From a virus: a stretch of 64,000 nucleotides of DNA. This document shows positions 1 to 64,000 of the stretch, piece after piece. The stretch's first letter is position 1. Each line of letters opens with the position of its first letter. The stretch is taken from the IMG/VR virus record IMGVR_UViG_3300027844_001828, positions 124,001 to 188,000 of that record; one strand, given 5' to 3'. The notes beneath the pieces were generated by a model. That model ran no database searches. It saw only the letters and a list, made by a program, of their open reading frames with translations, and was not told the origin of the DNA. The position numbers and the translations under genes are program-made.

Positions 1-1
1 A

Positions 2-109
2 CATCCTAACGTAGTCAAGTATGATGGCACGACTGAAAGCTATGCTATAGTAAAAAACGCCATTCAAACCGCGTATGCACGAGGCCACAAGGAACCGTTG
101 GTTTTGTAA
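2..109 (+). CDS. C-terminal fragment of an unidentified protein
   Basis: The reading frame is open from the left edge of the window to a TAA at 107-109 and encodes 35 residues ending in EPLVL. The start lies outside the window. The tail is too short to assign to a family. It is followed by a promoter at 126-153, so it ends the preceding transcription unit. Confidence 0.5.
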   Translation, partial: HPNVVKYDGTTESYAIVKNAIQTAYARGHKEPLVL

Positions 110-125
110 AATTCCATGGATGGAC

Positions 126-153
126 TTGAAATTCGAGTTTGATGTGATATGTT
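126..153 (+). promoter_or_regulatory. sigma70-like promoter
   Basis: TTGAAA (126-131), a 16-bp spacer and TATGTT (148-153). It sits in the gap before the Thg1-like gene at 191 and matches the 16-bp-spacer promoter pattern found many times in this window. Confidence 0.6.
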
Positions 154-190
154 ACCCGATAATATCACTTAAATTTTATGGAGTAATGCA

Positions 191-1000
191 ATGAAAAACG
201 ATGCGGATGGAGACCGTATGAAAGGCTATGAAATGGAAGAGGCTGGGCGTAGGCTCATGCCTCTTCTTCCCGTCATGGTCAGGATTGATGGTAAGTGCTT
301 TTCCAAATTCACTAATGGTCTCAAAAGACCATATGACGTCCGAATGTCTCTCCTTATGGAATATACCATGAGGAACTTGGTTAAGGAATACAATGCGCTT
401 ATTGGGTATACCCAGTCTGACGAAATCTCACTTATCCTTTATAGTGATAATGTGAAGAGTCAGATCCCATATGATGGTAGAATCCAAAAACTCGTTGGAG
501 ATATGGCTTCATTCGCCAGTCTTACGTTTAACGAACATCTTGTCGAATACATCCCCGAAAAGACAGACAGCCGCCCCAGGTTTGATTGCAGAGTGTGGAA
601 TGTTCCTAACATGATGGAAGCAGCGAACACTATTCTTTGGCGCGAACAAGATGCGACCAAGAATAGCAAGTCAATGGCCGCGAGAGCGTATTATTCTCAC
701 AGGGACCTTGAAAACAAGAGTGGTCCTGAAATGATGGACATGCTTATAAATAAGGGTGTCAATTGGAATGATTATCCGACCTTCTTCAAAAGAGGCGTCT
801 TTGTTCGTCGCGAGATCTCTTCAACTTTGTTTACTGCTGAAGAAATTGAGGGTCTTCCTGAGAAGCATGAGGCAAGGATGAATCCGCACTTGCATATTGA
901 GAGGGCGTCTATTGAAACTCTTGACATGCCCCCGTTTTCAAAGGTCATCAATCGTGTTGGTGTTATTTTCAACGGTGAGACTCCAGATGTAGAAGGCTGA
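191..1000 (+). CDS. tRNA-His guanylyltransferase-like protein (Thg1/TLP family)
   Basis: This 269-residue protein belongs to the Thg1 family, which adds nucleotides in the 3'-to-5' direction to tRNA 5' ends. The palm-domain signature is visible: VRIDGKCFSKF near residues 30-40, with the metal-binding Asp of the RIDG motif, and TQSDEISLIL near 74-83 with the second acidic cluster. Length matches the family (about 240-300 residues). Bacterial and phage members (TLPs) usually repair truncated tRNA 5' ends rather than add G-1, so a role in tRNA maintenance or repair during infection is likely by inference. The start at 191 follows the GGAG at 180-183. An RNA ligase at 39576 could work in the same repair process. 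Confidence 0.85.
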   Translation: MKNDADGDRMKGYEMEEAGRRLMPLLPVMVRIDGKCFSKFTNGLKRPYDVRMSLLMEYTMRNLVKEYNALIGYTQSDEISLILYSDNVKSQIPYDGRIQKLVGDMASFASLTFNEHLVEYIPEKTDSRPRFDCRVWNVPNMMEAANTILWREQDATKNSKSMAARAYYSHRDLENKSGPEMMDMLINKGVNWNDYPTFFKRGVFVRREISSTLFTAEEIEGLPEKHEARMNPHLHIERASIETLDMPPFSKVINRVGVIFNGETPDVEG

Positions 1001-1003
1001 TTA

Positions 1004-1180
1004 ATGAATAAAGAAATTGAAGAAATAATAGACAGCGCGAACATAATAAGATCAAACTCTTTTATAGTCAGAGAGTATCTTGATGATGGTATTTTTATTG
1101 TATGCGCAAAGTGCGAGAAAGAATTCGCCAATGACGACGGATTAAAATGTTGTGATAAGTGTGGTCACATCAACGACTAA
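1004..1180 (+). CDS. small zinc-ribbon protein
   Basis: A 58-residue ORF starting 3 bases after the Thg1-like gene stops. Its C-terminal half has paired cysteines (CAKCEKEF and CCDKCGHIND), which suggests one bound zinc ion. It resembles other tiny zinc-ribbon proteins in this genome (34444 and the N-terminus of the ORF at 59229). Function is unknown. Confidence 0.6.
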   Translation: MNKEIEEIIDSANIIRSNSFIVREYLDDGIFIVCAKCEKEFANDDGLKCCDKCGHIND

Positions 1181-1192
1181 CGGGAGATGTAG

Positions 1193-2269
1193 ATGGGAGA
1201 CATAAAGACTTCATTATCTTACAATGATGTATTGATGGTGCCAAGGTATTCAGATATGAGCACGAGTGATGGTGATTTGTGTTATCATTATAAGAATGAC
1301 TTGTCTGGGACACCGTTAATCAATGCGCCTATGGATAGAGTGTGTTCCCCTGAATTGATCCATCATCTTTCAGAAACAAATTGGTTCACCTCAATCCACA
1401 GATTTTTTGATAGTGCGTCAAGTCAGTTTAATTTTTTTATTGATTGTAAGGTTAATAAAGACAAATCCCTTTGCTTCTTATCTGTCGGAAACATTTTTAA
1501 GTGGAAGGATTGGATAAACGAGTTGATTGTAGAGTATAAGTACAAGGCGAGTGTGAAAAGGCAATTTGGATTCTTAGTTGACATGGCGAATGGTGATACA
1601 AACGCTTGTGTTGAGACTGTCAAGTACATAAGGGAGCATTGTCCGTTTGCTATTATCATGGCTGGCAATGTTGCCACCAGAAGTGGTTATCGGCATTTGG
1701 CTGAAGCCGGGGCGAATTTTATTCGTGTTGGGATTGGGGGCGGATCGATCTGTTCAACAAGATTAAACACTGGATTTGGCGTCCCCACTTTTGAATCAGT
1801 AATGCGTTGTGCAGATGTGAAGATACCTGGAGCTTACATTGTTGCTGATGGTGGAATTGAAAACACTGGTGATATAATGAAGGTTATGGCTGCTGGTGCG
1901 GACATGGTGATGATGGGCAAGATGCTCGCTTCGACTGATATGGCACCGGGCGAAAAATATGATGAGAATTTGAATGTTACGACAAATGAGGAAGAATACA
2001 AATTTATTGAATATAGGGGGATGGCATCTAAGGGTGCTCAATCTGTATTGTCAAATAAATTAAGATCAGTAGAGGGCGTTTCCGGTGCAGTGAAGTATAC
2101 AGGGAAAACAGAAGAGGTTTGCGCACAAATTGAAGCCAACATGAGAACTGCAATGACATATTATGGTGGAGCCAAAAACTGGAATGAATTTTCTCGTAGC
2201 GCCAAGTTTATTCAATTGACAAGTCAGGGCTGGATAGAATCCGGTACAAGAGTGGAGAATCCCCAATGA
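1193..2269 (+). CDS. IMP dehydrogenase / GMP reductase family enzyme
   Basis: A 358-residue TIM-barrel protein of the IMPDH/GMPR family. Visible motifs are the N-terminal SYNDVLMVPRYS, the catalytic-loop GIGGGSICSTR with the nucleophilic Cys, the phosphate-binding ADGGIENTGDIMK, the GADMVMMGKMLAS segment, and YRGMASKGAQ. No CBS pair is inserted and the length is near E. coli GuaC (about 347 residues), so a GMP reductase role (GMP to IMP) is possible, although short IMPDHs also exist. The usual GIGPGS is GIGGGS here. It overlaps the next gene by 4 bases and probably belongs to purine salvage with that phosphoribosyltransferase. Confidence 0.9.
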   Translation: MGDIKTSLSYNDVLMVPRYSDMSTSDGDLCYHYKNDLSGTPLINAPMDRVCSPELIHHLSETNWFTSIHRFFDSASSQFNFFIDCKVNKDKSLCFLSVGNIFKWKDWINELIVEYKYKASVKRQFGFLVDMANGDTNACVETVKYIREHCPFAIIMAGNVATRSGYRHLAEAGANFIRVGIGGGSICSTRLNTGFGVPTFESVMRCADVKIPGAYIVADGGIENTGDIMKVMAAGADMVMMGKMLASTDMAPGEKYDENLNVTTNEEEYKFIEYRGMASKGAQSVLSNKLRSVEGVSGAVKYTGKTEEVCAQIEANMRTAMTYYGGAKNWNEFSRSAKFIQLTSQGWIESGTRVENPQ

Positions 2270-2712
2270 GAAAAATAAAGAAAGTAACGTGGGCAGAGTG
2301 TGAGCAGTGGATAAATACGGCTACTGATTACTGGAATGACGAAATCATAGTCAATGAATTGGTAATAAATAATATCTATGGGATACCAAGAGGGGGGATA
2401 ATTTTTGCCACAATGCTTTCACACCAACTTGATATACCTCTTATTGCAAACAAAGAAGACATTGGAGAGTCCACTTTGATTGTAGATGACATTGCGGACT
2501 CCGGTAGCACATTTCATGATTTCATTATACCATTGAATAGAATTCAAGGCAGACACTTCCGTTTAACATCGGCAATAGTTGTAAATCAATCATCCACTTT
2601 TTTACCTCAACAATTTTCCTTTATGAATCATTGGAATGACTGGATTGAGTTCCCTTATGAAACATCGGCGTATGATCACGTTAGCAAGGTAACGGCGACA
2701 GCCCAGGCTTAA
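2266..2712 (+). CDS. type I phosphoribosyltransferase
   Basis: A 148-residue protein with the PRPP-binding signature LIVDDIADSGSTF near residues 66-78, preceded by YGIPRGG, which is typical of the purine/pyrimidine phosphoribosyltransferase fold. It probably makes a nucleoside monophosphate from a free base and PRPP; the base cannot be told from sequence. Its ATG overlaps the stop of the IMPDH/GMPR gene (ATGA), so the two are translationally coupled and likely act in purine salvage. Confidence 0.8.
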   Translation: MRKIKKVTWAECEQWINTATDYWNDEIIVNELVINNIYGIPRGGIIFATMLSHQLDIPLIANKEDIGESTLIVDDIADSGSTFHDFIIPLNRIQGRHFRLTSAIVVNQSSTFLPQQFSFMNHWNDWIEFPYETSAYDHVSKVTATAQA

Positions 2713-2760
2713 TTTATACGACAATTGAATCAAACTGTCAGATAAACAACGAGAAAGAAC

Positions 2761-3369
2761 ATGGCCGATCTTAATAAAGTAAAACAACTCCGTCAAGAAA
2801 CTGGAGTTGGGATTGTTGCCTGCAAAGAGGCATTAGAAAAAGCTCACGACGATCTTAATGAAGCGAAGATTGTTCTTCGTAAGGGTAGTGGTGAGGTCGC
2901 TGAAAACTTATCTAACAGGAATGCAACTGAGGGTATTATTGTCACATACACTCACCACAACTCAAAGGTGGGATCAATTGTTGAAATTCACTGTGAAACG
3001 GATTTTGGCGCGGCTACGCTCAAAGACTTTGGTCATGAGGTCGCCATGCAAGTCGCCGCCTCAAACCCTGAGTTTATAAGTTTCGAAGATGTTTCAGAGG
3101 AAAGGATTGCTCAAGAAAGAGCGTATTTCATTTCTCAGTCCATAAATAGCATTTGTCCGCCAGAGCTTGAGTACGATGGTGAAAGTGACGAGATTGTTAA
3201 TAAAATGGTTGTCGGTAAGTTTAAAAAGTTCAGATTAGAACACTGTCTTCTTAATCAAAGAACAATCAAGGACTCCGGTGTTTCCGTAAGAGATCTTCTC
3301 AATGACCAAGTGCAACGGCTTGGGGAAAAGATCGAAATCGCTAAGTTTGCGAGGTTTCAGATCTCATAA
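2761..3369 (+). CDS. tsf: elongation factor Ts
   Basis: A 202-residue EF-Ts. The N-terminal UBA-like domain starts with LNKVKQLRQETGVGIVACKEAL, close to the bacterial [20 protein letters not shown] pattern, and the conserved ETDF (as CETDFGAATL) follows near residue 80. The C-terminal KIEIAKFARFQ also fits the family. At 202 residues it is shorter than E. coli EF-Ts (about 283) and resembles compact forms. EF-Ts recycles EF-Tu; in RNA phage Qbeta the host EF-Ts is recruited by the replicase, and huge dsDNA phages have been reported to carry their own copies. A role in redirecting host translation is inferred. Confidence 0.92.
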   Translation: MADLNKVKQLRQETGVGIVACKEALEKAHDDLNEAKIVLRKGSGEVAENLSNRNATEGIIVTYTHHNSKVGSIVEIHCETDFGAATLKDFGHEVAMQVAASNPEFISFEDVSEERIAQERAYFISQSINSICPPELEYDGESDEIVNKMVVGKFKKFRLEHCLLNQRTIKDSGVSVRDLLNDQVQRLGEKIEIAKFARFQIS

Positions 3370-3490
3370 GTAGGTAGATAATAAAATTAACGAATGAAAA
3401 GGGCGTCCTGGAAACGGGGCGTCATTTTTGTGTCTATATAGGGAATCGGGATATTATTGTAGAATAAAATACAAACACATTGAGGTTAAT

Positions 3491-4183
3491 ATGGACACCA
3501 TTTCAAAAAACACATCTGATTTCTCAATCTTTGAGCGCATTGCTGATATTCAAAGGGCGAAGAATCTATTGGATTTACTGCCGTCTGATGTGAAGATGAT
3601 CAAGACAGCATCCTCTGGAGAGTCAGATTCAAATGAGATTGTGAAGGCTGTTATTGAAGCTTTTTCATCCATGGGGATAAAAGCCAATGTTGATATTGGA
3701 GAATTGATGAAAAAGATATCTGGGAATCCGATAAAGAAAGAGGCTATGAAGAAAGACGATAGTGAAGTACAATCTATAAAAATAGCCTCGAAGAAGATCG
3801 AAGACTCACATTATGATATTGATATAGCCAAAGATAGAATTACACGTGATGGTAAGAAGGTCATAATGGTAAGCGCCTATCTTAAAGAAGCCTACCTTGG
3901 AAGATATTTAATAAAAAGAAATTATTACTTCCTGGACGACAATGAAGATGATGCCAATTATGTTTACAATGATCTTGTTGCCAAGTCCAATAGGACTAAA
4001 GGCAGGTATTATAAGGAGATAATAGGCGTGAAGGGTATTTTTCCTGAGGTTAAAGCCTTTTTAGATGGTGTTAAAGGCGATTTGGAGCTTGATGCTACGA
4101 GTATTGGCACCACAGTCGTTAGAGAGGACACAAGGGGCCATGAGGTCAATGGTTCTCCATATGCGGCAGCGGCTCATAAATAA
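3491..4183 (+). CDS. hypothetical protein, structural-region neighbour
   Basis: A 230-residue protein without recognisable family. I place the start at the ATG of 3491 (MDTISKN), which follows TTGAGGTTAAT; an upstream extension to 3428 lacks a ribosome-binding site. The N-terminal half is charged and probably helical; the C-terminal half (about residue 110 on) has alternating beta-like stretches with RRDGKKVIMV-like character. It precedes the appendage genes by 12 bases and may be a virion component. Confidence 0.6.
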   Translation: MDTISKNTSDFSIFERIADIQRAKNLLDLLPSDVKMIKTASSGESDSNEIVKAVIEAFSSMGIKANVDIGELMKKISGNPIKKEAMKKDDSEVQSIKIASKKIEDSHYDIDIAKDRITRDGKKVIMVSAYLKEAYLGRYLIKRNYYFLDDNEDDANYVYNDLVAKSNRTKGRYYKEIIGVKGIFPEVKAFLDGVKGDLELDATSIGTTVVREDTRGHEVNGSPYAAAAHK

Positions 4184-4195
4184 GGAGATCGCTCG

Positions 4196-4681
4196 ATGAT
4201 TTTACGATGTCTTCTTTCCCAAGGCGTTCTTGATATAAGCAGTCAGGAAACATATCAGGGGAATTTTCCAGAGACGATACCTTTCAGGATAAGTATGACT
4301 CCCGGACAAACAATTGAGGTCCAGGATGAATATAGAAACCTCGCTAACATCAAAAGCGCAATCTCCGCTGGGCTACTGGAAGTTGTCAGTTATGATAGTT
4401 CAGACGGTAGCGTCACTGTTAATGCTGAAGATGATGGACTCAGCACATTGAAATTTAATGCGGTCTCGGTTGAGTCTCCAGATGGGGTGAATAAAACTTT
4501 TACTCTTCCAGGGAGCGAAGTATACGTCACTACTCAGATCAGGCCGTTTATAAATGGTCAAGCATTGAGCCCTGACGACTTTACAGAAGACGTTGGCAGA
4601 ACGTCTATTACACTTTCAGTGGATGTTCCAGCGCCAATCTCTGGAGACAAGATTACCTTCCAATATGTGGAAGAATCTTAA
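4196..4681 (+). CDS. putative virion appendage protein
   Basis: A 161-residue protein rich in beta-prone, Ser/Thr/Asp-containing segments. The C-terminal half has a pattern often seen in phage tail or head-decoration modules (SPDGVNKTFTLP followed by FINGQALSPDDFT and ITFQYVEES), which describes a short sandwich domain with a loop that starts DGxNxxFTLP. It starts 12 bases after the previous gene with GGAGATCGCTCG before the ATG. Function beyond likely virion role is unknown. Confidence 0.6.
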   Translation: MILRCLLSQGVLDISSQETYQGNFPETIPFRISMTPGQTIEVQDEYRNLANIKSAISAGLLEVVSYDSSDGSVTVNAEDDGLSTLKFNAVSVESPDGVNKTFTLPGSEVYVTTQIRPFINGQALSPDDFTEDVGRTSITLSVDVPAPISGDKITFQYVEES

Positions 4682-4759
4682 CGCTATAAATAAAGGTTAG
4701 TTAATCTTTGGAATTGTATATATCACCAAGGGTTTTGAACATTATAATGGAGTCTAAAG

Positions 4760-6361
4760 GTGGCTAGAACATTCCTGAGACAATCGTCACAAATAAGAAC
4801 ATCAGATACTTATGACGATACCTTAACGGTTACAGATGCAGAGTCATCTGCTATAAGCCTTGAGGGTGATCTCAATTACATAAGAAGTCAGATGCTTATT
4901 TTAAGTGGAAGGACCAATTGGTACGACGCTTTAGAAGACGGGTTTGACTTGCAATCATTGCATGATAAGGCGTTGACGTATTGGGTTGGGACAACCACAG
5001 ATATAACCGTACCGTCAAGTCAGAACTATGTAATTCTTGGAACCGGTAAGCCTTCTGACAACATCGCCATCGCCACAACAGCGTTTGGGTCCATCGTAGC
5101 CCAACTATCAGGCGCTATTGGATCTCATGCTACTGATGCCGCCGCAAATAATGGCAACCTGTGTTTGATTAGAGATTCTGCGACAAACAAGCCATTAGAA
5201 GATTCTGGAGAAAATCAAATATATGGTTTGATTCAAGTTGGCAGTGGGGCGACGGATGGAAATTCATTTTCTGATTCTGGTGATGATAGGGGTCAGATAT
5301 CATTCGTTTATATAGATCCTTCAACGGAAGTTATAACTGCGGTTGCGGTTGCGGATATTGAAAACTTAACGATTGAATATGCCTATAGAAAAAGATCTGG
5401 TTTTTATGACCTTCCAGAAATCGTTGTAGAACCATCTGTAGATTTCTTTACGGGGTCAACTGGTGGTGTCGGTGGTGTCGCAGATCACGGTGCGCTAACT
5501 GGGCTCTCAGATGATGACCATAGTATTTACCCACTTCTTGCTGGCAGGTCAGGTGGTCAAACTTTGATTGGTGGTGATGCTTCGAGTAATAATTTTACTG
5601 TTAGATCTACATCTCATGCCACAAAAGGAAATGTCATTATTGAAGGGCCGCACTTCACGGATGAAGATGACGCTACAAAGATAGTCGATTTTGAAATTTC
5701 TGGTGTGACTACAGCAACTACAAGAACATTGACAATGGCTGATAGAGATCTCGATCTATCCACTCCAGTTTTTGATCAAATGACTGTTGGTACAGCAAAC
5801 AATGTTGATATTACCACAGCGGGAATTGATTATACGGGAACGGCTCGACCTCAGAAACCTTTAAGGCTAACAGCAGCTGGAGGATGGGGGTCAGTTACAG
5901 ATGGTGCGGCGGGGCCATCGGAAATTGAATTTGTAACAAATGGGGTAAATCTATATGTTTTAGATTTTGATCAGACCACTATGGAATATGCTGAATGGAC
6001 AGTCCCGTCTCCAGAGAATTGGGATGGTGGGACAATGGTCGCTAAGTTCATTTGGCTTGCCGATACGGCTTCAACAAGTAGTGTTGCATGGCGGTTTCAG
6101 GGAAGATCATTTGGAGATGGGGAAGCAATTGATCAAGCGTGGGGGACCGTACAAATCGTTGCTGATGCGAATAATGGTCAAAACCAATGGAACACGAGTT
6201 TGGAAACTTCTGCTATTACACTCGCTGGCACACCTGAAGCTGGGGAGATCCTTCAATTTAGAGTATCAAGAGACCCTTTGCATGTCGCTGATCTCTTGGC
6301 AGCAGATGCGAGGTTGATAGCGGTTTCGATAAAATACACCGTTACTAAAGAGTATCTATAA
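4760..6361 (+). CDS. large virion appendage / tail-fibre-like protein
   Basis: A 533-residue protein that starts at a GTG (4760); GGAG lies 12 bases upstream. The N-terminal region (MARTFLRQSSQIRTSDTYDD) and the middle segment (DHGALTGLSDDDHSIYPLL, a collar-like linker seen in many phage fibre proteins) support a tail-fibre or appendage role. The C-terminal 150 residues, with aromatic-rich beta strands, resemble a jelly-roll receptor-binding domain. The stop codon overlaps the ATG of the following beta-helix gene by one base (TAATG). Confidence 0.7.
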   Translation: MARTFLRQSSQIRTSDTYDDTLTVTDAESSAISLEGDLNYIRSQMLILSGRTNWYDALEDGFDLQSLHDKALTYWVGTTTDITVPSSQNYVILGTGKPSDNIAIATTAFGSIVAQLSGAIGSHATDAAANNGNLCLIRDSATNKPLEDSGENQIYGLIQVGSGATDGNSFSDSGDDRGQISFVYIDPSTEVITAVAVADIENLTIEYAYRKRSGFYDLPEIVVEPSVDFFTGSTGGVGGVADHGALTGLSDDDHSIYPLLAGRSGGQTLIGGDASSNNFTVRSTSHATKGNVIIEGPHFTDEDDATKIVDFEISGVTTATTRTLTMADRDLDLSTPVFDQMTVGTANNVDITTAGIDYTGTARPQKPLRLTAAGGWGSVTDGAAGPSEIEFVTNGVNLYVLDFDQTTMEYAEWTVPSPENWDGGTMVAKFIWLADTASTSSVAWRFQGRSFGDGEAIDQAWGTVQIVADANNGQNQWNTSLETSAITLAGTPEAGEILQFRVSRDPLHVADLLAADARLIAVSIKYTVTKEYL

Positions 6362-7413
6362 TGCCCACAATTAAAACGATAAAACCAGGTGGTGGTGGTG
6401 ATTATACTTTACTCCAAACCTGGGAAGATTTTGCTGATGGTGAGGCGACAGCAGACCAGTGGGCGGAATGCTATGATGGCGGCGATCTTGGCGAGGTTGT
6501 TATATCAGGATGGTCATCAACACCAACAGCAGTTATCTACCCAAGAATTTACACTCCATTAGCAGAGAGACATAATGCCAGAGACGATGGCACAGGAGCT
6601 TTCATATCATCCACTACAGGAAATTCAATTGTTAATTATGTTAATTATGTTCAAATAGATGGTATAAGAATGGAATCAACATCTACAGCAAACTCGATAA
6701 TTTCTATGGTCACGTCGGATGGTGTTATAGTAGAAAACAATTTGTTAATTCAGAAGTCATATGCAAATACTGCCAATGCAATTTACATTGTAGATTCTAA
6801 TCCCGTTAGCAAAACATGTGATATTCAAAACAATATAGTTTTTGGAAATGGATTATTAGCTACCGGAATCCTTATATTGGGGATTGCTACAACAAACCCC
6901 GTTGAAACCGATAGCAATATTTTCAACAATACTATAATTGATGTTACTTCTTATGGGATAACTGGAACAAAAACTGAGACTTCAGACACAGTTACATTAA
7001 ATGTCGTTCTTAGAAATAATATTTGTGGAGAAGGCGGGTTGTTAGATATAAATTGGACGAACTTTGACTCGATTGTTAGCACAAACAATATAACCTCCGA
7101 TGGGACCTCTGATGACAATGGCGGTGAAGGTAATCTTGTGAACAAGCCAGGATCAAGCCAATTAATAAATAGAAACACACATGCCAGGTTATTATCTTCT
7201 GGCGAAGCGAGGGATGGCGGTGTGGCTCTTGGCAGTTTCAGCACTGATGCTTTGGGGACAACGAGAGTGGCCGGTGGAAACGTGGGCACTCCAGTTGGTT
7301 TACTGTTGTCATTAACCTTTTCGGGAACATGGGATGCCGGATCTGTTGTGCAAGAATCATTCGTGTTACCAAGAGGTCCAGGTATCTCATCTGACCCTAT
7401 TCTAATATTTTAG
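6361..7413 (+). CDS. right-handed beta-helix appendage protein, one module
   Basis: A 350-residue protein built as one copy of a module that is repeated four times in the protein at 10140. The module opens with PTIKTIKPGGGGDYTLLQTW, continues with WAECYDGGDLGEV and YPRIYTPLAERH, and then has beta-helix-like repeats with NN/VENN ladders (VENNLLIQ, IQNNIVF, FNNTII, LRNNI). The C-terminal 40 residues differ from the other copies. Such parallel beta-helices are common in phage tailspikes and glycan-binding proteins; no catalytic residues can be assigned. Confidence 0.7.
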   Translation: MPTIKTIKPGGGGDYTLLQTWEDFADGEATADQWAECYDGGDLGEVVISGWSSTPTAVIYPRIYTPLAERHNARDDGTGAFISSTTGNSIVNYVNYVQIDGIRMESTSTANSIISMVTSDGVIVENNLLIQKSYANTANAIYIVDSNPVSKTCDIQNNIVFGNGLLATGILILGIATTNPVETDSNIFNNTIIDVTSYGITGTKTETSDTVTLNVVLRNNICGEGGLLDINWTNFDSIVSTNNITSDGTSDDNGGEGNLVNKPGSSQLINRNTHARLLSSGEARDGGVALGSFSTDALGTTRVAGGNVGTPVGLLLSLTFSGTWDAGSVVQESFVLPRGPGISSDPILIF

Positions 7414-7481
7414 GGTATCATAGTATGAAGGTTTAAGCGGCGATATTTGGGTATTAATTTAAGACCGCAGGAGGAATAAGA

Positions 7482-8369
7482 ATGTTAGAAATGGCAGTTA
7501 GTTTACAGAGATCTGGAGATCTTGGAGATATAGGGAGCAAGGGGGAAACTGATTTGAAAAAAATTGGTGATGTTCTTGTTATGAAGAAGTCTCCTGCGAT
7601 TTGGTCTGAAATGGAAAGGAAATTCTTTTTAATAACTGTATTGAATGATCCGGTTTTAGAAATGGAAATGGGGTCGAGGGAAGTTTGGTCATTGCCATTT
7701 ATTAGACAAACACATACCATAATTGATGGTGAGGAAGATTTTAAGATAGAAGCAATATCCTCTTTTAGAGTGGATATCAATCTATTTACTGGGACGACAG
7801 GTCTGGACCCGTCAATTGCTGTTGCGGAACCAACCACTCCAAGTACAGGCCCAGAGTTATTATTGACAGATCTTGTGGAGGATGATATTGATCCAAATGA
7901 TAACGCGACAATACTCTTAGACTGCACTGGTAAAAAGTCTGAATTAAGCTGCCAGCTGTTACCTTCTTTGGATGTGGTTTCCAGAGCGGTTTTTAAGAAG
8001 GGGAATAAGGTTTGGAATCATGGTCATGAAATCCCCTCTGATTATGGAGTCATTTATGATGATATTAGCTTGGATGAGTTTGGTCCTGGAATATTAGATT
8101 TTCCAGGTGCATTAGAGATTGTTCAAGCAGGCCTTGGGTGGGCAAAGGGGAAGAATGTAAAACATGTTATTTTGGGAATCGTACAAGATATTCCTGGAGT
8201 TATGACAAGTATGTTAAAGTATGGTTTGAGGCCACACAGGCCATTATTGGGAAAGACGACACAAGAGGTCCTTGATTTGGTTGATGCGAACTCAATAGAG
8301 TATGACGATATCCAAATTGACGTAGGCGGAACTATCATAAATCACAGTCTGGTCAGGAGAAACATATAA
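7482..8369 (+). CDS. putative virion protein, paralogue of the gene at 9644
   Basis: A 295-residue protein whose first 110 residues (MLEMAVSLQRSGDLG..., KIGDVLVMKKSPAIWSEMER, KFFLITVLNDPVLE, FTGTTGLDPS) match the protein at 9644 position by position, so the two are paralogues. The remaining C-terminal half, about 150 residues, has no counterpart there and includes HVILGIVQDIPGVM. It follows a good AGGAGG (7470-7475). The role is unknown but the setting between appendage genes suggests a virion component. Confidence 0.6.
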   Translation: MLEMAVSLQRSGDLGDIGSKGETDLKKIGDVLVMKKSPAIWSEMERKFFLITVLNDPVLEMEMGSREVWSLPFIRQTHTIIDGEEDFKIEAISSFRVDINLFTGTTGLDPSIAVAEPTTPSTGPELLLTDLVEDDIDPNDNATILLDCTGKKSELSCQLLPSLDVVSRAVFKKGNKVWNHGHEIPSDYGVIYDDISLDEFGPGILDFPGALEIVQAGLGWAKGKNVKHVILGIVQDIPGVMTSMLKYGLRPHRPLLGKTTQEVLDLVDANSIEYDDIQIDVGGTIINHSLVRRNI

Positions 8370-9622
8370 TGGCTGATTCAAACGTAGACATAACTGCGGG
8401 GTCTGGTATAAGTATAGATACCAGGACAGAAGCATCAAACGGTAATCATAGACAAGTAGTGTGTTTGGGAGATCCATCCACAAACGCTGGCGTGTGTCCA
8501 ATTGATGCGACTAATGGCGTAGCTGTAGACGTTAAAGTATTGCCAGCGTCAACAAATACTATTGAGGTTGTCGGTGACGCTGCTGAAAATGCCGCCGCTG
8601 CTGGAAATCCACTCTTATCTGGCGGAAGGTATGATTCGAGTCCAAGAACATTGGGTGATGGCGACGTTGGAGCTATTGCACTGGATGCTGATGGTGCTAT
8701 TCATATATCTGATGGTGGAAACTCTATTACAATAGACAATTCTGACATCACAACGATTGCCGGAGCCGTTTCTGGATCAGAAATGCAAGTGGATATCGTA
8801 GCTTCTTTACCCGCCGGAACAAATGCTATTGGAAAACTTTCTGCGAACTCAGGCGTTGATATTGGTGATGTTGATATTCTTAGTGTTCCTGCACCATTAA
8901 ATGTCGTAGGCTCAGGAACGGAAGCTGCCGCCCTAAGAGTTACAATGGCATCTGACTCAACTGGAGTTTTAAGTATTGACGATAACGGAGGTTCTATTAC
9001 AATAGATGGCACCGTAACCGCAAACCTTTCAGCTACTGACAATGCGGTTCTTGATAACATTGATACTAATGTTAGCACAATAGCAGGAGCCGTTTCAGGC
9101 ACTGAAATGCAAGTCGATGTTATAACAATCCCCGGACTTTCCGGTGACGTGGCTCATGACAGTGCAGACAGTGGAAATCCACTCAAGATTGGTGGTAAAG
9201 CTAAAAATCACGATGGAACAGCGCCAGGAACGGCGGTGGCTGAAGATGATCGAGTTGATTTTATAGCTGATGTATATGGTAGACAATTTGTTGAATCCTC
9301 ACATCCTAATAATTGGAGTATTGTTGACGATCAAAGTTCTGCTCAAACAAATACCGTATTAGTAGCCGCTCCAGGAGCAGGTCTTAGTTTATACATAACA
9401 GATATAATAGTGTCTAATGATTCTACTGCTGGGACAATCAAATTAGTAGAAAATACGGGAACTCCAGTTAGTGTAACAGGAGTCGTTTACATGGCTGGAA
9501 ATGGCGGATTTGTAACCAACTTAAAAACACCGATCAAACTAACCGCAAACACTAATTTAGGGTATACATCAGTGACTGTCGTCAATCACAGCGTTACAGT
9601 CACTGGATATATAGCCCCATAA
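8369..9622 (+). CDS. putative virion structural protein with repeat region
   Basis: A 417-residue protein of a type common in tailed-phage structural clusters: it opens with SNVDITAGSGISIDTRTEAS and HRQVVCLGDPST, then has low-complexity beta repeats. IAGAVSGSEMQVDI near residue 130 recurs as IAGAVSGTEMQVDV near 240, and NGGSITIDG-like turns recur between them. The C-terminus (TNTVLVAAPGAGLSLYITDI) looks like a jelly-roll domain. It overlaps the preceding stop by one base. Confidence 0.7.
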   Translation: MADSNVDITAGSGISIDTRTEASNGNHRQVVCLGDPSTNAGVCPIDATNGVAVDVKVLPASTNTIEVVGDAAENAAAAGNPLLSGGRYDSSPRTLGDGDVGAIALDADGAIHISDGGNSITIDNSDITTIAGAVSGSEMQVDIVASLPAGTNAIGKLSANSGVDIGDVDILSVPAPLNVVGSGTEAAALRVTMASDSTGVLSIDDNGGSITIDGTVTANLSATDNAVLDNIDTNVSTIAGAVSGTEMQVDVITIPGLSGDVAHDSADSGNPLKIGGKAKNHDGTAPGTAVAEDDRVDFIADVYGRQFVESSHPNNWSIVDDQSSAQTNTVLVAAPGAGLSLYITDIIVSNDSTAGTIKLVENTGTPVSVTGVVYMAGNGGFVTNLKTPIKLTANTNLGYTSVTVVNHSVTVTGYIAP

Positions 9623-9643
9623 ATCAAATAGGAGATAATAATC

Positions 9644-10072
9644 ATGTTAGAAATATGCGCTTCATTAAGAAGATCACAAGGCGTTGGGGCCATTGCCGCC
9701 GCCGATAAAATAGAGAAAAAAGTAGGCGATATAATAGCCGTAAAAACTCAACCGGCAGTATGGGGTAGGGATGAAAAGAGATTTTTTCTTATCACGCTTT
9801 TAGACGATCCGGTCTTAGAGGCTGAGTTGACAAAGAGTGTTGTAAGTTACCCATATTGCATTTGCACAGAAGAAGATGATGGAAATGGGATGAGTAAAAT
9901 GAAAATGATTAATAGATCAAAATATAAAATAGATCTTGACATGTTCATTGGGTCTCCAGGATTAGACCCGTCCAATATGTCAGAGCCGGTCCCGCCAACA
10001 GGTGGATCTATTAACCCAACACACCTCGTGATTGCGGATCTAATTTTAGACGAAACAGATAGAACAGCTTAA
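9644..10072 (+). CDS. putative virion protein, short paralogue of the gene at 7482
   Basis: A 142-residue protein homologous to the first 110 residues of the protein at 7482: MLEICASLRRSQGVG, KVGDIIAVKTQPAVW, RFFLITLLDDPVLE and GSPGLDPS align with it. It lacks that protein's C-terminal domain. Both paralogues sit directly upstream of or next to appendage genes, so they may be connectors or chaperones for them; this is inference only. Confidence 0.6.
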   Translation: MLEICASLRRSQGVGAIAAADKIEKKVGDIIAVKTQPAVWGRDEKRFFLITLLDDPVLEAELTKSVVSYPYCICTEEDDGNGMSKMKMINRSKYKIDLDMFIGSPGLDPSNMSEPVPPTGGSINPTHLVIADLILDETDRTA

Positions 10073-10139
10073 CAATAATCACACTGAAAATACAACATAG
10101 AGAATTGGAGACATGATTATGAGATAGTAGAGAATACTT

Positions 10140-13100
10140 ATGCCCACAATTAAAACAATCAAGCCAGGTGGTGGTGGTGATTATACCACACTCCAAACCT
10201 GGGAAAGCTGGGCTGACGGCCAGGGGTCGGCGGATCAATGGGCCGAGTGTTATGATGGTGGAGATCTTGGCGAAGTAACTGTTCAATCTTGGACAGCAAC
10301 TCCTTCGCCAACTTTATATCCAAGAATATATGTAGCCGAAGGCGAAGGCCATGATGGTACAGCCGCGAGTGGTGGTGCGTATATAAATCATGATGGCTCT
10401 CAGATGACTATGTCTGAGAATTACACTCGTGTTGAAGGCCTTAGAATAGTATCTTCAATAAATGGCCGTACCATGAGTCTTGCCGGTGACGGTGGGCAAA
10501 TTTTGGATGGCTGTTTAATAATCAATGATTATGGCTCTTCCGATTCGTGGTCTGATATTTATTGTTCTGGCGTTAGAACGATACCTGTAATCGTAAGAAA
10601 CAACATTATCTATGGTAAAGATGCCACCCGTTTTGGAATATACTTTTATTCCAATGAGGCTTCCATTGATCATTATTGCGAAATCTATAACAACACAGTA
10701 GATGGCTGTCATAATTATGGAATACAAGTAAGATCAGCTGGTGCAACAGGATGGACAGCTATTGTCGAAAACAATATCTGCACAACAAACTCTACTGACT
10801 TTAGATGGTTAGTTGGGGTTATTAATGTAACCGCGAATAATAACTGTTCTGATGATGCCACCGCTGATGATCATGGTGGAACAGGAAATATAATAAATCA
10901 GACCCCGTCTGATATCTATGTTGATGAAGCTACCGACTTCAATCTTATAGAAGGGTCTCCTTGTAGAAAAACAGGTAAAGATCTAAGCGCCGATTTCACA
11001 TTAGATGGTATTGACAACACTCATGGTGGTGTTGAGGGCACATGGGACATGGGTGCCCTTGCTAAAGACGGTAATATCAAAACCATCAAACCCGCTGGTG
11101 GCGGGGATTACACTACCCTCCAGACTTGGGAAGATTTTGCAGACGATCAGACCGATGCGGATCAATGGGCAGAGTGTTATGACGGTGGGGATCTCGGAGA
11201 GGTAGTGTTTTCCGCCTGGACCGCCACAGAAGATGATGTATTCTACCCAAGAATATATACCCCAATAGCAGAGAGGCACATTGGCCAAGACGATGGCATA
11301 GCTGGTGCTGGTACTGGTGCATATATTGACAATAGCTCGGCGACCGCCAATGCTATTGATAACGCTACCGTAAAATATCTCAGTATTGAAGGTTTGAGGA
11401 TTGAAAAATCTGGAAGCACAGGTGAAAACGTTGATGTAATATCTTTTGATGGTGGAGATACGGGTGAAGGTTGTGTTGTTGACAGCAACCTTATTCTCTG
11501 GAGAAACACTGTAAGTGGAACAGCGAGTTTGATCGCTATCTCAGCAGCAGCTGCGAGTGGTGACAAAGCGACGATTCAGAATAACATTTGTGTTTGCGAA
11601 ACGGTCACGGAGAATTGTGATTACGGAATAAACTTTAGCAATGCCAACATAGATGTTGATGTTTACAACAACACTGTTGTGAAAGCCGATCTATATGGAA
11701 TATTAATAGATCATGATAGTGGTGCAAAAACTTCTATTACAGAAAACAACGCAGTGTTTGGATCGGGAACATTGGATATTGATTGGGTCAATGGTGGGTC
11801 TGCAACCAAGACAAGCAATAACAATATCACGGGTGATGCCTCAGCAGATGACGAAAGTGGAACTGGTCATTTAATAAGCAAGACAGCTACTGATCAGTTT
11901 GTTGATTATGATGACAATTGGAACTTAAAATATACAGCTGACGCTTTTGATGCTGGTAAAACAATATCAGCATTTGATTGGGACGCTCTTCATCTTGATA
12001 GTGATGATTGGCGTCCGAGGCCATTTGGTGGGGCATGGGACATGGGAGCTATGGAAGCCTCATCTTGCTCATCCTCATCCTCATCTTCCTCTTGCTCATC
12101 CTCATGTAGCTCTTCATCTTCCTCTGGAGTTTTCACCCCAGAAATTAAAACTGTAAAGCCTGATGGCGGTGGTGATTATACCACCTTGGCGCTTTGGGAA
12201 GACTATGCAGATGGACAAGCAAGCGCCCATCAATGGGCAGAGTGTTACGATGGTGTGGCAGATTTGGGACAGGTTGCTATTTTATCCTGGACAGCGACAT
12301 CAACAGCTTCTCAATACCCAAAGATTTACACTCCATTGGCAGAGAGACATGATGGAACAATAAATAGTTCTGGAGCTTGGATCGACCTTGATGCCTATGT
12401 TGACGGCGTTGCTATTTATGAAGAGTATACGAGAGTTGAGGGGATAAGATTCCATGGCGCGATAAATTCCACTGAGGGGATTTATTCTACAGTCGGCGGA
12501 TGTAGATTTGATAGTAATCTGTTTTATAGCCCATTACAGAATTATGCCGCTGCTATATATATGAGTGGATATAATGTCACCTACGTTGGGACAACATATA
12601 TTAGAAACAATTTAATTTATTCAGAATTTAATGATGGGATTTGGATAACTTTACAATCCACATCAGGAAGCCATACTCATGAAGTTGTCATTCAAAACAA
12701 CACTATTGATGGCTCTACAAATTATGGTATTTATGTCGCGGAGATAAATAGTGGCGGAGGCCCCGAAATAACTCTTACCATTGAAAATAACATTGCCACA
12801 ACATCAGGCATTAGTGATTTTGTAACGACGATTACAACTGGAACACTCAATGCGAATAATAACCTTAGTGAAGACGCAACAGCAGATGATGATGGTGGCT
12901 CTGACCACTTAATAAGTCAGAGCACAACTGGTCTTTATAAGATATTAGGTGTAGACCATAGATTGAGACCTGGTGGGGAAATCCCGAAGTCACCATCAGT
13001 TGCCATTGATGCTGGTAAAACAATATCAGCGTTTGATCATGACGCCTTGCATTTAGCCGCAGATGATTGGAGGCCACAAGGTGCATCCTGGGACATGGGT

Positions 13101-14228
13101 GCTTTAGAAGTTGTGATAGGTTCGTCTTCATGCTCATGCTCCTCATCTTCATGTTCATGCTCATCTTGTTCTTCATCTAATAATGGAACGCCAACTATAA
13201 AGACCATAAAGCCTGATGGCGGAGGAGATTATACTACTCTGGCTCTTTGGGAAGACTATGCAGATGGACAGAGTTTTGCAGATCAATGGGCTGAGTGTTA
13301 CGATGGTGTGGCAGACTTGGGAACGGTTCTTTTATCTAGCTGGGCATCAACTCCAACGGTAGATAGATACCCAAGAATTTATACGCCATTAGCTGAAAGG
13401 CATGATGGTATACATGATGGTCCGGGAGCTTGGATTGATCATACTTCTGGCAATGCAATTAATATAAGCACTGGCCTCGATTATTTTCGAGTTGAAGGAA
13501 TTAGGATCGCAATGAATGGCGGCTCTATCGCGATCCTCATTGTGGCAGATAATGTAACTATTGACAGTTGTTTTGTTGATAGTGATGCGTCTACAGGGTA
13601 CGGATATGGAATATATTCTTACAATAGTGTTGGAACCAGGACGATAAATATTATAAATAATATATTCTTTGGCCCAAGATTTTACTATGGTTGGTACATT
13701 ATTTCTAATGCTTTTTCTGGTACAGTCACCACTAATTTAAACTGCTATAATAATACCATAGATGGCTCCAATGGATATGGCACATATCTTTATGAAAGAA
13801 GTTTTTATAGTGGGACGAGTTATCTAAATATTGAAATAGAAAACAACATCATAACCAATTCACCGACAGCCGACTTCTATCTTAATGTTACAAATGGAAC
13901 AATAAATTCAAACAACAATATCAGTGAAGATGTAACAGCAGATGATCAGGGCGGTACTGATAATCTAATCAGTCAAACACCATCTGATATATTTGTAGCC
14001 GAAGGAACTAACCATAGATTAAAAGCTGGTGGTCCAGCTATTGACGCCGGTAAGACAATAGGAACATTTGATTGGGATGCATTCCACGTCGATGCCGATG
14101 ATTACAGACCAGCCGGTGGAACTTGGGATATGGGTGCCATAGAGTCCTCATCTTCATCGTCATCCTCATCTTCAGATGCTGGCGGTGTTGTCACTGGATA
14201 TCTTAACTGCATGTCTAAAATGTGGTAG
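10140..14228 (+). CDS. giant four-module beta-helix appendage protein with Ser/Cys linkers
   Basis: A 1362-residue protein made of four copies of the module seen once at 6361, beginning near residues 1, 312, 668 and 1017. Each opens with IKTIKP(G/A/D)GGGDYTTL, then WAECYDG and a YPRIYTP-like strand, followed by beta-helix ladders rich in ENN/YNN, and closes with FDWDALH...DDWRP...WDMGA. Modules 2, 3 and 4 end in low-complexity Ser/Cys tracts (near residues 640-663, 995-1014 and 1338-1350); module 1 joins module 2 directly. The closing WDMGA motif is typical of beta-helix surface proteins. A host-surface-binding virion fibre is the most likely role. Confidence 0.75.
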   Translation: MPTIKTIKPGGGGDYTTLQTWESWADGQGSADQWAECYDGGDLGEVTVQSWTATPSPTLYPRIYVAEGEGHDGTAASGGAYINHDGSQMTMSENYTRVEGLRIVSSINGRTMSLAGDGGQILDGCLIINDYGSSDSWSDIYCSGVRTIPVIVRNNIIYGKDATRFGIYFYSNEASIDHYCEIYNNTVDGCHNYGIQVRSAGATGWTAIVENNICTTNSTDFRWLVGVINVTANNNCSDDATADDHGGTGNIINQTPSDIYVDEATDFNLIEGSPCRKTGKDLSADFTLDGIDNTHGGVEGTWDMGALAKDGNIKTIKPAGGGDYTTLQTWEDFADDQTDADQWAECYDGGDLGEVVFSAWTATEDDVFYPRIYTPIAERHIGQDDGIAGAGTGAYIDNSSATANAIDNATVKYLSIEGLRIEKSGSTGENVDVISFDGGDTGEGCVVDSNLILWRNTVSGTASLIAISAAAASGDKATIQNNICVCETVTENCDYGINFSNANIDVDVYNNTVVKADLYGILIDHDSGAKTSITENNAVFGSGTLDIDWVNGGSATKTSNNNITGDASADDESGTGHLISKTATDQFVDYDDNWNLKYTADAFDAGKTISAFDWDALHLDSDDWRPRPFGGAWDMGAMEASSCSSSSSSSSCSSSCSSSSSSGVFTPEIKTVKPDGGGDYTTLALWEDYADGQASAHQWAECYDGVADLGQVAILSWTATSTASQYPKIYTPLAERHDGTINSSGAWIDLDAYVDGVAIYEEYTRVEGIRFHGAINSTEGIYSTVGGCRFDSNLFYSPLQNYAAAIYMSGYNVTYVGTTYIRNNLIYSEFNDGIWITLQSTSGSHTHEVVIQNNTIDGSTNYGIYVAEINSGGGPEITLTIENNIATTSGISDFVTTITTGTLNANNNLSEDATADDDGGSDHLISQSTTGLYKILGVDHRLRPGGEIPKSPSVAIDAGKTISAFDHDALHLAADDWRPQGASWDMGALEVVIGSSSCSCSSSSCSCSSCSSSNNGTPTIKTIKPDGGGDYTTLALWEDYADGQSFADQWAECYDGVADLGTVLLSSWASTPTVDRYPRIYTPLAERHDGIHDGPGAWIDHTSGNAINISTGLDYFRVEGIRIAMNGGSIAILIVADNVTIDSCFVDSDASTGYGYGIYSYNSVGTRTINIINNIFFGPRFYYGWYIISNAFSGTVTTNLNCYNNTIDGSNGYGTYLYERSFYSGTSYLNIEIENNIITNSPTADFYLNVTNGTINSNNNISEDVTADDQGGTDNLISQTPSDIFVAEGTNHRLKAGGPAIDAGKTIGTFDWDAFHVDADDYRPAGGTWDMGAIESSSSSSSSSSDAGGVVTGYLNCMSKMW

Positions 14229-14268
14229 TGGTGTGAATTAACTCACCACAAAAATATTCTCAAACCCC

Positions 14269-14296
14269 TTGAATAACGCAGATTATGTGTTATATT
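14269..14296 (+). promoter_or_regulatory. sigma70-like promoter
   Basis: TTGAAT (14269-14274), 16-bp spacer, TATATT (14291-14296). It lies just upstream of the truncated metallo-beta-lactamase-like gene, leaving only a very short leader before the TTG at 14313. The repeat GTGGTG...CACCAC lies just before it (14228-14249). Confidence 0.6.
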
Positions 14297-14312
14297 TTTT
14301 GTTGTTGTCCAT

Positions 14313-14726
14313 TTGAAATGGAAGTGTAACGTTCCGAGAGAGACTTTTGAGATTCAATTCGGAGATATCAATCTTGAAGTTTTTAGAACGAATCACATCC
14401 CTGACTCATCTGTCGATTGGACAACAGCTTTCGCGATCTATGGCGTATTGATTAATGGAAGAGTTTTGCATCCAGTGGATACACAATTTAATCCTAATTT
14501 AATTAATTATTACTATAACAACTATAATATTGAACATATTTTTCACGACGTTCAATTTTTTCCAGGAGCGGTTCATGCCCCTCTTGAAGATTTGAAGACG
14601 TTGCCAGATGACATTAAAGCAAAGATGTCACTTGTTCATTATTCTGATAATTATGAGGAACAAGACATCACTGGATTTTACGGATGGACCAAGCAAGGAG
14701 TTAGCTACGTGTTTGAGAAGGATTAG
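14313..14726 (+). CDS. truncated metallo-beta-lactamase-fold protein (C-terminal half)
   Basis: A 137-residue protein that looks like the C-terminal half of an MBL-fold hydrolase of about 270 residues. Family-like segments are RTNHIPDSS, the YGVLINGRVLHPVDTQFNP strand with its metal-ligand Asp, EHIFHDVQFF, VHAPLEDLKTLP and the late LVHYSDN with its His. The N-terminal HxHxDH metal site is missing and the upstream frame is closed by a stop at 14274. The start is a TTG with no clear ribosome-binding site and a promoter ends only 17 bases before it, so expression is uncertain. It may be a remnant or a domain reused for binding. Confidence 0.6.
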   Translation: MKWKCNVPRETFEIQFGDINLEVFRTNHIPDSSVDWTTAFAIYGVLINGRVLHPVDTQFNPNLINYYYNNYNIEHIFHDVQFFPGAVHAPLEDLKTLPDDIKAKMSLVHYSDNYEEQDITGFYGWTKQGVSYVFEKD

Positions 14727-15928
14727 CCTCTGGTTAATTCTTCCACTTCACCCTTAAGATCTTCTTTGGTAACAGACATGTCGCATGCAAGCCACATGTC
14801 AATGAAATCACTTTCGGCATAATTGTATGAGACATATCCATATCCGTCATTACCCCAACGGGAGCCCCATGAGTTCTTGAACTTGAATAGTTTCTTTTTC
14901 TCGTCGTATCCAACGACACAAACTGCATGGCCACCAATTGATTTCTCACCAGGATTCCTATCTGGGACAATTCCATCCCTGTTAGTATAGAAAATTCCAT
15001 AATAGACGCGCATTCCAATAATTACTGGTCCGCATTCTTTTAAGGCGATCTTTAAGTCATCAATATTGGCGATTCTTTCATAAGACTTGATTCTTCCCCA
15101 TCTAGCAATCAAGTGAGCCCATGACTCTGGCTCACCGACTTCAACATCGCTGTATGGCCACGCTTCTTCAGTTGGGACTCCAATCTTGCTTAATACTTTC
15201 ATAGCGACTCTAATAGACGTTCCTTCACTATTAGGCCATCTATCAATTTTCTTGCAGTTGTAATAAATCCATTGTTCAGAAAGATCGTAATGGGTTTTCT
15301 CTCTTTGATCCCTTTTACCGGCGGCGACTTCATCAACGTGCTCTTTTTGCTCTTGCCATTCTTTCATGGATGCCGCCGCGAATGCTACACAGCTACCGAG
15401 TTTTCCTTGAGACTTGACTGGTGACATTTCATTCTCGTAATCATATCCGTTAATATTTTGGCTGGTTCCGAATTCGAATACATAATCTCTATCATCCTTT
15501 TCATCAAATTGAAGGTTCAAAGGAAAGTCCATGTTTAATTCCATTGGAGCATCGGAGCTTGAATAGCTGCTGCTTGAATAGCTAACCCAACTTGAACATG
15601 AAGATGAAGAGGATGATTCGACAAATTCATCTGGTGGGTTATCAGAGTCTTCTTTATATCTTGCGATTCTCCATAATTTATCTGCTGTTATTTGGGTATC
15701 TACATAACCCATTCCGCCCTGTGCAAGAAGAGCGACAATTGCCTCTTTCCATAATTGCGCCTCAGCATTAGATATTAGTATCCCACCAATATTAAGCATT
15801 TCATAATTGAACACTATCTTACCCTCATCCTCAAGATTTTGGATCACCAGAAGGATCTCTTCGTCAGTAGCGGCCTGATCGACTGTTGTGTTCTCATCGG
15901 CTAACAAGGCCATTGTGTCAAGTATCAT
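14723..15928 (-). CDS. papain-family cysteine peptidase with Ser/Cys linker
   Basis: A 401-residue protein on the - strand. Residues 1-95 form a helical domain shared with the small protein at 52407-52754. Residues 104-125 are a Ser/Cys-rich linker. The rest is a C1A (papain-like) peptidase domain: oxyanion Gln174 and nucleophile Cys180 in QGKLGSCVAFAA, His334 in GGHAVCVVGYD and Asn352 in FKNSWGSRWG, so the catalytic residues are intact. It lacks an obvious signal peptide. The shared linker with appendage proteins suggests it is virion-associated, perhaps processing virion proteins or attacking the host surface. Confidence 0.85.
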   Translation of the reverse strand: MILDTMALLADENTTVDQAATDEEILLVIQNLEDEGKIVFNYEMLNIGGILISNAEAQLWKEAIVALLAQGGMGYVDTQITADKLWRIARYKEDSDNPPDEFVESSSSSSCSSWVSYSSSSYSSSDAPMELNMDFPLNLQFDEKDDRDYVFEFGTSQNINGYDYENEMSPVKSQGKLGSCVAFAAASMKEWQEQKEHVDEVAAGKRDQREKTHYDLSEQWIYYNCKKIDRWPNSEGTSIRVAMKVLSKIGVPTEEAWPYSDVEVGEPESWAHLIARWGRIKSYERIANIDDLKIALKECGPVIIGMRVYYGIFYTNRDGIVPDRNPGEKSIGGHAVCVVGYDEKKKLFKFKNSWGSRWGNDGYGYVSYNYAESDFIDMWLACDMSVTKEDLKGEVEELTRG

Positions 15929-16006
15929 GATTTTACCAATTGATATATTGAAATTAATGCATATTCTTTATTTCTTGATAATTTCCGATTTATCCTATGT
16001 CAGAGG

Positions 16007-16034
16007 TTGAAAAACTCGTGGTATCATGTATATT
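16007..16034 (+). promoter_or_regulatory. sigma70-like promoter
   Basis: TTGAAA (16007-16012), 16-bp spacer, TATATT (16029-16034), placed between the divergent peptidase gene and the gene at 16083. Confidence 0.6.
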
Positions 16035-16082
16035 GTGGGGTATGTACTACACGACTTATAAAAACTAATTTAGGAGAGCATT

Positions 16083-16256
16083 ATGCCAGAACAAGCGGAG
16101 TTCGATTTCGGTGAGGCCAGGTATAGGATTGTTGGAGTAGTTCTAAAAAAGAACGACAAGACAATGTATGTCGAAGCCACATTGCCAGAAGATTTTGGCG
16201 GCAAGACAGTCAAGATGAAGAGGCATATCGTTAAGCATAACGTTGTCATTGTATGA
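16083..16256 (+). CDS. small hypothetical protein
   Basis: A 57-residue ORF preceded by TAGGAGAG. It is beta-rich and basic toward the C-terminus (KTVKMKRHIVKHN). It overlaps the next gene by 4 bases (ATGA), so the two are co-translated. Function is unknown. Confidence 0.65.
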   Translation: MPEQAEFDFGEARYRIVGVVLKKNDKTMYVEATLPEDFGGKTVKMKRHIVKHNVVIV

Positions 16257-16696
16257 ACTTGTATGAGATCCATGACTACTGTGAAGAGCCATGGTCAAAT
16301 AAAGTGCGTTCTTACTGGAAATTCATAAGTGGAGAAGTTTGCCATGTCCTGACCGGGAAAACATATGGTAAAATATTTCTGCTACCATTGAAGCTTGATG
16401 GTGTCACTCATCATGGGCTACTATTTGAAAGACCAATAATTTTGCCAAAAGAGAGAAATATACTTTGGCATGAAAGGGGCCATGTCGTTGTTGGAAAGCA
16501 AGTTAGCTCGACTATGGATGAGTATTTCGCCGATGAATGGGCGATCAATGAGTGTCTTGAGAGAGGTTTTAATTTGATTGCTAAAGAAATAATATTGCGC
16601 TGTAAACACTGGTTATCAGTTGATAATCTACCCGTAGAATATAAAGATTCTGGAAGAATGATCGTTAAAAAATTCTCACAATATTTGACTGTATGA
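16253..16696 (+). CDS. putative zinc metallopeptidase-like protein
   Basis: A 147-residue protein with a possible zincin motif: WHERGH (HExxH form) near residue 72-77, followed after about 14 residues by DEYFADEWAINECLERG, where an Asp or Glu could be the third zinc ligand. This arrangement is like small phage metallopeptidases, but the rest matches no family I recognise, so the enzymatic role is tentative. It is coupled to the small gene at 16083. Confidence 0.5.
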   Translation: MNLYEIHDYCEEPWSNKVRSYWKFISGEVCHVLTGKTYGKIFLLPLKLDGVTHHGLLFERPIILPKERNILWHERGHVVVGKQVSSTMDEYFADEWAINECLERGFNLIAKEIILRCKHWLSVDNLPVEYKDSGRMIVKKFSQYLTV

Positions 16697-16712
16697 AAAA
16701 TGCATGTATAGT
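16685..16712 (+). promoter_or_regulatory. sigma70-like promoter of the mcsA/mcsB-nrdJ operon
   Basis: TTGACT (16685-16690), 16-bp spacer, TATAGT (16707-16712). It overlaps the end of the preceding gene and opens the coupled run of genes 16755 to 22922. Confidence 0.65.
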
Positions 16713-16754
16713 ATGTTGTCCAAAGAACTAAATACTTAAAACACGGTTAATACT

Positions 16755-17384
16755 ATGACCAAGAAACCTTTATCCAGCAGAAGATGTCTCGTCCTTAACG
16801 CTTCATGGTTTCCTATAGCCATCGAGCCTCTTGTGAGATCTTTTCGTAAAATCATAAATGGCCACGCCTCAATTATTTATGAAGAAGAGTATGAAGGCAG
16901 TGCCTACTACCAGAACTTTTCTTTCGACGAATGGTTGGTTAAAGGTGTGGGTCCAGACAAGCCCTTCACCAGCACCAGACACTTAGATATTGAGCTTCCA
17001 GAAATCATTCAGAAGCCATATAGCAAGTTTCACGTGCAAAAGCTTCCTTTGCGGGCGAAAAATATTTTTGCCAGAGATGGATGGAAATGTTGGTATTGTG
17101 GAGAGAGAGGTAATCTCACCATGGACCACATTTATCCTAAAAGCAAAGGCGGGAAGGGCGGATGGAAGAATCTTATCGCTGCATGTAAGCCATGCAACAA
17201 TAAGAAGGGAGATATTTTTGCCGAGGAATTCTGCAAGTCAATAGACTGCCCTGTTCCCACACCAATTAATGCGTCATCCTATCCTTGGCTCAAAGATCTT
17301 GGAAAGAGCTATCCAAAATCCTGGGACAAATGGTTGACGGATCACGGAATAGGTCTCAACACCCATAGTGGAGATAAAAAATGA
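16755..17384 (+). CDS. HNH endonuclease
   Basis: A 209-residue HNH nuclease. The N-terminus (CLVLNASWFPIAIEPLVRSF) has the strand-helix typical of the HNH proteins with LVLNASY-type openings. The HNH core lies near residues 97-147: ARDGWKCWYCG, LTMDHIYPKSKGG, and NLIAACKPCNNKKGD with the paired zinc cysteines. It probably nicks or cuts DNA; it may act in the phage genome or be a homing-type gene. Its stop overlaps the ATG of the McsA-like gene by 4 bases. Confidence 0.85.
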   Translation: MTKKPLSSRRCLVLNASWFPIAIEPLVRSFRKIINGHASIIYEEEYEGSAYYQNFSFDEWLVKGVGPDKPFTSTRHLDIELPEIIQKPYSKFHVQKLPLRAKNIFARDGWKCWYCGERGNLTMDHIYPKSKGGKGGWKNLIAACKPCNNKKGDIFAEEFCKSIDCPVPTPINASSYPWLKDLGKSYPKSWDKWLTDHGIGLNTHSGDKK

Positions 17385-17890
17385 CTTGCAATGATTGTAG
17401 GAATGAAATAAACGAACACCCCTTCCATATATTGAAATGTATAGTTGGGAATCTATTGGGGGATTTATTCTTGTGTCCCGGATGTTTTTTCATAAGAACC
17501 GCCGGTGAGGCAGAAATCATTGGATCTATGGGCGATGACATCATTGTATACAATGAGGGTATGAGCGCTATCGCGAAAGAGTTTTACGAGGTGCCATGCC
17601 CGAATTGTAGCACCAGCCTTAATGATATTAACACTAACGGTCTCTTCGGGTGTGAAGAATGTTATGTTAATTTTTGTGAAATGATAAACATTGCAGAAGC
17701 GAAGGGCTGTCAAAAGATTAAAAAAGACAAGCCCAAGAACATTGATAACAATTTTGAGGGCAACAAGGATGAGGCCCGCAAAAGGGTCTTGAAACAACAG
17801 CTTAAGCAGGCTGAAGAAAAAGAAAATTATGAGAAGTGCGCCGAGATAAGAGACGAATTAGCAAAAATTGATCAAGAGGGAAAACAATGA
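17381..17890 (+). CDS. mcsA: McsA-like protein arginine kinase activator
   Basis: A 169-residue McsA homologue. It has four CxxC pairs (residues 3/6, 32/35, 73/76 and 91/94); the second set reads VPCPNCS...GLFGCEECYVNF, matching the McsA pattern CPKCxxxxxxFxxxGRFGCxxCYxxF. The C-terminus (about 130-165) is a UVR motif helix hairpin. In Firmicutes McsA binds zinc and activates the arginine kinase McsB. Here the gene overlaps the McsB-like gene by 4 bases, the same order as in bacterial ctsR-mcsA-mcsB-clpC operons. Confidence 0.85.
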   Translation: MTCNDCRNEINEHPFHILKCIVGNLLGDLFLCPGCFFIRTAGEAEIIGSMGDDIIVYNEGMSAIAKEFYEVPCPNCSTSLNDINTNGLFGCEECYVNFCEMINIAEAKGCQKIKKDKPKNIDNNFEGNKDEARKRVLKQQLKQAEEKENYEKCAEIRDELAKIDQEGKQ

Positions 17891-18945
17891 TTAAGGGAAT
17901 AAATGTTGATAAGCTTTTGAAGGGCGTCCCTATATGGTTGAGAAACGACTCAACTGTCAAGGAAAAATCCATAGTTCTACATAGAAATATTAAGGGGATA
18001 AAGTTCCCTCACATGGCTAGCGAGAAAGAACTCCAATCAGTTTGCGCCATGGTCGCAAAAAGAATGATGGGATTGGAAGAGTTCAATGCTTGGGAATTTG
18101 ATTTGGTTTCGTCAATAAAGAAATTAAATCGGTATATTTTGTATGAGAACAAAGTCGCAGATGAGGCTATCATACCAGTTGGAACTGATATGAATGAGCT
18201 TCCAATGGCGCTCTTTGTTAACGAAGACGGATCTCAGTCGGTATTCGTCAACTCACAAGACCATATTGAGGTGCGAGTCAAAAGCGACAAGTTGGGACTT
18301 CAAGAGTTGTTGGCGAGAGGTCACTCAATTCTTGAGAGCTTGGGATTCGATTATGCAAAGGTCGATCCATTTGGTTATGTAACAGCAAGCCCGGCTTTGA
18401 TGACCCTTGGCATGGAAGCGCAGATATTCACGCACATTCCTGGGATAATTATATCAGAAAGGAACGAAGACTTGGAAAATTTGTTGGAAAACAATAAATT
18501 AGTCGCTTCAGGTTTTTTCGGGCACAATACTCATTTCACTTGCAACTTCTATACTTTTGCAAACCAGCATATAGCAATGAGATCAGAAGAAGAGATTGCC
18601 AATACCTTAGTAGGCGTTTCGAAAAGAATTGAGGCTCTTGAAGAAGAGTGCAGGGAGGAATATGACATCGAAGATCTTAAGGACATAGTCGCTCGATCAT
18701 GGGGAACATTGAATTATGCCAATAAGGTAGACTTAATGGAATCGATAGTCGGGCTCAGTCATTTACTTATGGGCACGGAGTTAGGTCTTTTGAAAAACGT
18801 TTCAAAAGAAAAAACAAAACAAGCCTTGTCAGATGTCTTTCATTATAAAATATTAAAGCGGCATAAATGTCCACCAGACAATGTTGATTTTATTCGAGCG
18901 AAGGGGATCAAGAAAACCTTAAATGGAAAGAGGGAAGCGAATTGA
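17887..18945 (+). CDS. mcsB: McsB-like protein arginine kinase, probably catalytically dead
   Basis: A 352-residue McsB relative of the phosphagen kinase superfamily. Segments that line up with B. subtilis McsB are IVLHRNIKGIKFP (28-41), VFVNSQDHIEVR (119-130), GYVTASP (163-169), and NFYTFANQHIAMRSEEEIAN (220-239). Key residues differ: the NEEDH catalytic pair is NSQDH, the SCPTN cysteine is ASPAL, the ATP-binding SSRIRLAR is reduced to SIVLHRN, and the glutamate-bearing loop is FFGHNTHFT. I infer a pseudokinase that keeps the fold and perhaps phosphoarginine or McsA binding. It overlaps both neighbours (ATGA, TTGA). Confidence 0.8.
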   Translation: MIKGINVDKLLKGVPIWLRNDSTVKEKSIVLHRNIKGIKFPHMASEKELQSVCAMVAKRMMGLEEFNAWEFDLVSSIKKLNRYILYENKVADEAIIPVGTDMNELPMALFVNEDGSQSVFVNSQDHIEVRVKSDKLGLQELLARGHSILESLGFDYAKVDPFGYVTASPALMTLGMEAQIFTHIPGIIISERNEDLENLLENNKLVASGFFGHNTHFTCNFYTFANQHIAMRSEEEIANTLVGVSKRIEALEEECREEYDIEDLKDIVARSWGTLNYANKVDLMESIVGLSHLLMGTELGLLKNVSKEKTKQALSDVFHYKILKRHKCPPDNVDFIRAKGIKKTLNGKREAN

Positions 18946-20042
18946 GCGAGACTACGACTACCACCAGAAAGGCGAGAGCTAAAAAATCAACCGGACCTAT
19001 TGATATGAATACATCAATTGATAAGATCGTTCCATTGTTTAAGAGCAAGGAACCAAAGGCAGCTATATTTATGCATCAGACCCCAGACCCAGACGCTATT
19101 GGATCAGCAGTGGGTCTCCAATATCTCCTTAAGCATAAATACAAGGTCGAAAGCGATATATTTTATGCTGGCGAGGTTTCGCATAGACAGAATCAAACAT
19201 TGATGAATGTATTGTCATTTTCATTCTATGGACCAGATCATTATGGGAAAAATAAAAAATCATATGACGCAGGGATCTGTGTTGATTGCAACCCGTCGAA
19301 TGTATTTATTGAGGGCGTCGATGACAGCACTATTGACTTGGTCATTGATCACCACAAAATAGAAACATCAAATAACAGTGTTGTGTATGATGTTAGGAAT
19401 TGCGGATCATGTGCCACTATCATTGCTGATTTAATGAGAGAGATAGATTGTCTCCCGAAAGGCGACGAAGGAAAGACTGTAGCTACCGCTATGATCGTTG
19501 GGATGCGAACAGACACAAATGATTTATTGTCGGCAAATATGACAGACCTTGATTTCGACGCCTACAAAAACATATTAGCTCTTGCAGACGGTCAAAAGAT
19601 CACAATGATTGTGAATTACCCCAAGGCATCTTATTACTTCGAACTTCTCAGTAAGGTGATTGCAGAGAGTACAATAAAGAATACAACCTACATAGCATCT
19701 GTTGGATTGATTTCCGAGGCTAAACGCGATGTTCTTCCATCTATTGCTGACGAAATTGTCAGAATGGAAGGAATCTCAACCTCAATCATATTTGGCATAG
19801 TGAACGATAGGATATCTGTTAGTGTAAGAAGTGAAGACGTAACACTTGATGTGAACGCTTTTTGCAAGAAGATATTTGGAGATGAGTTCTCAGGTGGAAA
19901 ATATGGGTCTGGTGGAGCAAGCATTCCACTTGGATTCTTTGGAGGGATAGCTTCTGAACCGGATGCTGTAAAAGACAAGACGGTAGATGCTATCAAAACA
20001 AAATTAACACATATCATTGAGAAAGAAGTCACAAGTGAGTAA
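18942..20042 (+). CDS. DHH-family phosphoesterase (NrnA-like)
   Basis: A 366-residue protein of the DHH/DHHA1 superfamily, whose members cleave nanoRNA or 3'-phosphoadenosine 5'-phosphate, or hydrolyse cyclic dinucleotides. Visible motifs are QTPDPDAIGSAVGL (DxD metal site), an Asp in GICVDCNPS, and the DHH signature VIDHHKIE. The C-terminal GGKYGSGGASIPLGFFGG corresponds to the GGGxxxAaG substrate-binding motif of DHHA1. It starts at a TTG that overlaps the mcsB-like stop. The first 25 residues are basic and disordered-looking. The substrate is not known. Confidence 0.8.
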   Translation: MSETTTTTRKARAKKSTGPIDMNTSIDKIVPLFKSKEPKAAIFMHQTPDPDAIGSAVGLQYLLKHKYKVESDIFYAGEVSHRQNQTLMNVLSFSFYGPDHYGKNKKSYDAGICVDCNPSNVFIEGVDDSTIDLVIDHHKIETSNNSVVYDVRNCGSCATIIADLMREIDCLPKGDEGKTVATAMIVGMRTDTNDLLSANMTDLDFDAYKNILALADGQKITMIVNYPKASYYFELLSKVIAESTIKNTTYIASVGLISEAKRDVLPSIADEIVRMEGISTSIIFGIVNDRISVSVRSEDVTLDVNAFCKKIFGDEFSGGKYGSGGASIPLGFFGGIASEPDAVKDKTVDAIKTKLTHIIEKEVTSE

Positions 20043-20044
20043 CA

Positions 20045-20344
20045 ATGGCGAATTATTTTAAAACGAAAAGACTAAAGAAGCATATAGCAACACTTCATAA
20101 TAAACGTATCATTCATACTGATCACCTCGGAGTTCCAGGTGTAGATGCTGATAGATTTGCTTCTTATGTAATGACTAAGATTAGACCCGATGACATCGAC
20201 GATTTGACAGACGCAACAATAGCATTTATTTCAAATGTGAGAATGAATAAATCATTTGAAGATATAAGGCATAAAGCTATTGTTGCCAAGTTGTCGGAAG
20301 TTTCAGTTGAAATAGATTTAACAACCACTACAAAAAAGGCGTAG
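20045..20344 (+). CDS. small hypothetical protein
   Basis: A 99-residue basic protein sitting 2 bases after the DHH gene and 8 bases before the ribonucleotide reductase gene, therefore within the same operon. It begins with a basic stretch (FKTKRLKKHIATLHNKR) and has a mostly helical appearance. I recognise no family. Confidence 0.65.
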   Translation: MANYFKTKRLKKHIATLHNKRIIHTDHLGVPGVDADRFASYVMTKIRPDDIDDLTDATIAFISNVRMNKSFEDIRHKAIVAKLSEVSVEIDLTTTTKKA

Positions 20345-20351
20345 AAGGATT

Positions 20352-22922
20352 ATGGAGAGACACAAGTATTCTTACGATGAAGTCATTGAAAAAAGCACAG
20401 AGTATTTTAATGGCGACGATTTGGCAGCATCAACATGGGCTAATAAATATGCCCTAAGAGATTCAGACGGGAATTATTATGAAAACACTCCAACTCAGAT
20501 GTTTTCACGCATGTCCGGTGAGTTTATTAGAATTGAGGATAAAATAAACGAAAAAGCCGTTATCAAAAAGCATGGAAAAAAGTTGTCAAAATACTATCGA
20601 GAAAGGACCAAGTTAACCGAAGAATACATTTACAACATGTTTGATGGATTCAAGTACGTTGTTCCTCAAGGGTCTATCATGTCCATGCTTGGTAATGAAT
20701 TTCAAATTGGATCATTGTCAAATTGCATCGTTATTGAAGAGTTGTTTGATAGCTATGGTGGCATTTGTTACGCAGATCAACAGTTAGTTCAATTGATGAA
20801 GAGACGTTGCGGTGTTGGTCTTGATATTAGTCCATTAAGACCAGAAGGGGAAAACGTTAATAACGCTGCTAAGACATCCACTGGTGCGATATCTTTTATG
20901 GAACGATTCAGTGAAACTACGAGAGAGGTGGCACAATCGGGTCGAAGGGGAGCACTTATGTTGTCGATGGATGGACGCCATCCAAACGTTGATAGTTTCG
21001 CGACGATCAAGAATGATGACACAAAGGTCACTGGCGCGAATATCTCAATTAAGTTGATGGACGATTTTATGAGAGCGGTAGAAAATGATGGTGAATACAA
21101 GTTGCAATGGCCAGTCGAGTCTTCAGATCCAACAGTCACAAGAACTGTAAAGGCTAAAGAACTTTGGGAGACGATTATTAGTTCCGCGCATCTTCGTGCA
21201 GAGCCGGGGTTGATCTTCTGGGATCGCCAGCATTTCTATTCCACTTCATCCTTGTATCCGCAATACAAAAACATTTCTACTAATCCATGCGCTGAAATCG
21301 CAATGGGTAATGACTCTTGTAGATTAATGGCGCTCGTACTTTTTGGATTCATTGACAATCCATTTACGAATAGAGCCAGGTTCAACTACGATAAGTTTTA
21401 TGAATACGTCTATGAATCACAAAGGTTGATGGACGACGTTGTTGAATTGGAGCTTGAACATGTAAAAAGGATCATTGAAAAGATCAAGTCAGATCCTGAG
21501 CCGGATCATATTAAGCAAGTAGAGATCGCGACTTGGGAAAGGCTTTATGAGTCAGGTAAAAACGGAAGACGCACTGGATTAGGGTTCACTGCACTTGCTG
21601 ACACGCTTGCTGCGTTGGGTATCAAGTTCGATTCGAAAAAGGCCCTCAAGGTTACTGATGAGATCATGAGGGTTAAGTTGAAAGCCGAGTGGGATTCATC
21701 AATTGATATGGCGATTGAAAGAGGTCAATTTGTTGGGTTCGATAAAGAGATTGAAGATCAGTCAGAATTCATCCACATGGTTAAAAAAGAGTTCCCTGAG
21801 ATTTATGCACGTAATATGGAATATGGAAGGCGTAATATTTCAATCAGCACATTAGCTCCCTGTGGAAGCGTGTCAATCGAAGCGCAAACTTCGTCTGGTG
21901 GGGAAGCCCTCTTCGCATTGAAGTTCGGTCGTAGAAGAAAGGTCAACCCAAATGATGAAGAGGTCAGAGTTGACTTTGTGGATGAACAGGGCGATAGCTG
22001 GATGTATTTTGAAGTTGAGCATGAAAGATTAAAGCAATGGTCTGAAGTCACCGGGAATAAGAATTATGATGAGTCACCATATTTTGGATGTACCGCTCAT
22101 GATATTGATTGGAACTACAGGGTTAAACTCCAGGGTGTGATTCAGAAGTACACAACACATTCTGTTTCATCAACAATCAACTTGCCTAATGATGTTTCAT
22201 TGGAAGAGGTGTCAGATATTTATATGGCCTCATGGAAAGAGGGATTGAAAGGAATCACTATATATAGAGATGGTTGCCGTAGTGGAGTGTTGATTTTGAG
22301 CGAGACAGACGACGATGGTAGACCTGTTAACATTGTTTCCTCTCAAGCGCCAAAGAGGCCGGAATTCTTACCATGTGATATCCATGTCACAAACATCAAA
22401 GGGGTCAAGTGGGTGTTCCTTATCGGAATGTTAAATGAAAGACCCTATGAAGTGTTTGGCGGCAAATTTGATGACATCATCATTCCTGCCAAATATATAG
22501 GGGGAAGGACTGATCCTAATGTTAAATGGAAAGCAACTGACTTGACAGCAGCTATTTTTAAAAATGATGGTCATTACGATCTTAATCTTTCAGACCCGAA
22601 AAAAGTAGTTAACGATCATTCTGAATCAACTTTGATAGAAGACATCGCGTCCCATTTCAGTGTTGATTTGGGAACTCCGACAAGATTGATTTCAATGCTC
22701 TTACGTCATGGCGTTTCAATAAATAACATTTGTGAGCAGATCAAAAAGATTCCGCAGGAAGACACAATGTTGACCTTTGAAAAAGGTGTTGGCAGAGTGT
22801 TGAAGAAGTACATCGACGATAATACAAAGGCCAAGGGGACATGTCCTGAGTGCGAACGCCATTTGATTTATGAAGGCGGTTGTGTGAAGTGTTCAAGTTG
22901 TCATTGGTCAAAATGCGAGTAG
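20352..22922 (+). CDS. nrdJ: ribonucleoside-diphosphate reductase, adenosylcobalamin-type (class II)
   Basis: An 856-residue ribonucleotide reductase that makes deoxyribonucleotides. Recognisable parts are the SNCIVIEE active-site Cys region, RCGVGLDISPLRP, SGRRGALMLSMDGRHPN, NPCAEI (the Asn/Cys/Glu catalytic triad), APCGSVSIEAQTSSG and the CRSGVL segment. The C-terminal cysteine-rich tail (CPECERH...CVKCSSCHW) is like the thiol-shuttling tails of NrdJ. There is no NrdB partner nearby, supporting the B12-dependent class II assignment. Class II enzymes need no oxygen. A dsDNA phage of this size would use it to supply dNTPs. Confidence 0.85.
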   Translation: MERHKYSYDEVIEKSTEYFNGDDLAASTWANKYALRDSDGNYYENTPTQMFSRMSGEFIRIEDKINEKAVIKKHGKKLSKYYRERTKLTEEYIYNMFDGFKYVVPQGSIMSMLGNEFQIGSLSNCIVIEELFDSYGGICYADQQLVQLMKRRCGVGLDISPLRPEGENVNNAAKTSTGAISFMERFSETTREVAQSGRRGALMLSMDGRHPNVDSFATIKNDDTKVTGANISIKLMDDFMRAVENDGEYKLQWPVESSDPTVTRTVKAKELWETIISSAHLRAEPGLIFWDRQHFYSTSSLYPQYKNISTNPCAEIAMGNDSCRLMALVLFGFIDNPFTNRARFNYDKFYEYVYESQRLMDDVVELELEHVKRIIEKIKSDPEPDHIKQVEIATWERLYESGKNGRRTGLGFTALADTLAALGIKFDSKKALKVTDEIMRVKLKAEWDSSIDMAIERGQFVGFDKEIEDQSEFIHMVKKEFPEIYARNMEYGRRNISISTLAPCGSVSIEAQTSSGGEALFALKFGRRRKVNPNDEEVRVDFVDEQGDSWMYFEVEHERLKQWSEVTGNKNYDESPYFGCTAHDIDWNYRVKLQGVIQKYTTHSVSSTINLPNDVSLEEVSDIYMASWKEGLKGITIYRDGCRSGVLILSETDDDGRPVNIVSSQAPKRPEFLPCDIHVTNIKGVKWVFLIGMLNERPYEVFGGKFDDIIIPAKYIGGRTDPNVKWKATDLTAAIFKNDGHYDLNLSDPKKVVNDHSESTLIEDIASHFSVDLGTPTRLISMLLRHGVSINNICEQIKKIPQEDTMLTFEKGVGRVLKKYIDDNTKAKGTCPECERHLIYEGGCVKCSSCHWSKCE

Positions 22923-22934
22923 TGAGGGATAAAA

Positions 22935-23051
22935 ATGGTTGACATTACAATGCATTTAGGAATGTTGGGTTTGATCATTTTGGATGACTTTATTCGCTCG
23001 GCGACTGCCGCTATCTATGTAAGAATGAAAATATCTTCCTCGCTCTCTTGA
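22935..23051 (+). CDS. tiny hypothetical protein
   Basis: A 38-residue ORF (MVDITMHLGML...) downstream of nrdJ with GAGGGAT before the start. A hydrophobic helix covers residues 7-17. Its stop codon overlaps the -35 box of the next promoter. No family can be assigned. Confidence 0.4.
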   Translation: MVDITMHLGMLGLIILDDFIRSATAAIYVRMKISSSLS

Positions 23052-23075
23052 CACCGGCAATATCCGTGCTATAGT
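23048..23075 (+). promoter_or_regulatory. sigma70-like promoter
   Basis: TTGACA (23048-23053), 16-bp spacer, TGC-TATAGT (23070-23075, extended -10). It drives the gene at 23103. Confidence 0.7.
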
Positions 23076-23102
23076 AGACGAACATAACATGAGGAAACTA
23101 CT

Positions 23103-23714
23103 ATGTACTGTTTTGATATTGGGCCGATTGGCGTGACGAAGTTCGGCGAGAGAAATTTTGATCCGAGCTTTGGGCCGACGAAGATCCTTGATTTTACCCC
23201 TCTTGAATTTTCTACTCGTGTATCTTCCATGTTGGATTCTGGCCCGTCTATACCTGTTATAGATGGCTATGCTGATTTCTGCAAGCTCATTCCGTTGCCG
23301 AATTTTACCGCTGCAAGAACTGGTTCTTTGCCAATCACGATTGAGAATTATCAATACCTTCGTTCTGGATATTCTGCAAGAACAGAGAAAGAGCTTCCGG
23401 TATTGTCACGCTGGTTTGAACTTCCCCTTGGGAAGCCAAAGGCAGAGTACTTGATGATTGTGGTCTACAATTGGGAACAACTCAAGGCAGAGCATGAGGT
23501 TGACAATGTATTTGATGTACCGTTTGAATTCGACTATAAGTGGGGGATCGTGGCGATTCTTGGGCAAATGCACCCCAATGAAGAACCCATGAAACCAATC
23601 ACGATGCTCAGGAATTCCCTTGGAAAAGAAGAGGGGGGATCAGGAGTCCCGATAGATCGAGAAAGATATGATAAGTCAGTTGAATTTTGGAAAATCAACG
23701 CTACAGTAAAATGA
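23103..23714 (+). CDS. DUF3228-like protein
   Basis: A 203-residue protein that resembles the DUF3228 family: DYKWGIVAILGQM, EEPMKPITMLRNSLG, GGSGVPIDRERY and SVEFW near the C-terminus are the family-like features. The function of this family is not known. It has its own promoter and a good AGGAAACT ahead of the ATG. Confidence 0.55.
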   Translation: MYCFDIGPIGVTKFGERNFDPSFGPTKILDFTPLEFSTRVSSMLDSGPSIPVIDGYADFCKLIPLPNFTAARTGSLPITIENYQYLRSGYSARTEKELPVLSRWFELPLGKPKAEYLMIVVYNWEQLKAEHEVDNVFDVPFEFDYKWGIVAILGQMHPNEEPMKPITMLRNSLGKEEGGSGVPIDRERYDKSVEFWKINATVK

Positions 23715-23741
23715 ATCGTAAACAATAAGTATAGAAAAACA

Positions 23742-23840
23742 ATGAGAATTATCGAAACAGAAGGACTTCCAATATACTGTTGGGCAGAATCTTCTTGGTT
23801 TGTCATTGATGACAGCCAGGGATTGTATTGTACAGAATAG
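23742..23840 (+). CDS. tiny hypothetical protein
   Basis: A 32-residue ORF (MRIIETEGLPIYCW...) between two other small genes. It is acidic and beta-prone. The ATG follows GAAAAACA, a weak site, and no family is recognisable. Confidence 0.35.
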   Translation: MRIIETEGLPIYCWAESSWFVIDDSQGLYCTE

Positions 23841-23866
23841 ATTTCCTAAACCATTGGAGGAATTTG

Positions 23867-24184
23867 ATGCAACTTCTTAAGGATTATCGTGACTCAATAA
23901 GTAATCTTCAAAAGTATTTTGGATGTACGGTTTTTGACTTCTCTGACCATACTGATGACTTTTGGGTTATAAGAAATGGGAAGGTTTATTTTGACGAAGA
24001 CCCGTTTCTCGATCATGAGTGTTGCCGGTATTGTCACGAGGTATATCTTGAGTGGGATGACGATGAAATAGGAAAACATCTTGAGCTTTATACACGGGAC
24101 AATTATACGATGATTCATATTAATGATGGTTGTGGCGGTGATCACTATTCAGTGTTTGACAACAAATACAGGGTGGTATTATGA
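23867..24184 (+). CDS. hypothetical protein
   Basis: A 105-residue acidic protein. I choose the ATG at 23867 because GGAGG lies at 23856-23860; an upstream start at 23828 has no such site. A central HECCRYCHEVYLEWDD segment has cysteines that could bind a metal. It overlaps the next gene's ATG by 4 bases. Confidence 0.6.
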   Translation: MQLLKDYRDSISNLQKYFGCTVFDFSDHTDDFWVIRNGKVYFDEDPFLDHECCRYCHEVYLEWDDDEIGKHLELYTRDNYTMIHINDGCGGDHYSVFDNKYRVVL

Positions 24185-24366
24185 GTGAAAAGATAGATAG
24201 CGAATCAGAATATTGGTTAAGATTTTTCAAGCCAACAATCTTCTTTTTTATAAATTTACTCTTATTTGTATTACAAGTAATTCCAGCTATAATTGGATTT
24301 TTGTCTCATGTAGTTTATCAAGGATTAAAATCTGGATGGGATATTTACGGGTCGTTATTCGAATGA
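24181..24366 (+). CDS. small membrane protein
   Basis: A 61-residue protein with a single long hydrophobic region (residues 17-45, FKPTIFFFINLLLFVLQVIP and following) and charged ends. It overlaps both neighbours by 4 bases, so it is co-translated with the glycosyltransferase-like gene downstream. Possibly it anchors that protein or alters the host membrane. Confidence 0.6.
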   Translation: MSEKIDSESEYWLRFFKPTIFFFINLLLFVLQVIPAIIGFLSHVVYQGLKSGWDIYGSLFE

Positions 24367-25145
24367 AAACAATTACATTGACAATTAATCCCGAACCATA
24401 TCGGCTTTCATATTTGCAGAGTACGGTGGCCTCATTAAATGCAAATAATACAGCGGGATATAGGCTTTTAATAAACATGGAGCCCGCTGGTAATTTTTCA
24501 GCACAATCTGCACAAAGATCAATGGTTGAAATTATTGAATCGATTGAGATGCCCTATGAGCTTAAAATCAATGATGAAAAATTGGGACTCGACAAAAATC
24601 TTTTCAATTGTATATTCTGGGCATTTGAGGGTGGTAGCGAGTTTAACGTCCATATTGAAGATGATGTTACCCTTTCGCCAAACGCCTTGGACCTTGCTAA
24701 TTGGTACTATGAAACATTCAAGGATAAATCCGAAGATTATTTCTCCTACGGATTACACAGTTTTGATGGCAAGGGGGCCAATGAGTGTGAAATTATTCCA
24801 ATCGAATACTTTATGGGATGGGGATGGTGTGTGTTTAAGTGTAACTGGGAGATCGACTTCGGTCCTTACTGGTTCGACTACGATTTAGCCGCTGAAGTCC
24901 TCGGAGACACCATTAAAATGGGTGATATAGATATTAAGATGAGGCATTCCTGGGACGGATGCATCTTAGCCCATTGTAAGAAAAACAATTTAAAGCAGTT
25001 GGTTCCGAGCATATCACGTAGCAGGCATGATGGAATGTTTGGAAAACATACTGATCCGAGTCTTTTTCCAGCAGATTTCGTCGGTAAAAACATAAGCAGG
25101 AAAAGTCTTAATGAGTTGCCGTCCAACTACTTCTTAAGTGAATAA
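24363..25145 (+). CDS. glycosyltransferase-like protein (GT-A fold)
   Basis: A 260-residue protein (from the ATG at 24363; a longer frame begins at 24213 but overlaps the membrane protein). The opening MKTITLTINPEPYRLSYLQ and VASLN, followed by FNVHIEDDVTLSPNAL with the DxD-like acidic pair, fit family-2-type GT-A glycosyltransferases that use nucleotide sugars. A late DGCILAHCKKN segment may hold the acceptor site. It could modify DNA, virion proteins or host surface glycans; the donor cannot be told. Confidence 0.6.
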   Translation: MKTITLTINPEPYRLSYLQSTVASLNANNTAGYRLLINMEPAGNFSAQSAQRSMVEIIESIEMPYELKINDEKLGLDKNLFNCIFWAFEGGSEFNVHIEDDVTLSPNALDLANWYYETFKDKSEDYFSYGLHSFDGKGANECEIIPIEYFMGWGWCVFKCNWEIDFGPYWFDYDLAAEVLGDTIKMGDIDIKMRHSWDGCILAHCKKNNLKQLVPSISRSRHDGMFGKHTDPSLFPADFVGKNISRKSLNELPSNYFLSE

Positions 25146-25221
25146 AAATAACCTTGAAAAGAGGGAAGGAAACCCCTTAATAATCAAGTAAACACATAGG
25201 GTAACTGAAAGGAAAATCAGC

Positions 25222-25710
25222 ATGGCCACAGAGATAAAATATATAGAAGGAGACGCAACGTCTCCGATAGGAGATGGACAGAAATTCATTCTCCATTGTT
25301 GCAATGATCTCGGATTGTGGGGTGCTGGATTTGTTCTTGCAATAAGTAGGAAGTGGGACAACCCAGAGGCATTTTACAGATGTTGGCATGATATAAAGGA
25401 AGAAGAGTATTCTGATTTTGAATTAGGATCATATCAAGTTGTCCCTGTTGAACCAAGCATGTATGTAGTCAATTTAATTGGCCAGCATGGAGTAGGATTA
25501 GAAAACGGTCCTCCAGTACGTTATGACGCCTTAGAAACAGGAATGAAAGGCTTATGTATGATCAAGAACACTACTCCATCAATGAGTATTCACATGCCCA
25601 GGATCGGCTGCGGTTTAGCAGGCGGGAAATGGGAACTTGTCGAAAACACTATTAAGAAAACTTTTTGTGAAGCCGAAATTCCGGTTACAGTATACGATTA
25701 TAACCCATAA
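25222..25710 (+). CDS. macro-domain protein (ADP-ribose binding or hydrolysis)
   Basis: A 162-residue single macro domain. It starts with IKYIEGDATSP (the GDAT/ADP-ribose loop), has HCCNDLGLWGAGF, and near the C-terminus PRIGCGLAGGKW, which are the phosphate- and ribose-binding loops seen in Poa1-like and other macro domains. Such proteins bind ADP-ribose or remove it from substrates, including ADP-ribose-1''-phosphate. The genome also carries a PARP-like writer (56852) and an NAD synthesis set, so a role as reader or eraser is inferred. AAAGGAAAATCAGC precedes the ATG. Confidence 0.85.
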   Translation: MATEIKYIEGDATSPIGDGQKFILHCCNDLGLWGAGFVLAISRKWDNPEAFYRCWHDIKEEEYSDFELGSYQVVPVEPSMYVVNLIGQHGVGLENGPPVRYDALETGMKGLCMIKNTTPSMSIHMPRIGCGLAGGKWELVENTIKKTFCEAEIPVTVYDYNP

Positions 25711-25733
25711 CAAAAACCATCTCAGGAGGACCC

Positions 25734-26027
25734 GTGAGAACTATTACTAACGCCAACCTAAATGAACTATCGAAAACAAGTACTATGCTTATAGAGTTTT
25801 CATCTCAAAATTGTGCCCCATGCAAAATGCAAAAAGAAATTTTAACCGGCATGGAGGGAGAACGAAGTGACGTTGTTTTCGGCAACGTAAATATCGAAGA
25901 CGAATATAGTTTGGTTGATAAATTCAAAATCAACAGTGTCCCAACAATTGTCGTCATGAAAGACGGAAAAGAATCAGACCGATTTGTTGGTCTTCATCAA
26001 GAGTCGAGCATCGCTAACGCACTCTAA
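25734..26027 (+). CDS. thioredoxin-like protein
   Basis: A 97-residue thioredoxin-fold protein with active site CAPC (in SSQNCAPCKMQKEIL) rather than the usual CGPC, and the cis-Pro in NSVPTIVVMKDGKE. It begins at GTG 25734 after AGGAGGA (25723-25730). It may reduce the ribonucleotide reductase (20352). A bidirectional terminator follows. Confidence 0.85.
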   Translation: MRTITNANLNELSKTSTMLIEFSSQNCAPCKMQKEILTGMEGERSDVVFGNVNIEDEYSLVDKFKINSVPTIVVMKDGKESDRFVGLHQESSIANAL

Positions 26028-26042
26028 CATAGGGGTTAATGT

Positions 26043-26078
26043 AAAACGGGGAGTGAACAATTATTCACTCCCCGTTTT
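26043..26078. terminator. bidirectional intrinsic terminator
   Basis: A perfect 15-bp stem (26043-26057 with 26064-26078), loop CAATTA, flanked by A's on one side and T's on the other (AAAACGGGGAGTGAA / its complement). It ends the thioredoxin transcript. Confidence 0.85.
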
Positions 26079-26091
26079 GTGTTTCTGACAA

Positions 26092-26835
26092 TTGAACTAC
26101 GAAAATACCATAATATGTGACGAATGTGAGAACGTTATTCCAAATCTCCCTGACGATTCAGTGGATATGATTGTAACGTCCCCGCCATACAACGTCAACC
26201 TTGGAAAGAACAAGTATAACAGTCATGAGTATGATCAATACGATGATAACAAAAAGCACGATTCATATATTACTTGGTTGTGTGGAATATTAAATTCGTT
26301 CGGGCCAAAGTTAAAAATAGGCGGCAGAGTCTGCATCAATATCAATGATGGCAAGAATGGTCGAATTCCAACATGCTCAGATTTGATACAAGGCTTGAAT
26401 TACAAACCATTTGCACACATAGTTTGGGACAAGGGACATACCAGCAACCGGACAGCTTGGGGCAGTTGGTTGTCACCATCAATGCCAAGTTTCCCAACTC
26501 CTTTTGAAAGGATACTTGTATTTTCCAAAGGTGAGTATAAGTTACAGTACAAAGGGGAAACTGACTTAGAACGAGAGGAATTCATTCAGTGGGCGAATTC
26601 TATCTGGCGCTTCAAGCCAGAGAACAGAAAGAATCATCCAGCCCCTTTCCCATTAGAGCTTCCCAAAAGATTAATCAAAATGCTTTCTTGGAAAGACGCC
26701 TTTATTGTAGATCCATTTAACGGATCTGGAACCACTACGTTAGCCTGTAAAATGTTTGGACGCAGATACTTGGGGATAGACCTTTCCGAAGAGTACTGCA
26801 CAGACGCAAGAGATAGGATAGATGAATATGATTGA
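26092..26835 (+). CDS. DNA methyltransferase (N4-cytosine or N6-adenine)
   Basis: A 247-residue class-beta amino-methyltransferase. The catalytic motif IV is TSPPYNVNLG (residues 30-39) and motif I follows near the C-terminus as DPFNGSGTTTLA (about 202-213), in the order IV-target-I that is typical of the beta group. TSPPY-type motifs are common among N4-cytosine and some N6-adenine enzymes, so the modified base is uncertain. The start is a TTG at 26092 just after the terminator and lacks a strong ribosome-binding site. No restriction endonuclease is next to it, so it probably protects phage DNA. Confidence 0.85.
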   Translation: MNYENTIICDECENVIPNLPDDSVDMIVTSPPYNVNLGKNKYNSHEYDQYDDNKKHDSYITWLCGILNSFGPKLKIGGRVCININDGKNGRIPTCSDLIQGLNYKPFAHIVWDKGHTSNRTAWGSWLSPSMPSFPTPFERILVFSKGEYKLQYKGETDLEREEFIQWANSIWRFKPENRKNHPAPFPLELPKRLIKMLSWKDAFIVDPFNGSGTTTLACKMFGRRYLGIDLSEEYCTDARDRIDEYD

Positions 26836-27553
26836 TTGGACACGACATGAAGAATATGAGTCCTTGGAGCGGTTAAAACGTTGGCCTAAATTGATGGATA
26901 GATTTACCAGAGTGAGGATTTATTCTGGACAATGGGGAGCATATTGGCTTGGTGAAGGCAATGGACACACTGAAAATCCAAACGAATCAAACGTTTATGA
27001 CATGAAAATCGCTTTTCCCAAGACGAATCATTGTGGCCCTGAGAAACAGATTAGATTTGTTGAAGCCAATGAAGTAATAATTGATCGACCGTTATATGTG
27101 GCGATAGATTTTGACGACACTCTCAGATTCAATAAAAAGTGGGGTGGTAAGCGGGGTGGTAAAAGAGTTGATCATATAATACGTCTTACAAGAATCTTTA
27201 AGAAGCGGGGATGGACTACAATATTGTGGACATGTCGAGGCGATAAGTGTGAAGAGAGAGCTAAGAAATGGTGCTTAAGGAATGACATCCCCATCGATAA
27301 ATACAATGAGAATGAAGAGGCGAAGAGGTTGTTTGAAGGGAAAAACGGTAGTGGATGGATCTGGTCACCAAAGATATTCGCCGATGTTTACATTGACGAT
27401 AGTGCTATAAACCCATTCTTTTTAATGGCATTGGAGACCATAGATAGCATAGACATAAGCGATGATAAGTTGGAAGAGATCGTCATGTCCTTAGAAAAGC
27501 ACTGCAAACACAAATATTTTACATTTGAGAAAAATCACAAAATAAAGGTGTGA
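26822..27553 (+). CDS. HAD-superfamily hydrolase-like protein
   Basis: A 243-residue protein with a HAD domain in its second half: YVAIDFDDTLRF (the DxD nucleophile motif, near residue 97-102), ILWTCRGDK, and ADVYIDDSAINPF. The first 90 residues form an unknown domain rich in aromatic residues. The ATG at 26822 overlaps the methyltransferase end by 14 bases, and another ATG (26828) is an alternative. It is likely a phosphatase, possibly of nucleotides or 3'/5' RNA phosphates, but the substrate is unknown. Confidence 0.7.
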   Translation: MNMIDWTRHEEYESLERLKRWPKLMDRFTRVRIYSGQWGAYWLGEGNGHTENPNESNVYDMKIAFPKTNHCGPEKQIRFVEANEVIIDRPLYVAIDFDDTLRFNKKWGGKRGGKRVDHIIRLTRIFKKRGWTTILWTCRGDKCEERAKKWCLRNDIPIDKYNENEEAKRLFEGKNGSGWIWSPKIFADVYIDDSAINPFFLMALETIDSIDISDDKLEEIVMSLEKHCKHKYFTFEKNHKIKV

Positions 27554-27615
27554 CCGTTTGTAATCGGCTTTTGCTGATCTACATTAGTTGCAACCAATAA
27601 CCAGAGGCGAATATT

Positions 27616-27750
27616 ATGAGTGATCCAATTGAAGTTGTCGGTGCAGTAGCCGAAGCAGTAGTGGAAATTGATCCTGTCGAGGTTGTGGGAGCAACTGTCG
27701 AGGTCGCGGGCGAATTATTTGAGTCAGCACTTGATATTTTAGGGTTTTAG
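27616..27750 (+). CDS. tiny acidic repeat protein
   Basis: A 44-residue very acidic ORF preceded by AGAGGCG. It contains a near-duplicated motif (IEVVGAVAEAVVEI and VEVVGATVEVAGEL), so it looks like two amphipathic units. It lies between the HAD and DNA ligase genes with no recognisable family. Confidence 0.5.
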   Translation: MSDPIEVVGAVAEAVVEIDPVEVVGATVEVAGELFESALDILGF

Positions 27751-27769
27751 AATATCTCTTCAACACAGC

Positions 27770-27797
27770 TTGAAAACCAGGTTTGGCGAGCTATATT
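27770..27797 (+). promoter_or_regulatory. sigma70-like promoter of ligA
   Basis: TTGAAA (27770-27775), 16-bp spacer, TATATT (27792-27797), 33 bases before the ligA start; its position rules out a longer ligA frame from 27783. Confidence 0.65.
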
Positions 27798-27830
27798 CTA
27801 ACCTTAACCAAACAACAGGAGAGCATCAAA

Positions 27831-29780
27831 ATGAGTCTTACCCCCACACAATTGACTGAAGCGAGTGAACTTATTACAAAACTTAGGTTGTGGAAAAACG
27901 CCTATTACATTGATAACAAGCCAGTTGTGTCAGATCAGGTATATGATGGCGGCGAAATGCGCCTCAAGCAGTTGATTCCTGATCACCCGTTCTTCGATGA
28001 GGTTGGATCGACAGTAGATGGGTTCAAGCCTATCGACTATGTTGCCGCAGGCGGTGAAAAGATGCTCAGTCTTGAAAAAGCCTATACAGAGCCGGAAGTG
28101 ACAAAATTCGCCGGGAAGGACGCATGGGTTCCAATGGTCAAGCTTGACGGAACTTCGCTCCGAGCAATCTACAGCGGCGGTAAGATCGAACTTGCCCACA
28201 CAAGAGGTAATGGAACTGTTGGTGATGACGTTACCAACAACTTCTACTTTGTGAAAGGATCGACTCCCAAGAAATACAAATGGGACACCTTTGAAGTCAA
28301 AGGCGAAGTTTGCATGACCTTTGATGATTTCGATGCGGTTAACATCGAAAGAGAAAGGGATGGGGAAGAAGTCTTCAAAAACCCCCGGAATGCCGCCAGT
28401 GGGTCTCTTAAGCAATTGGACATGTTCGAGACCGCAAAAAGAAAATTGCAGTTCGTCGCCTACGCAATAAAAGTAGAGGGGCACAGTTTCAAGTCGAAGA
28501 CTGAAATGCTTGATTCCTTGGAAGAAATGGGCTTCGTCACGGCAAGACTCAAGATTAAATTCAATACGATTGCTGATGTCATTGATAAAGTGACGAAGAT
28601 GCGTGAAAAAATTCCGATTCCGATTGATGGTATCGTCTTCGCTCTTGATGCCGTATCAGTGAGAGAAAAGAAAGGCTATACTGGTCATCACCCGAAATAC
28701 GAAATGGCTTACAAGTTCGCATCCGAAAGCGGGATCACCAAGTTGCTCGATTACGAATGGAACGTCACGAGAACTCGTCGTATTGTTCCCGTTGGTCTCA
28801 TTGAAGACATCGAACTCTCAGGGGCTGTTTGCTCAAGAGTCACGCTTCATAATGCGAAATGGGTCCATGACAAACATATTGCTATTGGCGAAGAGATTGT
28901 TATTGAAAGAAGCGGCGATGTCATTCCTCACTTTGTCAAAACTGTGAGAGCTACAAAAGACATTCCCTGGTCCTCGAAAGACAATCTTCCGACCAAATGC
29001 CCTGCCTGTAGAACCACACTTGTCAGAGTAGGCAATGTTGACCTCGGATGTCCTAACGAACATTGCTCTGGTGCTGCTTACGAGGCGATTATGCACTATG
29101 TAGGCAAGCCAGTTGTTAATATCAAGGCGGTAGGTGACAAATTGATCGCCCAACTCATCAAAGCGAATCTTATTGAAGACCCCGCAGACCTCTTCACATT
29201 AACCAAGAGTGACCTTATGACCCTTGATCGAATGGGTGATAAGAAGGCTGAAAAGACACTCGAAGCGATTAATAAGGCAAGGACTCAAGACGTGCAAACA
29301 TTTCTCAGGTCACTTGGTGTTGAATTACTTGGAAAGGATGTGTCTGAAAAGATCGCAGACTTCGTTGATCTTGATACATTAACTGTGACACGTGATTTGA
29401 CGCATATTGATGGAATAGCTGAAACGACAGCAACAGCGGTGACAGAAGGTCTTGACAAATCCAGACCACTTGCAGATAAGTTGCGTCAATATGTCAAGAT
29501 CACAACTGGTAAAGCTGTTGCACTTGGTAATTCCCTCGAAGGAAGCGCATTTTGTGTCAGCGGGAGCGTCGAATTTGATCTCGACGGTGAAAATTATTCA
29601 GAACGTAGTCAAATTCAGAACTTGATCAAGTCATACGGTGGTAAGGTCTCCAGTTCTGTATCTGGCAGAACGAGTTACCTCGTTGCTGGCCCAGGGTCTG
29701 GAAGCAAGTCAACAAAAGCAGATGACCTCGGTGTTACAATCATCGATGGTAATAAATTGGCAGAATTGATTGAAAATTGA
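27831..29780 (+). CDS. ligA: NAD-dependent DNA ligase
   Basis: A 649-residue DNA ligase of the NAD+-dependent family. The Ia domain is marked by AYYIDNKPVVSDQVYD, the adenylation site is Lys104 in MVKLDGTSLR, and later come the RNPRNAASGSLKQLD segment, a zinc finger (CPACRTTL...CPNEHC), helix-hairpin-helix repeats and a C-terminal BRCT domain (SLEGSAFCVSGSV...). It is near bacterial length (about 670). Its start is the ATG at 27831 with AGGAGAG upstream. It consumes NAD+, linking it to the NAD-synthesis genes in the genome. Confidence 0.95.
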   Translation: MSLTPTQLTEASELITKLRLWKNAYYIDNKPVVSDQVYDGGEMRLKQLIPDHPFFDEVGSTVDGFKPIDYVAAGGEKMLSLEKAYTEPEVTKFAGKDAWVPMVKLDGTSLRAIYSGGKIELAHTRGNGTVGDDVTNNFYFVKGSTPKKYKWDTFEVKGEVCMTFDDFDAVNIERERDGEEVFKNPRNAASGSLKQLDMFETAKRKLQFVAYAIKVEGHSFKSKTEMLDSLEEMGFVTARLKIKFNTIADVIDKVTKMREKIPIPIDGIVFALDAVSVREKKGYTGHHPKYEMAYKFASESGITKLLDYEWNVTRTRRIVPVGLIEDIELSGAVCSRVTLHNAKWVHDKHIAIGEEIVIERSGDVIPHFVKTVRATKDIPWSSKDNLPTKCPACRTTLVRVGNVDLGCPNEHCSGAAYEAIMHYVGKPVVNIKAVGDKLIAQLIKANLIEDPADLFTLTKSDLMTLDRMGDKKAEKTLEAINKARTQDVQTFLRSLGVELLGKDVSEKIADFVDLDTLTVTRDLTHIDGIAETTATAVTEGLDKSRPLADKLRQYVKITTGKAVALGNSLEGSAFCVSGSVEFDLDGENYSERSQIQNLIKSYGGKVSSSVSGRTSYLVAGPGSGSKSTKADDLGVTIIDGNKLAELIEN

Positions 29781-29853
29781 TATTTGACAAGGTGAATTGA
29801 AACAGGTCAGGGAATAATAATTCTTGATAATGACCTCTTGCCGAGAGTTGAAA

Positions 29854-29976
29854 ATGAGTGAATAGATTAGACGAGTTATTGAAGAAATGATCGCTTTTTC
29901 AGAGAGGTTCAGAGAACTTCCTGCTGAATTAGAAAACTTGTTAAACAAGGTGAGACATGGCGGAGTTGTCAGATAG
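29854..29976 (+). pseudogene. short ORF interrupted by an in-frame TAG
   Basis: From ATG 29854 (GAGAG 9 bases upstream) the frame reads MSE, then TAG (29863-29865), then IRRVIEEMIAFSERFRELP and on to TAG at 29974-29976. The post-stop part is a plausible amphipathic helix. A start at ATG 29887 would give only 29 residues. It may be a nonsense-disrupted gene or one that is read through. Confidence 0.35.
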
Positions 29977-30079
29977 GCAAAAGGAAATATACGAGTTTGC
30001 TATCGAAGATGGCTATACCCAAGACGTTGTATGCATTGTCGAAAATACATTGAATCTTTGGGCAAAAGCTGAATTGTAA
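29957..30079 (+). CDS. tiny hypothetical protein
   Basis: A 40-residue ORF starting MAELSDRQKEIYEFAIEDG with AAGGTGAG before the ATG. It ends 14 bases before the PncB start at 30094. The helical, acidic sequence has no family I recognise. Confidence 0.5.
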   Translation: MAELSDRQKEIYEFAIEDGYTQDVVCIVENTLNLWAKAEL

Positions 30080-30093
30080 GGATGGAAATTGAC

Positions 30094-31251
30094 ATGATAA
30101 AATCAATGTTAGATTCAGATTTATACAAGTTTTCAATGCAAGCAGCAGTTCTTCACAATTTCCCCGGAGTAATTGTTGAATACCGTTTCAAATGCAGAAG
30201 TGTATGGGCGGATCTCGCCCAGCATAGGGATGAAATCGAGAGACAAATAGGTTTCCTTGGCAACCTTTACCTCACTCCCGACGAAGAGAAACAGGTTCGC
30301 GAGAAAATACCTTTCCTCAAGCCAGACTATGTTGATTTCCTTTCTGAATTCAGATTCAACCCTGATTTCGTGAAAGTTGAAACGATTTCTGATACTGAGA
30401 TTGATATTATTGTTCGCGGCCCATGGCTCCAAACAATTCCTTTCGAGGTCCCAATCCTTTCTATTGTTGAAGCAGTAGCATGCAAAGACTTAATGACTGA
30501 TGAAGCCTTGAGCATTGGCAGAAGAAACTTGGCTGACAAGATTGAAATCATCAAGGCCGTTGGTCCAGAATTCAAATTAGCAGATTTCGGGACTCGTCGC
30601 AGAGCGAGTTTCGAGCAGCAACGTTATGTTGTAGAGACACTTACGAATGAAGTTCCAAACAACTTTGTTGGGACAAGCAATGTCTCCCTCGCTTTAGATA
30701 ACAATATTAAACCAATCGGAACGATGGCGCATGAGTGGATTCAAGCAATGCAAGGTCTCACTTGGTTGCTCAATAGCCAGAAAATGGCTTTAGATATATG
30801 GATGAAAGAATATCGTGGTCAGCTTGGTATTGCTTTGTCCGACTGTCTTGGATACGCCGCTTTCCTTAGAGACTTCGATTTCCTCTTTTCGAAGAGCTAT
30901 GACGGCTGTCGCCATGACTCTGGCGATCCGTTTGAATGGGGTGAGAAGTTGATTAGACACTATGAATCAATGAGCATCGATCCGAAAACAAAGACAGCAG
31001 TATTCAGCGATGGTCTCGACATGATATTGGCCGTGAGGTTGTTTGAAAGGTTCCATGGGAGAATCAAAGTCTCTTTCGGCATTGGCACCCACTTGACCAA
31101 CGACCTTGGATTTGATCCTGTTCAGATCGTTTTGAAGATGGTCGAGTGTAATGGTCAACCGGTAGCAAAGATAAGCGACTCGTCTGGCAAGGGTATGTGT
31201 AATAACGCCGTATATCTTACCCATCTTAAAAACATGTTTGAGGTGGATTGA
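30094..31251 (+). CDS. pncB: nicotinate phosphoribosyltransferase
   Basis: A protein of about 385 residues (starting MIKSMLDSDLYKFSMQ at 30094; an earlier ATG at 30082 is also possible). It matches PncB: DSDLYKFSMQAAVL, VEYRFKCRS, ADFGTRRRASFEQQ, the phospho-histidine region MAHEWIQAMQG, and HDSGDPFEWGEKLI. It converts nicotinate and PRPP to nicotinate mononucleotide, the first step of the Preiss-Handler route. NadD (51632) and NadE (35292) for the next two steps are in this window, so the phage may resupply NAD+. Confidence 0.9.
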   Translation: MIKSMLDSDLYKFSMQAAVLHNFPGVIVEYRFKCRSVWADLAQHRDEIERQIGFLGNLYLTPDEEKQVREKIPFLKPDYVDFLSEFRFNPDFVKVETISDTEIDIIVRGPWLQTIPFEVPILSIVEAVACKDLMTDEALSIGRRNLADKIEIIKAVGPEFKLADFGTRRRASFEQQRYVVETLTNEVPNNFVGTSNVSLALDNNIKPIGTMAHEWIQAMQGLTWLLNSQKMALDIWMKEYRGQLGIALSDCLGYAAFLRDFDFLFSKSYDGCRHDSGDPFEWGEKLIRHYESMSIDPKTKTAVFSDGLDMILAVRLFERFHGRIKVSFGIGTHLTNDLGFDPVQIVLKMVECNGQPVAKISDSSGKGMCNNAVYLTHLKNMFEVD

Positions 31252-31655
31252 TGGGTGAGATTATCTGTTTGGTAATATTCGCATTGGTGTGGGCTCATGA
31301 GCACTTCGCACCAGTAGTCAGAACTGTGGGCAAGGGTAAGATGTTTGAGACCCTTCAGGAATGGGCAGATTGGGCCTCACAGCAGAGGTTCCCTGCTCTA
31401 TGGGCTGAATGTTATGCAGGCTCTGATCTTGGATATCTTGATATCTTGACTCACGACTGCCATTGGAAATCCAAACCAAGTAAGCGTAGGTACGTGAGAA
31501 TATATGCCGTAAGAACACTTCTAGACATTTTGGGCCTTGATGCTTTTGAGCAACGATTTCTTGATAATAATGAAGATATAGCATGGGAGGAACCTGAAGA
31601 TAATGATGTACTCTATATACTGAGCCATTCATTCCTGTTAGCGGGAGTCGGATAG
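31251..31655 (+). CDS. stand-alone relative of the beta-helix module N-terminus
   Basis: A 134-residue protein. After a hydrophobic N-terminus (IICLVIFALVWA) it carries FETLQEWADWASQ, ALWAECYAGSDLGYLDI and RRYVRIYAV, which line up in order with TLQTWEDFADG, QWAECYDGGDLGEV and YPRIYTP of the appendage modules at 6361 and 10140. It lacks the beta-helix part. It starts at ATG 31251, overlapping the pncB stop. It may be an accessory protein binding the same partner as those modules. Confidence 0.55.
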   Translation: MGEIICLVIFALVWAHEHFAPVVRTVGKGKMFETLQEWADWASQQRFPALWAECYAGSDLGYLDILTHDCHWKSKPSKRRYVRIYAVRTLLDILGLDAFEQRFLDNNEDIAWEEPEDNDVLYILSHSFLLAGVG

Positions 31656-31675
31656 TCGCTGTTATATCCGTTAAA

Positions 31676-31876
31676 TTGTCGGTGGTAGATCTTCCTGATA
31701 ATGTTATTTATACATTCTATGATAGGTCTGAATATGGCGAGGGGAAGTTCGGTATTCTTAATTACAAAGACCTTTTATTGATGAATAATATTCAAGTCGT
31801 TTCTGGAGAATTGGAAGCTGAATCAGTTGATAAATTGTTAGACGGAGTCATAGAAGAAGTTCCTATTGATTTCTGA
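31676..31876 (+). CDS. small hypothetical protein
   Basis: A 66-residue ORF that starts at TTG 31676 (or GTG 31682). It is acidic with a YTFYDRSEYGEGKFG segment. The ribosome-binding site is not obvious and no family is recognised. Confidence 0.4.
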   Translation: MSVVDLPDNVIYTFYDRSEYGEGKFGILNYKDLLLMNNIQVVSGELEAESVDKLLDGVIEEVPIDF

Positions 31877-31880
31877 ACAA

Positions 31881-32066
31881 ATGACAACCCGTCGAGGGAG
31901 AATTGAAACCCAGGCAGAAATGTGGGTTCCAATGATCAGGAAGCTAAACTTTGGAGAGACATATAAGGAAGCTCAATTGCGGGAGTATTTCGCATTCATT
32001 GGAAAGACTCATGGGGAAAATGTGTGTGAGGATATGAAAAAGATCTATAGAGAGTCAGAGAGCTAA
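31881..32066 (+). CDS. small hypothetical protein
   Basis: A 61-residue basic, helical ORF from the ATG at 31881; a TTG at 31866 would extend it by 5 residues and overlap the previous gene. It contains WVPMIRKLNFGETYKEA. The gene is convergent with the nucleotidyltransferase on the - strand. Function unknown. Confidence 0.45.
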   Translation: MTTRRGRIETQAEMWVPMIRKLNFGETYKEAQLREYFAFIGKTHGENVCEDMKKIYRESES

Positions 32067-32557
32067 GCCTTTATTTTGGCAATTATATCACTTGTCCCAG
32101 TGCCTTCAATATGTTTAAGCAATTCAATCTTGATTCCAAGGCCCTCAATAAACGTCCTTTCGGTCTGATTTATTGTATCCATAGTATAATCTCCGCCTTT
32201 CACATAGACCTCCGGTCTAATCTTATCAATATATGGTGTGAAGTCATCAGTATCAAATATGAATACATAGCCTACACACTCAAGAGAGGCCAACATGTAT
32301 GCACGTTCGTTTTCGCTGATAATAGGTCTGGAATCGCCCTTAAGTCGCTTAATATTGCTATCTGAGTCAATTCCGACAACAAGTAGGCTTGCAAGTTTAG
32401 AAGCTTCTTGTAAATATTTTACATGGCCACAGTGTAATAGATCAAAACATCCATTCGTGGTCACGATGGTAAAATCTTGAAGCCCCCGTCTCATAGCCTC
32501 TATTTTCCAAAAGCCTTTTTCAGTGATTATCTTTTCGGAGGGGTCTTTCATTAACAA
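32063..32557 (-). CDS. HldE/RfaE-type nucleotidyltransferase
   Basis: A 164-residue protein of the cytidylyltransferase-like family: VTTNGCFDLLHCGHVKYLQEA has the HxGH motif, followed by VVGIDSDSNIKRLKG, RPIISENERAYMLASLE and the late VKGGDYTMDTI. This matches the C-terminal domain of HldE (D-glycero-beta-D-manno-heptose 1-phosphate adenylyltransferase). It could make an activated sugar for the glycosyltransferase-like gene at 24363, but the true substrate is not known. Confidence 0.85.
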   Translation of the reverse strand: MLMKDPSEKIITEKGFWKIEAMRRGLQDFTIVTTNGCFDLLHCGHVKYLQEASKLASLLVVGIDSDSNIKRLKGDSRPIISENERAYMLASLECVGYVFIFDTDDFTPYIDKIRPEVYVKGGDYTMDTINQTERTFIEGLGIKIELLKHIEGTGTSDIIAKIKA

Positions 32558-32560
32558 TCC

Positions 32561-33577
32561 TTATGATTCGGCTTTGACCTTTGCCGCATTATACAATCCT
32601 CTGGAAACAGAATATAATGGGTCTCTCGCTAATTCAATAGAGGCAACTGGAATCGGGAATTCTTCTTCGATCTTTACCTTCATCACATCGATGAAACCAC
32701 CAACCATTGAAGTCCCACCGGCCACAACAATCTTAATAGGATCTGATATATTGGGGAGGCTTTTTGGATCGGTTGAAGAATACAACTCATTGAATTTGTC
32801 AACAATGTATTCAATCAATGATTCATAATAGATGGCAATAGCGTTCTCGACATTGTCCTTTCTATTCATAAGATCCATCCCAGCTTCTTTTCGATGCTGA
32901 ATGACGTTCATTGTTTCATTACATGCTATAGCCGCATTCTTATCAATGTAATCACCAGAACGGGCGATTGAGAAACTGAATATAGGCATGCCTAAGAAGG
33001 CGTAGCAGACATTTACCATTCCGGCACCGCATGATATTCCAATACCTGAAAAGCCTTCATCTTCCAATTCTGAATAAACAATAGCGAGGCCCTCATTCAT
33101 TTTGTAAGTATTCTTGTATCCAACGTTACTTAAGACGTTCTTTACAGTGCTTGCATGATATGTGACATCAAAATCAGCGTCGATTGGATCGGCTGGGATT
33201 GAATAGTAAACGATATCGTCTTCATTCTCAGGTTCTCCAAGGACACCCTTAATCAATTGAGAAACCATGACAGTGCTTTCGGGCTCAGCGGGATTGAGGA
33301 CACCATTTGACATCGGTCGCAAACATTCTTTATGGAATAGGTTCGCAAATTTGAAAGCGTCATCGCCAAGGATGTAAATGGTTTCGCCAATCTTGACGAA
33401 ATTAGCGCCAGATTTAATAAGCATGGATTCACCGAAATTCATTGCTGAACCGGCCATGAAGTTGCCTGGATCGATCTTGAAGAATACGTCTTTTACTTTA
33501 TGGTATTCAAACTGATCATCTTTCTTTTCTGAAGCAACAATATTACCTGTTCCAACATCTAAACCTACAAATCTCAT
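32561..33577 (-). CDS. actin-like ATPase (ParM/MreB superfamily)
   Basis: A 338-residue protein with the actin/Hsp70 ATPase signatures: phosphate-1 loop VGLDVGTGNIV near residues 4-14, phosphate-2 ISCGAGMVNVCY near 175, and adenosine motif VVAGGTSMVGGF near 290. The closest resemblance is to plasmid-type ParM/StbA proteins. It probably forms filaments that position DNA or a replication structure. It overlaps nothing but is followed in the same direction by the HldE-like gene and preceded by a membrane protein gene, 1 base apart. Confidence 0.8.
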   Translation of the reverse strand: MRFVGLDVGTGNIVASEKKDDQFEYHKVKDVFFKIDPGNFMAGSAMNFGESMLIKSGANFVKIGETIYILGDDAFKFANLFHKECLRPMSNGVLNPAEPESTVMVSQLIKGVLGEPENEDDIVYYSIPADPIDADFDVTYHASTVKNVLSNVGYKNTYKMNEGLAIVYSELEDEGFSGIGISCGAGMVNVCYAFLGMPIFSFSIARSGDYIDKNAAIACNETMNVIQHRKEAGMDLMNRKDNVENAIAIYYESLIEYIVDKFNELYSSTDPKSLPNISDPIKIVVAGGTSMVGGFIDVMKVKIEEEFPIPVASIELARDPLYSVSRGLYNAAKVKAES

Positions 33578-33578
33578 A

Positions 33579-33884
33579 TTACTCTCCTTTTATTTGTCCA
33601 ATTCTTTTTCCGTCAAAAGAACTTGTTACTTGAAATTGTCCAATTTCCATCGGCATGTCTTCAACAACCTTTTTTCTTTTTTTCTTTTTCGAACTTGGGA
33701 TGTCGTCAAGGCTGACTTTCTCTTCTTCAGGGATAGCCCTGTTGTCAGTATTGTTCATTTTCTTTGGAAATTTATAATCAATAAACCGAATTCCAGCGTA
33801 AACTAATACAATAGTCACTGCCAAAGGAATGGCAAGGACCAATAATAATAGACCAAATAGTAAAATGTTTCCAGCGGTAAACAA
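33579..33884 (-). CDS. membrane protein with basic cytoplasmic tail
   Basis: A 101-residue protein with one N-terminal transmembrane segment (about residues 5-35, LLFGLLLLVLAIPLAVTIV) and a soluble tail carrying KKKKRKK near residue 65. It is immediately upstream of the actin-like gene in the same operon, so it may tether the filaments to the membrane; this is inference from position. Confidence 0.65.
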   Translation of the reverse strand: MFTAGNILLFGLLLLVLAIPLAVTIVLVYAGIRFIDYKFPKKMNNTDNRAIPEEEKVSLDDIPSSKKKKRKKVVEDMPMEIGQFQVTSSFDGKRIGQIKGE

Positions 33885-33969
33885 TTATGACTCCAGTTTA
33901 TCTATATAATTACTTTTTTATATTAATTTAGTCCTGCTTTATATTGTACATCAAAAATTGAAAATGGGC

Positions 33970-33997
33970 TTGAATTATGGAGAAATAACGGTATAAT
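33970..33997 (+). promoter_or_regulatory. sigma70-like promoter
   Basis: TTGAAT (33970-33975), 16-bp spacer, TATAAT (33992-33997). It drives the + strand zinc-ribbon gene at 34070, opposite the actin-like operon. Confidence 0.65.
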
Positions 33998-34069
33998 ATA
34001 ACATGTTCAGACTCTCATTTTGGTAGAGGGTCATTATTTGTATTATTAAGAATAACGGAGAACAAGCAA

Positions 34070-34429
34070 ATGACAAATAGTATTTGTTGTGAAGAGATGA
34101 GCGAGCTTTTGAAAGGACTAACCAACGCAGAGAGGAAAGGCGTCAAGGCTCTCTTAACAGATGGTGGGTCAATTGATGAGATGGTTATTGAGGGTGATGG
34201 TTTCATTCCCAATGTCATTTTCAGATTTTGCCCTTTCTGCGGACACGAAGTGAGTGAGAAAGCAGACGTTACTAAATCCAGTCTCCAATTGGATTTGGAA
34301 AAGATCGTTGGCGAATCAATCGACGAATCAACCCCCGATTTCAAACGTGCGGCTCTTGCAGAAGACAAGGTTAGTCGTATTGGCTCCCTCATTAGTAGGG
34401 CAGCGGCAAAAGGGGCTTTCAAGAAATAG
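34070..34429 (+). CDS. zinc-ribbon-containing hypothetical protein
   Basis: A 119-residue protein. Cysteines near the N-terminus (ICCEEM) and in FRFCPFCGHEV (about residue 52-62) can bind zinc. The rest is helical and charged. It has its own promoter. Function unknown. Confidence 0.6.
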   Translation: MTNSICCEEMSELLKGLTNAERKGVKALLTDGGSIDEMVIEGDGFIPNVIFRFCPFCGHEVSEKADVTKSSLQLDLEKIVGESIDESTPDFKRAALAEDKVSRIGSLISRAAAKGAFKK

Positions 34430-34443
34430 AGGAACAAAACACA

Positions 34444-34587
34444 ATGGCAAAGAGTAGATTACAGTATAAATTACGCTATTACTTTAGAAATTTTATGCAT
34501 CTCGTTGGGGTTTGCCCAGAATGTAGATCGAGAGTTAATTATGCACGGGGCGGATATACTGTGTGCCCATCATGTGGAGCAAGATAA
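34444..34587 (+). CDS. small zinc-ribbon protein
   Basis: A 47-residue protein with a basic N-terminal half (RLQYKLRYYFRNF) and the zinc ribbon CPECRSRVN...CPSCGAR at residues 24-47. This size and pattern are common in T4-like phages. Longer frames in this region are shadows. Confidence 0.6.
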   Translation: MAKSRLQYKLRYYFRNFMHLVGVCPECRSRVNYARGGYTVCPSCGAR

Positions 34588-34588
34588 T

Positions 34589-34861
34589 ATGATACAATTT
34601 CTATCAATAAATTTAATGGGATGGAAGGACATTATTCCCTTAAGAGACGTTTCTTTTAGGGTGCTAAGATATAAAAAAACTTCAATAATGAAAGTTTTTG
34701 TTGGAAATCATTTGGGACCAGAAAAAAGGTTCATCACACTAAAGTTTGACACGAAAAGCGGCGCAGATGAATCCATGGATCAAATAGGTGGAGCCATAAA
34801 TCAGAATAAAGTTTTTGTGGAAGTGTCTGGCACTTATGAACTATGCTACGGAGCCAAATGA
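34589..34861 (+). CDS. small hypothetical protein
   Basis: A 90-residue protein from the ATG at 34589, one base after the previous stop. Its sequence (LINLMGWKDIIPLRDVSFRVLRYK-like strands) is beta-rich. The next gene's ATG overlaps its stop by 4 bases. Function unknown. Confidence 0.55.
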   Translation: MIQFLSINLMGWKDIIPLRDVSFRVLRYKKTSIMKVFVGNHLGPEKRFITLKFDTKSGADESMDQIGGAINQNKVFVEVSGTYELCYGAK

Positions 34862-35244
34862 AGAATCGAGTTCTCCCAAGCGAAGAGTGCAAAGATGGGT
34901 ATTTGTATCAAATCATTGCCAGGAACGCATACGCTGGCGTTTGGGTCGCTGAGAAAAGGCTATTTATAATAAGGCGAGTCAAGTCCAAAAGCGTATACTT
35001 GTGTCAAGAATTGCATTGGGACTCTCATGATCGTCATGGGACGGCTCAACCAATTAGAGAGATTTGCAAAGCCCCAGACCTCGAAGGTCAAGAATTGATT
35101 GACTTTTTGAAAGAGACAGAAGATGATATTTGGGAAAATCACGATGCTCCATTCTGGACCCATGAAGGCACTGACGAATCCAGAGAGAAATGGGGATATA
35201 CTGTACAAAACTGGGAAAAACAGTTTGACAAACGCGATAGATAG
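34858..35244 (+). CDS. hypothetical protein
   Basis: A 128-residue protein starting at ATG 34858, which overlaps the preceding stop (ATGA). It has alternating beta and acidic helical stretches (LFIIRRVKSKSVYLCQELHW; EGQELIDFLKETEDD). The nadE promoter lies inside its 3' end. No family recognised. Confidence 0.6.
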   Translation: MKNRVLPSEECKDGYLYQIIARNAYAGVWVAEKRLFIIRRVKSKSVYLCQELHWDSHDRHGTAQPIREICKAPDLEGQELIDFLKETEDDIWENHDAPFWTHEGTDESREKWGYTVQNWEKQFDKRDR

Positions 35245-35252
35245 TCTATGTT
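35225..35252 (+). promoter_or_regulatory. sigma70-like promoter of nadE
   Basis: TTGACA (35225-35230), 16-bp spacer, TATGTT (35247-35252), with the -35 box inside the preceding gene. Confidence 0.65.
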
Positions 35253-35291
35253 GTTAGAATAGTCAAAAACACCGAACCCAAGATAAGTACT

Positions 35292-37226
35292 ATGACAATA
35301 CGTGGATACCACAAGATCGCTATTGCTGTACCCAAGCTCACCCTTGCAGATCCAGCCGCAAACGCTGAAGAAATTTGTAAGCAGATATCCTCTGTGCAAA
35401 ACACAGGTGTTTCAGTGATGCTTTTCCCGGAACTCTGTGTGACTGGATACTCATGTGGAGACCTCTTCCAGAGTAGAGCCTTGATAGAGGCCGGGTATGC
35501 TGCTTTAGGTAAAATCGCTGAAATGACAAAATGGGTTGACGGTTTACAAAGCGTCCCCACGGTGATTGTCGGCGCTCCCATTATAGCGTATGGAAAGTTG
35601 TATAACTGTGCTATAGTAATCTCTGATGGCAAAGTTTCTGGAATAGTACCAAAGAGTTACCTCCCCAACTACAAAGAGTTTTATGAGAAGAGATGGTTTG
35701 CTTCTGGAAAGGGGGTCAAAAACGACTCTTTGTCAGGGATTAATGATAGTCAAATAAGTTTCGGCACCGATTTGATTTTTAATTGCCGCAATGACGATCC
35801 ATTCCCCTTTGCTGTTGAAGTGTGCGAAGACTTGTGGGCTGTAAACCCTCCCAGCAATGATTACGCACTTGCCGGTGCCGAAGCTATTTTTAACTTGTCA
35901 GCGAGTAATGAACTTGTTGGTAAAGCATCTTTTAGAAAAGATCTTGTGGTTGCACATAGCGCCAAATTAATGTCTGCATATTTTTATGCCTCATCTGGAA
36001 TTTACGAGTCTGTTTCAGACGTGGTATTCGGTGGACATATGATGGCCGCAGTAAACGGGCACTTGATTAAAGAGAACGATAGGTTCAATCGTGAATCAGA
36101 AGTGATGACTGTTGCCGTTGATTTTGAAGCTATAGAACAACAACGTCGTTCCGAATCAATCTTTAGAGATTATGACACCATTGAAATGAGAGGTCAGGAT
36201 GTCAATCTTTACCGAACTGCCAATGCTGACTATTCAGATCTTGTCATTGATCCACATCCATTTGTCCCGTCTAATGAAAGTGTCATGAATGAGCGGTGTC
36301 AAGAGATTTTCACGATTCAATCAACAGCACTCGCCAATCGACTTCAACATGTCGGTGAAAATACGAAAGCGGTTATTGGCGTATCGGGAGGACTTGATTC
36401 AACACTTGCACTTCTTGTTGTTGAAAAAGCATTCAAACTCTTGGATAAAGATCTTGAAGATATCATTGCAGTAACAATGCCTGGACCCGGAACGTCAGAT
36501 AGAACCTTTAAAAATGCAAACGAGTTGTGTTTTGAAATGGGCATGGGATTAAAGGAAATAAGAATTAAAGAGGCTTGTGAACAACACTTAAAAGACATTG
36601 GACATGAATCGACAAGTGATGTGACATACGAAAACGTTCAAGCCCGTGAGCGCACACAAGTATTAATGGACCTTGCCAACAAACATGACGGTATCGTCAT
36701 TGGAACAGGTGATCTTTCAGAGATCGCACTTGGCTGGTGTACATATAATGGGGATCACATATCAATGTATGCTGTTAATTGCAGTGTTCCTAAGACCTTG
36801 GTGAAGCACTTGGTTTCATGGGTGGCTGATAGTGGTAATGTTACCACCAGAACAGGGGAAATTTTGCATGATATTGTTGATACGCCAATCTCTCCAGAAT
36901 TACTTGCGCCAAAAGATGGTGAGATCTCTCAAAAGACAGAAGATATCATCGGACCATATGAGCTTCATGATTTTTTCCTTTACTATACAATAAAGTTTGG
37001 GTTTACACCTGATAAGATTATCACTCTTGCCAAACTCGCATTCACAGAATATGAAGAGGCGGAGATTAAAACTTGTATGGAGACTTTTATCAAGAGATTT
37101 TTTGGGAATCAATTCAAACGCAATTGCATACCTGACGGGCCAAAGGTCGGTAGTATCTCATTGTCGCCTCGTGGAGACTGGAGAATGCCAGTTGAGGCCA
37201 GTTCAGCGGCCTGGATGAAAAGTTGA
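35292..37226 (+). CDS. nadE: glutamine-dependent NAD+ synthetase
   Basis: A 644-residue two-domain enzyme. The N-terminal nitrilase-like glutaminase has the Glu/Lys/Cys triad: FPELCVTGYSCGD (Glu), PKSYLPNYKEFYE (Lys) and VEVCEDLWAV (Cys). The C-terminal synthetase has the PP-loop motif GVSGGLDSTLALLV (around residue 360) and IGTGDLSEIALGWCTYNGDH. It amidates nicotinate adenine dinucleotide to NAD+ with ATP, the last step of the Preiss-Handler route. Length fits the bacterial long form. It has its own promoter. Confidence 0.92.
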   Translation: MTIRGYHKIAIAVPKLTLADPAANAEEICKQISSVQNTGVSVMLFPELCVTGYSCGDLFQSRALIEAGYAALGKIAEMTKWVDGLQSVPTVIVGAPIIAYGKLYNCAIVISDGKVSGIVPKSYLPNYKEFYEKRWFASGKGVKNDSLSGINDSQISFGTDLIFNCRNDDPFPFAVEVCEDLWAVNPPSNDYALAGAEAIFNLSASNELVGKASFRKDLVVAHSAKLMSAYFYASSGIYESVSDVVFGGHMMAAVNGHLIKENDRFNRESEVMTVAVDFEAIEQQRRSESIFRDYDTIEMRGQDVNLYRTANADYSDLVIDPHPFVPSNESVMNERCQEIFTIQSTALANRLQHVGENTKAVIGVSGGLDSTLALLVVEKAFKLLDKDLEDIIAVTMPGPGTSDRTFKNANELCFEMGMGLKEIRIKEACEQHLKDIGHESTSDVTYENVQARERTQVLMDLANKHDGIVIGTGDLSEIALGWCTYNGDHISMYAVNCSVPKTLVKHLVSWVADSGNVTTRTGEILHDIVDTPISPELLAPKDGEISQKTEDIIGPYELHDFFLYYTIKFGFTPDKIITLAKLAFTEYEEAEIKTCMETFIKRFFGNQFKRNCIPDGPKVGSISLSPRGDWRMPVEASSAAWMKS

Positions 37227-37243
37227 AAATGTCCCATATGGGC

Positions 37244-37271
37244 TTGACAAAGATCGATTTGGAACTATAGT
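37244..37271 (+). promoter_or_regulatory. sigma70-like promoter of clpP
   Basis: TTGACA (37244-37249), 16-bp spacer, TATAGT (37266-37271). A strong match to consensus, with about 120 bases of leader before clpP. Confidence 0.75.
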
Positions 37272-37394
37272 ATGCATGTTTGAGAGTAATAGAAACGATA
37301 AACAATCTTGAAGAATAGATTTCCGATCTTAATAAAAGAAACACATATCTTGCGGATTCTTTTTAAAAATCAGTAAAAATAAACGGAGGTAAAA

Positions 37395-37949
37395 ATGAGT
37401 GAGGAATCAGCGAAAATATTGACCCTAGAGGATTATCATTATCATCTATTCAACAAGGAATTCAATCGCGAAAGTACTGGTGAGGCGATGTCATTTATTA
37501 TTACCAGGAATTTGATGAAAGAAAAGAAGCCTGAAGTTTTGAAAATGGTTATCACTTCTCCAGGCGGAGATGTCAGTTCTGCTTTTGCTCTAATTGATAC
37601 AATGAAGGGATCAAAAATACCCATATACACTTATGGATTGGGAGTCGTCGCTAGTTGTGGCGTGTTAACGTTTATTGCCGGAGAAAAAGGGCATCGATAC
37701 ATTACAAAGAACACACAGATACTTTCTCATCAATATCAATGGGGAAGCTATGACAAATATCATGAGTTAATGTCAATCGTGGGTGAATTCAAAAATATCC
37801 ACAAAAGGTTCATTCGACATTACAAGAAATGCACTGGCTTATCGAAAAAGGAGATTAAGAAGTATCTTCTTCCCGCTAAGGACGTTTGGTTGACAGCACA
37901 AGACGCTGTTGATCTCGGCATGGCAGATGAAATCGTTGATTTTTATTAA
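37395..37949 (+). CDS. clpP: ClpP-like serine peptidase
   Basis: A 184-residue ClpP-family peptidase with an intact triad: Ser87 (GVVASCGVLTFIAG; canonical ASMG is ASCG), His112 (QILSHQYQWG) and Asp163 (LPAKDVWLTAQDAVDLGMADE). The SPGGDVSSAFALIDTM segment is the oxyanion loop, GSPGG being typical of ClpP. The Ser-His spacing of 25 equals that of E. coli ClpP. Good GGAGGT site. It could act with a host Clp ATPase, or with the phage AAA+ protein at 49502. Confidence 0.9.
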   Translation: MSEESAKILTLEDYHYHLFNKEFNRESTGEAMSFIITRNLMKEKKPEVLKMVITSPGGDVSSAFALIDTMKGSKIPIYTYGLGVVASCGVLTFIAGEKGHRYITKNTQILSHQYQWGSYDKYHELMSIVGEFKNIHKRFIRHYKKCTGLSKKEIKKYLLPAKDVWLTAQDAVDLGMADEIVDFY

Positions 37950-37962
37950 GGGTAGGTGAATC

Positions 37963-38466
37963 ATGGAAAAAGAAGAATTTAATAAATTTTCCGAAGGGGC
38001 AGAAAAATTACAGGAATCAACTGATTATGATGATAGGGGCGGCTCACTTAAGAAGACTCTTTATCAGAAAAACGGAGAAAAGTTTTTAACTTGGGACTCT
38101 GATGGTGAGATTATTTTGTTTGAAGATGTAAATGTTAGACAACAAATGCAGGTTTTTGACGATCAATTTCGTCCAATAGCTACATTCAAAACAGGGCTCT
38201 GTGACGGAGATAAGTTTTACGCAACAATCGATTATGAAGAGGGCCTTGTCGTTTGGGGAGTCGGTTGGACTAAAAATGGCTCGTTGGTAGAGGCTATTAA
38301 ATCGTTTAGGAACACTTCAGGGTATGTAGGCTTGGTCGATGTGAATTTCGAAACTATACCATGCAGCAAGGAAGCTTACGATAAGATAGTGACTAATGGC
38401 GGTGACACAGATGTCACTAAGTATTTAATAGTCGAGGATGGTATACTTGGAGTTGTACAGACATGA
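37963..38466 (+). CDS. hypothetical protein
   Basis: A 167-residue acidic protein, beta-rich in the middle (KKTLYQKNGEKFLTWDSDG, VVWGVGWTKNGS), 13 bases downstream of clpP and in the same direction. I do not recognise the family. It could be a ClpP partner only by position. Confidence 0.6.
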   Translation: MEKEEFNKFSEGAEKLQESTDYDDRGGSLKKTLYQKNGEKFLTWDSDGEIILFEDVNVRQQMQVFDDQFRPIATFKTGLCDGDKFYATIDYEEGLVVWGVGWTKNGSLVEAIKSFRNTSGYVGLVDVNFETIPCSKEAYDKIVTNGGDTDVTKYLIVEDGILGVVQT

Positions 38467-38609
38467 TTTACAAAGTCAGAGGGCTTAAGATGAAATACGG
38501 ATACGATGAAAAAGATCAAGTTGAAGATGAAGAAGTCACTTTCACAATCAAATGTACAATGAGAAAGCGTTGGGGAATATTTCTAATCCATATGAAGGAG
38601 ATAGTTTAA
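38463..38609 (+). pseudogene. 5' part of a possibly frame-shifted gene
   Basis: A 48-residue ORF (MIYKVRGLKMKYGYDEK...) with ATGA overlap to the preceding stop. Up to TFTIKCT it looks coherent, after which the frame turns into a basic run. The next ORF (38552) continues in the -1 frame with EKALGNISNPYEGDSLSALE, so the two may be one protein split by a frameshift. Confidence 0.4.
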
Positions 38610-38785
38610 GCGCTTTAGAATGTTTTAACTTAGCTGTTGAGGCTGGCGGAGTCTATCATGCTGAGAACTTCAGTGTTAAAGTTTATGAATTTTTAGATGT
38701 AGATCCCAAGTTCATAGATTTTGTAAAGAGAGAGATTGTTGATTATGATCATTCTAAACATAGTAATTTTTACATAGTGGATTAA
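38552..38785 (+). CDS. hypothetical protein, possibly the 3' part of a split gene
   Basis: A 77-residue ORF in the -1 frame relative to the ORF at 38463, overlapping it by 58 bases. The sequence (SALECFNLAVEAGG, VYEFLDVDPKFIDFVKREI) is well formed. The ATG at 38552 has no ribosome-binding site, which supports frameshift or split of a larger gene of about 108 residues. Confidence 0.5.
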   Translation: MYNEKALGNISNPYEGDSLSALECFNLAVEAGGVYHAENFSVKVYEFLDVDPKFIDFVKREIVDYDHSKHSNFYIVD

Positions 38786-38801
38786 AAACAAAGAGTTAGC
38801 G

Positions 38802-39119
38802 ATGAATATAACAGTCACAAAAGCAGCCAAAGATAAGATCTTGACATATATCCAAGATGGAAGTAAAGTTCTGAGAATAACTGTAGTTCCAGGCGGATGT
38901 GCTGGACACACTTTTGGAGCAGACTTGAGTTCAGCGAGCATAGATGACGAGGTTATTTATGAAGCCGGAGCAATAAAGATCGTCTCAGACCAAAAAAGCA
39001 TGTTGTTCTTCGACGAATTGTCGATAGACTATTCCCAAGACTTGATCCAATCTGGATTCAAGATCACAAGTTCTGGAGCATCAGGCTCTTGCGGATGTGG
39101 AGCAAGTTTTTCTGTGTAA
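38802..39119 (+). CDS. A-type iron-sulfur carrier (IscA/HesB-like)
   Basis: A 105-residue protein of the HesB/IscA/ErpA family. It has the conserved Cys in VPGGCAGHTFG and the C-terminal pair in GSCGCGASF, with the usual spacing of about 60 residues, so the three metal-binding cysteines are present. Such proteins carry Fe or 2Fe-2S clusters to target enzymes. In a phage it might mature an Fe-S enzyme encoded elsewhere. Confidence 0.85.
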   Translation: MNITVTKAAKDKILTYIQDGSKVLRITVVPGGCAGHTFGADLSSASIDDEVIYEAGAIKIVSDQKSMLFFDELSIDYSQDLIQSGFKITSSGASGSCGCGASFSV

Positions 39120-39123
39120 CGAC

Positions 39124-39151
39124 TTGCTATCCCCGAATGATGAACTATGTT
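39124..39151 (+). promoter_or_regulatory. sigma70-like promoter
   Basis: TTGCTA (39124-39129), 16-bp spacer, TATGTT (39146-39151), just upstream of the TAG-interrupted gene at 39174. Confidence 0.6.
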
Positions 39152-39173
39152 ATGAGTCTAAGAGGAACTAACT

Positions 39174-39557
39174 ATGTACAAAATCAAAATAACCTATGAT
39201 ACCGGAGACTCGTTCAACCATTATACTGATCAGGTTGAATATCTTGACATCACCTTCAAGGATCTCGAAAAAGCCAAATAGGCTATTTTCGAGATTGAAG
39301 AACATTACACTTTCTATATAACCTATAAGGAAGAGACAAATGTTGGCAAGAAGGAAAAGTCAAAGGCGTTACGTGATGCTGAGAAGAAGCATTGGCATAA
39401 CAGGGAGTATACATTATTTACTATTCATCTTGAAAACGATGATGGAGAAAGAGTTGACGAACATGTTTTCTGGTGCGGATATTTTGAAACACTTGGTGGC
39501 GCAGAAATTGAAGCGGAACCTGAAAGTGGAATGTCATTTAAGCCAAATAGATATTAG
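39174..39557 (+). pseudogene. gene interrupted by an in-frame TAG (possible readthrough)
   Basis: From ATG 39174 (AAGAGG upstream, promoter at 39124) the frame encodes 35 residues (MYKIKITYDTGDSFNH..., ending DLEKAK), then TAG at 39279-39281, then 91 more residues (AIFEIEEHYTFYITYKEE... to SGMSFKPNRY) before TAG at 39555. Both parts look like one domain, since the LEKAK-AIFEIEEHY join is a continuous helix. No alternative start follows the TAG closely. This is either a nonsense-mutated gene or a readthrough product. Confidence 0.6.
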
Positions 39558-39575
39558 CAAAGGAAATAAAAAATT

Positions 39576-40613
39576 GTGAAAAGAATGATAAAATTCACAG
39601 GCATTGGCGCGTTTAGAAACGTCATTAAAGCTGTTTGCCATCGTTCCGCCTATATTGGTATGGACGATCAAGGCGAGCCTATTTATGACGGGACCAGACC
39701 AAAGCCAACGATCACATTCAATGGTGCTGTTAAGCTTCATGGAACTAACGCTGGTGTTTCTTATGAGCATGCGACCGGAGAATTTTGGGCGCAATCAAGG
39801 AAAAATACCATCACTCCAGAGAAAGACAATGCGGGCTTTTCCTTCTTTGTCGAATCTCACAAGGATGTCTTTCTTGAAATGTTCAAGAGCCTCCCATGTG
39901 ACGGAATAACAACCATTTATGGAGAGTGGTGCGGCAAGGGTGTTCAAAGCACGGTTGCCATTACTGAACTTGATAAATTCTTCGTGATCATTGGTGTTAA
40001 AGAGAGTCCTCTTGAGCCAAGCGAAGATGAAGTTGCGATCTGGCTCCCTGATGATAAAACACAGCCGTTGTCTTCAAATGATGATAGGGTCTTCAACATT
40101 CTTGACTTTCCTACGTTCTCAATTGATATAGATTTCAAGAACCCTGAACTCTCAACGAACAGGATGGTTGAAATCACAGCAGCTGTCGAGGCAGAGTGTC
40201 CAGTTGCTAAGCAGCTTGGTGTTTCTGGAATTGGAGAAGGTGTTGTTTGGAAGTCTGACGTTAATGGAGAGAGATATATCTTCAAGGTTAAAGGCGACGA
40301 ACACGCTGGCAAGTCCAAGGTCAAGACGCTTAAGCCTGTTGACAATGAAAGGCTTCAAAGGATTAACGACATTGCTGAGCAAGTAACTCCAGTGTGGAGA
40401 CTCGAACAGGCTATTCAAGAGACCTTTGACACCAATAATGGTGGCGATATCGACAGAAAAGGTCTTGGAGATTTCCTCAGATGGGTTGTCAAAGACGTGC
40501 TCAAAGAAGAGATCGATGTTATTAGCGATGCTGGTTTCGAACCAAAAGACGTTAATAAGAAGATTTCTGAAGTTTGTAGAACTTGGTTCTTCGAAAGGGA
40601 AAGCCAGGTTTAA
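39576..40613 (+). CDS. RNA ligase (Rnl2-like)
   Basis: A 345-residue ATP-dependent RNA ligase of the T4 Rnl2 type. The nucleotidyl-transfer motifs are present: motif I KLHGTNAG (Lys53 is the adenylated residue), motif III region TIYGEWCGKG, motif IV GVVWKS and motif V FKVKGDEHAGK. GTG 39576 is chosen as start because AAGGAAAT lies at a proper distance; an ATG at 39585 is also in frame. It seals nicked or broken RNA. Together with the Thg1-like protein it suggests RNA repair during infection. Confidence 0.85.
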   Translation: MKRMIKFTGIGAFRNVIKAVCHRSAYIGMDDQGEPIYDGTRPKPTITFNGAVKLHGTNAGVSYEHATGEFWAQSRKNTITPEKDNAGFSFFVESHKDVFLEMFKSLPCDGITTIYGEWCGKGVQSTVAITELDKFFVIIGVKESPLEPSEDEVAIWLPDDKTQPLSSNDDRVFNILDFPTFSIDIDFKNPELSTNRMVEITAAVEAECPVAKQLGVSGIGEGVVWKSDVNGERYIFKVKGDEHAGKSKVKTLKPVDNERLQRINDIAEQVTPVWRLEQAIQETFDTNNGGDIDRKGLGDFLRWVVKDVLKEEIDVISDAGFEPKDVNKKISEVCRTWFFERESQV

Positions 40614-40633
40614 CAATCATAGCCGGGGGACAT

Positions 40634-40690
40634 CCGTCCCCCGATGCCTTAACTACCCCCCCCCATCGCACAGTTGGATGGGGTGTTGGT
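40634..40690 (+). other. tandem GC-rich hairpins with a nine-C tract
   Basis: Downstream of the RNA ligase lie two hairpins: GGGGGAC...GTCCCCC with the loop ATCC, then CCCCATC...GATGGGG with the loop GCACAGTTG, preceded by a run of nine Cs. T-rich DNA follows at a short distance. These may end the ligase transcript or protect its 3' end. Confidence 0.4.
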
Positions 40691-40866
40691 TATTTTATTT
40701 TACAACTGTACTTAAAAGTAAGAAGGGAATTAATAACGATTTCAAAGTTGATAAGTTTGCCATAAACCTTATTGGCCATGGGTCAATAGTCGCTGGCAAT
40801 TCAGTTGATGATTTGAAAGGGATTGAATTTGTTCGTAGACCATCACCAGAATTGTTGGATAATTAA
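40678..40866 (+). CDS. small hypothetical protein
   Basis: A 62-residue ORF starting inside the second hairpin at 40678 with no ribosome-binding site. The last 40 residues (FKVDKFAINLIGHGSIVAG...) look protein-like, so the ORF may be a remnant or start elsewhere. Function unknown. Confidence 0.35.
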   Translation: MGCWLFYFTTVLKSKKGINNDFKVDKFAINLIGHGSIVAGNSVDDLKGIEFVRRPSPELLDN

Positions 40867-40868
40867 GC

Positions 40869-40964
40869 ATGTTTTATGCAGCCTGGATGAAAAGTTTAAG
40901 ATGGTATAATAATATTGATGTTTCCCATTTCAATAATAATATTTGGGATAACAGAAACCTTTAA
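40869..40964 (+). CDS. tiny ORF sharing a 16-bp stretch with the nadE 3' end
   Basis: A 31-residue ORF (MFYAAWMKSLRWYNN...). Its AAWMKS and the DNA GCCTGGATGAAAAGTT at 40882-40897 are identical to the nadE end at 37210-37225. It may be spurious. A possible extended -10 promoter (TGGTATAAT at 40902-40910) lies inside it. Confidence 0.25.
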   Translation: MFYAAWMKSLRWYNNIDVSHFNNNIWDNRNL

Positions 40965-40967
40965 CCA

Positions 40968-41444
40968 ATGGAATCATTTCGGGTTAGCACTTATTGCAAT
41001 CGGATTTATTTTCATGAAAATACTGAGTGGATCATGAAGGAAATTATAAAGTCAAAAGTTACGGGACATGATATGACTTCCGTTCATCTTGAAGGAAGAA
41101 AGATTAGTATCGATGTCAAGATCGTATCATTGGTCAAATTGATCGATGGATTAGAAGGTGCGGAGGTAACATCCTCGTGTCACGGTGATGCAGAGAGATC
41201 GCCATACATAAATTGGGTGTTGTATGACGAAGATGAGAACTCACAAGTAGACGACCTTATTGCTGTAATACATGGGTTCAAGCATGAGGTAGATGTTGAA
41301 TTTAACATGAGTATCATGCTCAAAGAGGGACACAGCGACATGTTGTTCACATTGACTTTTTTCGGCGGACAACCTCAAATGTTGCAGTTTTCTAGGTATG
41401 CTAAGAAAAAACTCAAAAAGAGGGTTGATATTCCGAAAAGGTGA
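40968..41444 (+). CDS. hypothetical protein
   Basis: A 158-residue protein starting MESFRVSTYCNRIYFHENTE. It has beta strands followed by helices and ends in a basic segment (YAKKKLKKRVDIPKR). I recognise no family. The next upstream element is a possible promoter at about 40883-40910. Confidence 0.55.
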   Translation: MESFRVSTYCNRIYFHENTEWIMKEIIKSKVTGHDMTSVHLEGRKISIDVKIVSLVKLIDGLEGAEVTSSCHGDAERSPYINWVLYDEDENSQVDDLIAVIHGFKHEVDVEFNMSIMLKEGHSDMLFTLTFFGGQPQMLQFSRYAKKKLKKRVDIPKR

Positions 41445-41538
41445 ACTATGATAAGGTGTGTTTGAAACCATTACAATTAAATAGTAAACTACTTATTAAT
41501 AATTTCAATCTTTATTCTCACATGCGGCTGTAAGAGCT

Positions 41539-41808
41539 TTGAGCCTGTTCAACAGGTGTGGGATATACTTACAGAGTCTGAGAAGTGATGGTTATGAGTG
41601 TGACATTATGGTTGTCAACTCATACTCTCCTAAACATTTGGTGATTGACAATTACAGAGTCCTTCATACTGTTGTACGAGTAGTAGTTGATGGTCAATAC
41701 CGTTACATTGACCCCGCAAATTTCAAGTGGTCGGAAAACTTAAATGAATCCGCCGCATTTGTCAGAGTCGTTTCCGAAGAAGACCTATTAAGAAAAAATT
41801 TTCAATAA
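41539..41808 (+). CDS. small hypothetical protein
   Basis: An 89-residue ORF starting at TTG 41539 (AAGAG just upstream); an ATG near 41608 would give a shorter form. It includes HTVVRVVVDGQYRYIDPANFKWS. It lies immediately upstream of the 23S-rRNA-like RNA element. Function unknown. Confidence 0.5.
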   Translation: MSLFNRCGIYLQSLRSDGYECDIMVVNSYSPKHLVIDNYRVLHTVVRVVVDGQYRYIDPANFKWSENLNESAAFVRVVSEEDLLRKNFQ

Positions 41809-42003
41809 TTTTAAACAAGGCCGGTTGGCTTAGAAGCAGCCATCCCTTAATGAGTGACAAGTGAGATGTTAAGGCTGACTAAGACGTATTCGTGAAAGGC
41901 CGATGCTCACGTTGGAGAAAGTTGATTGCGCAGTCAACCAGTATCTTGAAGTCTTTGGCGTAACAGCACACCTTGTTCCTTTTAATCTTAACAGAGAAGA
42001 GCG
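41809..42003 (+). promoter_or_regulatory. intergenic leader containing RNA structure
   Basis: After the L11-like element come GTTGATTGCGCAGTCAAC (hairpin GTTGA...TCAAC, about 41921-41938) and AAGAG before the ATG at 42004. No clear -35/-10 pair is visible, so this stretch may be the leader of a transcript that starts upstream, with the RNA element acting in cis. Confidence 0.35.
41819..41901 (+). ncRNA. RNA element mimicking the 23S rRNA L11-binding domain (GTPase-associated centre)
   Basis: Positions 41824-41844 (21 nt, core GGCTTAGAAGCAGCC) are identical to helix 43 of the bacterial 23S rRNA L11-binding domain (E. coli about 1056-1078), including the thiostrepton-site A1067 loop. The element folds as a three-way junction: closing GGCC (41819-41822) with GGCC (41898-41901), the helix-43-like hairpin, a hairpin CCTTAA (41845-41850)/TTAAGG (41869-41874), and ACG-TATT-CGT (41884-41893). 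In 23S rRNA the same place holds H42/H43/H44, so helix 44 has been replaced. It is intergenic and cannot be coding in either flank. It may bind L11 or translation GTPases, or be a regulator of the gene at 42004. Confidence 0.65.
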
Positions 42004-42306
42004 ATGAATAACGAATATAAGAAAAAAGATTTTGAACACATGGCCAACAAACGGCGCAATGCCTTGAGTGTTATTGCAGACAAACTCGGCAAAGAACATA
42101 CCATTACCAAAATGATGGGTGGTATGGCTTGGGGGCGAAATAATCCAGAGCCACATCCTGGATATGGGGCAAAGGACGCCATAAGAGGAATGGGGTATCT
42201 TGATGGTTCATTTCATATCTTGAATATTTGGGCGCGTGACAATGATCGCACGGCACAAAAAATCATGCTCGCTATTTACCCTATGAAATGGGAGTCTGCG
42301 AAATGA
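42004..42306 (+). CDS. small basic hypothetical protein
   Basis: A 100-residue basic protein (EYKKKDFEHMANKRRNALSV..., MMGGMAWGRNNPEPHPGY). It follows GAGAAGAGCG. Its stop overlaps the next ATG (ATGA). No family recognised. Confidence 0.6.
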   Translation: MNNEYKKKDFEHMANKRRNALSVIADKLGKEHTITKMMGGMAWGRNNPEPHPGYGAKDAIRGMGYLDGSFHILNIWARDNDRTAQKIMLAIYPMKWESAK

Positions 42307-42698
42307 GCGTCAAAGATTTAGTATATCACAAATTTAATAAGCGGTTCCCAAAAAAATTGTTAGAAGTTAAGTATGTGGACCTCACTCTTACAAAATCTTT
42401 TGGAAGAGGCAACGCAAGACATACCGACTCGCGCAGGAGTGGGACTTGGAAAGAAACACATGGTTGGAAATATAGGTTACCATACAATGTAGAGTCAGTT
42501 TCGGAGAAGTGGTATATCAAAAGATATATTTCCAGGAAGGTTCTTGGATTTGAATTCGTTTACAAGGAAGCGGTTGCCGAAGTCCATTTTGAAGAAATAA
42601 ACAATCACGCTTGTTTTGGTGATACTTGGCCGCAAAGAGTTTGGGACGTTTGGGAAAAACATAATTTGGTAAATCAACCAACTGGAGATACTAAATGA
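42303..42698 (+). CDS. hypothetical protein
   Basis: A 131-residue basic protein from the ATG at 42303, coupled by ATGA overlap to the previous gene and to the next one (42695). It contains SFGRGNARHTDSRRSGTW and a later aromatic-rich region (FGDTWPQRVWDVWEKH). Function unknown. Confidence 0.6.
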   Translation: MSVKDLVYHKFNKRFPKKLLEVKYVDLTLTKSFGRGNARHTDSRRSGTWKETHGWKYRLPYNVESVSEKWYIKRYISRKVLGFEFVYKEAVAEVHFEEINNHACFGDTWPQRVWDVWEKHNLVNQPTGDTK

Positions 42699-43054
42699 AA
42701 AATCTTGATAAAATATTCTCGGAGGAAGATATCACTCTTCTCATTGAATATGCAGATGGGAGAAAGCATGATAATTTTGAATACGAAATAGAGACTTTTG
42801 ATCATGAAAATATAGGTAGGACTATGCTTCACATGAAAAACGGTCTTTGTGAACAGAGGCTTATCGCTCGTTTTCACTATCCTAAAAACGAGGGTTCTGA
42901 TGATGGTTATGGGTATCCAGAAATGATGTTGGTAATAGGTAATGATGGCGATGTTTCCTTTCAAAATTTGGGGAACTGTCGTTTCCGTCTCCACGAACCT
43001 CTCAAGGCTTATGAATTGATGTTGAGACGATTAAGACCAGAACTTTTTGAATAG
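42695..43054 (+). CDS. hypothetical protein
   Basis: A 119-residue acidic protein that overlaps the preceding stop by 4 bases. It has DITLLIEYADGRKHDNFEYE and a C-terminal helix (EPLKAYELMLRRLRPELFE). It is the last coding gene before the RNA-rich zone. Function unknown. Confidence 0.6.
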   Translation: MKNLDKIFSEEDITLLIEYADGRKHDNFEYEIETFDHENIGRTMLHMKNGLCEQRLIARFHYPKNEGSDDGYGYPEMMLVIGNDGDVSFQNLGNCRFRLHEPLKAYELMLRRLRPELFE

Positions 43055-43057
43055 GAC

Positions 43058-43086
43058 TTGACACAGGGTAAAGACTGTGTTATGTT
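43058..43086 (+). promoter_or_regulatory. sigma70-like promoter
   Basis: TTGACA (43058-43063), 17-bp spacer, TATGTT (43081-43086). It opens the noncoding zone and sits only a few bases before the interrupted ORF at 43092. Confidence 0.65.
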
Positions 43087-43091
43087 GTATC

Positions 43092-43268
43092 ATGTTAGAG
43101 ACAATTGAATATCGAAAGTTTGATGGCGTGGAGACAGGATTATGGGTAACCGTAGAATTGATGTTAACGTAGCGCCAGCAGTGGAGTGGAGACGTACCAC
43201 TATGGAGTGGAATTCATAGAAGCTGTGAGGGACACATAATAAGACTTTTAAAGAGGCTTGAGGATTAG
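43092..43268 (+). pseudogene. short ORF with an in-frame TAG
   Basis: From ATG 43092 the frame gives MLETIEYRKFDGVETGLWVT and six more residues, then TAG (43170-43172), then 31 residues (RQQWSGDVPLW..., GHIIRLLKRLED) to TAG at 43266. Both parts look protein-like. The ATG is within 10 bases of the -10 box, so translation would be leaderless or start from another site. It may instead be the 5' part of the RNA transcript. Confidence 0.3.
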
Positions 43269-43279
43269 GGCGTAACCCA

Positions 43280-43925
43280 CTCAAGTAACTATGTAGCCCT
43301 CTCGTTTTGCCGGTCAGAAGCGATAGTGTAGACCGGTGAAAGCTGGCATTTATGCCTAAATAAATAGGGAGACCGTCTACCCGAATAAAGTCGGCACTCA
43401 GTTCCCCAGAGTTAATGGGGACGGGATTTTGGAAGCCTCCCCAGATTGGCTCTACGTTTTGCATTGTTCGGAAATTCAATGTCGTAGCTGCGCACTACGT
43501 TAGGTGGCTCCAATGCGCAATTTTTATTTTGATGCTGTGAACGTAATTAATGCGAACAAGGGAGTTGGTGTCAGGGAGCGAGGGTAACGGAATGAGTACC
43601 GGTGAACCTAGCGGATGGGGATACTTGATCAGCATCTTTGATTAACCGGATGGCGCTATCCTTAAAGTGTCGGAAAACACTATCCTTAAGTGTGGGCAGA
43701 ATATTCTTTAGGCCCTAAACTAAAAGATTATCGACATCGGATACAGATGGGGCCTGGGGCGGCATTGAGGCTTCCTTGATAATACATATATCAAGTAAAT
43801 AAAATGTGTCGTCATGGCGTATCGCGTTAGGATAGTTTCCATACGCCTTAATTTTAGGATCTAAAGCGCCAGCAAATGTCCACCTCCATACGGGGGGTGG
43901 ACAGCGCTGGTGAGGAAATTTTGTG
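43280..43925 (+). ncRNA. structured noncoding segment A
   Basis: There is no convincing ORF across about 650 bases. It holds many hairpins, for instance CCGGTC...GACCGG (about 43310-43336), TCCCC...GGGGA (about 43403-43421), CTACG...CGTAG enclosing GCATTG/CAATGT (about 43452-43488), and a composite stem CCAGC/GTCCACC with GGTGGAC/GCTGG (about 43869-43911). The likely promoter is at 43058. It may be a separate large RNA or one half of a pair with segment B. Confidence 0.4.
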
Positions 43926-43954
43926 AAAGTTTTGAAATTTTTTCTCAAAGCGGC

Positions 43955-43982
43955 TTGCAAAACGGAAAAGTCACGGTATAAT
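43955..43982 (+). promoter_or_regulatory. sigma70-like promoter of the large ncRNA
   Basis: TTGCAA (43955-43960), 16-bp spacer, TATAAT (43977-43982). The next 980 bases have no ORF and end at the terminator at 44937-44970, so a noncoding transcript of about 980 nt is predicted to start near 43989. Confidence 0.7.
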
Positions 43983-44509
43983 AAGAAGCATGTTGGAAGT
44001 GGTTAACGCCGCATCTAACAGAAAGTAAAAACTGAATATTTAATTTAAGGGCAGTATGATGTCCTCCTGTTCCCTTCGGGTAACAGGTTAAGATAAGCCA
44101 TGGAAACATGGTGAAATGGGGGACCCGCTACGGGCCTCGCCAAACTCTTCGGAGAGTGGTCAGTTATGCAAACCAAGCTTCTGTGAATTTCCCTCTTGGG
44201 GAGTTATACTTGAAGGTGGAGATTAAATGAATGTGGTGGCCAACGGTGGCTATGTTCTACTAACGTTAGCGACGAGAACTTATCTTATGCCAAACATCGA
44301 AAGTTAAGAAGCAAAGGGTAGTTGTGTTGTCTGAGTTTGCAGACAAAGGCTTCACAGCAGATTGTTGGGTAACAGGAAACCATTTAACAATGGGGGACCT
44401 GAAGTCCTGTAAATCCGTCTGGTAGCCCGCAAGGCCAAAGATATGAGGTGTGTGGCATTCTACTTCTCAAAAGGAAGCGGAACCATCGAGAGCGCACATC
44501 TTGGTAGAT

Positions 44510-44579
44510 TTATCTGTAGCTCAATAGCAGAGCTATTCCCTCATACGGAATCGGTTTTGGTGCAACTCCAAACGGATAT
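44510..44579 (+). tRNA. tRNA-Met(CAT)-like element inside the large ncRNA
   Basis: The cloverleaf can be drawn: acceptor TATCTG with CGGATA (6 bp; the first position is T-T mismatched), D stem GCTC/GAGC with a 7-nt loop lacking the usual GG, anticodon stem ATTCC/GGAAT with loop CTCATAC (anticodon CAT, T33 kept), a short variable region, and T stem TTTGG/CCAAA with loop TGCAACT. No CCA is encoded. The acceptor mismatch and unusual D and T loops suggest it may be a degenerate or structural tRNA-like domain; with CAT it could also be an isoleucine-type tRNA. Confidence 0.55.
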
Positions 44580-44936
44580 TTTTTAACGAAAATAAAAAAA
44601 CGCAAAGACGCTCTCGGTAGTAGGTGAAAATGGCCTAATTCCAAATCCTTCGGGTAATTTGGAGACGTGAAGCTCGCAAGGCAGATCGTTTTAGGACAAG
44701 TTAAAATTTAGTGGATTAGCGTTCACGAACTGTTCATAAGGCAGGAATGGAAACGAGTTCTGATTAGCTTACTATGACGGCGCAGTCGCAGGCGCTTAAT
44801 AAAATTGCGGTCATGATCGATGTCTGGTGTCCAGCTTGCTGGCCCAGAAGGAAATTAGGGCAAGGCACGTCGCAAGCGTACTGTAATCCTGAAGAGTCGA
44901 TTATTGAAGGTGTATTTCTCAACCTTTTAATTTTTT

Positions 44937-44970
44937 GTCAGGTGACTTCGGTCGTCTGGCATTTTTTTTT
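44937..44970 (+). terminator. intrinsic terminator of the large ncRNA
   Basis: A 10-bp stem (44937-44946 with 44951-44960, including G-U pairs) capped by a TTCG tetraloop (44947-44950) and followed by A then nine Ts. Confidence 0.85.
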
Positions 44971-44997
44971 GCCTATATAACATAAGGAATATGAATA

Positions 44998-45083
44998 ATG
45001 GAGGATACAGTAAAATAATTTTTCGATGAGTTTATTAAAAAGTTCGATCTAAAAGAGTTGATCATTGATACGTTCTATCTTAA
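44998..45083 (+). pseudogene. short ORF interrupted by an in-frame TAA
   Basis: From ATG 44998 the frame reads MEDTVK, TAA (45016-45018), then FFDEFIKKFDLKELIIDTFY before running into the convergent gene. The amphipathic post-stop segment looks coding. An alternative ATG at 44991 gives only 12 residues. It may be a degraded small gene. Confidence 0.3.
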
Positions 45084-45745
45084 TCGTTCCAATAATCTTT
45101 CTCGTCATCGTCGTTATCCTCAAAGGCGTGAGGGCTTACTTCCCCATCCCATTCATAATCGATATTGAAATCTTCTTGAAGCATTTCAAAGTTGTTCAAA
45201 TCATTATCTATAAGTGAATGTCCTTGACCGTGTCCAAAGACAACCTCTTGGACTCTACCTTTTGGCATTTCAACGCCAAAATATTCAATGCCATTTGGAA
45301 TTACTCCATAAACTGGTTGGTCATTTGTTAAGTGTGAGGGAGTTATATCTATAACCTTTCCATTTAATGAATTCCACCCGTGATTCCTGAAAAATGTTCC
45401 GGCATATCCTTCAACATATTTGAAGTCATTGTCATGTAACATTAATAATTGAGAAGAGTAGAAACACTCTTTGACTTCCCCGCGTTTAAAAATACTATAA
45501 AGGCTTTCAATTTTTTCCTGTTCTTCAGGGGTCAATTCAGCAGACTCATACAGTTTGCCATGGGTCAAATAGAAATATGGCATCGTAGGATAATGAAAAT
45601 CGCTTGTTTGAGAATTCATTCCTACTTGCATAATGTGTTGCATAGCCAGAGCAGTCATAATCTGGCTGTGTGAAAACTGATTTTTCCAGGCCAATAATTC
45701 AGGCGTTATGTTCTCGATCCAATTTGATTTTTTGTACCAATTCAT
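45080..45745 (-). CDS. hypothetical protein (MNWYKK-type)
   Basis: A 221-residue protein on the - strand. The ATG at 45745 is preferred (GGAGA upstream; product begins MNWYKKSNWIE); a longer frame to 45778 has no such site. MNWYKK openings recur in phage and PVC-type proteins. The C-terminus is extremely acidic (EDNDDDEKDYWND). It contains VVFGHGQGHSLIDND, but I cannot assign a function. Confidence 0.55.
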   Translation of the reverse strand: MNWYKKSNWIENITPELLAWKNQFSHSQIMTALAMQHIMQVGMNSQTSDFHYPTMPYFYLTHGKLYESAELTPEEQEKIESLYSIFKRGEVKECFYSSQLLMLHDNDFKYVEGYAGTFFRNHGWNSLNGKVIDITPSHLTNDQPVYGVIPNGIEYFGVEMPKGRVQEVVFGHGQGHSLIDNDLNNFEMLQEDFNIDYEWDGEVSPHAFEDNDDDEKDYWND

Positions 45746-45804
45746 AGGGTCTCCAATTCCACTTATTATTCTTAACATACACAGAAAAACCCTTCCGGCA
45801 AAGC

Positions 45805-45832
45805 TTACTATATGGTCATGTGGCAGTATAGT
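45805..45832 (+). promoter_or_regulatory. weak sigma70-like promoter
   Basis: TTACTA (45805-45810), 16-bp spacer, TATAGT (45827-45832), upstream of the gene at 45859. The -10 box is good; the -35 box is poor. Confidence 0.45.
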
Positions 45833-45858
45833 ATTACATGTAACAGGAGTAATGTCTT

Positions 45859-46218
45859 ATGGGAATTGAATATAAGAGGTATTTACTCTTTGACCATCGT
45901 GCTGTAAAGTACTTAAACGAAATACTTTCTAAAACAGAGGCTAATATCGTAATAAGTTCGTCTTGGAGAAAAATCCATACTTTAGATGAAATTAGAGAGC
46001 AATTTAAGTCTCAGGGTATAATTGATGTCGATAGAGTCGTCAGTATGACAGGTGGGTCAAAAGACGGGATAAGAGGCGGAGAGATTCAAACCTGGATTGA
46101 CAATAACCCATGTGGTAATTTTGTAATAATAGATGATGACTCAGACATGATTCATCTCATGGACCATCTCGTTTTAACAAGAAACGCGACCGGCTTATCT
46201 TATCGAAACAAACTTTAA
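45859..46218 (+). CDS. HAD-fold protein lacking the N-terminal nucleophile motif
   Basis: A 119-residue protein with HAD-type motifs II-IV of the Swiss-army-knife (RNA-repair-associated) HAD group: NIVISSSWRKIHTLDEI, GIRGGEIQTWIDNN and FVIIDDDSDMI. The DxDG nucleophile that normally precedes is absent and the start has a fair AGGAG, so this appears to be a naturally short or N-terminally truncated version. A catalytic role is doubtful. Confidence 0.6.
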   Translation: MGIEYKRYLLFDHRAVKYLNEILSKTEANIVISSSWRKIHTLDEIREQFKSQGIIDVDRVVSMTGGSKDGIRGGEIQTWIDNNPCGNFVIIDDDSDMIHLMDHLVLTRNATGLSYRNKL

Positions 46219-46247
46219 ATTATAAGAAGATTGAAAAGGAGTTAAAA

Positions 46248-46502
46248 ATGGCGGCGACTAAAGAAAATATCAAGAAATGGATCGTCGATTCAAGCGACAG
46301 AAAAATGGATTATATGATCGTCGTTTGTGATCAATATGATTACGAAAATTTCCCAGTTTTTGTAACTTCTGAAAATCTTCACAAAGAAGCTAAAAGATAT
46401 GGGAGAGATATGCATAAGGTCATGGAGATCTATGATTTGAATGGCGACATTGAGGCCCAATTAGATATGCATAGAGCTTTTCCGCCAGGATTCCCACTTT
46501 AG
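46248..46502 (+). CDS. small hypothetical protein
   Basis: An 84-residue protein preceded by AAAGGAG. It starts MAATKENIKKWIVDSSDRKM and has YMIVVCDQYDYENFPVFV, an alpha/beta pattern. It resembles no family I can name. Confidence 0.65.
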   Translation: MAATKENIKKWIVDSSDRKMDYMIVVCDQYDYENFPVFVTSENLHKEAKRYGRDMHKVMEIYDLNGDIEAQLDMHRAFPPGFPL

Positions 46503-46533
46503 CTTCCCGAACACATAGTATTAAGGAGAATAG

Positions 46534-46623
46534 TATGCTTACGGGATGCCGTGTATATGTTGGAAATAAATATGACGAAGGCTGCTGTGACTTTTGCTCA
46601 GATATCGATTCCAGCGGACGTTG
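46534..46623 (+). CDS. tiny cysteine-rich ORF
   Basis: A 29-residue ORF (MLTGCRVYVGNKYDEGCCDF...) with AAGGAGA before its ATG. Cysteines near positions 5, 17, 18 and 21 make it unusual. It overlaps the next ORF in another frame, so one of the two is probably not real. Confidence 0.3.
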
Positions 46624-46727
46624 ACGATTGGATTGACTCTTTGTTGGAGGAAGCCTTGTCGGATAAAGATTTGTTGCCACAGGCCGCAATCGATCAGAAA
46701 AAGCACGATGCGAAGCAATTTCGTTAA
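46557..46727 (+). CDS. small hypothetical protein
   Basis: A 56-residue ORF (or from ATG 46572) containing VTFAQISIPADVDDWIDSLL and an acidic-to-basic C-terminus. The start has a weak ribosome-binding site, whereas the better site serves the tiny ORF at 46534 in another frame; a frameshift might join them. Confidence 0.4.
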   Translation: MLEINMTKAAVTFAQISIPADVDDWIDSLLEEALSDKDLLPQAAIDQKKHDAKQFR

Positions 46728-46782
46728 TTAAAATAACGTTGTATAATAGACAGTCAGACAACAGAAAAGTTTGCAACATCGC

Positions 46783-46810
46783 TTGCATTGTTCCGAACCG
46801 ATGCTATAGT
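46783..46810 (+). promoter_or_regulatory. sigma70-like promoter of the TerD-like gene
   Basis: TTGCAT (46783-46788), 16-bp spacer, TGC-TATAGT (46805-46810). It gives a leader of about 210 bases before 47028 that includes a possible 34-residue ORF (46840-46944). Confidence 0.65.
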
Positions 46811-46839
46811 ATAGATGTTTGGTGTTAAGAAAGGCTATG

Positions 46840-46944
46840 ATGGTTCTTCCTTCTAAAAAGATAATGGATAAACCAGAGTCATCAATTACCTTCTTTTTTT
46901 ACATTTCAATTTTGGAGGGCATGAAAATTTTCTCTTCCTTCTAA
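46840..46944 (+). CDS. possible leader peptide
   Basis: A 34-residue ORF (MVLPSKKIMDKPESS...) in the leader of the TerD-like gene, with AAGG upstream. The sequence CTTCCTTCTAAAA appears twice around it (about 46848 and 46934). Otherwise the gap 46728-47027 shows no gene. Confidence 0.25.
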   Translation: MVLPSKKIMDKPESSITFFFYISILEGMKIFSSF

Positions 46945-47027
46945 AACTTCATTTAATAAGAAAACTTAGAGATTTCACTTCCCTCCGATTTATTTCATAG
47001 ACAAACAAAGCAACATAAGGATACACT

Positions 47028-49082
47028 ATGAAGCACTTCATTTTTTTGAGAAACAGTCTTGTACAATTCCCGGCCCAAGCCAAGGATGACCAAGCGTCAA
47101 GAAATATCGTCGGAACGATTTGTTCCAATTTGCTTTATTATGGGTATATATTCTCAACAGAAGCCTTGCGTGAATTCAACAAGTTAAGCGATGAAAACGT
47201 CATTGCGTGGTGGGAGACCGTCGAGCCTGCATTTAAGGAAATCACTGGTGAGTCCAAGAATATGGGTGATCATGTTGTCTATAAGAACTTTCCAAAGGAA
47301 GTACTTGATAAGTCATTGGCCGAGTATTGGATTTGCCAAATCTTTATGTACCTTGGCGTTCCAAATGAATTTTTCACGACCGAAGAGGTCGAAAGAGACC
47401 AGATGTTTGAAAGTATTTCTCTTAAGACACTTCAAGTCGCAAGAGCAAATAAGGAGCAGGACATCTGTCATGAGCTTTGTTTGACTCCGGCCAGATGGAC
47501 TGATGAGCAATCAATGTTTGTTGAACATCTTATTATCAATGAGAAGTGCTATTTTAATTTGTCAAAAATCCCCTTCAAGGAAAACATGATCCAAGTCGCA
47601 GTCTTGGCCATGAATAATGGTTTGGCGGCGAGTGTCAATTCAGCCACGGATGTGTTGCGCCTTGCAATTGGATTGTCCGATGGTGACATAACCATGCGAA
47701 CCAACACGCCATTTAGAAACTTTACGCGGAAGGAAAGACGTTTCTTGCTCACCTTGATTGAAAATCAGAATGATTGTGAGGAAGACATCGCTATGGACAA
47801 GAATCGTTGGAAGAAGCTTTTAAACAGATTGCATCCAGGCGATTATAAGAATGCTTTCCCGAATGTGGTGAAGGCAAATAACAACTTGTACAACAACAAC
47901 GTTGTCAGCTTCAATTCAAAGCTTGAGAAATATCTTGAGACTGAAGACGCATACGCTCTCGTTCTTCTTAAGAGCAGACCCGGTGTCTTTGCAAGAAGAT
48001 TGTCTCACGCTATTTCAATATTTGGAAGCGCGGCCATCGACGCTTTCGCAGAAATTTGTCCAAAGCTCACGGTTATTAAACTCCTTAAGGTGAAGAAGTT
48101 CTTTTCAACCTTGAAGGAAAGAAATCATCTTGTTTATCCGCCGAAGAGTAATTGGGCCAAGTTGCAGATCGTTGAAAACTCAAAGGCGATACGTCACAAT
48201 CCACAGGTCATAACTCTTATTGGGAAGATCGACGATGCTCTTAATGAGAAGATGAGTGGAATTTCTGTCAATCTTGATTCCAGAACGAGTCTCGTTAAAA
48301 TCCAGGGCAACGACTCTGAATTAACGAACTATGGTCGTGGAACCGTGTTCCCGATTCCAGAGAATATTAATTTCATCAGAAGCGCAAGCTATTGGGAATT
48401 ACCTGACACTTTTAACAATTGGTACGACAATGGTTGGAACTTCTTTAACAAGGATTGGAAGGAAAAGGGCGCGTGTTGCTGGGCGAATATGACTTTCGCC
48501 AGAAAGGGATGCGCATTCTCTGGCGATCCAACCAACTCAAAGACTGCTGACGGAAAGGCGTGTCAAATGATCGACTTGTACATTGACAAGTTGTTAGCTT
48601 TTGGAGTACGTTATGCTGTTTGGAATGTCTTGTGCTATTCTCATAAGAAGTTCAGCGAGGCCACTGAGGTCTTTGGTGCGCTTCAATGGGGTGAGGCTCC
48701 GCAAAAGGGTAAGCTCTTCGAGCCAAGCCGTTGCCAACTCTCATTTCCAATTACTGGTGAATGCTATACCAAGTATATCGCATACATTGACTTGGAGAAG
48801 CGTGAACTTGTCTACATGGACGCTAACTTCAAGGCTGACGTTTCTTCCGCAAAGGAAAATGGTCGTATGCTTTCAGAAGTAATGCCAGCCTACATTGAAT
48901 ACTTGAATTCGTTGCCGAGCGTGTTCGATCTCTTCTCACATGCGAAGCAGGACGTGAATGGGACCGCTGTAGCCTATGACGATAGCAATATCGATATCAA
49001 GGGCACAAGTGCCTATGTATTCAATCCGACAAATGAGAACAACTCGTTCGAGCAGCTTGAAGTCGCCAAATTTTTATCTTAA
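47028..49082 (+). CDS. large protein related to TerD-associated (MXAN_6230/SCO0854-like) proteins
   Basis: A 684-residue protein. The middle (TPFRNFTRKERRFLLTLIEN, RWKKLLNRLHPGDYKNAFPNV, YALVLLKSRPGVFARRLSHAI) resembles the family that accompanies TerD stress proteins in bacteria. The C-terminal 200 residues, with GKACQMIDLYIDKLLAFGVRYAVWNVLCYS, look like a diverged TerD domain, although the usual DLDAS calcium motif is not seen. Function is unknown; a stress or defence role is only inference. It follows a clear AAGGAT and its own promoter. Confidence 0.5.
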   Translation: MKHFIFLRNSLVQFPAQAKDDQASRNIVGTICSNLLYYGYIFSTEALREFNKLSDENVIAWWETVEPAFKEITGESKNMGDHVVYKNFPKEVLDKSLAEYWICQIFMYLGVPNEFFTTEEVERDQMFESISLKTLQVARANKEQDICHELCLTPARWTDEQSMFVEHLIINEKCYFNLSKIPFKENMIQVAVLAMNNGLAASVNSATDVLRLAIGLSDGDITMRTNTPFRNFTRKERRFLLTLIENQNDCEEDIAMDKNRWKKLLNRLHPGDYKNAFPNVVKANNNLYNNNVVSFNSKLEKYLETEDAYALVLLKSRPGVFARRLSHAISIFGSAAIDAFAEICPKLTVIKLLKVKKFFSTLKERNHLVYPPKSNWAKLQIVENSKAIRHNPQVITLIGKIDDALNEKMSGISVNLDSRTSLVKIQGNDSELTNYGRGTVFPIPENINFIRSASYWELPDTFNNWYDNGWNFFNKDWKEKGACCWANMTFARKGCAFSGDPTNSKTADGKACQMIDLYIDKLLAFGVRYAVWNVLCYSHKKFSEATEVFGALQWGEAPQKGKLFEPSRCQLSFPITGECYTKYIAYIDLEKRELVYMDANFKADVSSAKENGRMLSEVMPAYIEYLNSLPSVFDLFSHAKQDVNGTAVAYDDSNIDIKGTSAYVFNPTNENNSFEQLEVAKFLS

Positions 49083-49101
49083 TTGGTTATCTGATAACCA
49101 C

Positions 49102-49129
49102 TTGAAATTTTCTGAAACCATGTTATGAT
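49102..49129 (+). promoter_or_regulatory. sigma70-like promoter
   Basis: TTGAAA (49102-49107), 16-bp spacer, TATGAT (49124-49129). It drives the stop-interrupted HNH gene at 49153. Confidence 0.65.
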
Positions 49130-49152
49130 AATAAGGTAACAGGAGGATCAGG

Positions 49153-49494
49153 ATGGGTAAAGGTAAAAAAGAAATCAGGTGATTATTCCGGTCTTCGGTA
49201 TTTAAGCGTGACGACTATACATGTGTATGTTGCAAGGTCATTGGGGATGTAGACGCACATCATATTATAGATCGGAATCACTTTCCTGACGGCGGTTATG
49301 TCATAGACAACGGGATTACCCCATGTCCAGATTGTCACATCTTGGCAGAAGTTTATCACGATGGCGATGGCAGGGAGTATTCAGAAGGGAAGCACCCTCT
49401 CGACTTGTTAAAGGCAATAGGGTCTTCATTTATAGACAACCCACCGTGTTCATGTAACAACTGTGTTGTTTGTGATCACTTTATAAGAAAGTGA
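49153..49494 (+). pseudogene. HNH endonuclease gene with an in-frame TGA
   Basis: From ATG 49153, behind a perfect AGGAGG (49141-49146) and a promoter, the frame reads MGKGKKEIR, TGA (49180-49182), then LFRSSVFKRDDYTCVCC, DAHHIIDRNHFPDGGY, NGITPCPDCH and on to TGA at 49492. These last segments are a complete HNH/zinc nuclease core, with the HH pair and CxxC pairs. No start codon lies near the TGA, so the core can only be made by readthrough of TGA or the gene is dead. Confidence 0.65.
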
Positions 49495-49501
49495 GGCTTA
49501 C

Positions 49502-51475
49502 ATGAAAAAAATTAATCGTGACGAGTTGATCGGTAAGATTAAGGAAAGAGAGTCGAAGCTTGAAAACGCTTCGATTGAACTCAAAAAACATTTCGTTGGT
49601 CTTAATCCAACAATCGATGAAATAATCGATTCAATAAGAGTCTGGTACATTATGCCAGAAATTATCACACATCCGGTAATCGTAAATCTTTGGGGAATGA
49701 CTGGAGTTGGGAAAACCGATTTGATTCGTCGCCTTGTACAGCTTCTTGATCTTAGTGATCGTTTTCTTGAAATGCCAATGGACATTGAAGACACAAGTAA
49801 CTTCCACTGGCACAGTTCAATTCAAGGTGTTCTTGGATGTAGCAGTCTTGAGCCCGAAACTCCAGGCGTTGTTCTCTTTGACGAATTCCAACGTTATCGC
49901 ACCATTGACGAGCATGGCCATGAGCGTACCGATCTTAAGAGGTTTCAAGATATTTGGACCCTTCTTAGCGATGGAAAGTTTTCAAACTCCGGCAAGGGTA
50001 AGAATGAGATCCTTGAGATGTTAATGGACACTCTTTATTATGAAGAGAGAAGTGGAGACGACGACGCCGATGTAGAGCCCCCTATTGAACATGGTAATTT
50101 GACAACTAAGAGTAAGAACAAGAAAAATAAGGAAGTCAGCACTAAGAAGCGCTTTAGCTTCAGTTTCTATTCTGCCAAATCATTAAAGAAGACTCTCAGA
50201 ATCCCTGACACCATTGAAACCATAATGAAATGGACCGCCGAAACCAAAAAGAAGAAAATCATGGAGGCAATGGAAAGAGATGATATCCTTCATGGTGAAA
50301 GCTATTCCCAACTTTTGATTTTCATTTGTGGTAATCTTGATTCTGCATTCTGGATGGCCTCCCGCGCTGAAGATGCAGATACCGATGCAGATATCTTGCA
50401 CAAGCGAAGTCTTGATATTAACACAATAGATATCCGCACTTCATTGAAAACGAGATTCAGGTATGAACAGATTGCCCGACTTGGCAATACTCATATCATT
50501 TATCCGTGCTTGTCTTCAAAATCTTACCGGGAACTTATTTCTAGAAAGATCATAGACGCAACCAATAGTTTTAAGGCAAGCACCGACATTGACATCAAAG
50601 TTGATCGTTCGGTAAACAATGTGATATACAGAAATGGGGTGTTCCCCGCTCAAGGTGTAAGGCCAGTATTTAGTACGATCAACAGTTTGTTTACAACTTC
50701 AATGCCACCATTTATCATGGCGGCGCTCTTAGAAGACTGTAATCAAATTGACGTATCCTTCAAAGACAACAAAATGGTTTGTAAAATACGCGATCAAAAT
50801 CTCAGTAAGAAGGTGACCTGTAGTATTGACAATATTAAGGGCAAGACTTCTGAGGAACAAAAGCATCTCGTGGCGTTGCACGAAGCTTCACATGCTGTTG
50901 TTTATATGTTGAAGTTTGGCGTTGCGCCATGTCAGATTAAAAGTAATATATCAATGTTCTCTGGCGGCTTTGTAATGCCACACTCTATGTTAGAGTCAAA
51001 GAATATCTTGATAAGCTTGATTCAGGTTTATCTTGCTGGCCGTCTCGGTGAAATCGCATTTTTTGGTGACGGGATGACCTCGTCAGGGTGCGCTTCCGAT
51101 CTTATGGAAGCAACTAAGTTGGCCAGTAAAATGCTCCGTCGTTACGGCATGGGTGATAGCTTGTCAGTTGTTGTGACATCTAACTTTGAAGATGCCAGTC
51201 TTCTTAATCTTGATGTTGACGGAACAAACAAAGATATTGATTTGATACTTGACAATCGAGCCAAGGAAACGTCTATTATCATTAACGAAAATTTATCCTT
51301 CATTGGCGCAATCGCTGATGAATTGATGAGAAAGAATGGTGAGATGACAGATAAAGAGGTCGCTAAAATAGCCGAAGAGTTTTGTGAAAATAAAATTGAG
51401 TGTCTCCCAGCTGATCATAAAATCACTGAGAGTTATGTTGATAAGTATAATGAGAGGCGAACGGATGAAAATTAA
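49502..51475 (+). CDS. chimeric AAA+ ATPase fused to an M41 (FtsH-type) metallopeptidase
   Basis: A 657-residue protein. The ATPase half has Walker A GMTGVGKT (65-72), Walker B VVLFDEFQRY (123-132) and a late GVFPAQGVRPVFSTIN that looks like the sensor-2 GARP motif of Clp/HslU proteins, not FtsH. The C-terminal half is M41: HEASH (460-464), LAGRLGEIAF and the third zinc ligand Asp533 in ASDLMEATKLASKML. Transmembrane segments typical of FtsH are absent. A soluble, energy-dependent protease is predicted. An insertion of about 60 Lys/Asn-rich residues interrupts the ATPase domain. Confidence 0.8.
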   Translation: MKKINRDELIGKIKERESKLENASIELKKHFVGLNPTIDEIIDSIRVWYIMPEIITHPVIVNLWGMTGVGKTDLIRRLVQLLDLSDRFLEMPMDIEDTSNFHWHSSIQGVLGCSSLEPETPGVVLFDEFQRYRTIDEHGHERTDLKRFQDIWTLLSDGKFSNSGKGKNEILEMLMDTLYYEERSGDDDADVEPPIEHGNLTTKSKNKKNKEVSTKKRFSFSFYSAKSLKKTLRIPDTIETIMKWTAETKKKKIMEAMERDDILHGESYSQLLIFICGNLDSAFWMASRAEDADTDADILHKRSLDINTIDIRTSLKTRFRYEQIARLGNTHIIYPCLSSKSYRELISRKIIDATNSFKASTDIDIKVDRSVNNVIYRNGVFPAQGVRPVFSTINSLFTTSMPPFIMAALLEDCNQIDVSFKDNKMVCKIRDQNLSKKVTCSIDNIKGKTSEEQKHLVALHEASHAVVYMLKFGVAPCQIKSNISMFSGGFVMPHSMLESKNILISLIQVYLAGRLGEIAFFGDGMTSSGCASDLMEATKLASKMLRRYGMGDSLSVVVTSNFEDASLLNLDVDGTNKDIDLILDNRAKETSIIINENLSFIGAIADELMRKNGEMTDKEVAKIAEEFCENKIECLPADHKITESYVDKYNERRTDEN

Positions 51476-51635
51476 AGAACTCCAAGAATTAGTCAATGGT
51501 AGATTCATTGACGCCTTTGGCAGAACACCACTTCGGCAGCGACAGGAAGATATTTTGGGCGAGGCGATTGAACTCAAAAACGCAACAGATATTACGAATC
51601 TCAGAGAAGAGACGGGGGATTTGCTTCAACAATGA
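51465..51635 (+). CDS. N-terminal half of a split MazG-like domain
   Basis: A 56-residue ORF. RQEDILGEAIELKNA has the ExxE and NLREETGDLLQ the ExxD parts of the MazG-type pyrophosphohydrolase metal site. The stop (TGA) overlaps the ATG of the next gene (CAATGATG), whose first 36 residues (VEELVQSTLNKTERRKEQY...) look like the missing last helix of the same domain. Translational coupling or a -1 shift would join them. Confidence 0.5.
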   Translation: MKIKELQELVNGRFIDAFGRTPLRQRQEDILGEAIELKNATDITNLREETGDLLQQ

Positions 51636-52342
51636 TGTTGTGTAGTGAGTCTGGCTGGTCAGTAGAAGAGCTTGTGCAGTCAACTCTTAATAAGACAGAG
51701 AGAAGAAAGGAGCAATACCACACGTTGGGGAGAAAGACAAAGGTCGCTCTTCTTGGTGGGGCTTTTAATCCGCCTACGATTGGCCACTTAAGGCTTGCAC
51801 AGTTCATTCTCGATACAAGTAAGAACTTCGATGAGGTTTGGTTTGTACCGTGTTATCAGCACATGTATAACAAAGAACTCGTTACACCAGAGCATAGATT
51901 GGCTATGTGTAACTTGTTATGCGCTAACGATTGCAGAATAAAGACATTTGATTATGAGATCAAAAATCAATTACGTGGTGAGACTTACCATTTTGTAAAG
52001 AGATTGCTTGATGAAGACTTTGCAAAAGACCAATATGATTTTAGTATGATAATTGGGTTGGACAATGCTAACACATTTGATAAGTGGGTGAACTACGAAG
52101 ATCTTGAGAAGATGATGCGCTTTGTCGTGGTGTCTCGACAAGGGACCGAAAGAGATGAGTCTGTAGACTGGTACTTAAAGCCACCACACATTTATCTTTA
52201 CAGTGGTGGTGATGTCCCAGAGATATCTTCAACGGAAATCAGAAGGTGTATCGTCGAAGACGACACATCACAAGCCGCTTACGTTAAAGAGTTCATGGAT
52301 GATGGGGTATGGAAATACCTTTGTGATAACGAACTTTATTGA
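51632..52342 (+). CDS. nadD: nicotinate-nucleotide adenylyltransferase with MazG-like N-terminal tail
   Basis: A 236-residue protein. From residue about 37 it is NadD: VALLGGAFNPPTIGHLRLAQ with the GxFxPxHxGH-like motif (as FNPPTIGHL), WFVPCYQHMY, the SMIIGLDNANTF strand and the C-terminal ISSTEIRRCI. It adenylates nicotinate mononucleotide. With PncB and NadE it completes the Preiss-Handler path. Residues 1-36 resemble the C-terminal helix of a MazG domain. The start overlaps the preceding stop. Confidence 0.85.
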   Translation: MMLCSESGWSVEELVQSTLNKTERRKEQYHTLGRKTKVALLGGAFNPPTIGHLRLAQFILDTSKNFDEVWFVPCYQHMYNKELVTPEHRLAMCNLLCANDCRIKTFDYEIKNQLRGETYHFVKRLLDEDFAKDQYDFSMIIGLDNANTFDKWVNYEDLEKMMRFVVVSRQGTERDESVDWYLKPPHIYLYSGGDVPEISSTEIRRCIVEDDTSQAAYVKEFMDDGVWKYLCDNELY

Positions 52343-52354
52343 ATTAAGGCATAG

Positions 52355-52386
52355 AAAAGGGGCGGCAATTACTTGCCGCCCCTTTT
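52355..52386. terminator. bidirectional intrinsic terminator
   Basis: A 14-bp perfect stem (52355-52368 with 52373-52386) with TTAC loop, flanked by As and Ts. It separates nadD from the convergent gene at 52407. Confidence 0.9.
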
Positions 52387-52406
52387 TATTTAAGCTTGTC
52401 TTAAGA

Positions 52407-52754
52407 TTAGCTTGAGCTTGAGCTTGAACTTGAAGCAATGCTCTCTGGCAATTCAACGTCCAGGTTGGTCTTAAGTCTGAAACGATAATCAATTTCGGCG
52501 ATCATCGAATCACTAATTGTTGAATACTGCCCATTGTCCATAATCCCTTCAAGGAAAAACTTAAGACTTTGGAATCCCGCATCGACAACAGCTGTGCCGC
52601 CAACGTCAAGGTATTCATATGATGTTTGCAATTTTCCAGCGGTCACGAGGGAAGTCAAAAAAGTCACAATTTCATCGACAGTTGGACTGCTGTTGAAACT
52701 ATTGTCATTGTCATGATCAGCCATCGCTGCTAATGTGTTGTATATTAGGCTCAT
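52407..52754 (-). CDS. paralogue of the peptidase N-terminal domain with a Ser tail
   Basis: A 115-residue protein on the - strand. Its TLAAMAD, TVDEIVTFLTSLVTAGKL, YLDVGGTAVVDAGFQSLKFF and MIAEIDYRF segments align in order with residues 5-90 of the papain-like peptidase at 14723 (for example EDEGKIVFNYEMLNIGGI). It ends in a run of eight serines, where the peptidase has its Ser/Cys linker. It thus is the same adaptor domain without the peptidase. It probably docks on the same virion partner. Confidence 0.65.
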   Translation of the reverse strand: MSLIYNTLAAMADHDNDNSFNSSPTVDEIVTFLTSLVTAGKLQTSYEYLDVGGTAVVDAGFQSLKFFLEGIMDNGQYSTISDSMIAEIDYRFRLKTNLDVELPESIASSSSSSSS

Positions 52755-52920
52755 TCTTTAGTCTCCTTTTTAAATTAAGGCTATATAACCGTCCAATGTA
52801 TGAAATCGGTCTTCATAAAATGAATATACTCGATCAAAGTGCCTGTACCCTTTAATTAGACAAGTTTTTTCATGGTATTATAAAGGTATTGTTAAAAAGA
52901 AATTAGAAATAAATTTTATT

Positions 52921-53439
52921 ATGGAAGAACCTGAAGTACAAACCAATAAAAAGAAGTATAAAATAGTCATCTGGATAATCACAACTGTGATGCTTCCAGT
53001 CATCGGCTATCTCGCTATATTCCTTATCCAATCAACCCTTCAATTGTCTAAAGATATGTCAGCTGTTCAAACAGAGATCACTACTCTGAAAGAAGATAGC
53101 GATTCAGACAAGGCTATGTGGGCGACACTGTCCGAGCATAGAAAGAGCCTCGCGGCCATGGAAACCAAATTGGCGGTGATGAAAAGTCTTACTAAGAACA
53201 TCGATTCAAACAGAAATATCAATGTCACCATTAGTGGATTGAAGGGAAATGATTTCACCGCTTTCCCATTAGTCACACCTGATAATGCATTAATGCCTTC
53301 ACCAGAAGCGCAAGGCCCAATAGGAGACGAGTTTCCAGAAGGGCTTATTGAAAAGCTTGAAGATTTTAATATGATTCAGCAAGAATCAGAAATTGACTTT
53401 AGGCAAAGAACTATGATGGAATACGAGCAGAAAAATTAG
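52921..53439 (+). CDS. membrane protein with coiled-coil region
   Basis: A 172-residue protein with a short basic N-terminus (NKKKYK), one transmembrane helix (about residues 15-37) and a following coiled-coil-like region (LSKDMSAVQTEITTLKED). The rest is polar. It could be a spanin-like or inner-membrane phage protein, though no motif proves it. Confidence 0.6.
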   Translation: MEEPEVQTNKKKYKIVIWIITTVMLPVIGYLAIFLIQSTLQLSKDMSAVQTEITTLKEDSDSDKAMWATLSEHRKSLAAMETKLAVMKSLTKNIDSNRNINVTISGLKGNDFTAFPLVTPDNALMPSPEAQGPIGDEFPEGLIEKLEDFNMIQQESEIDFRQRTMMEYEQKN

Positions 53440-53805
53440 CTATTTCAGCATCTTATGGAATGTTTCGCCATAAGTTTTCTTTGCGTAGTCAAGATAAGGC
53501 GTGATTTCATTCACTCCAACCACTTTAAGGGGCCTTCTGAATTGTTTTATCTTTGATTGGCTCTTCTTATCAAGCTTGCCCTTAATCTCTATATACTCGC
53601 CGTCTATGATGAAATCAGGGTAGTATTTACGCTTCTTACCATAGTACTTATAAACAAAGCCACGATTATTGCGCTTTATGTCGGTCCCATGATCAAGATG
53701 ATATAAGAGAAAGGCCAATTCCCAGGAGCTATCACACCAGATACGTTTATAGTATCCGCAATGCCCCCAACTCCACTTCTTTTGTCTTTTCCTATCGAAC
53801 TTCAA
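53440..53805 (-). CDS. PD-(D/E)xK-type nuclease
   Basis: A 121-residue protein on the - strand. The motif KRKYYPDFIIDGEYIEIKGK (Asp in PDF, Glu and Lys in EIKG) is the PD-(D/E)xK catalytic core, and CDSSWELAFLLYHL provides the upstream Glu. This short form is common among phage homing endonucleases and Holliday-junction-like resolvases. It lies between two appendage-like genes. Confidence 0.7.
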   Translation of the reverse strand: MKFDRKRQKKWSWGHCGYYKRIWCDSSWELAFLLYHLDHGTDIKRNNRGFVYKYYGKKRKYYPDFIIDGEYIEIKGKLDKKSQSKIKQFRRPLKVVGVNEITPYLDYAKKTYGETFHKMLK

Positions 53806-53809
53806 GGGA

Positions 53810-55471
53810 TTAACCGCTTGAACTGCTTGAGCAACTACTTGAACTGCTTGAGCAACTACTTGAACTTGAACTACTGTTACATGCCGCCGCAGTTATAGTA
53901 CAGCCACCACCATATCCATTATAGGCACCAGTGGCTGGAGAGGTTCCAGAATCGAACACGTAGCAACGTGGATTATCTCCTCCGTATGAGTTTTCATTAG
54001 CAAGAATCCATAATCCACCATCATAGTCACTGTAGAACAGTCTAAATAATTCATTGTTGTCTCTATGGGTATAAATCCAACGACTTCCACCTGTTACAAA
54101 TGACAACGTTGATGTTTGCCAGTATCCTTTACCACCAGTTGCACAGTAGATTCCAGAATATTCATCTGCGGTTCCAGTGACCTTATATGCTTGTTCGATA
54201 ATTGAATCGGCAGAACTCGAACTGCATGAGCAGCTTGAGCTACTTGACGGTGAAGGGTCAAGGGACATGCTACTACTACTACTGCTTAAGCTACTTGAGC
54301 TACTTGAGCTACCACATGCTGCTGTAATTAATGTGAGGTCATCATTTCCCCAAACTCCAATTGGAGGCGAGTCGGCACTAAAAGGGATCGATACGGCTTT
54401 GTTAAAACCATTATATGTACTTGGAGCAAGAACCCATCTTCCCACTTCTCTTTCTTCATAAAATAAGATCTTGGTGGCATCGGCGGCGTTTTCATAAACG
54501 AACTTGCTTCCGCCAGCAACAAATGCACCATCTAAGAAATAGGCGACATGATCAGGGCAGTAGACGCCATTGTATCCAGAGGTTTCAAATCCGGTTATCT
54601 TATATGATTGGGCTCCAAACGGATCGACGCTGGAACTACTTGAGCTACTAACCCAACTTGAACATGAGCTTGAACTACATGAGTTTGAACTTGATGAAAC
54701 CCAACTTGAACAAGATGAGCTTGAGGAACTTGAGGAAGATGATGAGCAACTACATGAGCAACTGCTTGATGAACTTGAGGATGAGCTACCACATGTTGCC
54801 GTTGCAATTACTGCGCTCCCGTCCCATGATCCAGTGGGTGGAGTCGTTCCATTGTCTTGTATTAAATCTATTTCGTTTTGGCCGTCATATAAATCTTCAT
54901 TTGCCAATATCCACCATCCACCAGCATAATTGTTGTAAAACAAGAACAAATCATTAGTTGGATCTTGATATCTCAATCTGCTTCCACCAGATACCCATGA
55001 ACCGTGATCATAATAACCAGAGTCAAAGGCGCAATAAACACCGTTCTGAGCTTGGGTTAAACCACCAACACTAAATGCTGATACAGCAAGATTGTCGAGG
55101 GAGCTTGAAGAGCTTGAGCAGCTACATGATGAGGAAGAACTTTGGGAAACTGAGGAACATGAGCTACTTGAGCTTGAACAATCGACATTTTGTGTTATGG
55201 TAAGACCACCGTCACCCCAGACACCGGGTGGCGGCACTAAGGCGGAATGCTTCAGATTAGTGTATTGATTGAAGCCGTTGTAACTTTGAGCTATGGTCCA
55301 TCTATTAATAGTACCGTAAATCTCATAAAAAATCTGCTTGGTGGCGTCATCTCTATTGTTATAGATTTGTCTTGTCCCACCGCCAACGAAGGCTCCGCTT
55401 TCATAGTACCCTAAAGAGTCTTCACAATAGACACCATCAAAACCAGTTGAATTGCTAATTCGTATAGCCAT
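53810..55471 (-). CDS. four-module Ser/Cys-rich surface protein
   Basis: A 553-residue protein on the - strand. It has four tandem modules of about 85-95 residues, each with G(V/I)YC near its start, YY or Y, FV(G/T)GGSR-type turn, FYxxYDGGWWILA-like aromatic strand, and ending G(V/A)WxxxxTITxxxC. They are joined by Ser/Cys-rich linkers of about 20-50 residues (also containing CSSWVSSSS, like the peptidase linker), and the C-terminus is such a tract. The linker family ties it to the proteins at 10140, 14723 and 52407. Probably a host-binding virion protein. Confidence 0.65.
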   Translation of the reverse strand: MAIRISNSTGFDGVYCEDSLGYYESGAFVGGGTRQIYNNRDDATKQIFYEIYGTINRWTIAQSYNGFNQYTNLKHSALVPPPGVWGDGGLTITQNVDCSSSSSSCSSVSQSSSSSCSCSSSSSSLDNLAVSAFSVGGLTQAQNGVYCAFDSGYYDHGSWVSGGSRLRYQDPTNDLFLFYNNYAGGWWILANEDLYDGQNEIDLIQDNGTTPPTGSWDGSAVIATATCGSSSSSSSSSCSCSCSSSSSSSSSSSCSSWVSSSSNSCSSSSCSSWVSSSSSSSVDPFGAQSYKITGFETSGYNGVYCPDHVAYFLDGAFVAGGSKFVYENAADATKILFYEEREVGRWVLAPSTYNGFNKAVSIPFSADSPPIGVWGNDDLTLITAACGSSSSSSSLSSSSSSMSLDPSPSSSSSCSCSSSSADSIIEQAYKVTGTADEYSGIYCATGGKGYWQTSTLSFVTGGSRWIYTHRDNNELFRLFYSDYDGGLWILANENSYGGDNPRCYVFDSGTSPATGAYNGYGGGCTITAAACNSSSSSSSCSSSSSSCSSSSSG

Positions 55472-55565
55472 GTAAAAAATTTCCTCCGCTTGGGCTCAAG
55501 CCATTCTAAAAAGTTATAGTGTCTTAGTATTTCGCTATATTTCTGCTTGTTCCCTTCCTGAGAGC

Positions 55566-55594
55566 TTGACAGACACCACAAGTGGTGCTATATT
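55566..55594 (+). promoter_or_regulatory. sigma70-like promoter with a central palindrome
   Basis: TTGACA (55566-55571), 17-bp spacer, TATATT (55589-55594). The spacer holds the perfect inverted repeat CACCAC-AA-GTGGTG (55574-55587), a likely operator for a dimeric repressor. It drives the CoaD-like gene at 55642. Confidence 0.7.
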
Positions 55595-55641
55595 CCTCTA
55601 ATTTGTAACAATATTACGACACGACCGCTTAAGGACATATT

Positions 55642-56202
55642 ATGAAAATAAGAAAAGCCGTATATGCTGGCAGCTTCGATCCTGTGACCAATGGGTATCT
55701 TGATATCATCAAGAGAGCGTCCAAAATTTTTGATGAGGTTATCGTTGCAATTGGTATGAATCCTGGTAAAACACCAATGTTTTCTGCTGATGAAAGATAT
55801 AAATTTGTACATGAAGCCACGTCAGCGAAGAAATTTGGATCGTTGTTGAGCGTGACATATTCGAGGAAGGATTCTAAAAAGATAGAAAAATTTATTCTTT
55901 CGACTGAGGCCGGGGTAGATTACAGTTGCTTGACAGAAAGACGCCTTCATGGTCTTGACTATTCAATAATTGCAGCCCCAAGGAATATTTACGAGAAGTA
56001 CGCCAAGGCAATCGCCAGTGAATACATTGTTCATGGTGGTTGCACAATAAATGAATACGTGAATGGTAGACATAAGTTTTTGAAGAGCACAATAGAGTCG
56101 GATGTTTTCTTGACTGACGAATTTGCACCATCAGAAGCAATGGCTCAGGAAAACATGGAATGGGAAATTGAAAATCTTTATAAAATAGCGGGGTCAGAAT
56201 AA
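55642..56202 (+). CDS. CoaD-like nucleotidyltransferase with altered active site
   Basis: A 186-residue protein whose first 60 residues match phosphopantetheine adenylyltransferase: [21 protein letters not shown] and [20 protein letters not shown]. The catalytic (T/H)xGH motif is TNGY here, so the key His is Tyr. The C-terminal 80 residues diverge. It may be inactive or have a different substrate. It is followed closely by two small ORFs. Confidence 0.75.
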
Positions 56203-56504
56203 TGGAATTCCCAACAGATCCAGGGAAATCAAGAATAGAAGACACAATAGGGAAGTCTTCAATAGAAAAAAAAGAAGTCGTATCATATGTTGATACTGAA
56301 CATAGTGGGCTCCCTCCTGAACATCGTCCACATCCATTGGATAGAGTCCTTGTAGATTCTTTCTCTTCGATTAGTGACTCAGAGATTAATGAATTGACTT
56401 TTTACGTTCCCATCACGGTATCATTTAAGGACGCTGCCGAAATGGCTGAAAAGATAAAATCAATTAGAACATTGTTCCCTAATTCAACCTTGGAGAAAAG
56501 ATGA
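56202..56504 (+). CDS. hypothetical protein
   Basis: A 100-residue acidic protein overlapping the preceding stop by one base. It has EHRPHPLDRVLVDSFSSI and ITVSFKDAAEMAEKIKSI. No family recognised. Confidence 0.55.
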   Translation: MEFPTDPGKSRIEDTIGKSSIEKKEVVSYVDTEHSGLPPEHRPHPLDRVLVDSFSSISDSEINELTFYVPITVSFKDAAEMAEKIKSIRTLFPNSTLEKR

Positions 56505-56779
56505 AAACATTAGACCTCAAAAAAGTAGCTGAAAAGATCGTTAATTCAGGAGGCTCTCGTAAAATGCTCATGTCATCTAAAGATTTTTGTGAGGTGTCGA
56601 AGAATAGGGATGAGCGGTTTTGGGCTGTCCATTCTTCCTTTTGGGAAGGCGGTGAGAAGTTTGTCATGGTTTGCCCATATATTATGTTGAAAATTTTGAG
56701 CCCTCGCCCCAGACGTGTCGTAAACATGGACCCTTTCCAAGTTATAGTGAAATATTTGTCGCAAACCCCTTGGAATTAA
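56501..56779 (+). CDS. hypothetical protein
   Basis: A 92-residue protein that overlaps the previous stop by 4 bases (ATGA). It is basic, with LKKVAEKIVNSGGSRKML and a hydrophobic C-terminal stretch. The promoter for the PARP-like gene overlaps its 3' end. Confidence 0.55.
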   Translation: MKTLDLKKVAEKIVNSGGSRKMLMSSKDFCEVSKNRDERFWAVHSSFWEGGEKFVMVCPYIMLKILSPRPRRVVNMDPFQVIVKYLSQTPWN

Positions 56780-56797
56780 CTTTTGCTGAGATATAGT
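56770..56797 (+). promoter_or_regulatory. sigma70-like promoter of the PARP-like gene
   Basis: TTGGAA (56770-56775), 16-bp spacer, TATAGT (56792-56797). It leaves a 54-base leader before 56852 with GGAG before the ATG. Confidence 0.65.
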
Positions 56798-56851
56798 GAT
56801 CACGTTGATATTTAATCCAAACAATTTCTAACTCAGATCGGAGAATATAAC

Positions 56852-58294
56852 ATGGGCCTCAAAGCACACAAGTTTGGCACACATCCGTTTGACACAACCT
56901 ACGATGTGATTGATTCCGCCACACTCCAATGCACTGACCTCAAGAAAGGGTCTAACAAGTTCTATCAGATGGAGTTACACAAAAACGCCTCTGGTTATTG
57001 GAGGATCTTCACAGCTAACGGGCGCACAGGCTCATACTCTACCCAATTGGAGCGTATGCCTGAAGACGAGACGGCAGGACGCGCAGAGTACGCAAAGATT
57101 TTCCGCACCAAGACCACCCGCAAGAGTCAGCCTTATACTAAGGTTGATGTTGTGAATTCCAACCTTGGAACAGATGCTGGGAACCAAGTTGTTCAATCAG
57201 ACGACTTCGATCAGAAGAACATCACCGTTGCCGACACAGGCAAAAAGAATAAATCAAAGAAGGTTATTCCAATCAAGATTTCTCAGTTGGTTTCCAGGCT
57301 CTACAGTGAAGCCGGTAACGCTTGTAAAAGCCAGCTTCATGGAAGTGTTCAAGCGAGTGAAGAGAACCCTCTTGGGACTCTTACAAAAACTCAGATTGAA
57401 GATGGTAGAGCCATTCTTCAAGAGGCGAATGCCATCTTGGTCGCTGACGCCACTCGTATTGACTCAATTGAATCTGAGGTTATCGCTATAACTGACAAGT
57501 TCTACAGCACTATTCCACAGGAAATTGCTCTTCGCCCGAAAACTAAAGCCGGAGAAGATGCCCGTGATGATTGGATGCGTGGAATTGCCCTCAACAATGC
57601 TACAATCCTTGATGATAAGTTTGATCTTCTCGACCTTCTTGGTGATGTGAAGGGAATGATGGGCGGTTTCGCCACGACAGATGAAGAAAAACGTTTGAAA
57701 GAGGCGAACTGTGAGTTTTCTGAAGTGGACAGTGCCACTTTCAAACAGGTCTGCGATCTTATTGTCAATACTCAGTCGAAGCACCACAATTGGAAGTTGA
57801 ATCCAAGGCGAATTTTTTCAATGAAAAGCAAATCTCAATCAAGTCATAAAAAAACAATGGGGGAAACCGGGAATTGTCAAGAACTTTTCCATGGATCTGG
57901 ATCTCAAAATATTTTGGGAATATGTAAACGAGGAATTTTAATACGTCCTCCTGGGGTCTATATTACTGGCGCGTTATTGGGAAACGGGGCTTATTTCGCT
58001 AATAATAGTACAAAATCAAGTCAATATTCTACTGGCAGATTTGGTGGATCTGGATCTTCCAATGGAAATACTTCATTTATGTTTGTTGCCAACGTGGCTC
58101 TTGGGAAAGTGAAAAAATTAAGCAAGGGTAGCAGTTCTATTGTCAAAGCACCGAATGGTTTTGATTCTGTTATGGGGGCTGCTAATTATACAGATTGTGG
58201 ATGGAGTAAACTCCTTCATGATGAATTTGTAGTTTATGATGTTAAACAGCATACTCTTGACTACTTGATTGAATTTGAACAATCTTATAGATAG
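56852..58294 (+). CDS. PARP1-like ADP-ribosyltransferase (WGR - helical - catalytic)
   Basis: A 480-residue protein with the three-part plan of PARP1's C-terminus. Residues about 25-100 form a WGR-like domain (NKFYQMELHKNASGYWRIF). Residues about 130-290 are helical, like the regulatory domain. The catalytic part has His347 (ELFHGSGSQNILGI), Tyr381 (GNGAYFANNSTKSSQY) and Glu458 (LHDEFVVYD), the H-Y-E triad of poly-ADP-ribose polymerases; PARP1 has LWHGS, GIYFAD and NEYIVYD at these sites. It probably transfers ADP-ribose from NAD+ to protein or nucleic acid, perhaps sensing DNA ends. The macro protein at 25222 is a plausible partner. Confidence 0.88.
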   Translation: MGLKAHKFGTHPFDTTYDVIDSATLQCTDLKKGSNKFYQMELHKNASGYWRIFTANGRTGSYSTQLERMPEDETAGRAEYAKIFRTKTTRKSQPYTKVDVVNSNLGTDAGNQVVQSDDFDQKNITVADTGKKNKSKKVIPIKISQLVSRLYSEAGNACKSQLHGSVQASEENPLGTLTKTQIEDGRAILQEANAILVADATRIDSIESEVIAITDKFYSTIPQEIALRPKTKAGEDARDDWMRGIALNNATILDDKFDLLDLLGDVKGMMGGFATTDEEKRLKEANCEFSEVDSATFKQVCDLIVNTQSKHHNWKLNPRRIFSMKSKSQSSHKKTMGETGNCQELFHGSGSQNILGICKRGILIRPPGVYITGALLGNGAYFANNSTKSSQYSTGRFGGSGSSNGNTSFMFVANVALGKVKKLSKGSSSIVKAPNGFDSVMGAANYTDCGWSKLLHDEFVVYDVKQHTLDYLIEFEQSYR

Positions 58295-58412
58295 AGAGGG
58301 ATTTAACTTTAAGGGTATACTATTGACGAGAGAGAGATTTCTGGTCCAGAAGTAGAGAAGAAAAAAAATATTTTTAATCCAGAGCTTGAATCACCGAGAT
58401 GAGGGGGTTATA

Positions 58413-59033
58413 TTGAAAACAGTAAGAACAACAGTGGATGGAAAGACTGAGTTTGAGATGATCGAGGAAGGTGCGGTTGTGGCGGCTTGCAAATACACTC
58501 AGGGAAACGCATCGTTCATACCAACCATTTCAAATCTTAAGGTGAAGCTAAGTGAGAGAAAGAAAGGGTACGCTCGAAAACTAATGATGAAGATCATGGA
58601 AGGGTTTGGCCCTCCGATCCAACTACAGGCGATACCATTTAGAGATTTGGGAGAGAAACAAGATCCTATCACAGTTGAAGATCTAAGAAAATTTTATGAG
58701 TCATTGGGTTTTGAAGGATTGCCAGGAACAAAGTTTATGCTCTGGTATTTGAAAGACAATGATGAGAACATAGCCACGAAGCAATTCTCTTTGTATCTAT
58801 GGGAAGCGAGACTAACGAACATCGAAGGTATCTTTGGTACAGGAAAAACTGAAAAGGAATCAATTGGAGATCTTGTTTCAAGGTATCCAGTAATTTTCGG
58901 AGTCAAGAACATTGGAAAATCAGAAGACAACGATGCTTGGGCAACTGGAGATCTTGCTTCAAGGTATCCAACAATTTTCGGAGTTAAGAACATCGGAAAA
59001 TCAGAAGACAAAGAAGTGGCGGCAACTCATTAG
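58413..59033 (+). CDS. GNAT-like acetyltransferase with C-terminal tandem repeats
   Basis: About 206 residues from TTG 58413 (GAGGGGG 5 bases upstream; a TTG at 58386 is a longer option). The first 120 residues suggest a GNAT fold: NLKVKLSERKKGYARKLMMKIM is the acetyl-CoA loop and FYESLGFEGLPGTKFMLWYL the last strands. The C-terminus holds two near-identical 27-residue repeats (GDLVSRYPVIFGVKNIGKSED form), encoded by an 81-bp direct repeat. The substrate is unknown. Confidence 0.6.
   Translation: MKTVRTTVDGKTEFEMIEEGAVVAACKYTQGNASFIPTISNLKVKLSERKKGYARKLMMKIMEGFGPPIQLQAIPFRDLGEKQDPITVEDLRKFYESLGFEGLPGTKFMLWYLKDNDENIATKQFSLYLWEARLTNIEGIFGTGKTEKESIGDLVSRYPVIFGVKNIGKSEDNDAWATGDLASRYPTIFGVKNIGKSEDKEVAATH
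58866..59012 (+). repeat. 81-bp tandem direct repeat within the GNAT-like gene
   Basis: Unit 1 (58866-58946) and unit 2 (58947 to about 59012) are nearly identical over GGAGATCTTG...TCAAGGTATCCA and TTTTCGGAGT...GAAAATCAGAAGACAA, giving the duplicated 27-residue protein segment. The copies differ mainly at third codon positions, so the duplication is recent and under protein-level selection. Confidence 0.85.
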
Positions 59034-59034
59034 A

Positions 59035-59232
59035 GTGTTAAGTGTTGAGGGAGAACTTGTTAATATTGTCATCCCTGGATTTAGTGCCACAGAAGTGATC
59101 ACCATTACAACTGATAACATTCCATCCGAAGTTTTATCAATTTTTGAACCAGACACAAGGGTTTATGCAAGAGTTAATATTGGGGTGGAAGATTCCCAAC
59201 ACCTTGATTTTTCAGATTGGAGTACATCATGA
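59035..59232 (+). CDS. small hypothetical protein
   Basis: A 65-residue ORF from GTG 59035 (start uncertain; the frame is open further upstream within the repeat gene). It has FSATEVITITTDNIPSEVLSI and RVYARVNIGVEDSQ. Its stop overlaps the next ATG (ATGA). Function unknown. Confidence 0.4.
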   Translation: MLSVEGELVNIVIPGFSATEVITITTDNIPSEVLSIFEPDTRVYARVNIGVEDSQHLDFSDWSTS

Positions 59233-60041
59233 GATATAGAATAACACTCTCAAACTCCACCGTCCCCTTGATTGCCAGAAAACATTTTTCAACCAGATGC
59301 CATGTTTGCAATAGTTTGTTTACCAGACATGGTTGTTCAAATTGTCCGCCAAGTCCAAGATATAACACCAAACAAAAAACAGGAGAGAGCAAGATGCAAA
59401 AGACATTGACAGTAGCAGTGAGTGACGAAATCCACAATGGATTTGTAGCCAACGGCTGTGAATTCAGCGCCCATGACATCACCGTTGCCATTCGTAAAAA
59501 GATCAACGCGGGCGATTTGGAGATTCACGGTCTTCCGTTTCAAGATGTTGACGGGACTCCGAATACGCAGCGTATCGAACATGACGCTGTACGAACTGAA
59601 GTTCATGGTGTCTGTGGTGTTGATAACATCACCGGATATGCTCGCAAGTGGAACAGAACTGTCGGCTATTTTAGCTGGACCTTAGATGCTGCCACCGATG
59701 ACGATGACGATGACTTCGTAAACATTGCAACCAAGGATGGCACTTCCGTTATCTGGAATTCGCAAACACCAGCGCCCGCCCTCCCGCCAAAGACGCCGAC
59801 GATCAAGGCCAATGCGGCGGCAAATCCGAATGATCATATCGTCATCGGAAAGATCCTAAACTATGTCAATGGCAGAGTTAACGATGGTGTCAACCCCACG
59901 TTGAAGGCAACACAGAGTTGCATCAAGCGTAACCCTCTTACGGTCAGACAAATCTCTGATATCGTACAGAACAATGGTTACAAGATCAGCAATGATGGAG
60001 GAAAGGCGTACTGTTATTCCGAAATCACACCCTCAAGCTAA
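59229..60041 (+). CDS. hypothetical protein, zinc-knuckle N-terminus
   Basis: A 270-residue frame from ATG 59229 (ATGA overlap). Residues about 24-40 have CHVCNSLFTRHGCSNC, a possible zinc site. A strong AGGAGAGAG lies before ATG 59394 (MQKTLTVAVSDEIHNG), so a 215-residue form starting there may be the main product and the upstream part a fused small gene. A DDDDDD run and a Pro/Ala-rich stretch precede a C-terminal domain (LTVRQISDIVQNNGYKIS). No family recognised. Confidence 0.55.
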   Translation: MRYRITLSNSTVPLIARKHFSTRCHVCNSLFTRHGCSNCPPSPRYNTKQKTGESKMQKTLTVAVSDEIHNGFVANGCEFSAHDITVAIRKKINAGDLEIHGLPFQDVDGTPNTQRIEHDAVRTEVHGVCGVDNITGYARKWNRTVGYFSWTLDAATDDDDDDFVNIATKDGTSVIWNSQTPAPALPPKTPTIKANAAANPNDHIVIGKILNYVNGRVNDGVNPTLKATQSCIKRNPLTVRQISDIVQNNGYKISNDGGKAYCYSEITPSS

Positions 60042-60062
60042 TTCGCGGGGTCATGGTATAAT

Positions 60063-60096
60063 AAGATGAGGGCTGCGAAAGCGGTCCTCATCTTTT
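60063..60096 (+). terminator. intrinsic terminator with GAAA tetraloop
   Basis: A stem of 14 bp (60063-60076 with 60081-60094, two G-U pairs), GAAA loop and a short T run. It ends the operon of the gene at 59229. Confidence 0.75.
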
Positions 60097-60132
60097 GGTT
60101 ATAACTAAACTATTGCTAATATAGGTAAATAT

Positions 60133-60432
60133 ATGGATCAGTATAGAAATCAGGTAGACCGCTTCCTCATGGCATTTAATTCAATGAGTGCCCTGGTGAA
60201 GATTCATATGATAATGTTCGATGTATCAACTAAAACATTATCATTCTCTGTCTCATTAGAGATTTATGACAAGTATCTCAATGATGATAAGTATGGTAGC
60301 ATGAACAATTTCGTTCATTTGTCTCAGGCTTTTTTCGACCAAATACACGTGATTTCGAATTCATACTTCGGTGAATCTGTTGATTGGGACGAGGTCAATC
60401 AAATAGGAATGGTAAAAGTAGCTATAAAATGA
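60133..60432 (+). CDS. hypothetical protein
   Basis: A 99-residue protein (MDQYRNQVDRFLMAFNSM...) with an alpha/beta pattern ending NQIGMVKVAIK. The ribosome-binding site is weak (AGGTAAATAT). Function unknown. Confidence 0.55.
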   Translation: MDQYRNQVDRFLMAFNSMSALVKIHMIMFDVSTKTLSFSVSLEIYDKYLNDDKYGSMNNFVHLSQAFFDQIHVISNSYFGESVDWDEVNQIGMVKVAIK

Positions 60433-60503
60433 TGCAGGGGTTTTAGATTCAATTAATGAATAAATATCTTGTGGTTTAATTTTTATACTAGGGTCATTAA
60501 ATA

Positions 60504-62111
60504 ATGAAAATAAAAACAGTAAGAGTCGCTCAAGATGCCAATACTCAAATTAGACAAGATGCAGAAATTGCATTGGCAAACATAATTCAGTATCTTAGCA
60601 ATCAAAATGTTGATAAGGCAGTGGTTGATAATTTTTATGATGAGCTTGTCGGTGAGATCTCAAACATTGAGCTTGAAGGCAGAGAAGAAGAGATCGCAAG
60701 TATTTACATAGCGAACACTGTCTTGGCCGACCTTGTTAAAAACATTAAGATTTTAGATGCGGACAAAGATAGAGGTGCCTCCGCCGAGGATGTTGGATAT
60801 TTAATAGAGCAGACTTATGGGGCTGGTATTATTGATGCGATCAATGCAAATCCAGACAAGTTGACCCCAGCAGAGATGGATGAGAATATATCAATCGCCA
60901 CAGGCGGTCTGGATTTCACTCAGAAGTTTTTCAATCTCATTCCACATATAAGAGATTCGGCCACCACAGTGGCCGCTTACGATTTCAAGAGTGTGTTCGT
61001 GGCGTATGCCACAGAAGTAGATCTTCAAGACGGAGATAGTGAAGAACTAAAGAATATTCAATCCGTTTACCTCGCAATGTTATTGAAAGGGCATTTCAAT
61101 GCAGATGATCTAAACGCATCATTCATTAAATTAAAAGAAGTCGTGTCATCAAACAGGGCGAATCAGAGTCTTGAGCAAATCTGGTCCAGATATAATGATG
61201 CCGAAGATAAAGAAATTCCATTAAGAGATGCGATGGCGGCAATCAATGAGGCTACAACTTCACTTGAGAAATCGGTTTTTGGAACGGAAACATTTAAGGG
61301 TGAAGAAATTTCAGAACCAATGACCTTCTCTGACGAACCAATGTTCTTCTCTGACGAGCCAACGGTTGAAGAGCAATCTTCTGCGCTCGTCCCAACACCA
61401 GGGAATAAACAAGAAGAACCAGCGGCACAAGCGCCTGCGCAAGAAACGCCGCCGCCGAGTATGGACCCGTCGCCGCCGAAACCGACGCCGCCGAGTATGG
61501 ACCCACCGCCGCCGAGTATGGACCCGCCTATTCCACCTGACGTGAAAGAAGAGGAAAAGCCAGAACCACTTCCGGGCGAAACACAATCTCAGTACAATGA
61601 AAGAGCAAAGAGAATTGAAATAGCCGATGACGCCGAAGAAGAAGCGGCGATGGGTGTTATTTACAAAACGTTGAAAAGTCTTAAGATGGCGGACATGAGA
61701 ATTCGTGCCGCTTGGGAACGTTATAGATCCGGGGGAGAGTTTAACGACTTGAAGCAGGAGGTTGAAAAATATTTCTATGTAGAGTTGACGAATGTCGGCT
61801 CTGGTATTAAAGGAAAGATGAATGAAGGAGATCAGGCGGCGAAAGCGAAGGATGACCTTGGCTCTGCCGCTAACCAGAATACTCAGAATATGAATGAACA
61901 GGATATTAATGCTGACTTCAGTGCTTTCGGCTACGACACCGGATACATGGACCCAAATCAAACGTGGACAAGCGTGACTCTTAATAGGCTACCCAAAACT
62001 GCGAACTCAGGATTGGAGTTAAGACTAAGAATGGAAGACCCATTACCACCTGTCTATAGGGGGCTGATACCTTCACAGTCATCAGATTCTTTCTCTTTGA
62101 TAAGAAAATAG
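60504..62111 (+). CDS. large hypothetical protein with Pro-rich repeats
   Basis: A 535-residue protein. The first 260 residues are helical and charged (MKIKTVRVAQDANTQIRQD...). Residues about 310-345 hold Pro-rich repeats of PPPSMDP type. The C-terminal part is helical with TWTSVTLNRLPKTANS near the end. It has no recognisable enzyme motif and may be a virion scaffold or internal protein. Confidence 0.6.
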   Translation: MKIKTVRVAQDANTQIRQDAEIALANIIQYLSNQNVDKAVVDNFYDELVGEISNIELEGREEEIASIYIANTVLADLVKNIKILDADKDRGASAEDVGYLIEQTYGAGIIDAINANPDKLTPAEMDENISIATGGLDFTQKFFNLIPHIRDSATTVAAYDFKSVFVAYATEVDLQDGDSEELKNIQSVYLAMLLKGHFNADDLNASFIKLKEVVSSNRANQSLEQIWSRYNDAEDKEIPLRDAMAAINEATTSLEKSVFGTETFKGEEISEPMTFSDEPMFFSDEPTVEEQSSALVPTPGNKQEEPAAQAPAQETPPPSMDPSPPKPTPPSMDPPPPSMDPPIPPDVKEEEKPEPLPGETQSQYNERAKRIEIADDAEEEAAMGVIYKTLKSLKMADMRIRAAWERYRSGGEFNDLKQEVEKYFYVELTNVGSGIKGKMNEGDQAAKAKDDLGSAANQNTQNMNEQDINADFSAFGYDTGYMDPNQTWTSVTLNRLPKTANSGLELRLRMEDPLPPVYRGLIPSQSSDSFSLIRK

Positions 62112-62122
62112 GTCAAACAGGT

Positions 62123-62150
62123 TTGTAAAGCCGCATTGTTGGGTTATGGT
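62123..62150 (+). promoter_or_regulatory. sigma70-like promoter
   Basis: TTGTAA (62123-62128), 16-bp spacer, TATGGT (62145-62150), upstream of the gene at 62208. Confidence 0.55.
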
Positions 62151-62207
62151 ATTGGATGCTGAGCAAATCAGCTTCAACCAAAACAGAATATAACAATGAG
62201 GTGTCTG

Positions 62208-62468
62208 ATGACCACGAACAAGCAGATCGAAGAACTTCGCGAAGAGAACCGTGCCCTCAAGGCCAATCTCGCCAGAGCCAAGGGTTTGTTTCGTTCTCTT
62301 GAGTCAATGTTGGACATCAACGCCTCAATTCTCAAGGGCGACACCACGGGGTGTCACGACGCTTGGCGTTATACGGAAAAGGCAACATTTAACCTTCGCT
62401 CATTCTTTGACAGAGTTTATGGGGTAAAAGAACTCGTGGAGAAGAGCCGTGCAGAAAACCATTCATGA
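62208..62468 (+). CDS. coiled-coil protein
   Basis: An 86-residue protein from ATG 62208 (TGAGGTG 5 bases upstream; the ATG at 62196 is an alternative). The first 35 residues form a leucine-zipper-like helix (KQIEELREENRALKANLARA). It overlaps the FHA gene by 20 bases. Function unknown. Confidence 0.6.
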   Translation: MTTNKQIEELREENRALKANLARAKGLFRSLESMLDINASILKGDTTGCHDAWRYTEKATFNLRSFFDRVYGVKELVEKSRAENHS

Positions 62469-63021
62469 TACGATAGAGTTCAAACCGGAATTGGTGTTTT
62501 TATCTTCGAAATACGGTAAGAAAGGGGGCATCTTCTCTCTTACCAACATTCCGATTGGAGAATCTATAACGATTGGGCGAAGCCCTAATTGTGACGTTTC
62601 GCGTCCGACAAGTAGTGCCTTAAGTAAAATACACTACAAAATCGTTAGGGTGGAGACCAAAAGGTTTGTTCTTGAAGACTGTGATAGCACGAATGGAACA
62701 TTCATCAATGGTTTGCAAGCTCATGAATCAAATATTGATGCCGGTGACATTATAGGCTCCGGTGATATTGAGATCTTGTTTAATGATGGCAATCCTCTCA
62801 ACACAAAGAACAAGGCAGTAATTGATTGGACTACAGAAAGTTTCAATGCCGAAGACATGGACAGCTTGAACCCATTCAACAATGGTGATTCAGCAATCGA
62901 TAAAATTAAAAAGAAAAAGACTGACTTAACGGTTAAGGTGATTTTATTTACCTTAGTCATCATCGCTTGCTTGGTCGGCGGATCATTGCTCGCATTATTA
63001 ATCGGATTGGGGATACTCTAA
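62449..63021 (+). CDS. FHA-domain membrane protein
   Basis: A 190-residue protein starting at GTG 62449. An FHA domain spans residues about 15-105: ITIGRSPNCDVSRPTSSALSKIHY (GR and SKIH signatures) and LEDCDSTNGTFINGLQ (the STNGTFIN phospho-threonine site). The C-terminus (about 160-190) is one transmembrane helix (VILFTLVIIACLVGGSLLAL). It would bind phosphothreonine partners at a membrane. It lies with GspF-like and prepilin-like genes. Confidence 0.8.
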   Translation: MQKTIHDTIEFKPELVFLSSKYGKKGGIFSLTNIPIGESITIGRSPNCDVSRPTSSALSKIHYKIVRVETKRFVLEDCDSTNGTFINGLQAHESNIDAGDIIGSGDIEILFNDGNPLNTKNKAVIDWTTESFNAEDMDSLNPFNNGDSAIDKIKKKKTDLTVKVILFTLVIIACLVGGSLLALLIGLGIL

Positions 63022-63546
63022 ATGGAATATAAATACAAGGCAATGGATGGGCAAGGCAAAGAGTGTAAAGGAACTGTTGCTGCCAAGAGCGAGAATGAGG
63101 CCTGTTCTCTTATCAAAGAAATGGGTCAGTTCCCAATAAGTATTACCCCTGTTGGAGCCGAAAATGGTGAGAAAGAACATAGTAAGGCTCGTAAAGGTTT
63201 CGCTCTCATTATGGACAACCTCAAAGAGGCGGTTGAGACCTGGGATGGGCCAAACAAAGATGAGCCCGAATTGTCCGATTTAGAACGGGAGACCTCAAAC
63301 GCTCTTAAACTCTCAGGGTTCGGCAAACACATAGTTGATTTTGTTTGCAAGTGCGTCAAAGACCGCAAGAATCCAAAGGAAGTTTTGCTTCACATGTATA
63401 CAGCAGAACAAGAACTCCCCATTCAATTGTTGTTCGCATGGATCGAGAATCCCACCGATGAAAATGTGAAAAAACTTGGAAAGAGATTGAATATTGACAT
63501 AGACAAGACTATCTTGAACATGGAGCAAGAAAATGCAAAGGAATGA
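63022..63546 (+). CDS. protein with a GspF/PilC N-terminal-like domain
   Basis: A 174-residue protein. The first 45 residues (EYKYKAMDGQGKECKGTVAA, ENEACSLIKEMGQFPISI) match the short alpha/beta domain that opens GspF/PilC-type platform proteins. No transmembrane region follows; instead comes a charged, helical region (DLERETSNALKLSG, IVDFVCKCVKDRKN). It abuts the FHA gene (0 bases). Its role is unknown. Confidence 0.6.
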   Translation: MEYKYKAMDGQGKECKGTVAAKSENEACSLIKEMGQFPISITPVGAENGEKEHSKARKGFALIMDNLKEAVETWDGPNKDEPELSDLERETSNALKLSGFGKHIVDFVCKCVKDRKNPKEVLLHMYTAEQELPIQLLFAWIENPTDENVKKLGKRLNIDIDKTILNMEQENAKE

Positions 63547-63643
63547 CACGCGAGTAATTGAACCATTCGGTTTTATGGGATTCTTTTTCTTGTTATGTTT
63601 GGAGGGGAGGCAGGTTCCCCAAGAAACAACAGACCTAAGATGA
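63533..63643 (+). CDS. tiny membrane-type ORF
   Basis: A 36-residue ORF (MQRNDTRVIEPFGFMGFFFLLCLEGR...) with a short hydrophobic core, overlapping the previous stop in another frame. It is followed by an ATGA overlap. Confidence 0.35.
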   Translation: MQRNDTRVIEPFGFMGFFFLLCLEGRQVPQETTDLR

Positions 63644-63702
63644 ATCCGTGGTTCATTGTGTCAGTAATTTTTGCGGAGGCAATCTTAATTATAATAGTTT
63701 AA
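63640..63702 (+). CDS. tiny membrane-type ORF
   Basis: A 20-residue hydrophobic ORF (MNPWFIVSVIFAEAILIIIV) whose ATG overlaps the preceding stop. It could be a small membrane peptide, but the length makes the call weak. Confidence 0.3.
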   Translation: MNPWFIVSVIFAEAILIIIV

Positions 63703-63722
63703 CATAAACATCGAGAATTAAA

Positions 63723-63992
63723 ATGAAAAAACCTGTGCTAAAAAGATTTACATTTATTGAAATCCTTGTGGTTGCAGCTATAGTTTTTATCATAGGACCA
63801 ATGATTTTTTCTGGTGTTTATCAGAAAACTGTTTATGATAAACACAAGGCTATTAAATCTCTTTATATATTCACAATGTCAAAAGAACAGTTTTATGAGT
63901 TCTACAATGTTGACAATGATGTTATGAAAGCCGAGTTGAATGCATTATCCGAAAATAAATTGCACCCAAGGGACTCTTTACACTTTAAATAG
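63723..63992 (+). CDS. prepilin-like protein (type IV pilin / pseudopilin N-terminus)
   Basis: An 89-residue protein starting MKKPVLKRFTFIEILVVAAIVFII, which is the pilin signature: the N-methylation-type FT(F)IE with Glu5, then a long hydrophobic helix. The residue before F is Arg instead of the usual Gly of the peptidase-cleavage site, as seen in some PVC bacteria. The remaining 60 residues are helical and charged. This is unusual in a phage genome; it may be a captured host pseudopilin or a decoy for the secretion or pilus machinery. Confidence 0.7.
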   Translation: MKKPVLKRFTFIEILVVAAIVFIIGPMIFSGVYQKTVYDKHKAIKSLYIFTMSKEQFYEFYNVDNDVMKAELNALSENKLHPRDSLHFK

Positions 63993-64000
63993 TGGTTTCC

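Follow-up and report, generated by a model that had tools for sequence, protein, structure and literature searches.

The window, by which we mean the whole 64,000-nucleotide stretch analysed here, is part of a 235,624-base IMG/VR virus record. An intergenic gap (41809-42003) separates an upstream ORF (41539-41808) from the next ORF, which starts at 42004 on the same strand, and most of this gap is occupied by an RNA element whose structure is, with near certainty, that of a ribosomal GTPase centre. Its parts are listed below in window coordinates; rRNA position numbers here and throughout are those of E. coli 23S, and the counts refer to the relatives of the element.

41814-41977, + strand: complete GTPase-centre mimic RNA, 164 nt, recognised by the H43 and H44 motifs, the closing helix, covariation across 122 relatives and the MFE fold
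41814-41820, + strand: 5' strand of the closing helix, AACAAGG, corresponding to 23S H42 (1049-1055); pairs with 41971-41977
41823-41845, + strand: helix 43 with the A1067 thiostrepton loop (1058-1080), an exact 23-nt match to the RF02541 consensus
41847-41855, + strand: junction and 5' strand of helix 44 (1082-1090, UUAAUGAGU), with 1060-1088 and 1082-1086 in relatives
41856-41953, + strand: 98-nt insertion within helix 44, between 1090 and 1091, with closing pairs conserved in relatives
41856-41858 with 41951-41953, + strand: insertion-closing stem GAC/GUC, its three pairs present in 98/98, 96/98 and 88/98 relatives
41954-41957, + strand: UUUG linker from the insertion to the helix-44 hairpin, missing from rRNA; U, U, U and G conserved
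41958-41969, + strand: 3' hairpin of helix 44 with the A1095/A1098 loop (1091-1102), pairs 1091-1100 and 1092-1099
41971-41977, + strand: 3' strand of the closing helix, CCTTGTT, corresponding to 1104-1110; pairs with 41814-41820

The original prediction rested on 21 nt identical to helix 43, and these are found exactly at 41824-41844 (GTTGGCTTAGAAGCAGCCATC); with one flanking base on each side the identity reaches 23 nt. Its argument against coincidence holds, as by our arithmetic the chance that both strands of 64 kb would share any exact 21-mer with a 23S of 2.9 kb is ~8e-5. The 23-nt stretch aligns to positions 1099-1121 of the Rfam LSU_rRNA_bacteria model with zero mismatches, and its 13.6 bits lie under the 50-bit cut-off because a single hairpin aligns. 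The remainder of the domain lies 110 nt downstream of this match. Because the H44 loop and then a helix matching H42 were found there, the element was taken to span 41814-41977 and to contain the whole L11-binding domain, while the earlier boundary at 41901 truncates it. The three-way junction proposed for the shorter segment (GGCC/GGCC and CCTTAA/TTAAGG) has to be given up, since that 83-nt segment folds no better than its shuffles (z -0.73) and these pairings are not the ones conserved in relatives. Nor has helix 44 been replaced, as had been thought: its 5' strand (GAGU) and its 3' loop (GCGUAACAGCAC) are both kept, with the insertion between them. What survives of the earlier reading is thus the structural mimicry of the L11-binding domain of 23S rRNA, which is real, but not the fold or extent that it proposed. 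The unconstrained MFE fold of a 180-nt segment gives H42 (the outer helix), H43 and the insertion helix. A1088 lies at window position 41853 and its tertiary partner, U1060, at 41825. The window element is a somewhat divergent member of its family, with C at 1056, C-C at 1057-1081 and U-U at 1082-1086.

When IMG/VR was scanned for exact copies of the 21-mer, 78 contigs were returned, of which L067 alone continues as plain 23S. The other 77 have in common GGnn-GTTGGCTTAGAAGCAGCCATC-nnTTAARGAGT and are divergent beyond it. Further downstream they carry a second common motif, TTTGGCGTARYAGCACACC, which is the 3' half of helix 44, and after it comes the complement of the sequence lying 5' of the first motif (GAATGTCCTG/CAGGACATTC in L003, GAGCATCGTGCTG/CAGCACGATGCTC in L117). 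An independent scan with the second motif alone gave at least 119 stretches, mostly with the first motif upstream, and both scans converge on one family of 122 non-redundant elements from IMG/VR and cultured phages. The 122 were selected on the loop motifs only, ignoring pairing (H43 with at most four mismatches, H44 loop with at most two, spacing of 40-450 nt, near-duplicates removed), and 98 of them make up the standard (main) class.

Cultured phages with the element include pf16, 4_4572, XacN1, GAP32, CBB, Milchi, UNO-G1W1 and others, infecting Pseudomonas, Aeromonas, Xanthomonas, Cronobacter, Pectobacterium, Serratia and Erwinia. BLAST with either motif matched largely the same cultured phages; the neighbourhood of the window element gave no BLAST match to cultured phages. 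In the eight records examined there was no RNA annotation over the element, and a small hypothetical ORF overlaps it in some; one of the eight, Pd_22F, proved to be a genuine 23S stretch. Among the 39 element-bearing records in which the motif matches exactly, 38 have a single copy of the element. When 84,980 bacterial and archaeal genomes were scanned with a strict H44 motif, 16 matches were obtained, of which 12 are real elements, including several from Clostridia contigs. The elements found in contigs of Clostridia genomes (L202 from Flintibacter muris, L193 and L204) presumably lie in prophage or phage contigs.

Pairing was then evaluated across the family. For the outer helix of the 122 elements, 85% of cells are paired in the true register, compared with 36-46% at eight other registers and with a mean of 45.6% (maximum 49.8%) when partners are shuffled among elements. 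Within the standard class, 1054-1105 is paired in 98/98 (GC 59, AU 35, UA 3, CG 1), as is 1055-1104, and 1057-1081 in 96/98 (AU 88, CG 8). Position pair 1058-1080 covaries while remaining paired in 98/98 (GC 36, UA 33, AU 23, CG 3, the rest wobble), and 1082-1086 is paired in 94/98 (UA 58, CG 25, AU 11). In the helix-44 hairpin, G1091-C1100 and C1092-G1099 are present in all 98, A1095 in 97 and A1098 in all 98. The pairs that close the insertion are formed in 98, 96 and 88 of the 98, with all four Watson-Crick types at each, and the linker that follows reads U, U and U in 97/98 each and G in 94/98. For the tertiary contacts the evidence is nucleotide identity: U1060 and A1088 are invariant (98/98), 1082-1086 is as given above, and 1056-1103 is G-A or A-A in 93/98. 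A separate alignment of 19 sequences with the insertion removed had 93.4% of cells paired, compared with 72.9% when shuffled and 34-52% when slid, and contained 84 two-sided changes, compared with 28.9 in shuffles. Taken together, the pairings of H42, H43 and H44 are those of the L11-binding domain, and shuffles and slides score far lower. The conserved fold with covarying closing helices in related phages, which the original prediction had named as support for a mimic, is therefore seen across the 122 elements.

These data bear on the explanation that the H43 stretch is near-identical to 23S because it comes from rRNA contamination, a chimeric assembly or a decaying rDNA fragment. We give this explanation a negligible chance: contamination and chimerism are refuted by the covariation, the recurrent insertion at a single site, the phage-specific UUUG and A1101, and the presence of the element in finished cultured-phage genomes. 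The same element occurs in two other IMG/VR contigs (L036 and L059) and in more than 120 diverged relatives, in line with the earlier view that it is a mimic and not an rDNA contaminant, and the objection that it might be an assembly join with rRNA reads fails with plain 23S around the 21-mer in only one of 78 contigs. The window contains no flanking 23S sequence and no other rRNA match, so that a functional 23S or an rDNA fragment is not at hand.

Homology with 23S rRNA could be followed in both directions. A covariance model trained on 19 phage sequences only detects genuine 23S over 62/62 positions (L189, 76.6 bits; L067, 72.8 bits), and in a Citrobacter genome its sole match scores 72.8 bits (E = 1.1e-16). 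Of 61 Bacillota genomes, 19 gave a 23S match with the same model under strict first-look filters, as did 25 of 60 from Pseudomonadota; the rest gave none. Conversely, the Rfam LSU model recognises phage elements at E < 1e-5 (L017, 31.4 bits; L111, 29.8 bits and spanning the insertion; cut-off 50). Since each is matched by a model in either direction, the homology holds both ways. At 1090-1101 the phage RNAs have U-A in 97/98, where rRNA has A-U or U-U; the pair is created by a U1101A change relative to rRNA. The phage RNA apparently descended once from rRNA, to judge from these sequences, and a single origin is preferred to repeated capture because the insertion site, UUUG and A1101 are invariant. 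An uninterrupted H44 is absent, the insertion being found in 122/122 elements, a count to be read with the gap of at least 40 nt that had been a selection criterion.

The insertion itself ranges from about 40 to 365 nt in relatives. Compared with dinucleotide shuffles the inserts are modestly more structured (mean z -0.79, n = 98, p about 1e-7), and that of the window is unremarkable (z -0.65). No single conserved domain was found among the 122 inserts, only partial motifs (GGTAAGG in 36, CACCCCGTAA in 16). The sequence GGCACCCCGTAAATGGTAAGG, a GNRA-like hairpin followed by UAAGG, recurs immediately 5' of UUUG, for example in L013, L062 and L186. By eye, about eleven elements (L138, L158, L160, L143, L124, L144, L125, L085, L101, L106 and L156) have a second hairpin inserted near 1077-1079 in helix 43, with the core otherwise kept.

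We next considered the genomic setting. A tRNA lies no more than 200 nt from the element in 61 loci; the nearest one is on the strand of the element in every case, and in 52 it lies within 30 nt. The arrays are uniformly oriented, which accounts for part of this agreement, because no opposite-strand tRNA was recorded within 1 kb of elements or of random positions. Several loci read by eye have the element between tRNA calls, among them L001, pf16 (between tRNA-Asn and tRNA-Pro) and UNO-G1W1 (between tRNA-Trp and tRNA-Arg), while 35 of the 122 have no tRNA in the flanking DNA examined. In the window, the sole tRNA/tmRNA call by ARAGORN and Rfam is a tRNA at 44510-44580, with none over the element. 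CTA-anticodon tRNAs, called tRNA-Pyl by ARAGORN and possible UAG suppressors, were seen in the element phages L005, L018, L024, L043 and L074.

The tight, same-strand packing with tRNA genes would suit an RNA that touches tRNA elbows in the manner of the GTPase centre in the A/T state and helps phage tRNAs to be matured, stored or delivered. We think this quite unlikely, as the position may reflect shared transcription or processing only and the loci without a neighbouring tRNA are left out. Lying between two same-strand ORFs, the window element could also be a cis-acting leader or regulator of the next gene, as had been suggested for the ORF at 42004. This is very improbable: what lies downstream varies among phages and is often a tRNA, the nearest tRNA within 200 nt is consistently co-oriented, and any one neighbouring protein family is seen at 6 of the 122 loci at most. 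Nor was there a ribosomal-protein gene downstream of the kind expected for an autoregulatory leader, with no such recurrent neighbour at the 122 loci and an L11 gene absent from all 47 records.

When defence nucleases cleave tRNAs, phage tRNAs take their place, and a location among such counter-defence agents, as they are generally known, would fit a sacrificial copy that draws off a host nuclease, modifying enzyme or toxin aimed at the GTPase centre. An RNA ligase (PF09414, phrog_548) is encoded at window 39576-40613, about 1.2 kb upstream of the element, and in XacN1 a 2'-5' RNA ligase gene directly adjoins it; both would be in keeping with such a decoy. We consider it unlikely nonetheless, as the elaborate H42 and the insertion would be superfluous in a cleavage decoy, and we know of no anti-phage system acting on H43/H44.

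Elsewhere in the window, 56852-58294 encodes a poly(ADP-ribose) polymerase-like protein with a WGR domain and the regulatory and catalytic domains of PARP. Genes at 30082-31251, 35292-37226, 51632-52342 and 55642-56202 encode nicotinate phosphoribosyltransferase, NAD synthase and two cytidylyltransferase-like proteins, which suggests an NAD synthesis or salvage pathway beside the PARP. The same phage encodes a Volactin (actin-like) at 32561-33577 (- strand) and an ATP:guanido phosphotransferase at 17887-18945.

The pattern of conservation distinguishes two groups of nucleotides. Invariant in 98/98 are G1059, U1060, G1063, C1072, A1077, C1079, A1085, G1087, A1088, G1091-G1093 and A1098-C1100. 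Relaxed in the phage RNAs are A1067 (G, C or U in 11), G1068 (A in 17), A1070 (G in 14) and A1096 (G in 30), positions that on the ribosome face the solvent, the factors and thiostrepton; all four are invariant in 22 distinct 23S sequences, a small set drawn with the phage-trained model. This pattern was weighed against the idea that the RNA offers a GTPase-centre face to EF-G, EF-Tu-tRNA, IF2, RF3 or RelA, with or without uL11, and sequesters or stimulates them. Both factor-touching loops are kept (A1095 in 97/98, A1067 in 87/98), and some of these phages carry translation genes: L7/L12-like matches occur in 5 of 47 records, and the window does encode EF-Ts, as first reported (about 2704-3363). 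Even so, we judge a platform or decoy for factors rather improbable, because those four positions vary in phages and not in the sampled 23S, and because the isolated domain is, as generally known, a weak factor ligand.

Invariant fold nucleotides together with relaxed factor-facing positions fit uL11 binding better than factor mimicry; the C-terminal domain of uL11 binds the folded H43/H44 core. The putative partner would be the uL11 of the host, as these phages encode none. The L11 gene is rplK/relC, and thiostrepton, bound between L11 and H43/H44, blocks RelA activation (PMC9998046). On the strength of the conservation pattern and this role of L11 and thiostrepton in activation, we propose uL11 capture with a blunted stringent response as the leading model. 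The phage RNA would be co-transcribed with tRNAs, fold as a GTPase centre and bind host uL11. Capture of free or newly made uL11 would then lead to L11-poor ribosomes or to an L11-RNA complex, and the most likely benefit would be blunted RelA/(p)ppGpp activation and altered use of factors during infection. The variable insertion may serve each phage as its own effector or stabilising domain.

We slightly favour the broader form of this proposal, that the elements are an undescribed, widespread class of phage RNA, evolved from a whole GTPase centre and fitted with an interchangeable insert, whose target in trans is host uL11 and, via it, RelA or translation GTPases. For the narrower form, a stand-alone, trans-acting non-coding RNA with the GTPase-centre fold that captures host uL11 and blunts the stringent response, we see the case as evenly balanced. 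L11 titration and stringent-response control by the phage RNA are plausible. The main difficulty with uL11 capture is abundance: cellular uL11 is about as abundant as ribosomes, and titration would therefore call for an extremely abundant RNA, or for a particular time or location. In addition, uL11 capture leaves the large, diverse insertion unexplained, and phages need efficient translation, which L11-poor ribosomes would compromise.

No Rfam 15 family scores above its gathering cut-off over the element, so that a known Rfam family was rejected as its identity; only tRNA and tmRNA were called in the window and 12 loci. Searches of open-access papers turned up no prior description of a phage GTPase-centre RNA. 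The closest relative is the 23S GTPase-associated centre (H42-H43-H44, E. coli 1051-1108, part of RF02541), with which the phage RNA has in common the secondary structure, the loop sequences, most invariant residues and the nucleotides at U1060-A1088, 1082-1086 and 1056-1103. It differs in being a separate gene with a free-standing closing helix, in the 1090/1091 insertion, UUUG and A1101, and in the relaxation of A1067, G1068, A1070 and A1096. The leaders of the L1 and L10 operons imitate rRNA binding sites and are thus also non-rRNA RNAs that copy a protein-binding site; to our knowledge there is no L11 autoregulatory leader of that kind. In contrast to those leaders, the phage RNA is viral, has no recurrent ribosomal-protein gene downstream and reproduces an entire rRNA domain, including the factor loops. 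With phage tRNA arrays and translation parts (tRNAs, tmRNA, EF-Ts, L7/L12) it shares a neighbourhood and the theme of altering host translation, but it is an rRNA-derived RNA. GOLLD, ROOL and HEARO are large phage or metagenomic non-coding RNAs, at times close to tRNAs, and like the element they are structured orphans; the element has no above-threshold Rfam match to any of them, only sub-threshold matches to LSU rRNA. The copied domain itself is well known.

Many large bacteriophages carry a gene for this mimic RNA, usually among tRNA genes. Viral imitation of tRNAs and proteins is known, while a phage RNA family that rebuilds a functional centre of rRNA is absent from Rfam 15 and from the open-access papers searched. 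As the GTPase centre is the site of action of uL11, RelA, EF-G, EF-Tu and thiopeptides, such an RNA offers a route to phage control of translation and the stringent response, and its occurrence in genome-sequenced cultured phages makes it testable now. The phage RNAs also show which nucleotides the L11-binding domain needs once outside the ribosome. Our results suggest viral manipulation of the host ribosome by means of an imitation of one of its parts.

What the first reader, a model, noticed from the sequence alone, without database searches (positions are those of the whole stretch)
56852..58294. Phage-encoded PARP1-like enzyme with WGR, helical and H-Y-E catalytic parts
The domain order and catalytic triad (His347, Tyr381, Glu458, with the VVYD context of PARP1's NEYIVYD) match eukaryotic-type poly-ADP-ribose polymerases, not the mono-ART toxins usual in phages (such as T4 Alt/ModA). 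It has its own promoter.
Basis: partly seen in the sequence, partly recalled or inferred. Interest (0 to 1): 0.78.

Follow-up and report, generated by a model that had tools for sequence, protein, structure and literature searches.

The report
PARP1-like enzyme in a jumbo phage
A large bacterial virus carries an apparently intact relative of the human DNA-damage enzyme PARP1, along with its own genes for making the NAD+ that such an enzyme consumes; phage PARPs were already known, but this grouping of genes does not appear to have been described.

Summary
ORF 56852-58294 (480 aa) is an intact WGR, helical (HD), ART protein with an H347-Y381-E458 triad. Pfam WGR, PARP_reg and PARP all score above cut-off. 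The AlphaFold model (pLDDT 87) overlays human PARP1 bound to a DNA break (Z 29.5, 399 residues). The record is a 235.6-kb phage.

PARP-like phage proteins are already published, so the protein itself is a new member of a known kind. The 'own promoter' is unsupported.

What I add:
1. The family is common: at least 98 IMG/VR contigs, plus megaplasmids. The triad is kept in 75/75 proteins examined.
2. An unnamed winged-helix-like protein ('X') lies downstream on the same strand in 19 loci, 16 within 1 kb, and is absent from 1.08 Mb of control phage DNA.
3. The window carries pncB, nadD and nadE, NAD+-dependent ligase and a TARG1-like macrodomain. In the closest relative, PARP, X, macrodomain, a nicotinamidase-like gene, pncB, nadE, nadD and Nudix lie within 15 kb on one strand.

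Best reading: a DNA-break-responsive ADP-ribosyltransferase fed by the phage's own NAD+ supply. The enzyme class is nearly certain; trigger, product and role are inferred. NAPRT enrichment in PARP phages is not significant after size matching.

The parts
56852..58294 (+). WGR-HD-ART protein (PARP1/2/3-like), 480 aa; WGR 23-93, HD 143-267, ART 294-476; triad H347, Y381, E458
56840..56843 (+). GGAG, probable ribosome-binding site 8 bases upstream of the ATG
   Evidence: Sequence
58386..59033 (+). GNAT acetyltransferase-like gene between PARP and X
   Evidence: Pfam Acetyltransf_7 E=3.2e-4, below its cut-off
59394..60041 (+). Protein X (ORF listed from 59217; ATG at 59394 more likely): winged-helix-like N-terminal domain; linked to PARP in 19 loci
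30082..31251 (+). PncB, nicotinate phosphoribosyltransferase
   Evidence: TIGR01514 447 bits against a cut-off of 269.55; PDB 1yir E=3e-112
35292..37226 (+). NadE, NAD+ synthase with an N-terminal nitrilase-like (glutamine amidotransferase) domain
   Evidence: NF002730 837 bits against a cut-off of 473; Pfam NAD_synthase and CN_hydrolase
51632..52342 (+). NadD, nicotinate-nucleotide adenylyltransferase
   Evidence: TIGR00482 112.1 bits against a cut-off of 112.45; PDB 1kam E=4e-15
25222..25710 (+). Macrodomain of the TARG1/ALC1-like kind, candidate eraser of ADP-ribosylation
   Evidence: PDB 2fg1 2e-50, 5e3b 1e-47, ALC1 2e-11, TARG1 about 1e-6; phrog_335
27783..29780 (+). NAD+-dependent DNA ligase LigA (a second NAD+ consumer)
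   Evidence: TIGR00575 493 bits against a cut-off of 444.45

Best explanation
The gene encodes an active PARP1/2/3-type ADP-ribosyltransferase of a jumbo phage. The WGR domain binds DNA strand breaks or ends; as in PARP1-3 this should relieve HD autoinhibition of the ART domain, which then takes NAD+ and attaches ADP-ribose (probably short or branched chains) to itself and to proteins at the break. The likeliest place of action is phage DNA replication or repair, possibly together with the downstream winged-helix protein X. The phage can replace consumed NAD+ with its own PncB-NadD-NadE route, and a TARG1-like macrodomain may remove the marks. Shown here: domain architecture, predicted fold, triad, presence of the NAD+ genes, gene linkage. 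Inferred: catalytic activity, DNA-break activation, chain formation, targets, partnership with X, and that the NAD+ genes serve the PARP.
For: All three PARP1-core domains above cut-off. Model pLDDT 87, overlaying DNA-bound PARP1 (4dqy) with Z 29.5, rmsd 3.3 over 399 residues. Triad and the Gly-Arg of WGR invariant in 75/75 phage and megaplasmid relatives, so the family is under selection for activity. Protein X, with a winged-helix-like N-terminus, is downstream on the same strand in 19 loci, 16 within 1 kb, with none in 1.08 Mb of control DNA. DNA ligases recur near PARP in relatives (12 loci). PncB, NadE, NadD and a TARG1-like macrodomain lie in the same window. The closest relative has PARP, X, macrodomain, nicotinamidase-like gene, PncB, NadE, NadD and Nudix within 15 kb on one strand.
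Against: No biochemistry. The WGR tryptophan is Asn, and positions matching PARP1 R865, M890 and Y986 differ, so DNA-end recognition and chain growth may differ from PARP1. In the window itself the macrodomain and NAD+ genes are 4.5-31 kb from the PARP. NAPRT co-occurrence with PARP is not significant after size matching, and 21 of 33 PARP records lack a detected NadE. PARPs in relatives also sit in other contexts.
Confidence: 0.5

Rival explanations
1. Host takeover: the enzyme ADP-ribosylates host proteins such as RNA polymerase or nucleoid proteins to redirect the cell, like T4 Alt/ModA but with a PARP fold; WGR only brings it to host DNA.
For: Proposed for phage PARPs in PMC7824862 and for phage ARTs generally in PMC9503650. 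It explains why hosts need not be PARP users.
Against: T4-type enzymes have no WGR or HD; retention of both in 75/75 relatives suggests control by DNA. No packaging or head-gene context near this gene.
Confidence: 0.25
2. Anti-competitor or abortive device: breaks in incoming foreign DNA activate the PARP, which drains NAD+ or modifies the intruder, while the phage's own NAD+ route and macrodomain protect it.
For: Own NAD+ synthesis and macrodomain in the window; a macrodomain gene lies within 15 bp upstream of PARP in nine loci of one clade, reminiscent of DarT-DarG pairs.
Against: The macrodomain is 31 kb away in the window and absent from the 10-kb flanks of many relatives; PADLOC gives no defence match for the PARP.
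Confidence: 0.13
3. The PARP and the NAD+ genes are unrelated passengers: large phages often carry NAD+ salvage against host NADase defences, and the PARP uses whatever NAD+ is there.
For: NadV-type genes in 33% and macrodomains in 56% of jumbo phages (PMC9503650). Size-matched enrichment 9/21 against 3/17, p=0.16.
Against: One-strand run of PARP, X, macrodomain, nicotinamidase-like gene and later PncB-NadE-NadD-Nudix in the closest relative; a nicotinamidase-like gene also about 4.7 kb downstream of PARP in L070/L243.
Confidence: 0.45
4. The protein is a mono-ADP-ribosyltransferase, or acts on DNA ends rather than proteins, despite its PARP1-like core.
For: Differences from PARP1 at the positions of R865, M890 and Y986; PARP1 M890V loses over 200-fold activity (PMC6486540).
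Against: Catalytic Glu458 is kept in all relatives; Glu988 in PARP1 is the elongation residue. PARP1 Y986H, which matches H456, branches more rather than stopping (PMC6486540).
Confidence: 0.3

Closest known systems
Human PARP1 WGR-HD-ART core (PDB 4dqy, 4opx), and PARP2/PARP3
   Same: Domain order, fold over residues 6-480, H-Y-E triad, full set of HD helices
   Different: About 25% identity; no zinc fingers or BRCT; WGR Trp is Asn; R865 to G350, M890 to L375, Y986 to H456
Published phage PARPs: Xanthomonas phage XacN1 BBA65562.1, Cellulophaga phi4:1/phi17:2, Klebsiella phage 05F01
   Same: WGR-HD-ART architecture and triad in large tailed phages
   Different: Only 23-27% identical to the window protein; different clades of the tree; none has a fully surveyed NAD+ route here
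Bacterial PARPs on megaplasmids (Aneurinibacillus, Bacillus sp. M6-12, Paenibacillus; and, from the literature, the C. difficile CD160 and Herpetosiphon enzymes)
   Same: WGR-HD-ART; the Aneurinibacillus and Bacillus proteins are 34-35% identical and share His at the PARP1 Y986 position
   Different: Carried on 360-910-kb plasmids or chromosomes; neighbours differ
T4 Alt, ModA and ModB
   Same: Phage-encoded ADP-ribosyltransferases
   Different: R-S-E catalytic signature, no WGR or HD
Phage NAD+ salvage (NadV/NadM/NadR; NARP1 and NARP2)
   Same: Phage-encoded NAD+ replenishment
   Different: Here the deamidated route PncB-NadD-NadE; the held survey (PMC9503650) lists NadV, NadM and NadR only
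DarT-DarG
   Same: An ART and a macrodomain in one genome; adjacent in some relatives
   Different: The ART is PARP-type, not DarT; not adjacent in the window

Membership tests
PARP clade 1 (DNA-dependent, PARP1/2/3-like) | WGR domain | tested here: met
   Pfam WGR 35.8 bits against a cut-off of 22; the structural overlay with PARP1 4dqy spans residues 6-480. Gly-Arg kept; the Trp position is Asn, and only 15 of 75 relatives have Trp
PARP clade 1 (DNA-dependent, PARP1/2/3-like) | Helical regulatory domain (HD, PARP_reg) | tested here: met
   PARP_reg 37.7 bits against 26.8; helices 141-285 in the model
PARP clade 1 (DNA-dependent, PARP1/2/3-like) | ART domain with H-Y-E triad | tested here: met
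   PARP 100.1 bits against 26.7; H347, Y381, E458 invariant
PARP clade 1 (DNA-dependent, PARP1/2/3-like) | Activation by DNA strand breaks | not testable with these tools
   Needs an enzyme assay
PARP clade 1 (DNA-dependent, PARP1/2/3-like) | Synthesis of poly(ADP-ribose) | not testable with these tools
   Needs an enzyme assay; E458 is compatible, G350, L375 and H456 differ from PARP1
T4 Alt/ModA-type ART (R-S-E clade) | R-S-E catalytic signature | tested here: not met
   H-Y-E; best family PF00644 and PARP structures
DarT-DarG toxin-antitoxin | DarT-family ART next to a DarG macrodomain | tested here: not met
   No DarT match for the PARP; the macrodomain has only a weak, partial DarG match and lies 31 kb away
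NARP2-type NAD+ reconstitution (NadV with an NMN adenylyltransferase) | Nicotinamide phosphoribosyltransferase (NadV/NAMPT) | tested here: not met
   The only PF04095 gene in the record is a nicotinate enzyme, TIGR01514
Preiss-Handler (deamidated) NAD+ route | PncB, NadD and NadE | tested here: met
   PncB and NadE above equivalog cut-offs, NadD 0.35 bits under, supported by PDB matches
Complete recycling of nicotinamide to NAD+ | Nicotinamidase (PncA) in the same genome | tested here: not met
   None found in this record; nicotinamidase-like genes in relatives L239 and L243. The record may be incomplete, and the host may supply the enzyme

The most novel reading that the evidence does not exclude
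Some jumbo phages run a self-contained ADP-ribosylation system: a DNA-break-activated PARP (writer), a macrodomain or ADP-ribosylglycohydrolase (eraser), a dedicated winged-helix partner X, and a nicotinamidase-PncB-NadD-NadE loop that turns released nicotinamide back into NAD+, making phage PARP signalling independent of the host.
Probability: 0.3. Interest if true: 0.82.

Novelty: new variant of a known kind. Interest (0 to 1): 0.56.

Why it matters
PARP signalling is usually thought of as eukaryotic, and published surveys mention PARPs in only a few jumbo phages. A common phage family that keeps the whole active site plus WGR and HD gives small three-domain models for testing DNA-dependent activation, and bears on where eukaryotic PARPs came from. 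The linkage to protein X, and to NAD+ synthesis and ADP-ribose-removing genes in the closest relative, suggests a phage-run ADP-ribose economy that the papers held here do not describe, and gives direct experimental handles.

Tried and rejected
Rejected: 'own promoter' (no outstanding shared upstream motif in 31 intergenic starts). Rejected: artefact or pseudogene (intact, conserved, and an identical protein in two other contigs). Rejected: R-S-E ART and DarT membership. The profile search with 16 divergent sequences failed for lack of conserved stretches; smaller alignments worked. A DnaE query meant to fetch control phages found none, so contigs with a ThyX-like DNA pattern served as controls; these are smaller than the PARP phages. 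NAPRT enrichment: p=0.03 unmatched, 0.16 for records of at most 210 kb, so it is not claimed. Macrodomain presence (18 of 33) is no more than the 56% reported for jumbo phages. Protein X: the model is low-confidence beyond about residue 100, and its winged-helix matches have E of 0.1 or worse. Ligase neighbours: their N-termini may be WGR-like, but Pfam is silent and hhalign gives 60.7%. The position of human PARP1 near the window clade rests on supports of 83-92, a very long branch and a single eukaryotic sequence, so no direction of transfer is claimed.

Full report
What is there. The ORF at 56852-58294 (+) is intact and encodes 480 aa. Pfam finds all three PARP1-core domains above curated cut-offs: WGR 23-93, PARP_reg 143-267 and PARP 294-476. 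The nearest solved structures are PARP1 WGR-CAT chains (E about 1e-30). An AlphaFold2 model from a 40-sequence alignment has mean pLDDT 87 and pTM 0.85. It overlays PARP1 bound to a DNA double-strand break (4dqy_C) from residue 6 to 480 with Z 29.5, rmsd 3.3 and 399 aligned residues; PARP1 to PARP4 fill the list. H347, Y381 and E458 correspond to PARP1 H862, Y896 and E988.

The replicon. The window is positions 124001-188000 of a 235,624-base virus record. The record encodes a DnaB-like helicase, a Dda-like helicase, RecJ-like and UvsX-like proteins and a tail or baseplate protein, so it is a large tailed phage. The same PARP protein, 100% identical, is in two other IMG/VR contigs.

The family. 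Six of these contigs, plus the window, form a starred seven-member phage clade; the other six proteins are 45-52% identical to the window's. In 75 phage and megaplasmid proteins the triad and the Gly-Arg of WGR never vary.

Differences from PARP1. The WGR Trp is Asn; R865 is G350; M890 is L375; Y986 is H456. The window clade and its nearest megaplasmid neighbours have His at the Y986 position (13 proteins); all other relatives have Asn (62). In human PARP1, Y986H raises branching about 15-fold (PMC6486540) and gives short hyperbranched PAR (abstract of PMC11594298). That suggests, but does not show, a short or branched product.

Neighbours. I clustered 1,823 ORFs around PARP genes. Macrodomain genes recur in 14 relative loci. 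Nine of these lie within 15 bp upstream of PARP; those nine belong to one deep clade, so they are not independent. In the closest relative the macrodomain is 983 bp downstream. DNA ligases recur in 12 loci. A profile built from homologues of window 59217-60041 (protein X; start more likely at 59394) finds 19 members, all downstream of PARP on the same strand, 16 of them within 1 kb, in separate deep branches of the PARP tree. X is single-copy among the ORFs of this record and absent from 1.08 Mb of control phage DNA. It has no Pfam match. Its first 100 residues or so model confidently and weakly resemble winged-helix proteins.

NAD+ supply. The window holds PncB (TIGR01514), NadE (NF002730), NadD (TIGR00482, at cut-off) and NAD+-dependent LigA, and a macrodomain whose solved relatives include 2fg1, 5e3b and, more distantly, ALC1 and TARG1. 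PncB, NadD and NadE make up the deamidated (Preiss-Handler) route. The held survey of viral NAD+ systems lists NadV, NadM and NadR as the phage enzymes and mentions neither NadE nor nicotinamidase (PMC9503650). In the closest relative (L239, from IMGVR_UViG_3300012943_000001) the order on one strand is PARP 1206-2609, X 2613-3518, macrodomain 3589-4080, nicotinamidase-like 4123-4923, then, after other genes, PncB 11314-12537, NadE 12570-14288, NadD 14692-15297 and Nudix 15294-15824. The nicotinamidase assignment rests on weak scores (Pfam 0.004; PDB 2h0r 2.6e-4). No nicotinamidase was found in the window's own record.

Is the NAD+ link real? Among 33 large PARP-encoding records, 17 have a NAPRT-family gene, 12 have NadE and 10 have both. 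Of 17 PARP-free control contigs, 3 have NAPRT. Fisher p is 0.03, but 0.16 when only records of at most 210 kb are compared, and relatedness is not controlled. The published background is NadV in 33% of jumbo phages. The link is a hypothesis supported by gene order in the closest relative, not by statistics.

Mechanism. From established knowledge of PARP1-3: the HD holds the ART domain inactive until WGR (with other domains in PARP1) engages a DNA break. Conservation of WGR and HD throughout the phage family makes the same control the most economical reading. Where it acts (repair of phage DNA, host takeover, exclusion of rivals) is open; the neighbours modestly favour replication or repair.

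Novelty. PARP-like phage proteins are published (PMC4245714, PMC7824862, PMC9503650). New here, as far as the held literature shows, are the extent of the WGR-HD-ART family in phages, the linked protein X, and the co-location with a deamidated NAD+ route. The 'own promoter' is not supported.

Noticed in passing
L018:4825-11629 (LR756511.1, 595-kb uncultured phage): PARP is followed by an ATP-dependent DNA ligase and, 4.2 kb downstream of PARP, by an ADP-ribosylglycohydrolase (PF03747, E=1.3e-52): another possible writer-eraser grouping.
   Followed up: partly
L240:6490-10825 and L241:6970-11088: Other PARP-carrying phage records have compact runs with a clear isochorismatase/nicotinamidase-family gene (PF00857), a PF04095 gene and NadE.
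   Followed up: partly
L239:4123-5694 and L243:8577-10146: The nicotinamidase-like gene is followed directly by a possible VWA-like protein in both relatives of the window phage.
   Followed up: no
L021-L028, L118: WGR-HD-ART proteins recur on 360-910-kb megaplasmids of Bacillales, Pseudomonas, Variovorax and Vibrio; some of these replicons may be phage-derived.
   Followed up: partly
window 10140-14228, 53810-55471, 14723-15928: Long proteins with repeated Ser/Cys-rich spacers (SSSSSCSCSSSS); the one at 14723-15928 (-) is also a papain-family C1 peptidase (E=8e-23).
   Followed up: no
window 62449-63992: FHA protein with a C-terminal hydrophobic stretch, then a gene that by eye resembles the start of a type II secretion F protein, and one with a pilin-like N-terminus (FTFIEILVVAAI). 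Possibly pilus or secretion-like genes and a hint to the host.
   Followed up: no
window 55642-56202: The first 62 residues match pantetheine-phosphate adenylyltransferase CoaD (E=3e-21), but the rest does not, and residues 104-179 match a different phage family: a chimeric or diverged enzyme.
   Followed up: partly
window 49502-51475 and 37395-37949: AAA plus M41 (FtsH-like) peptidase and a ClpP-like protease, both phage-encoded.
   Followed up: no
window 191-1000, 39576-40613: Thg1-like tRNA guanylyltransferase and an RNA ligase, consistent with RNA repair functions in this phage.
   Followed up: no
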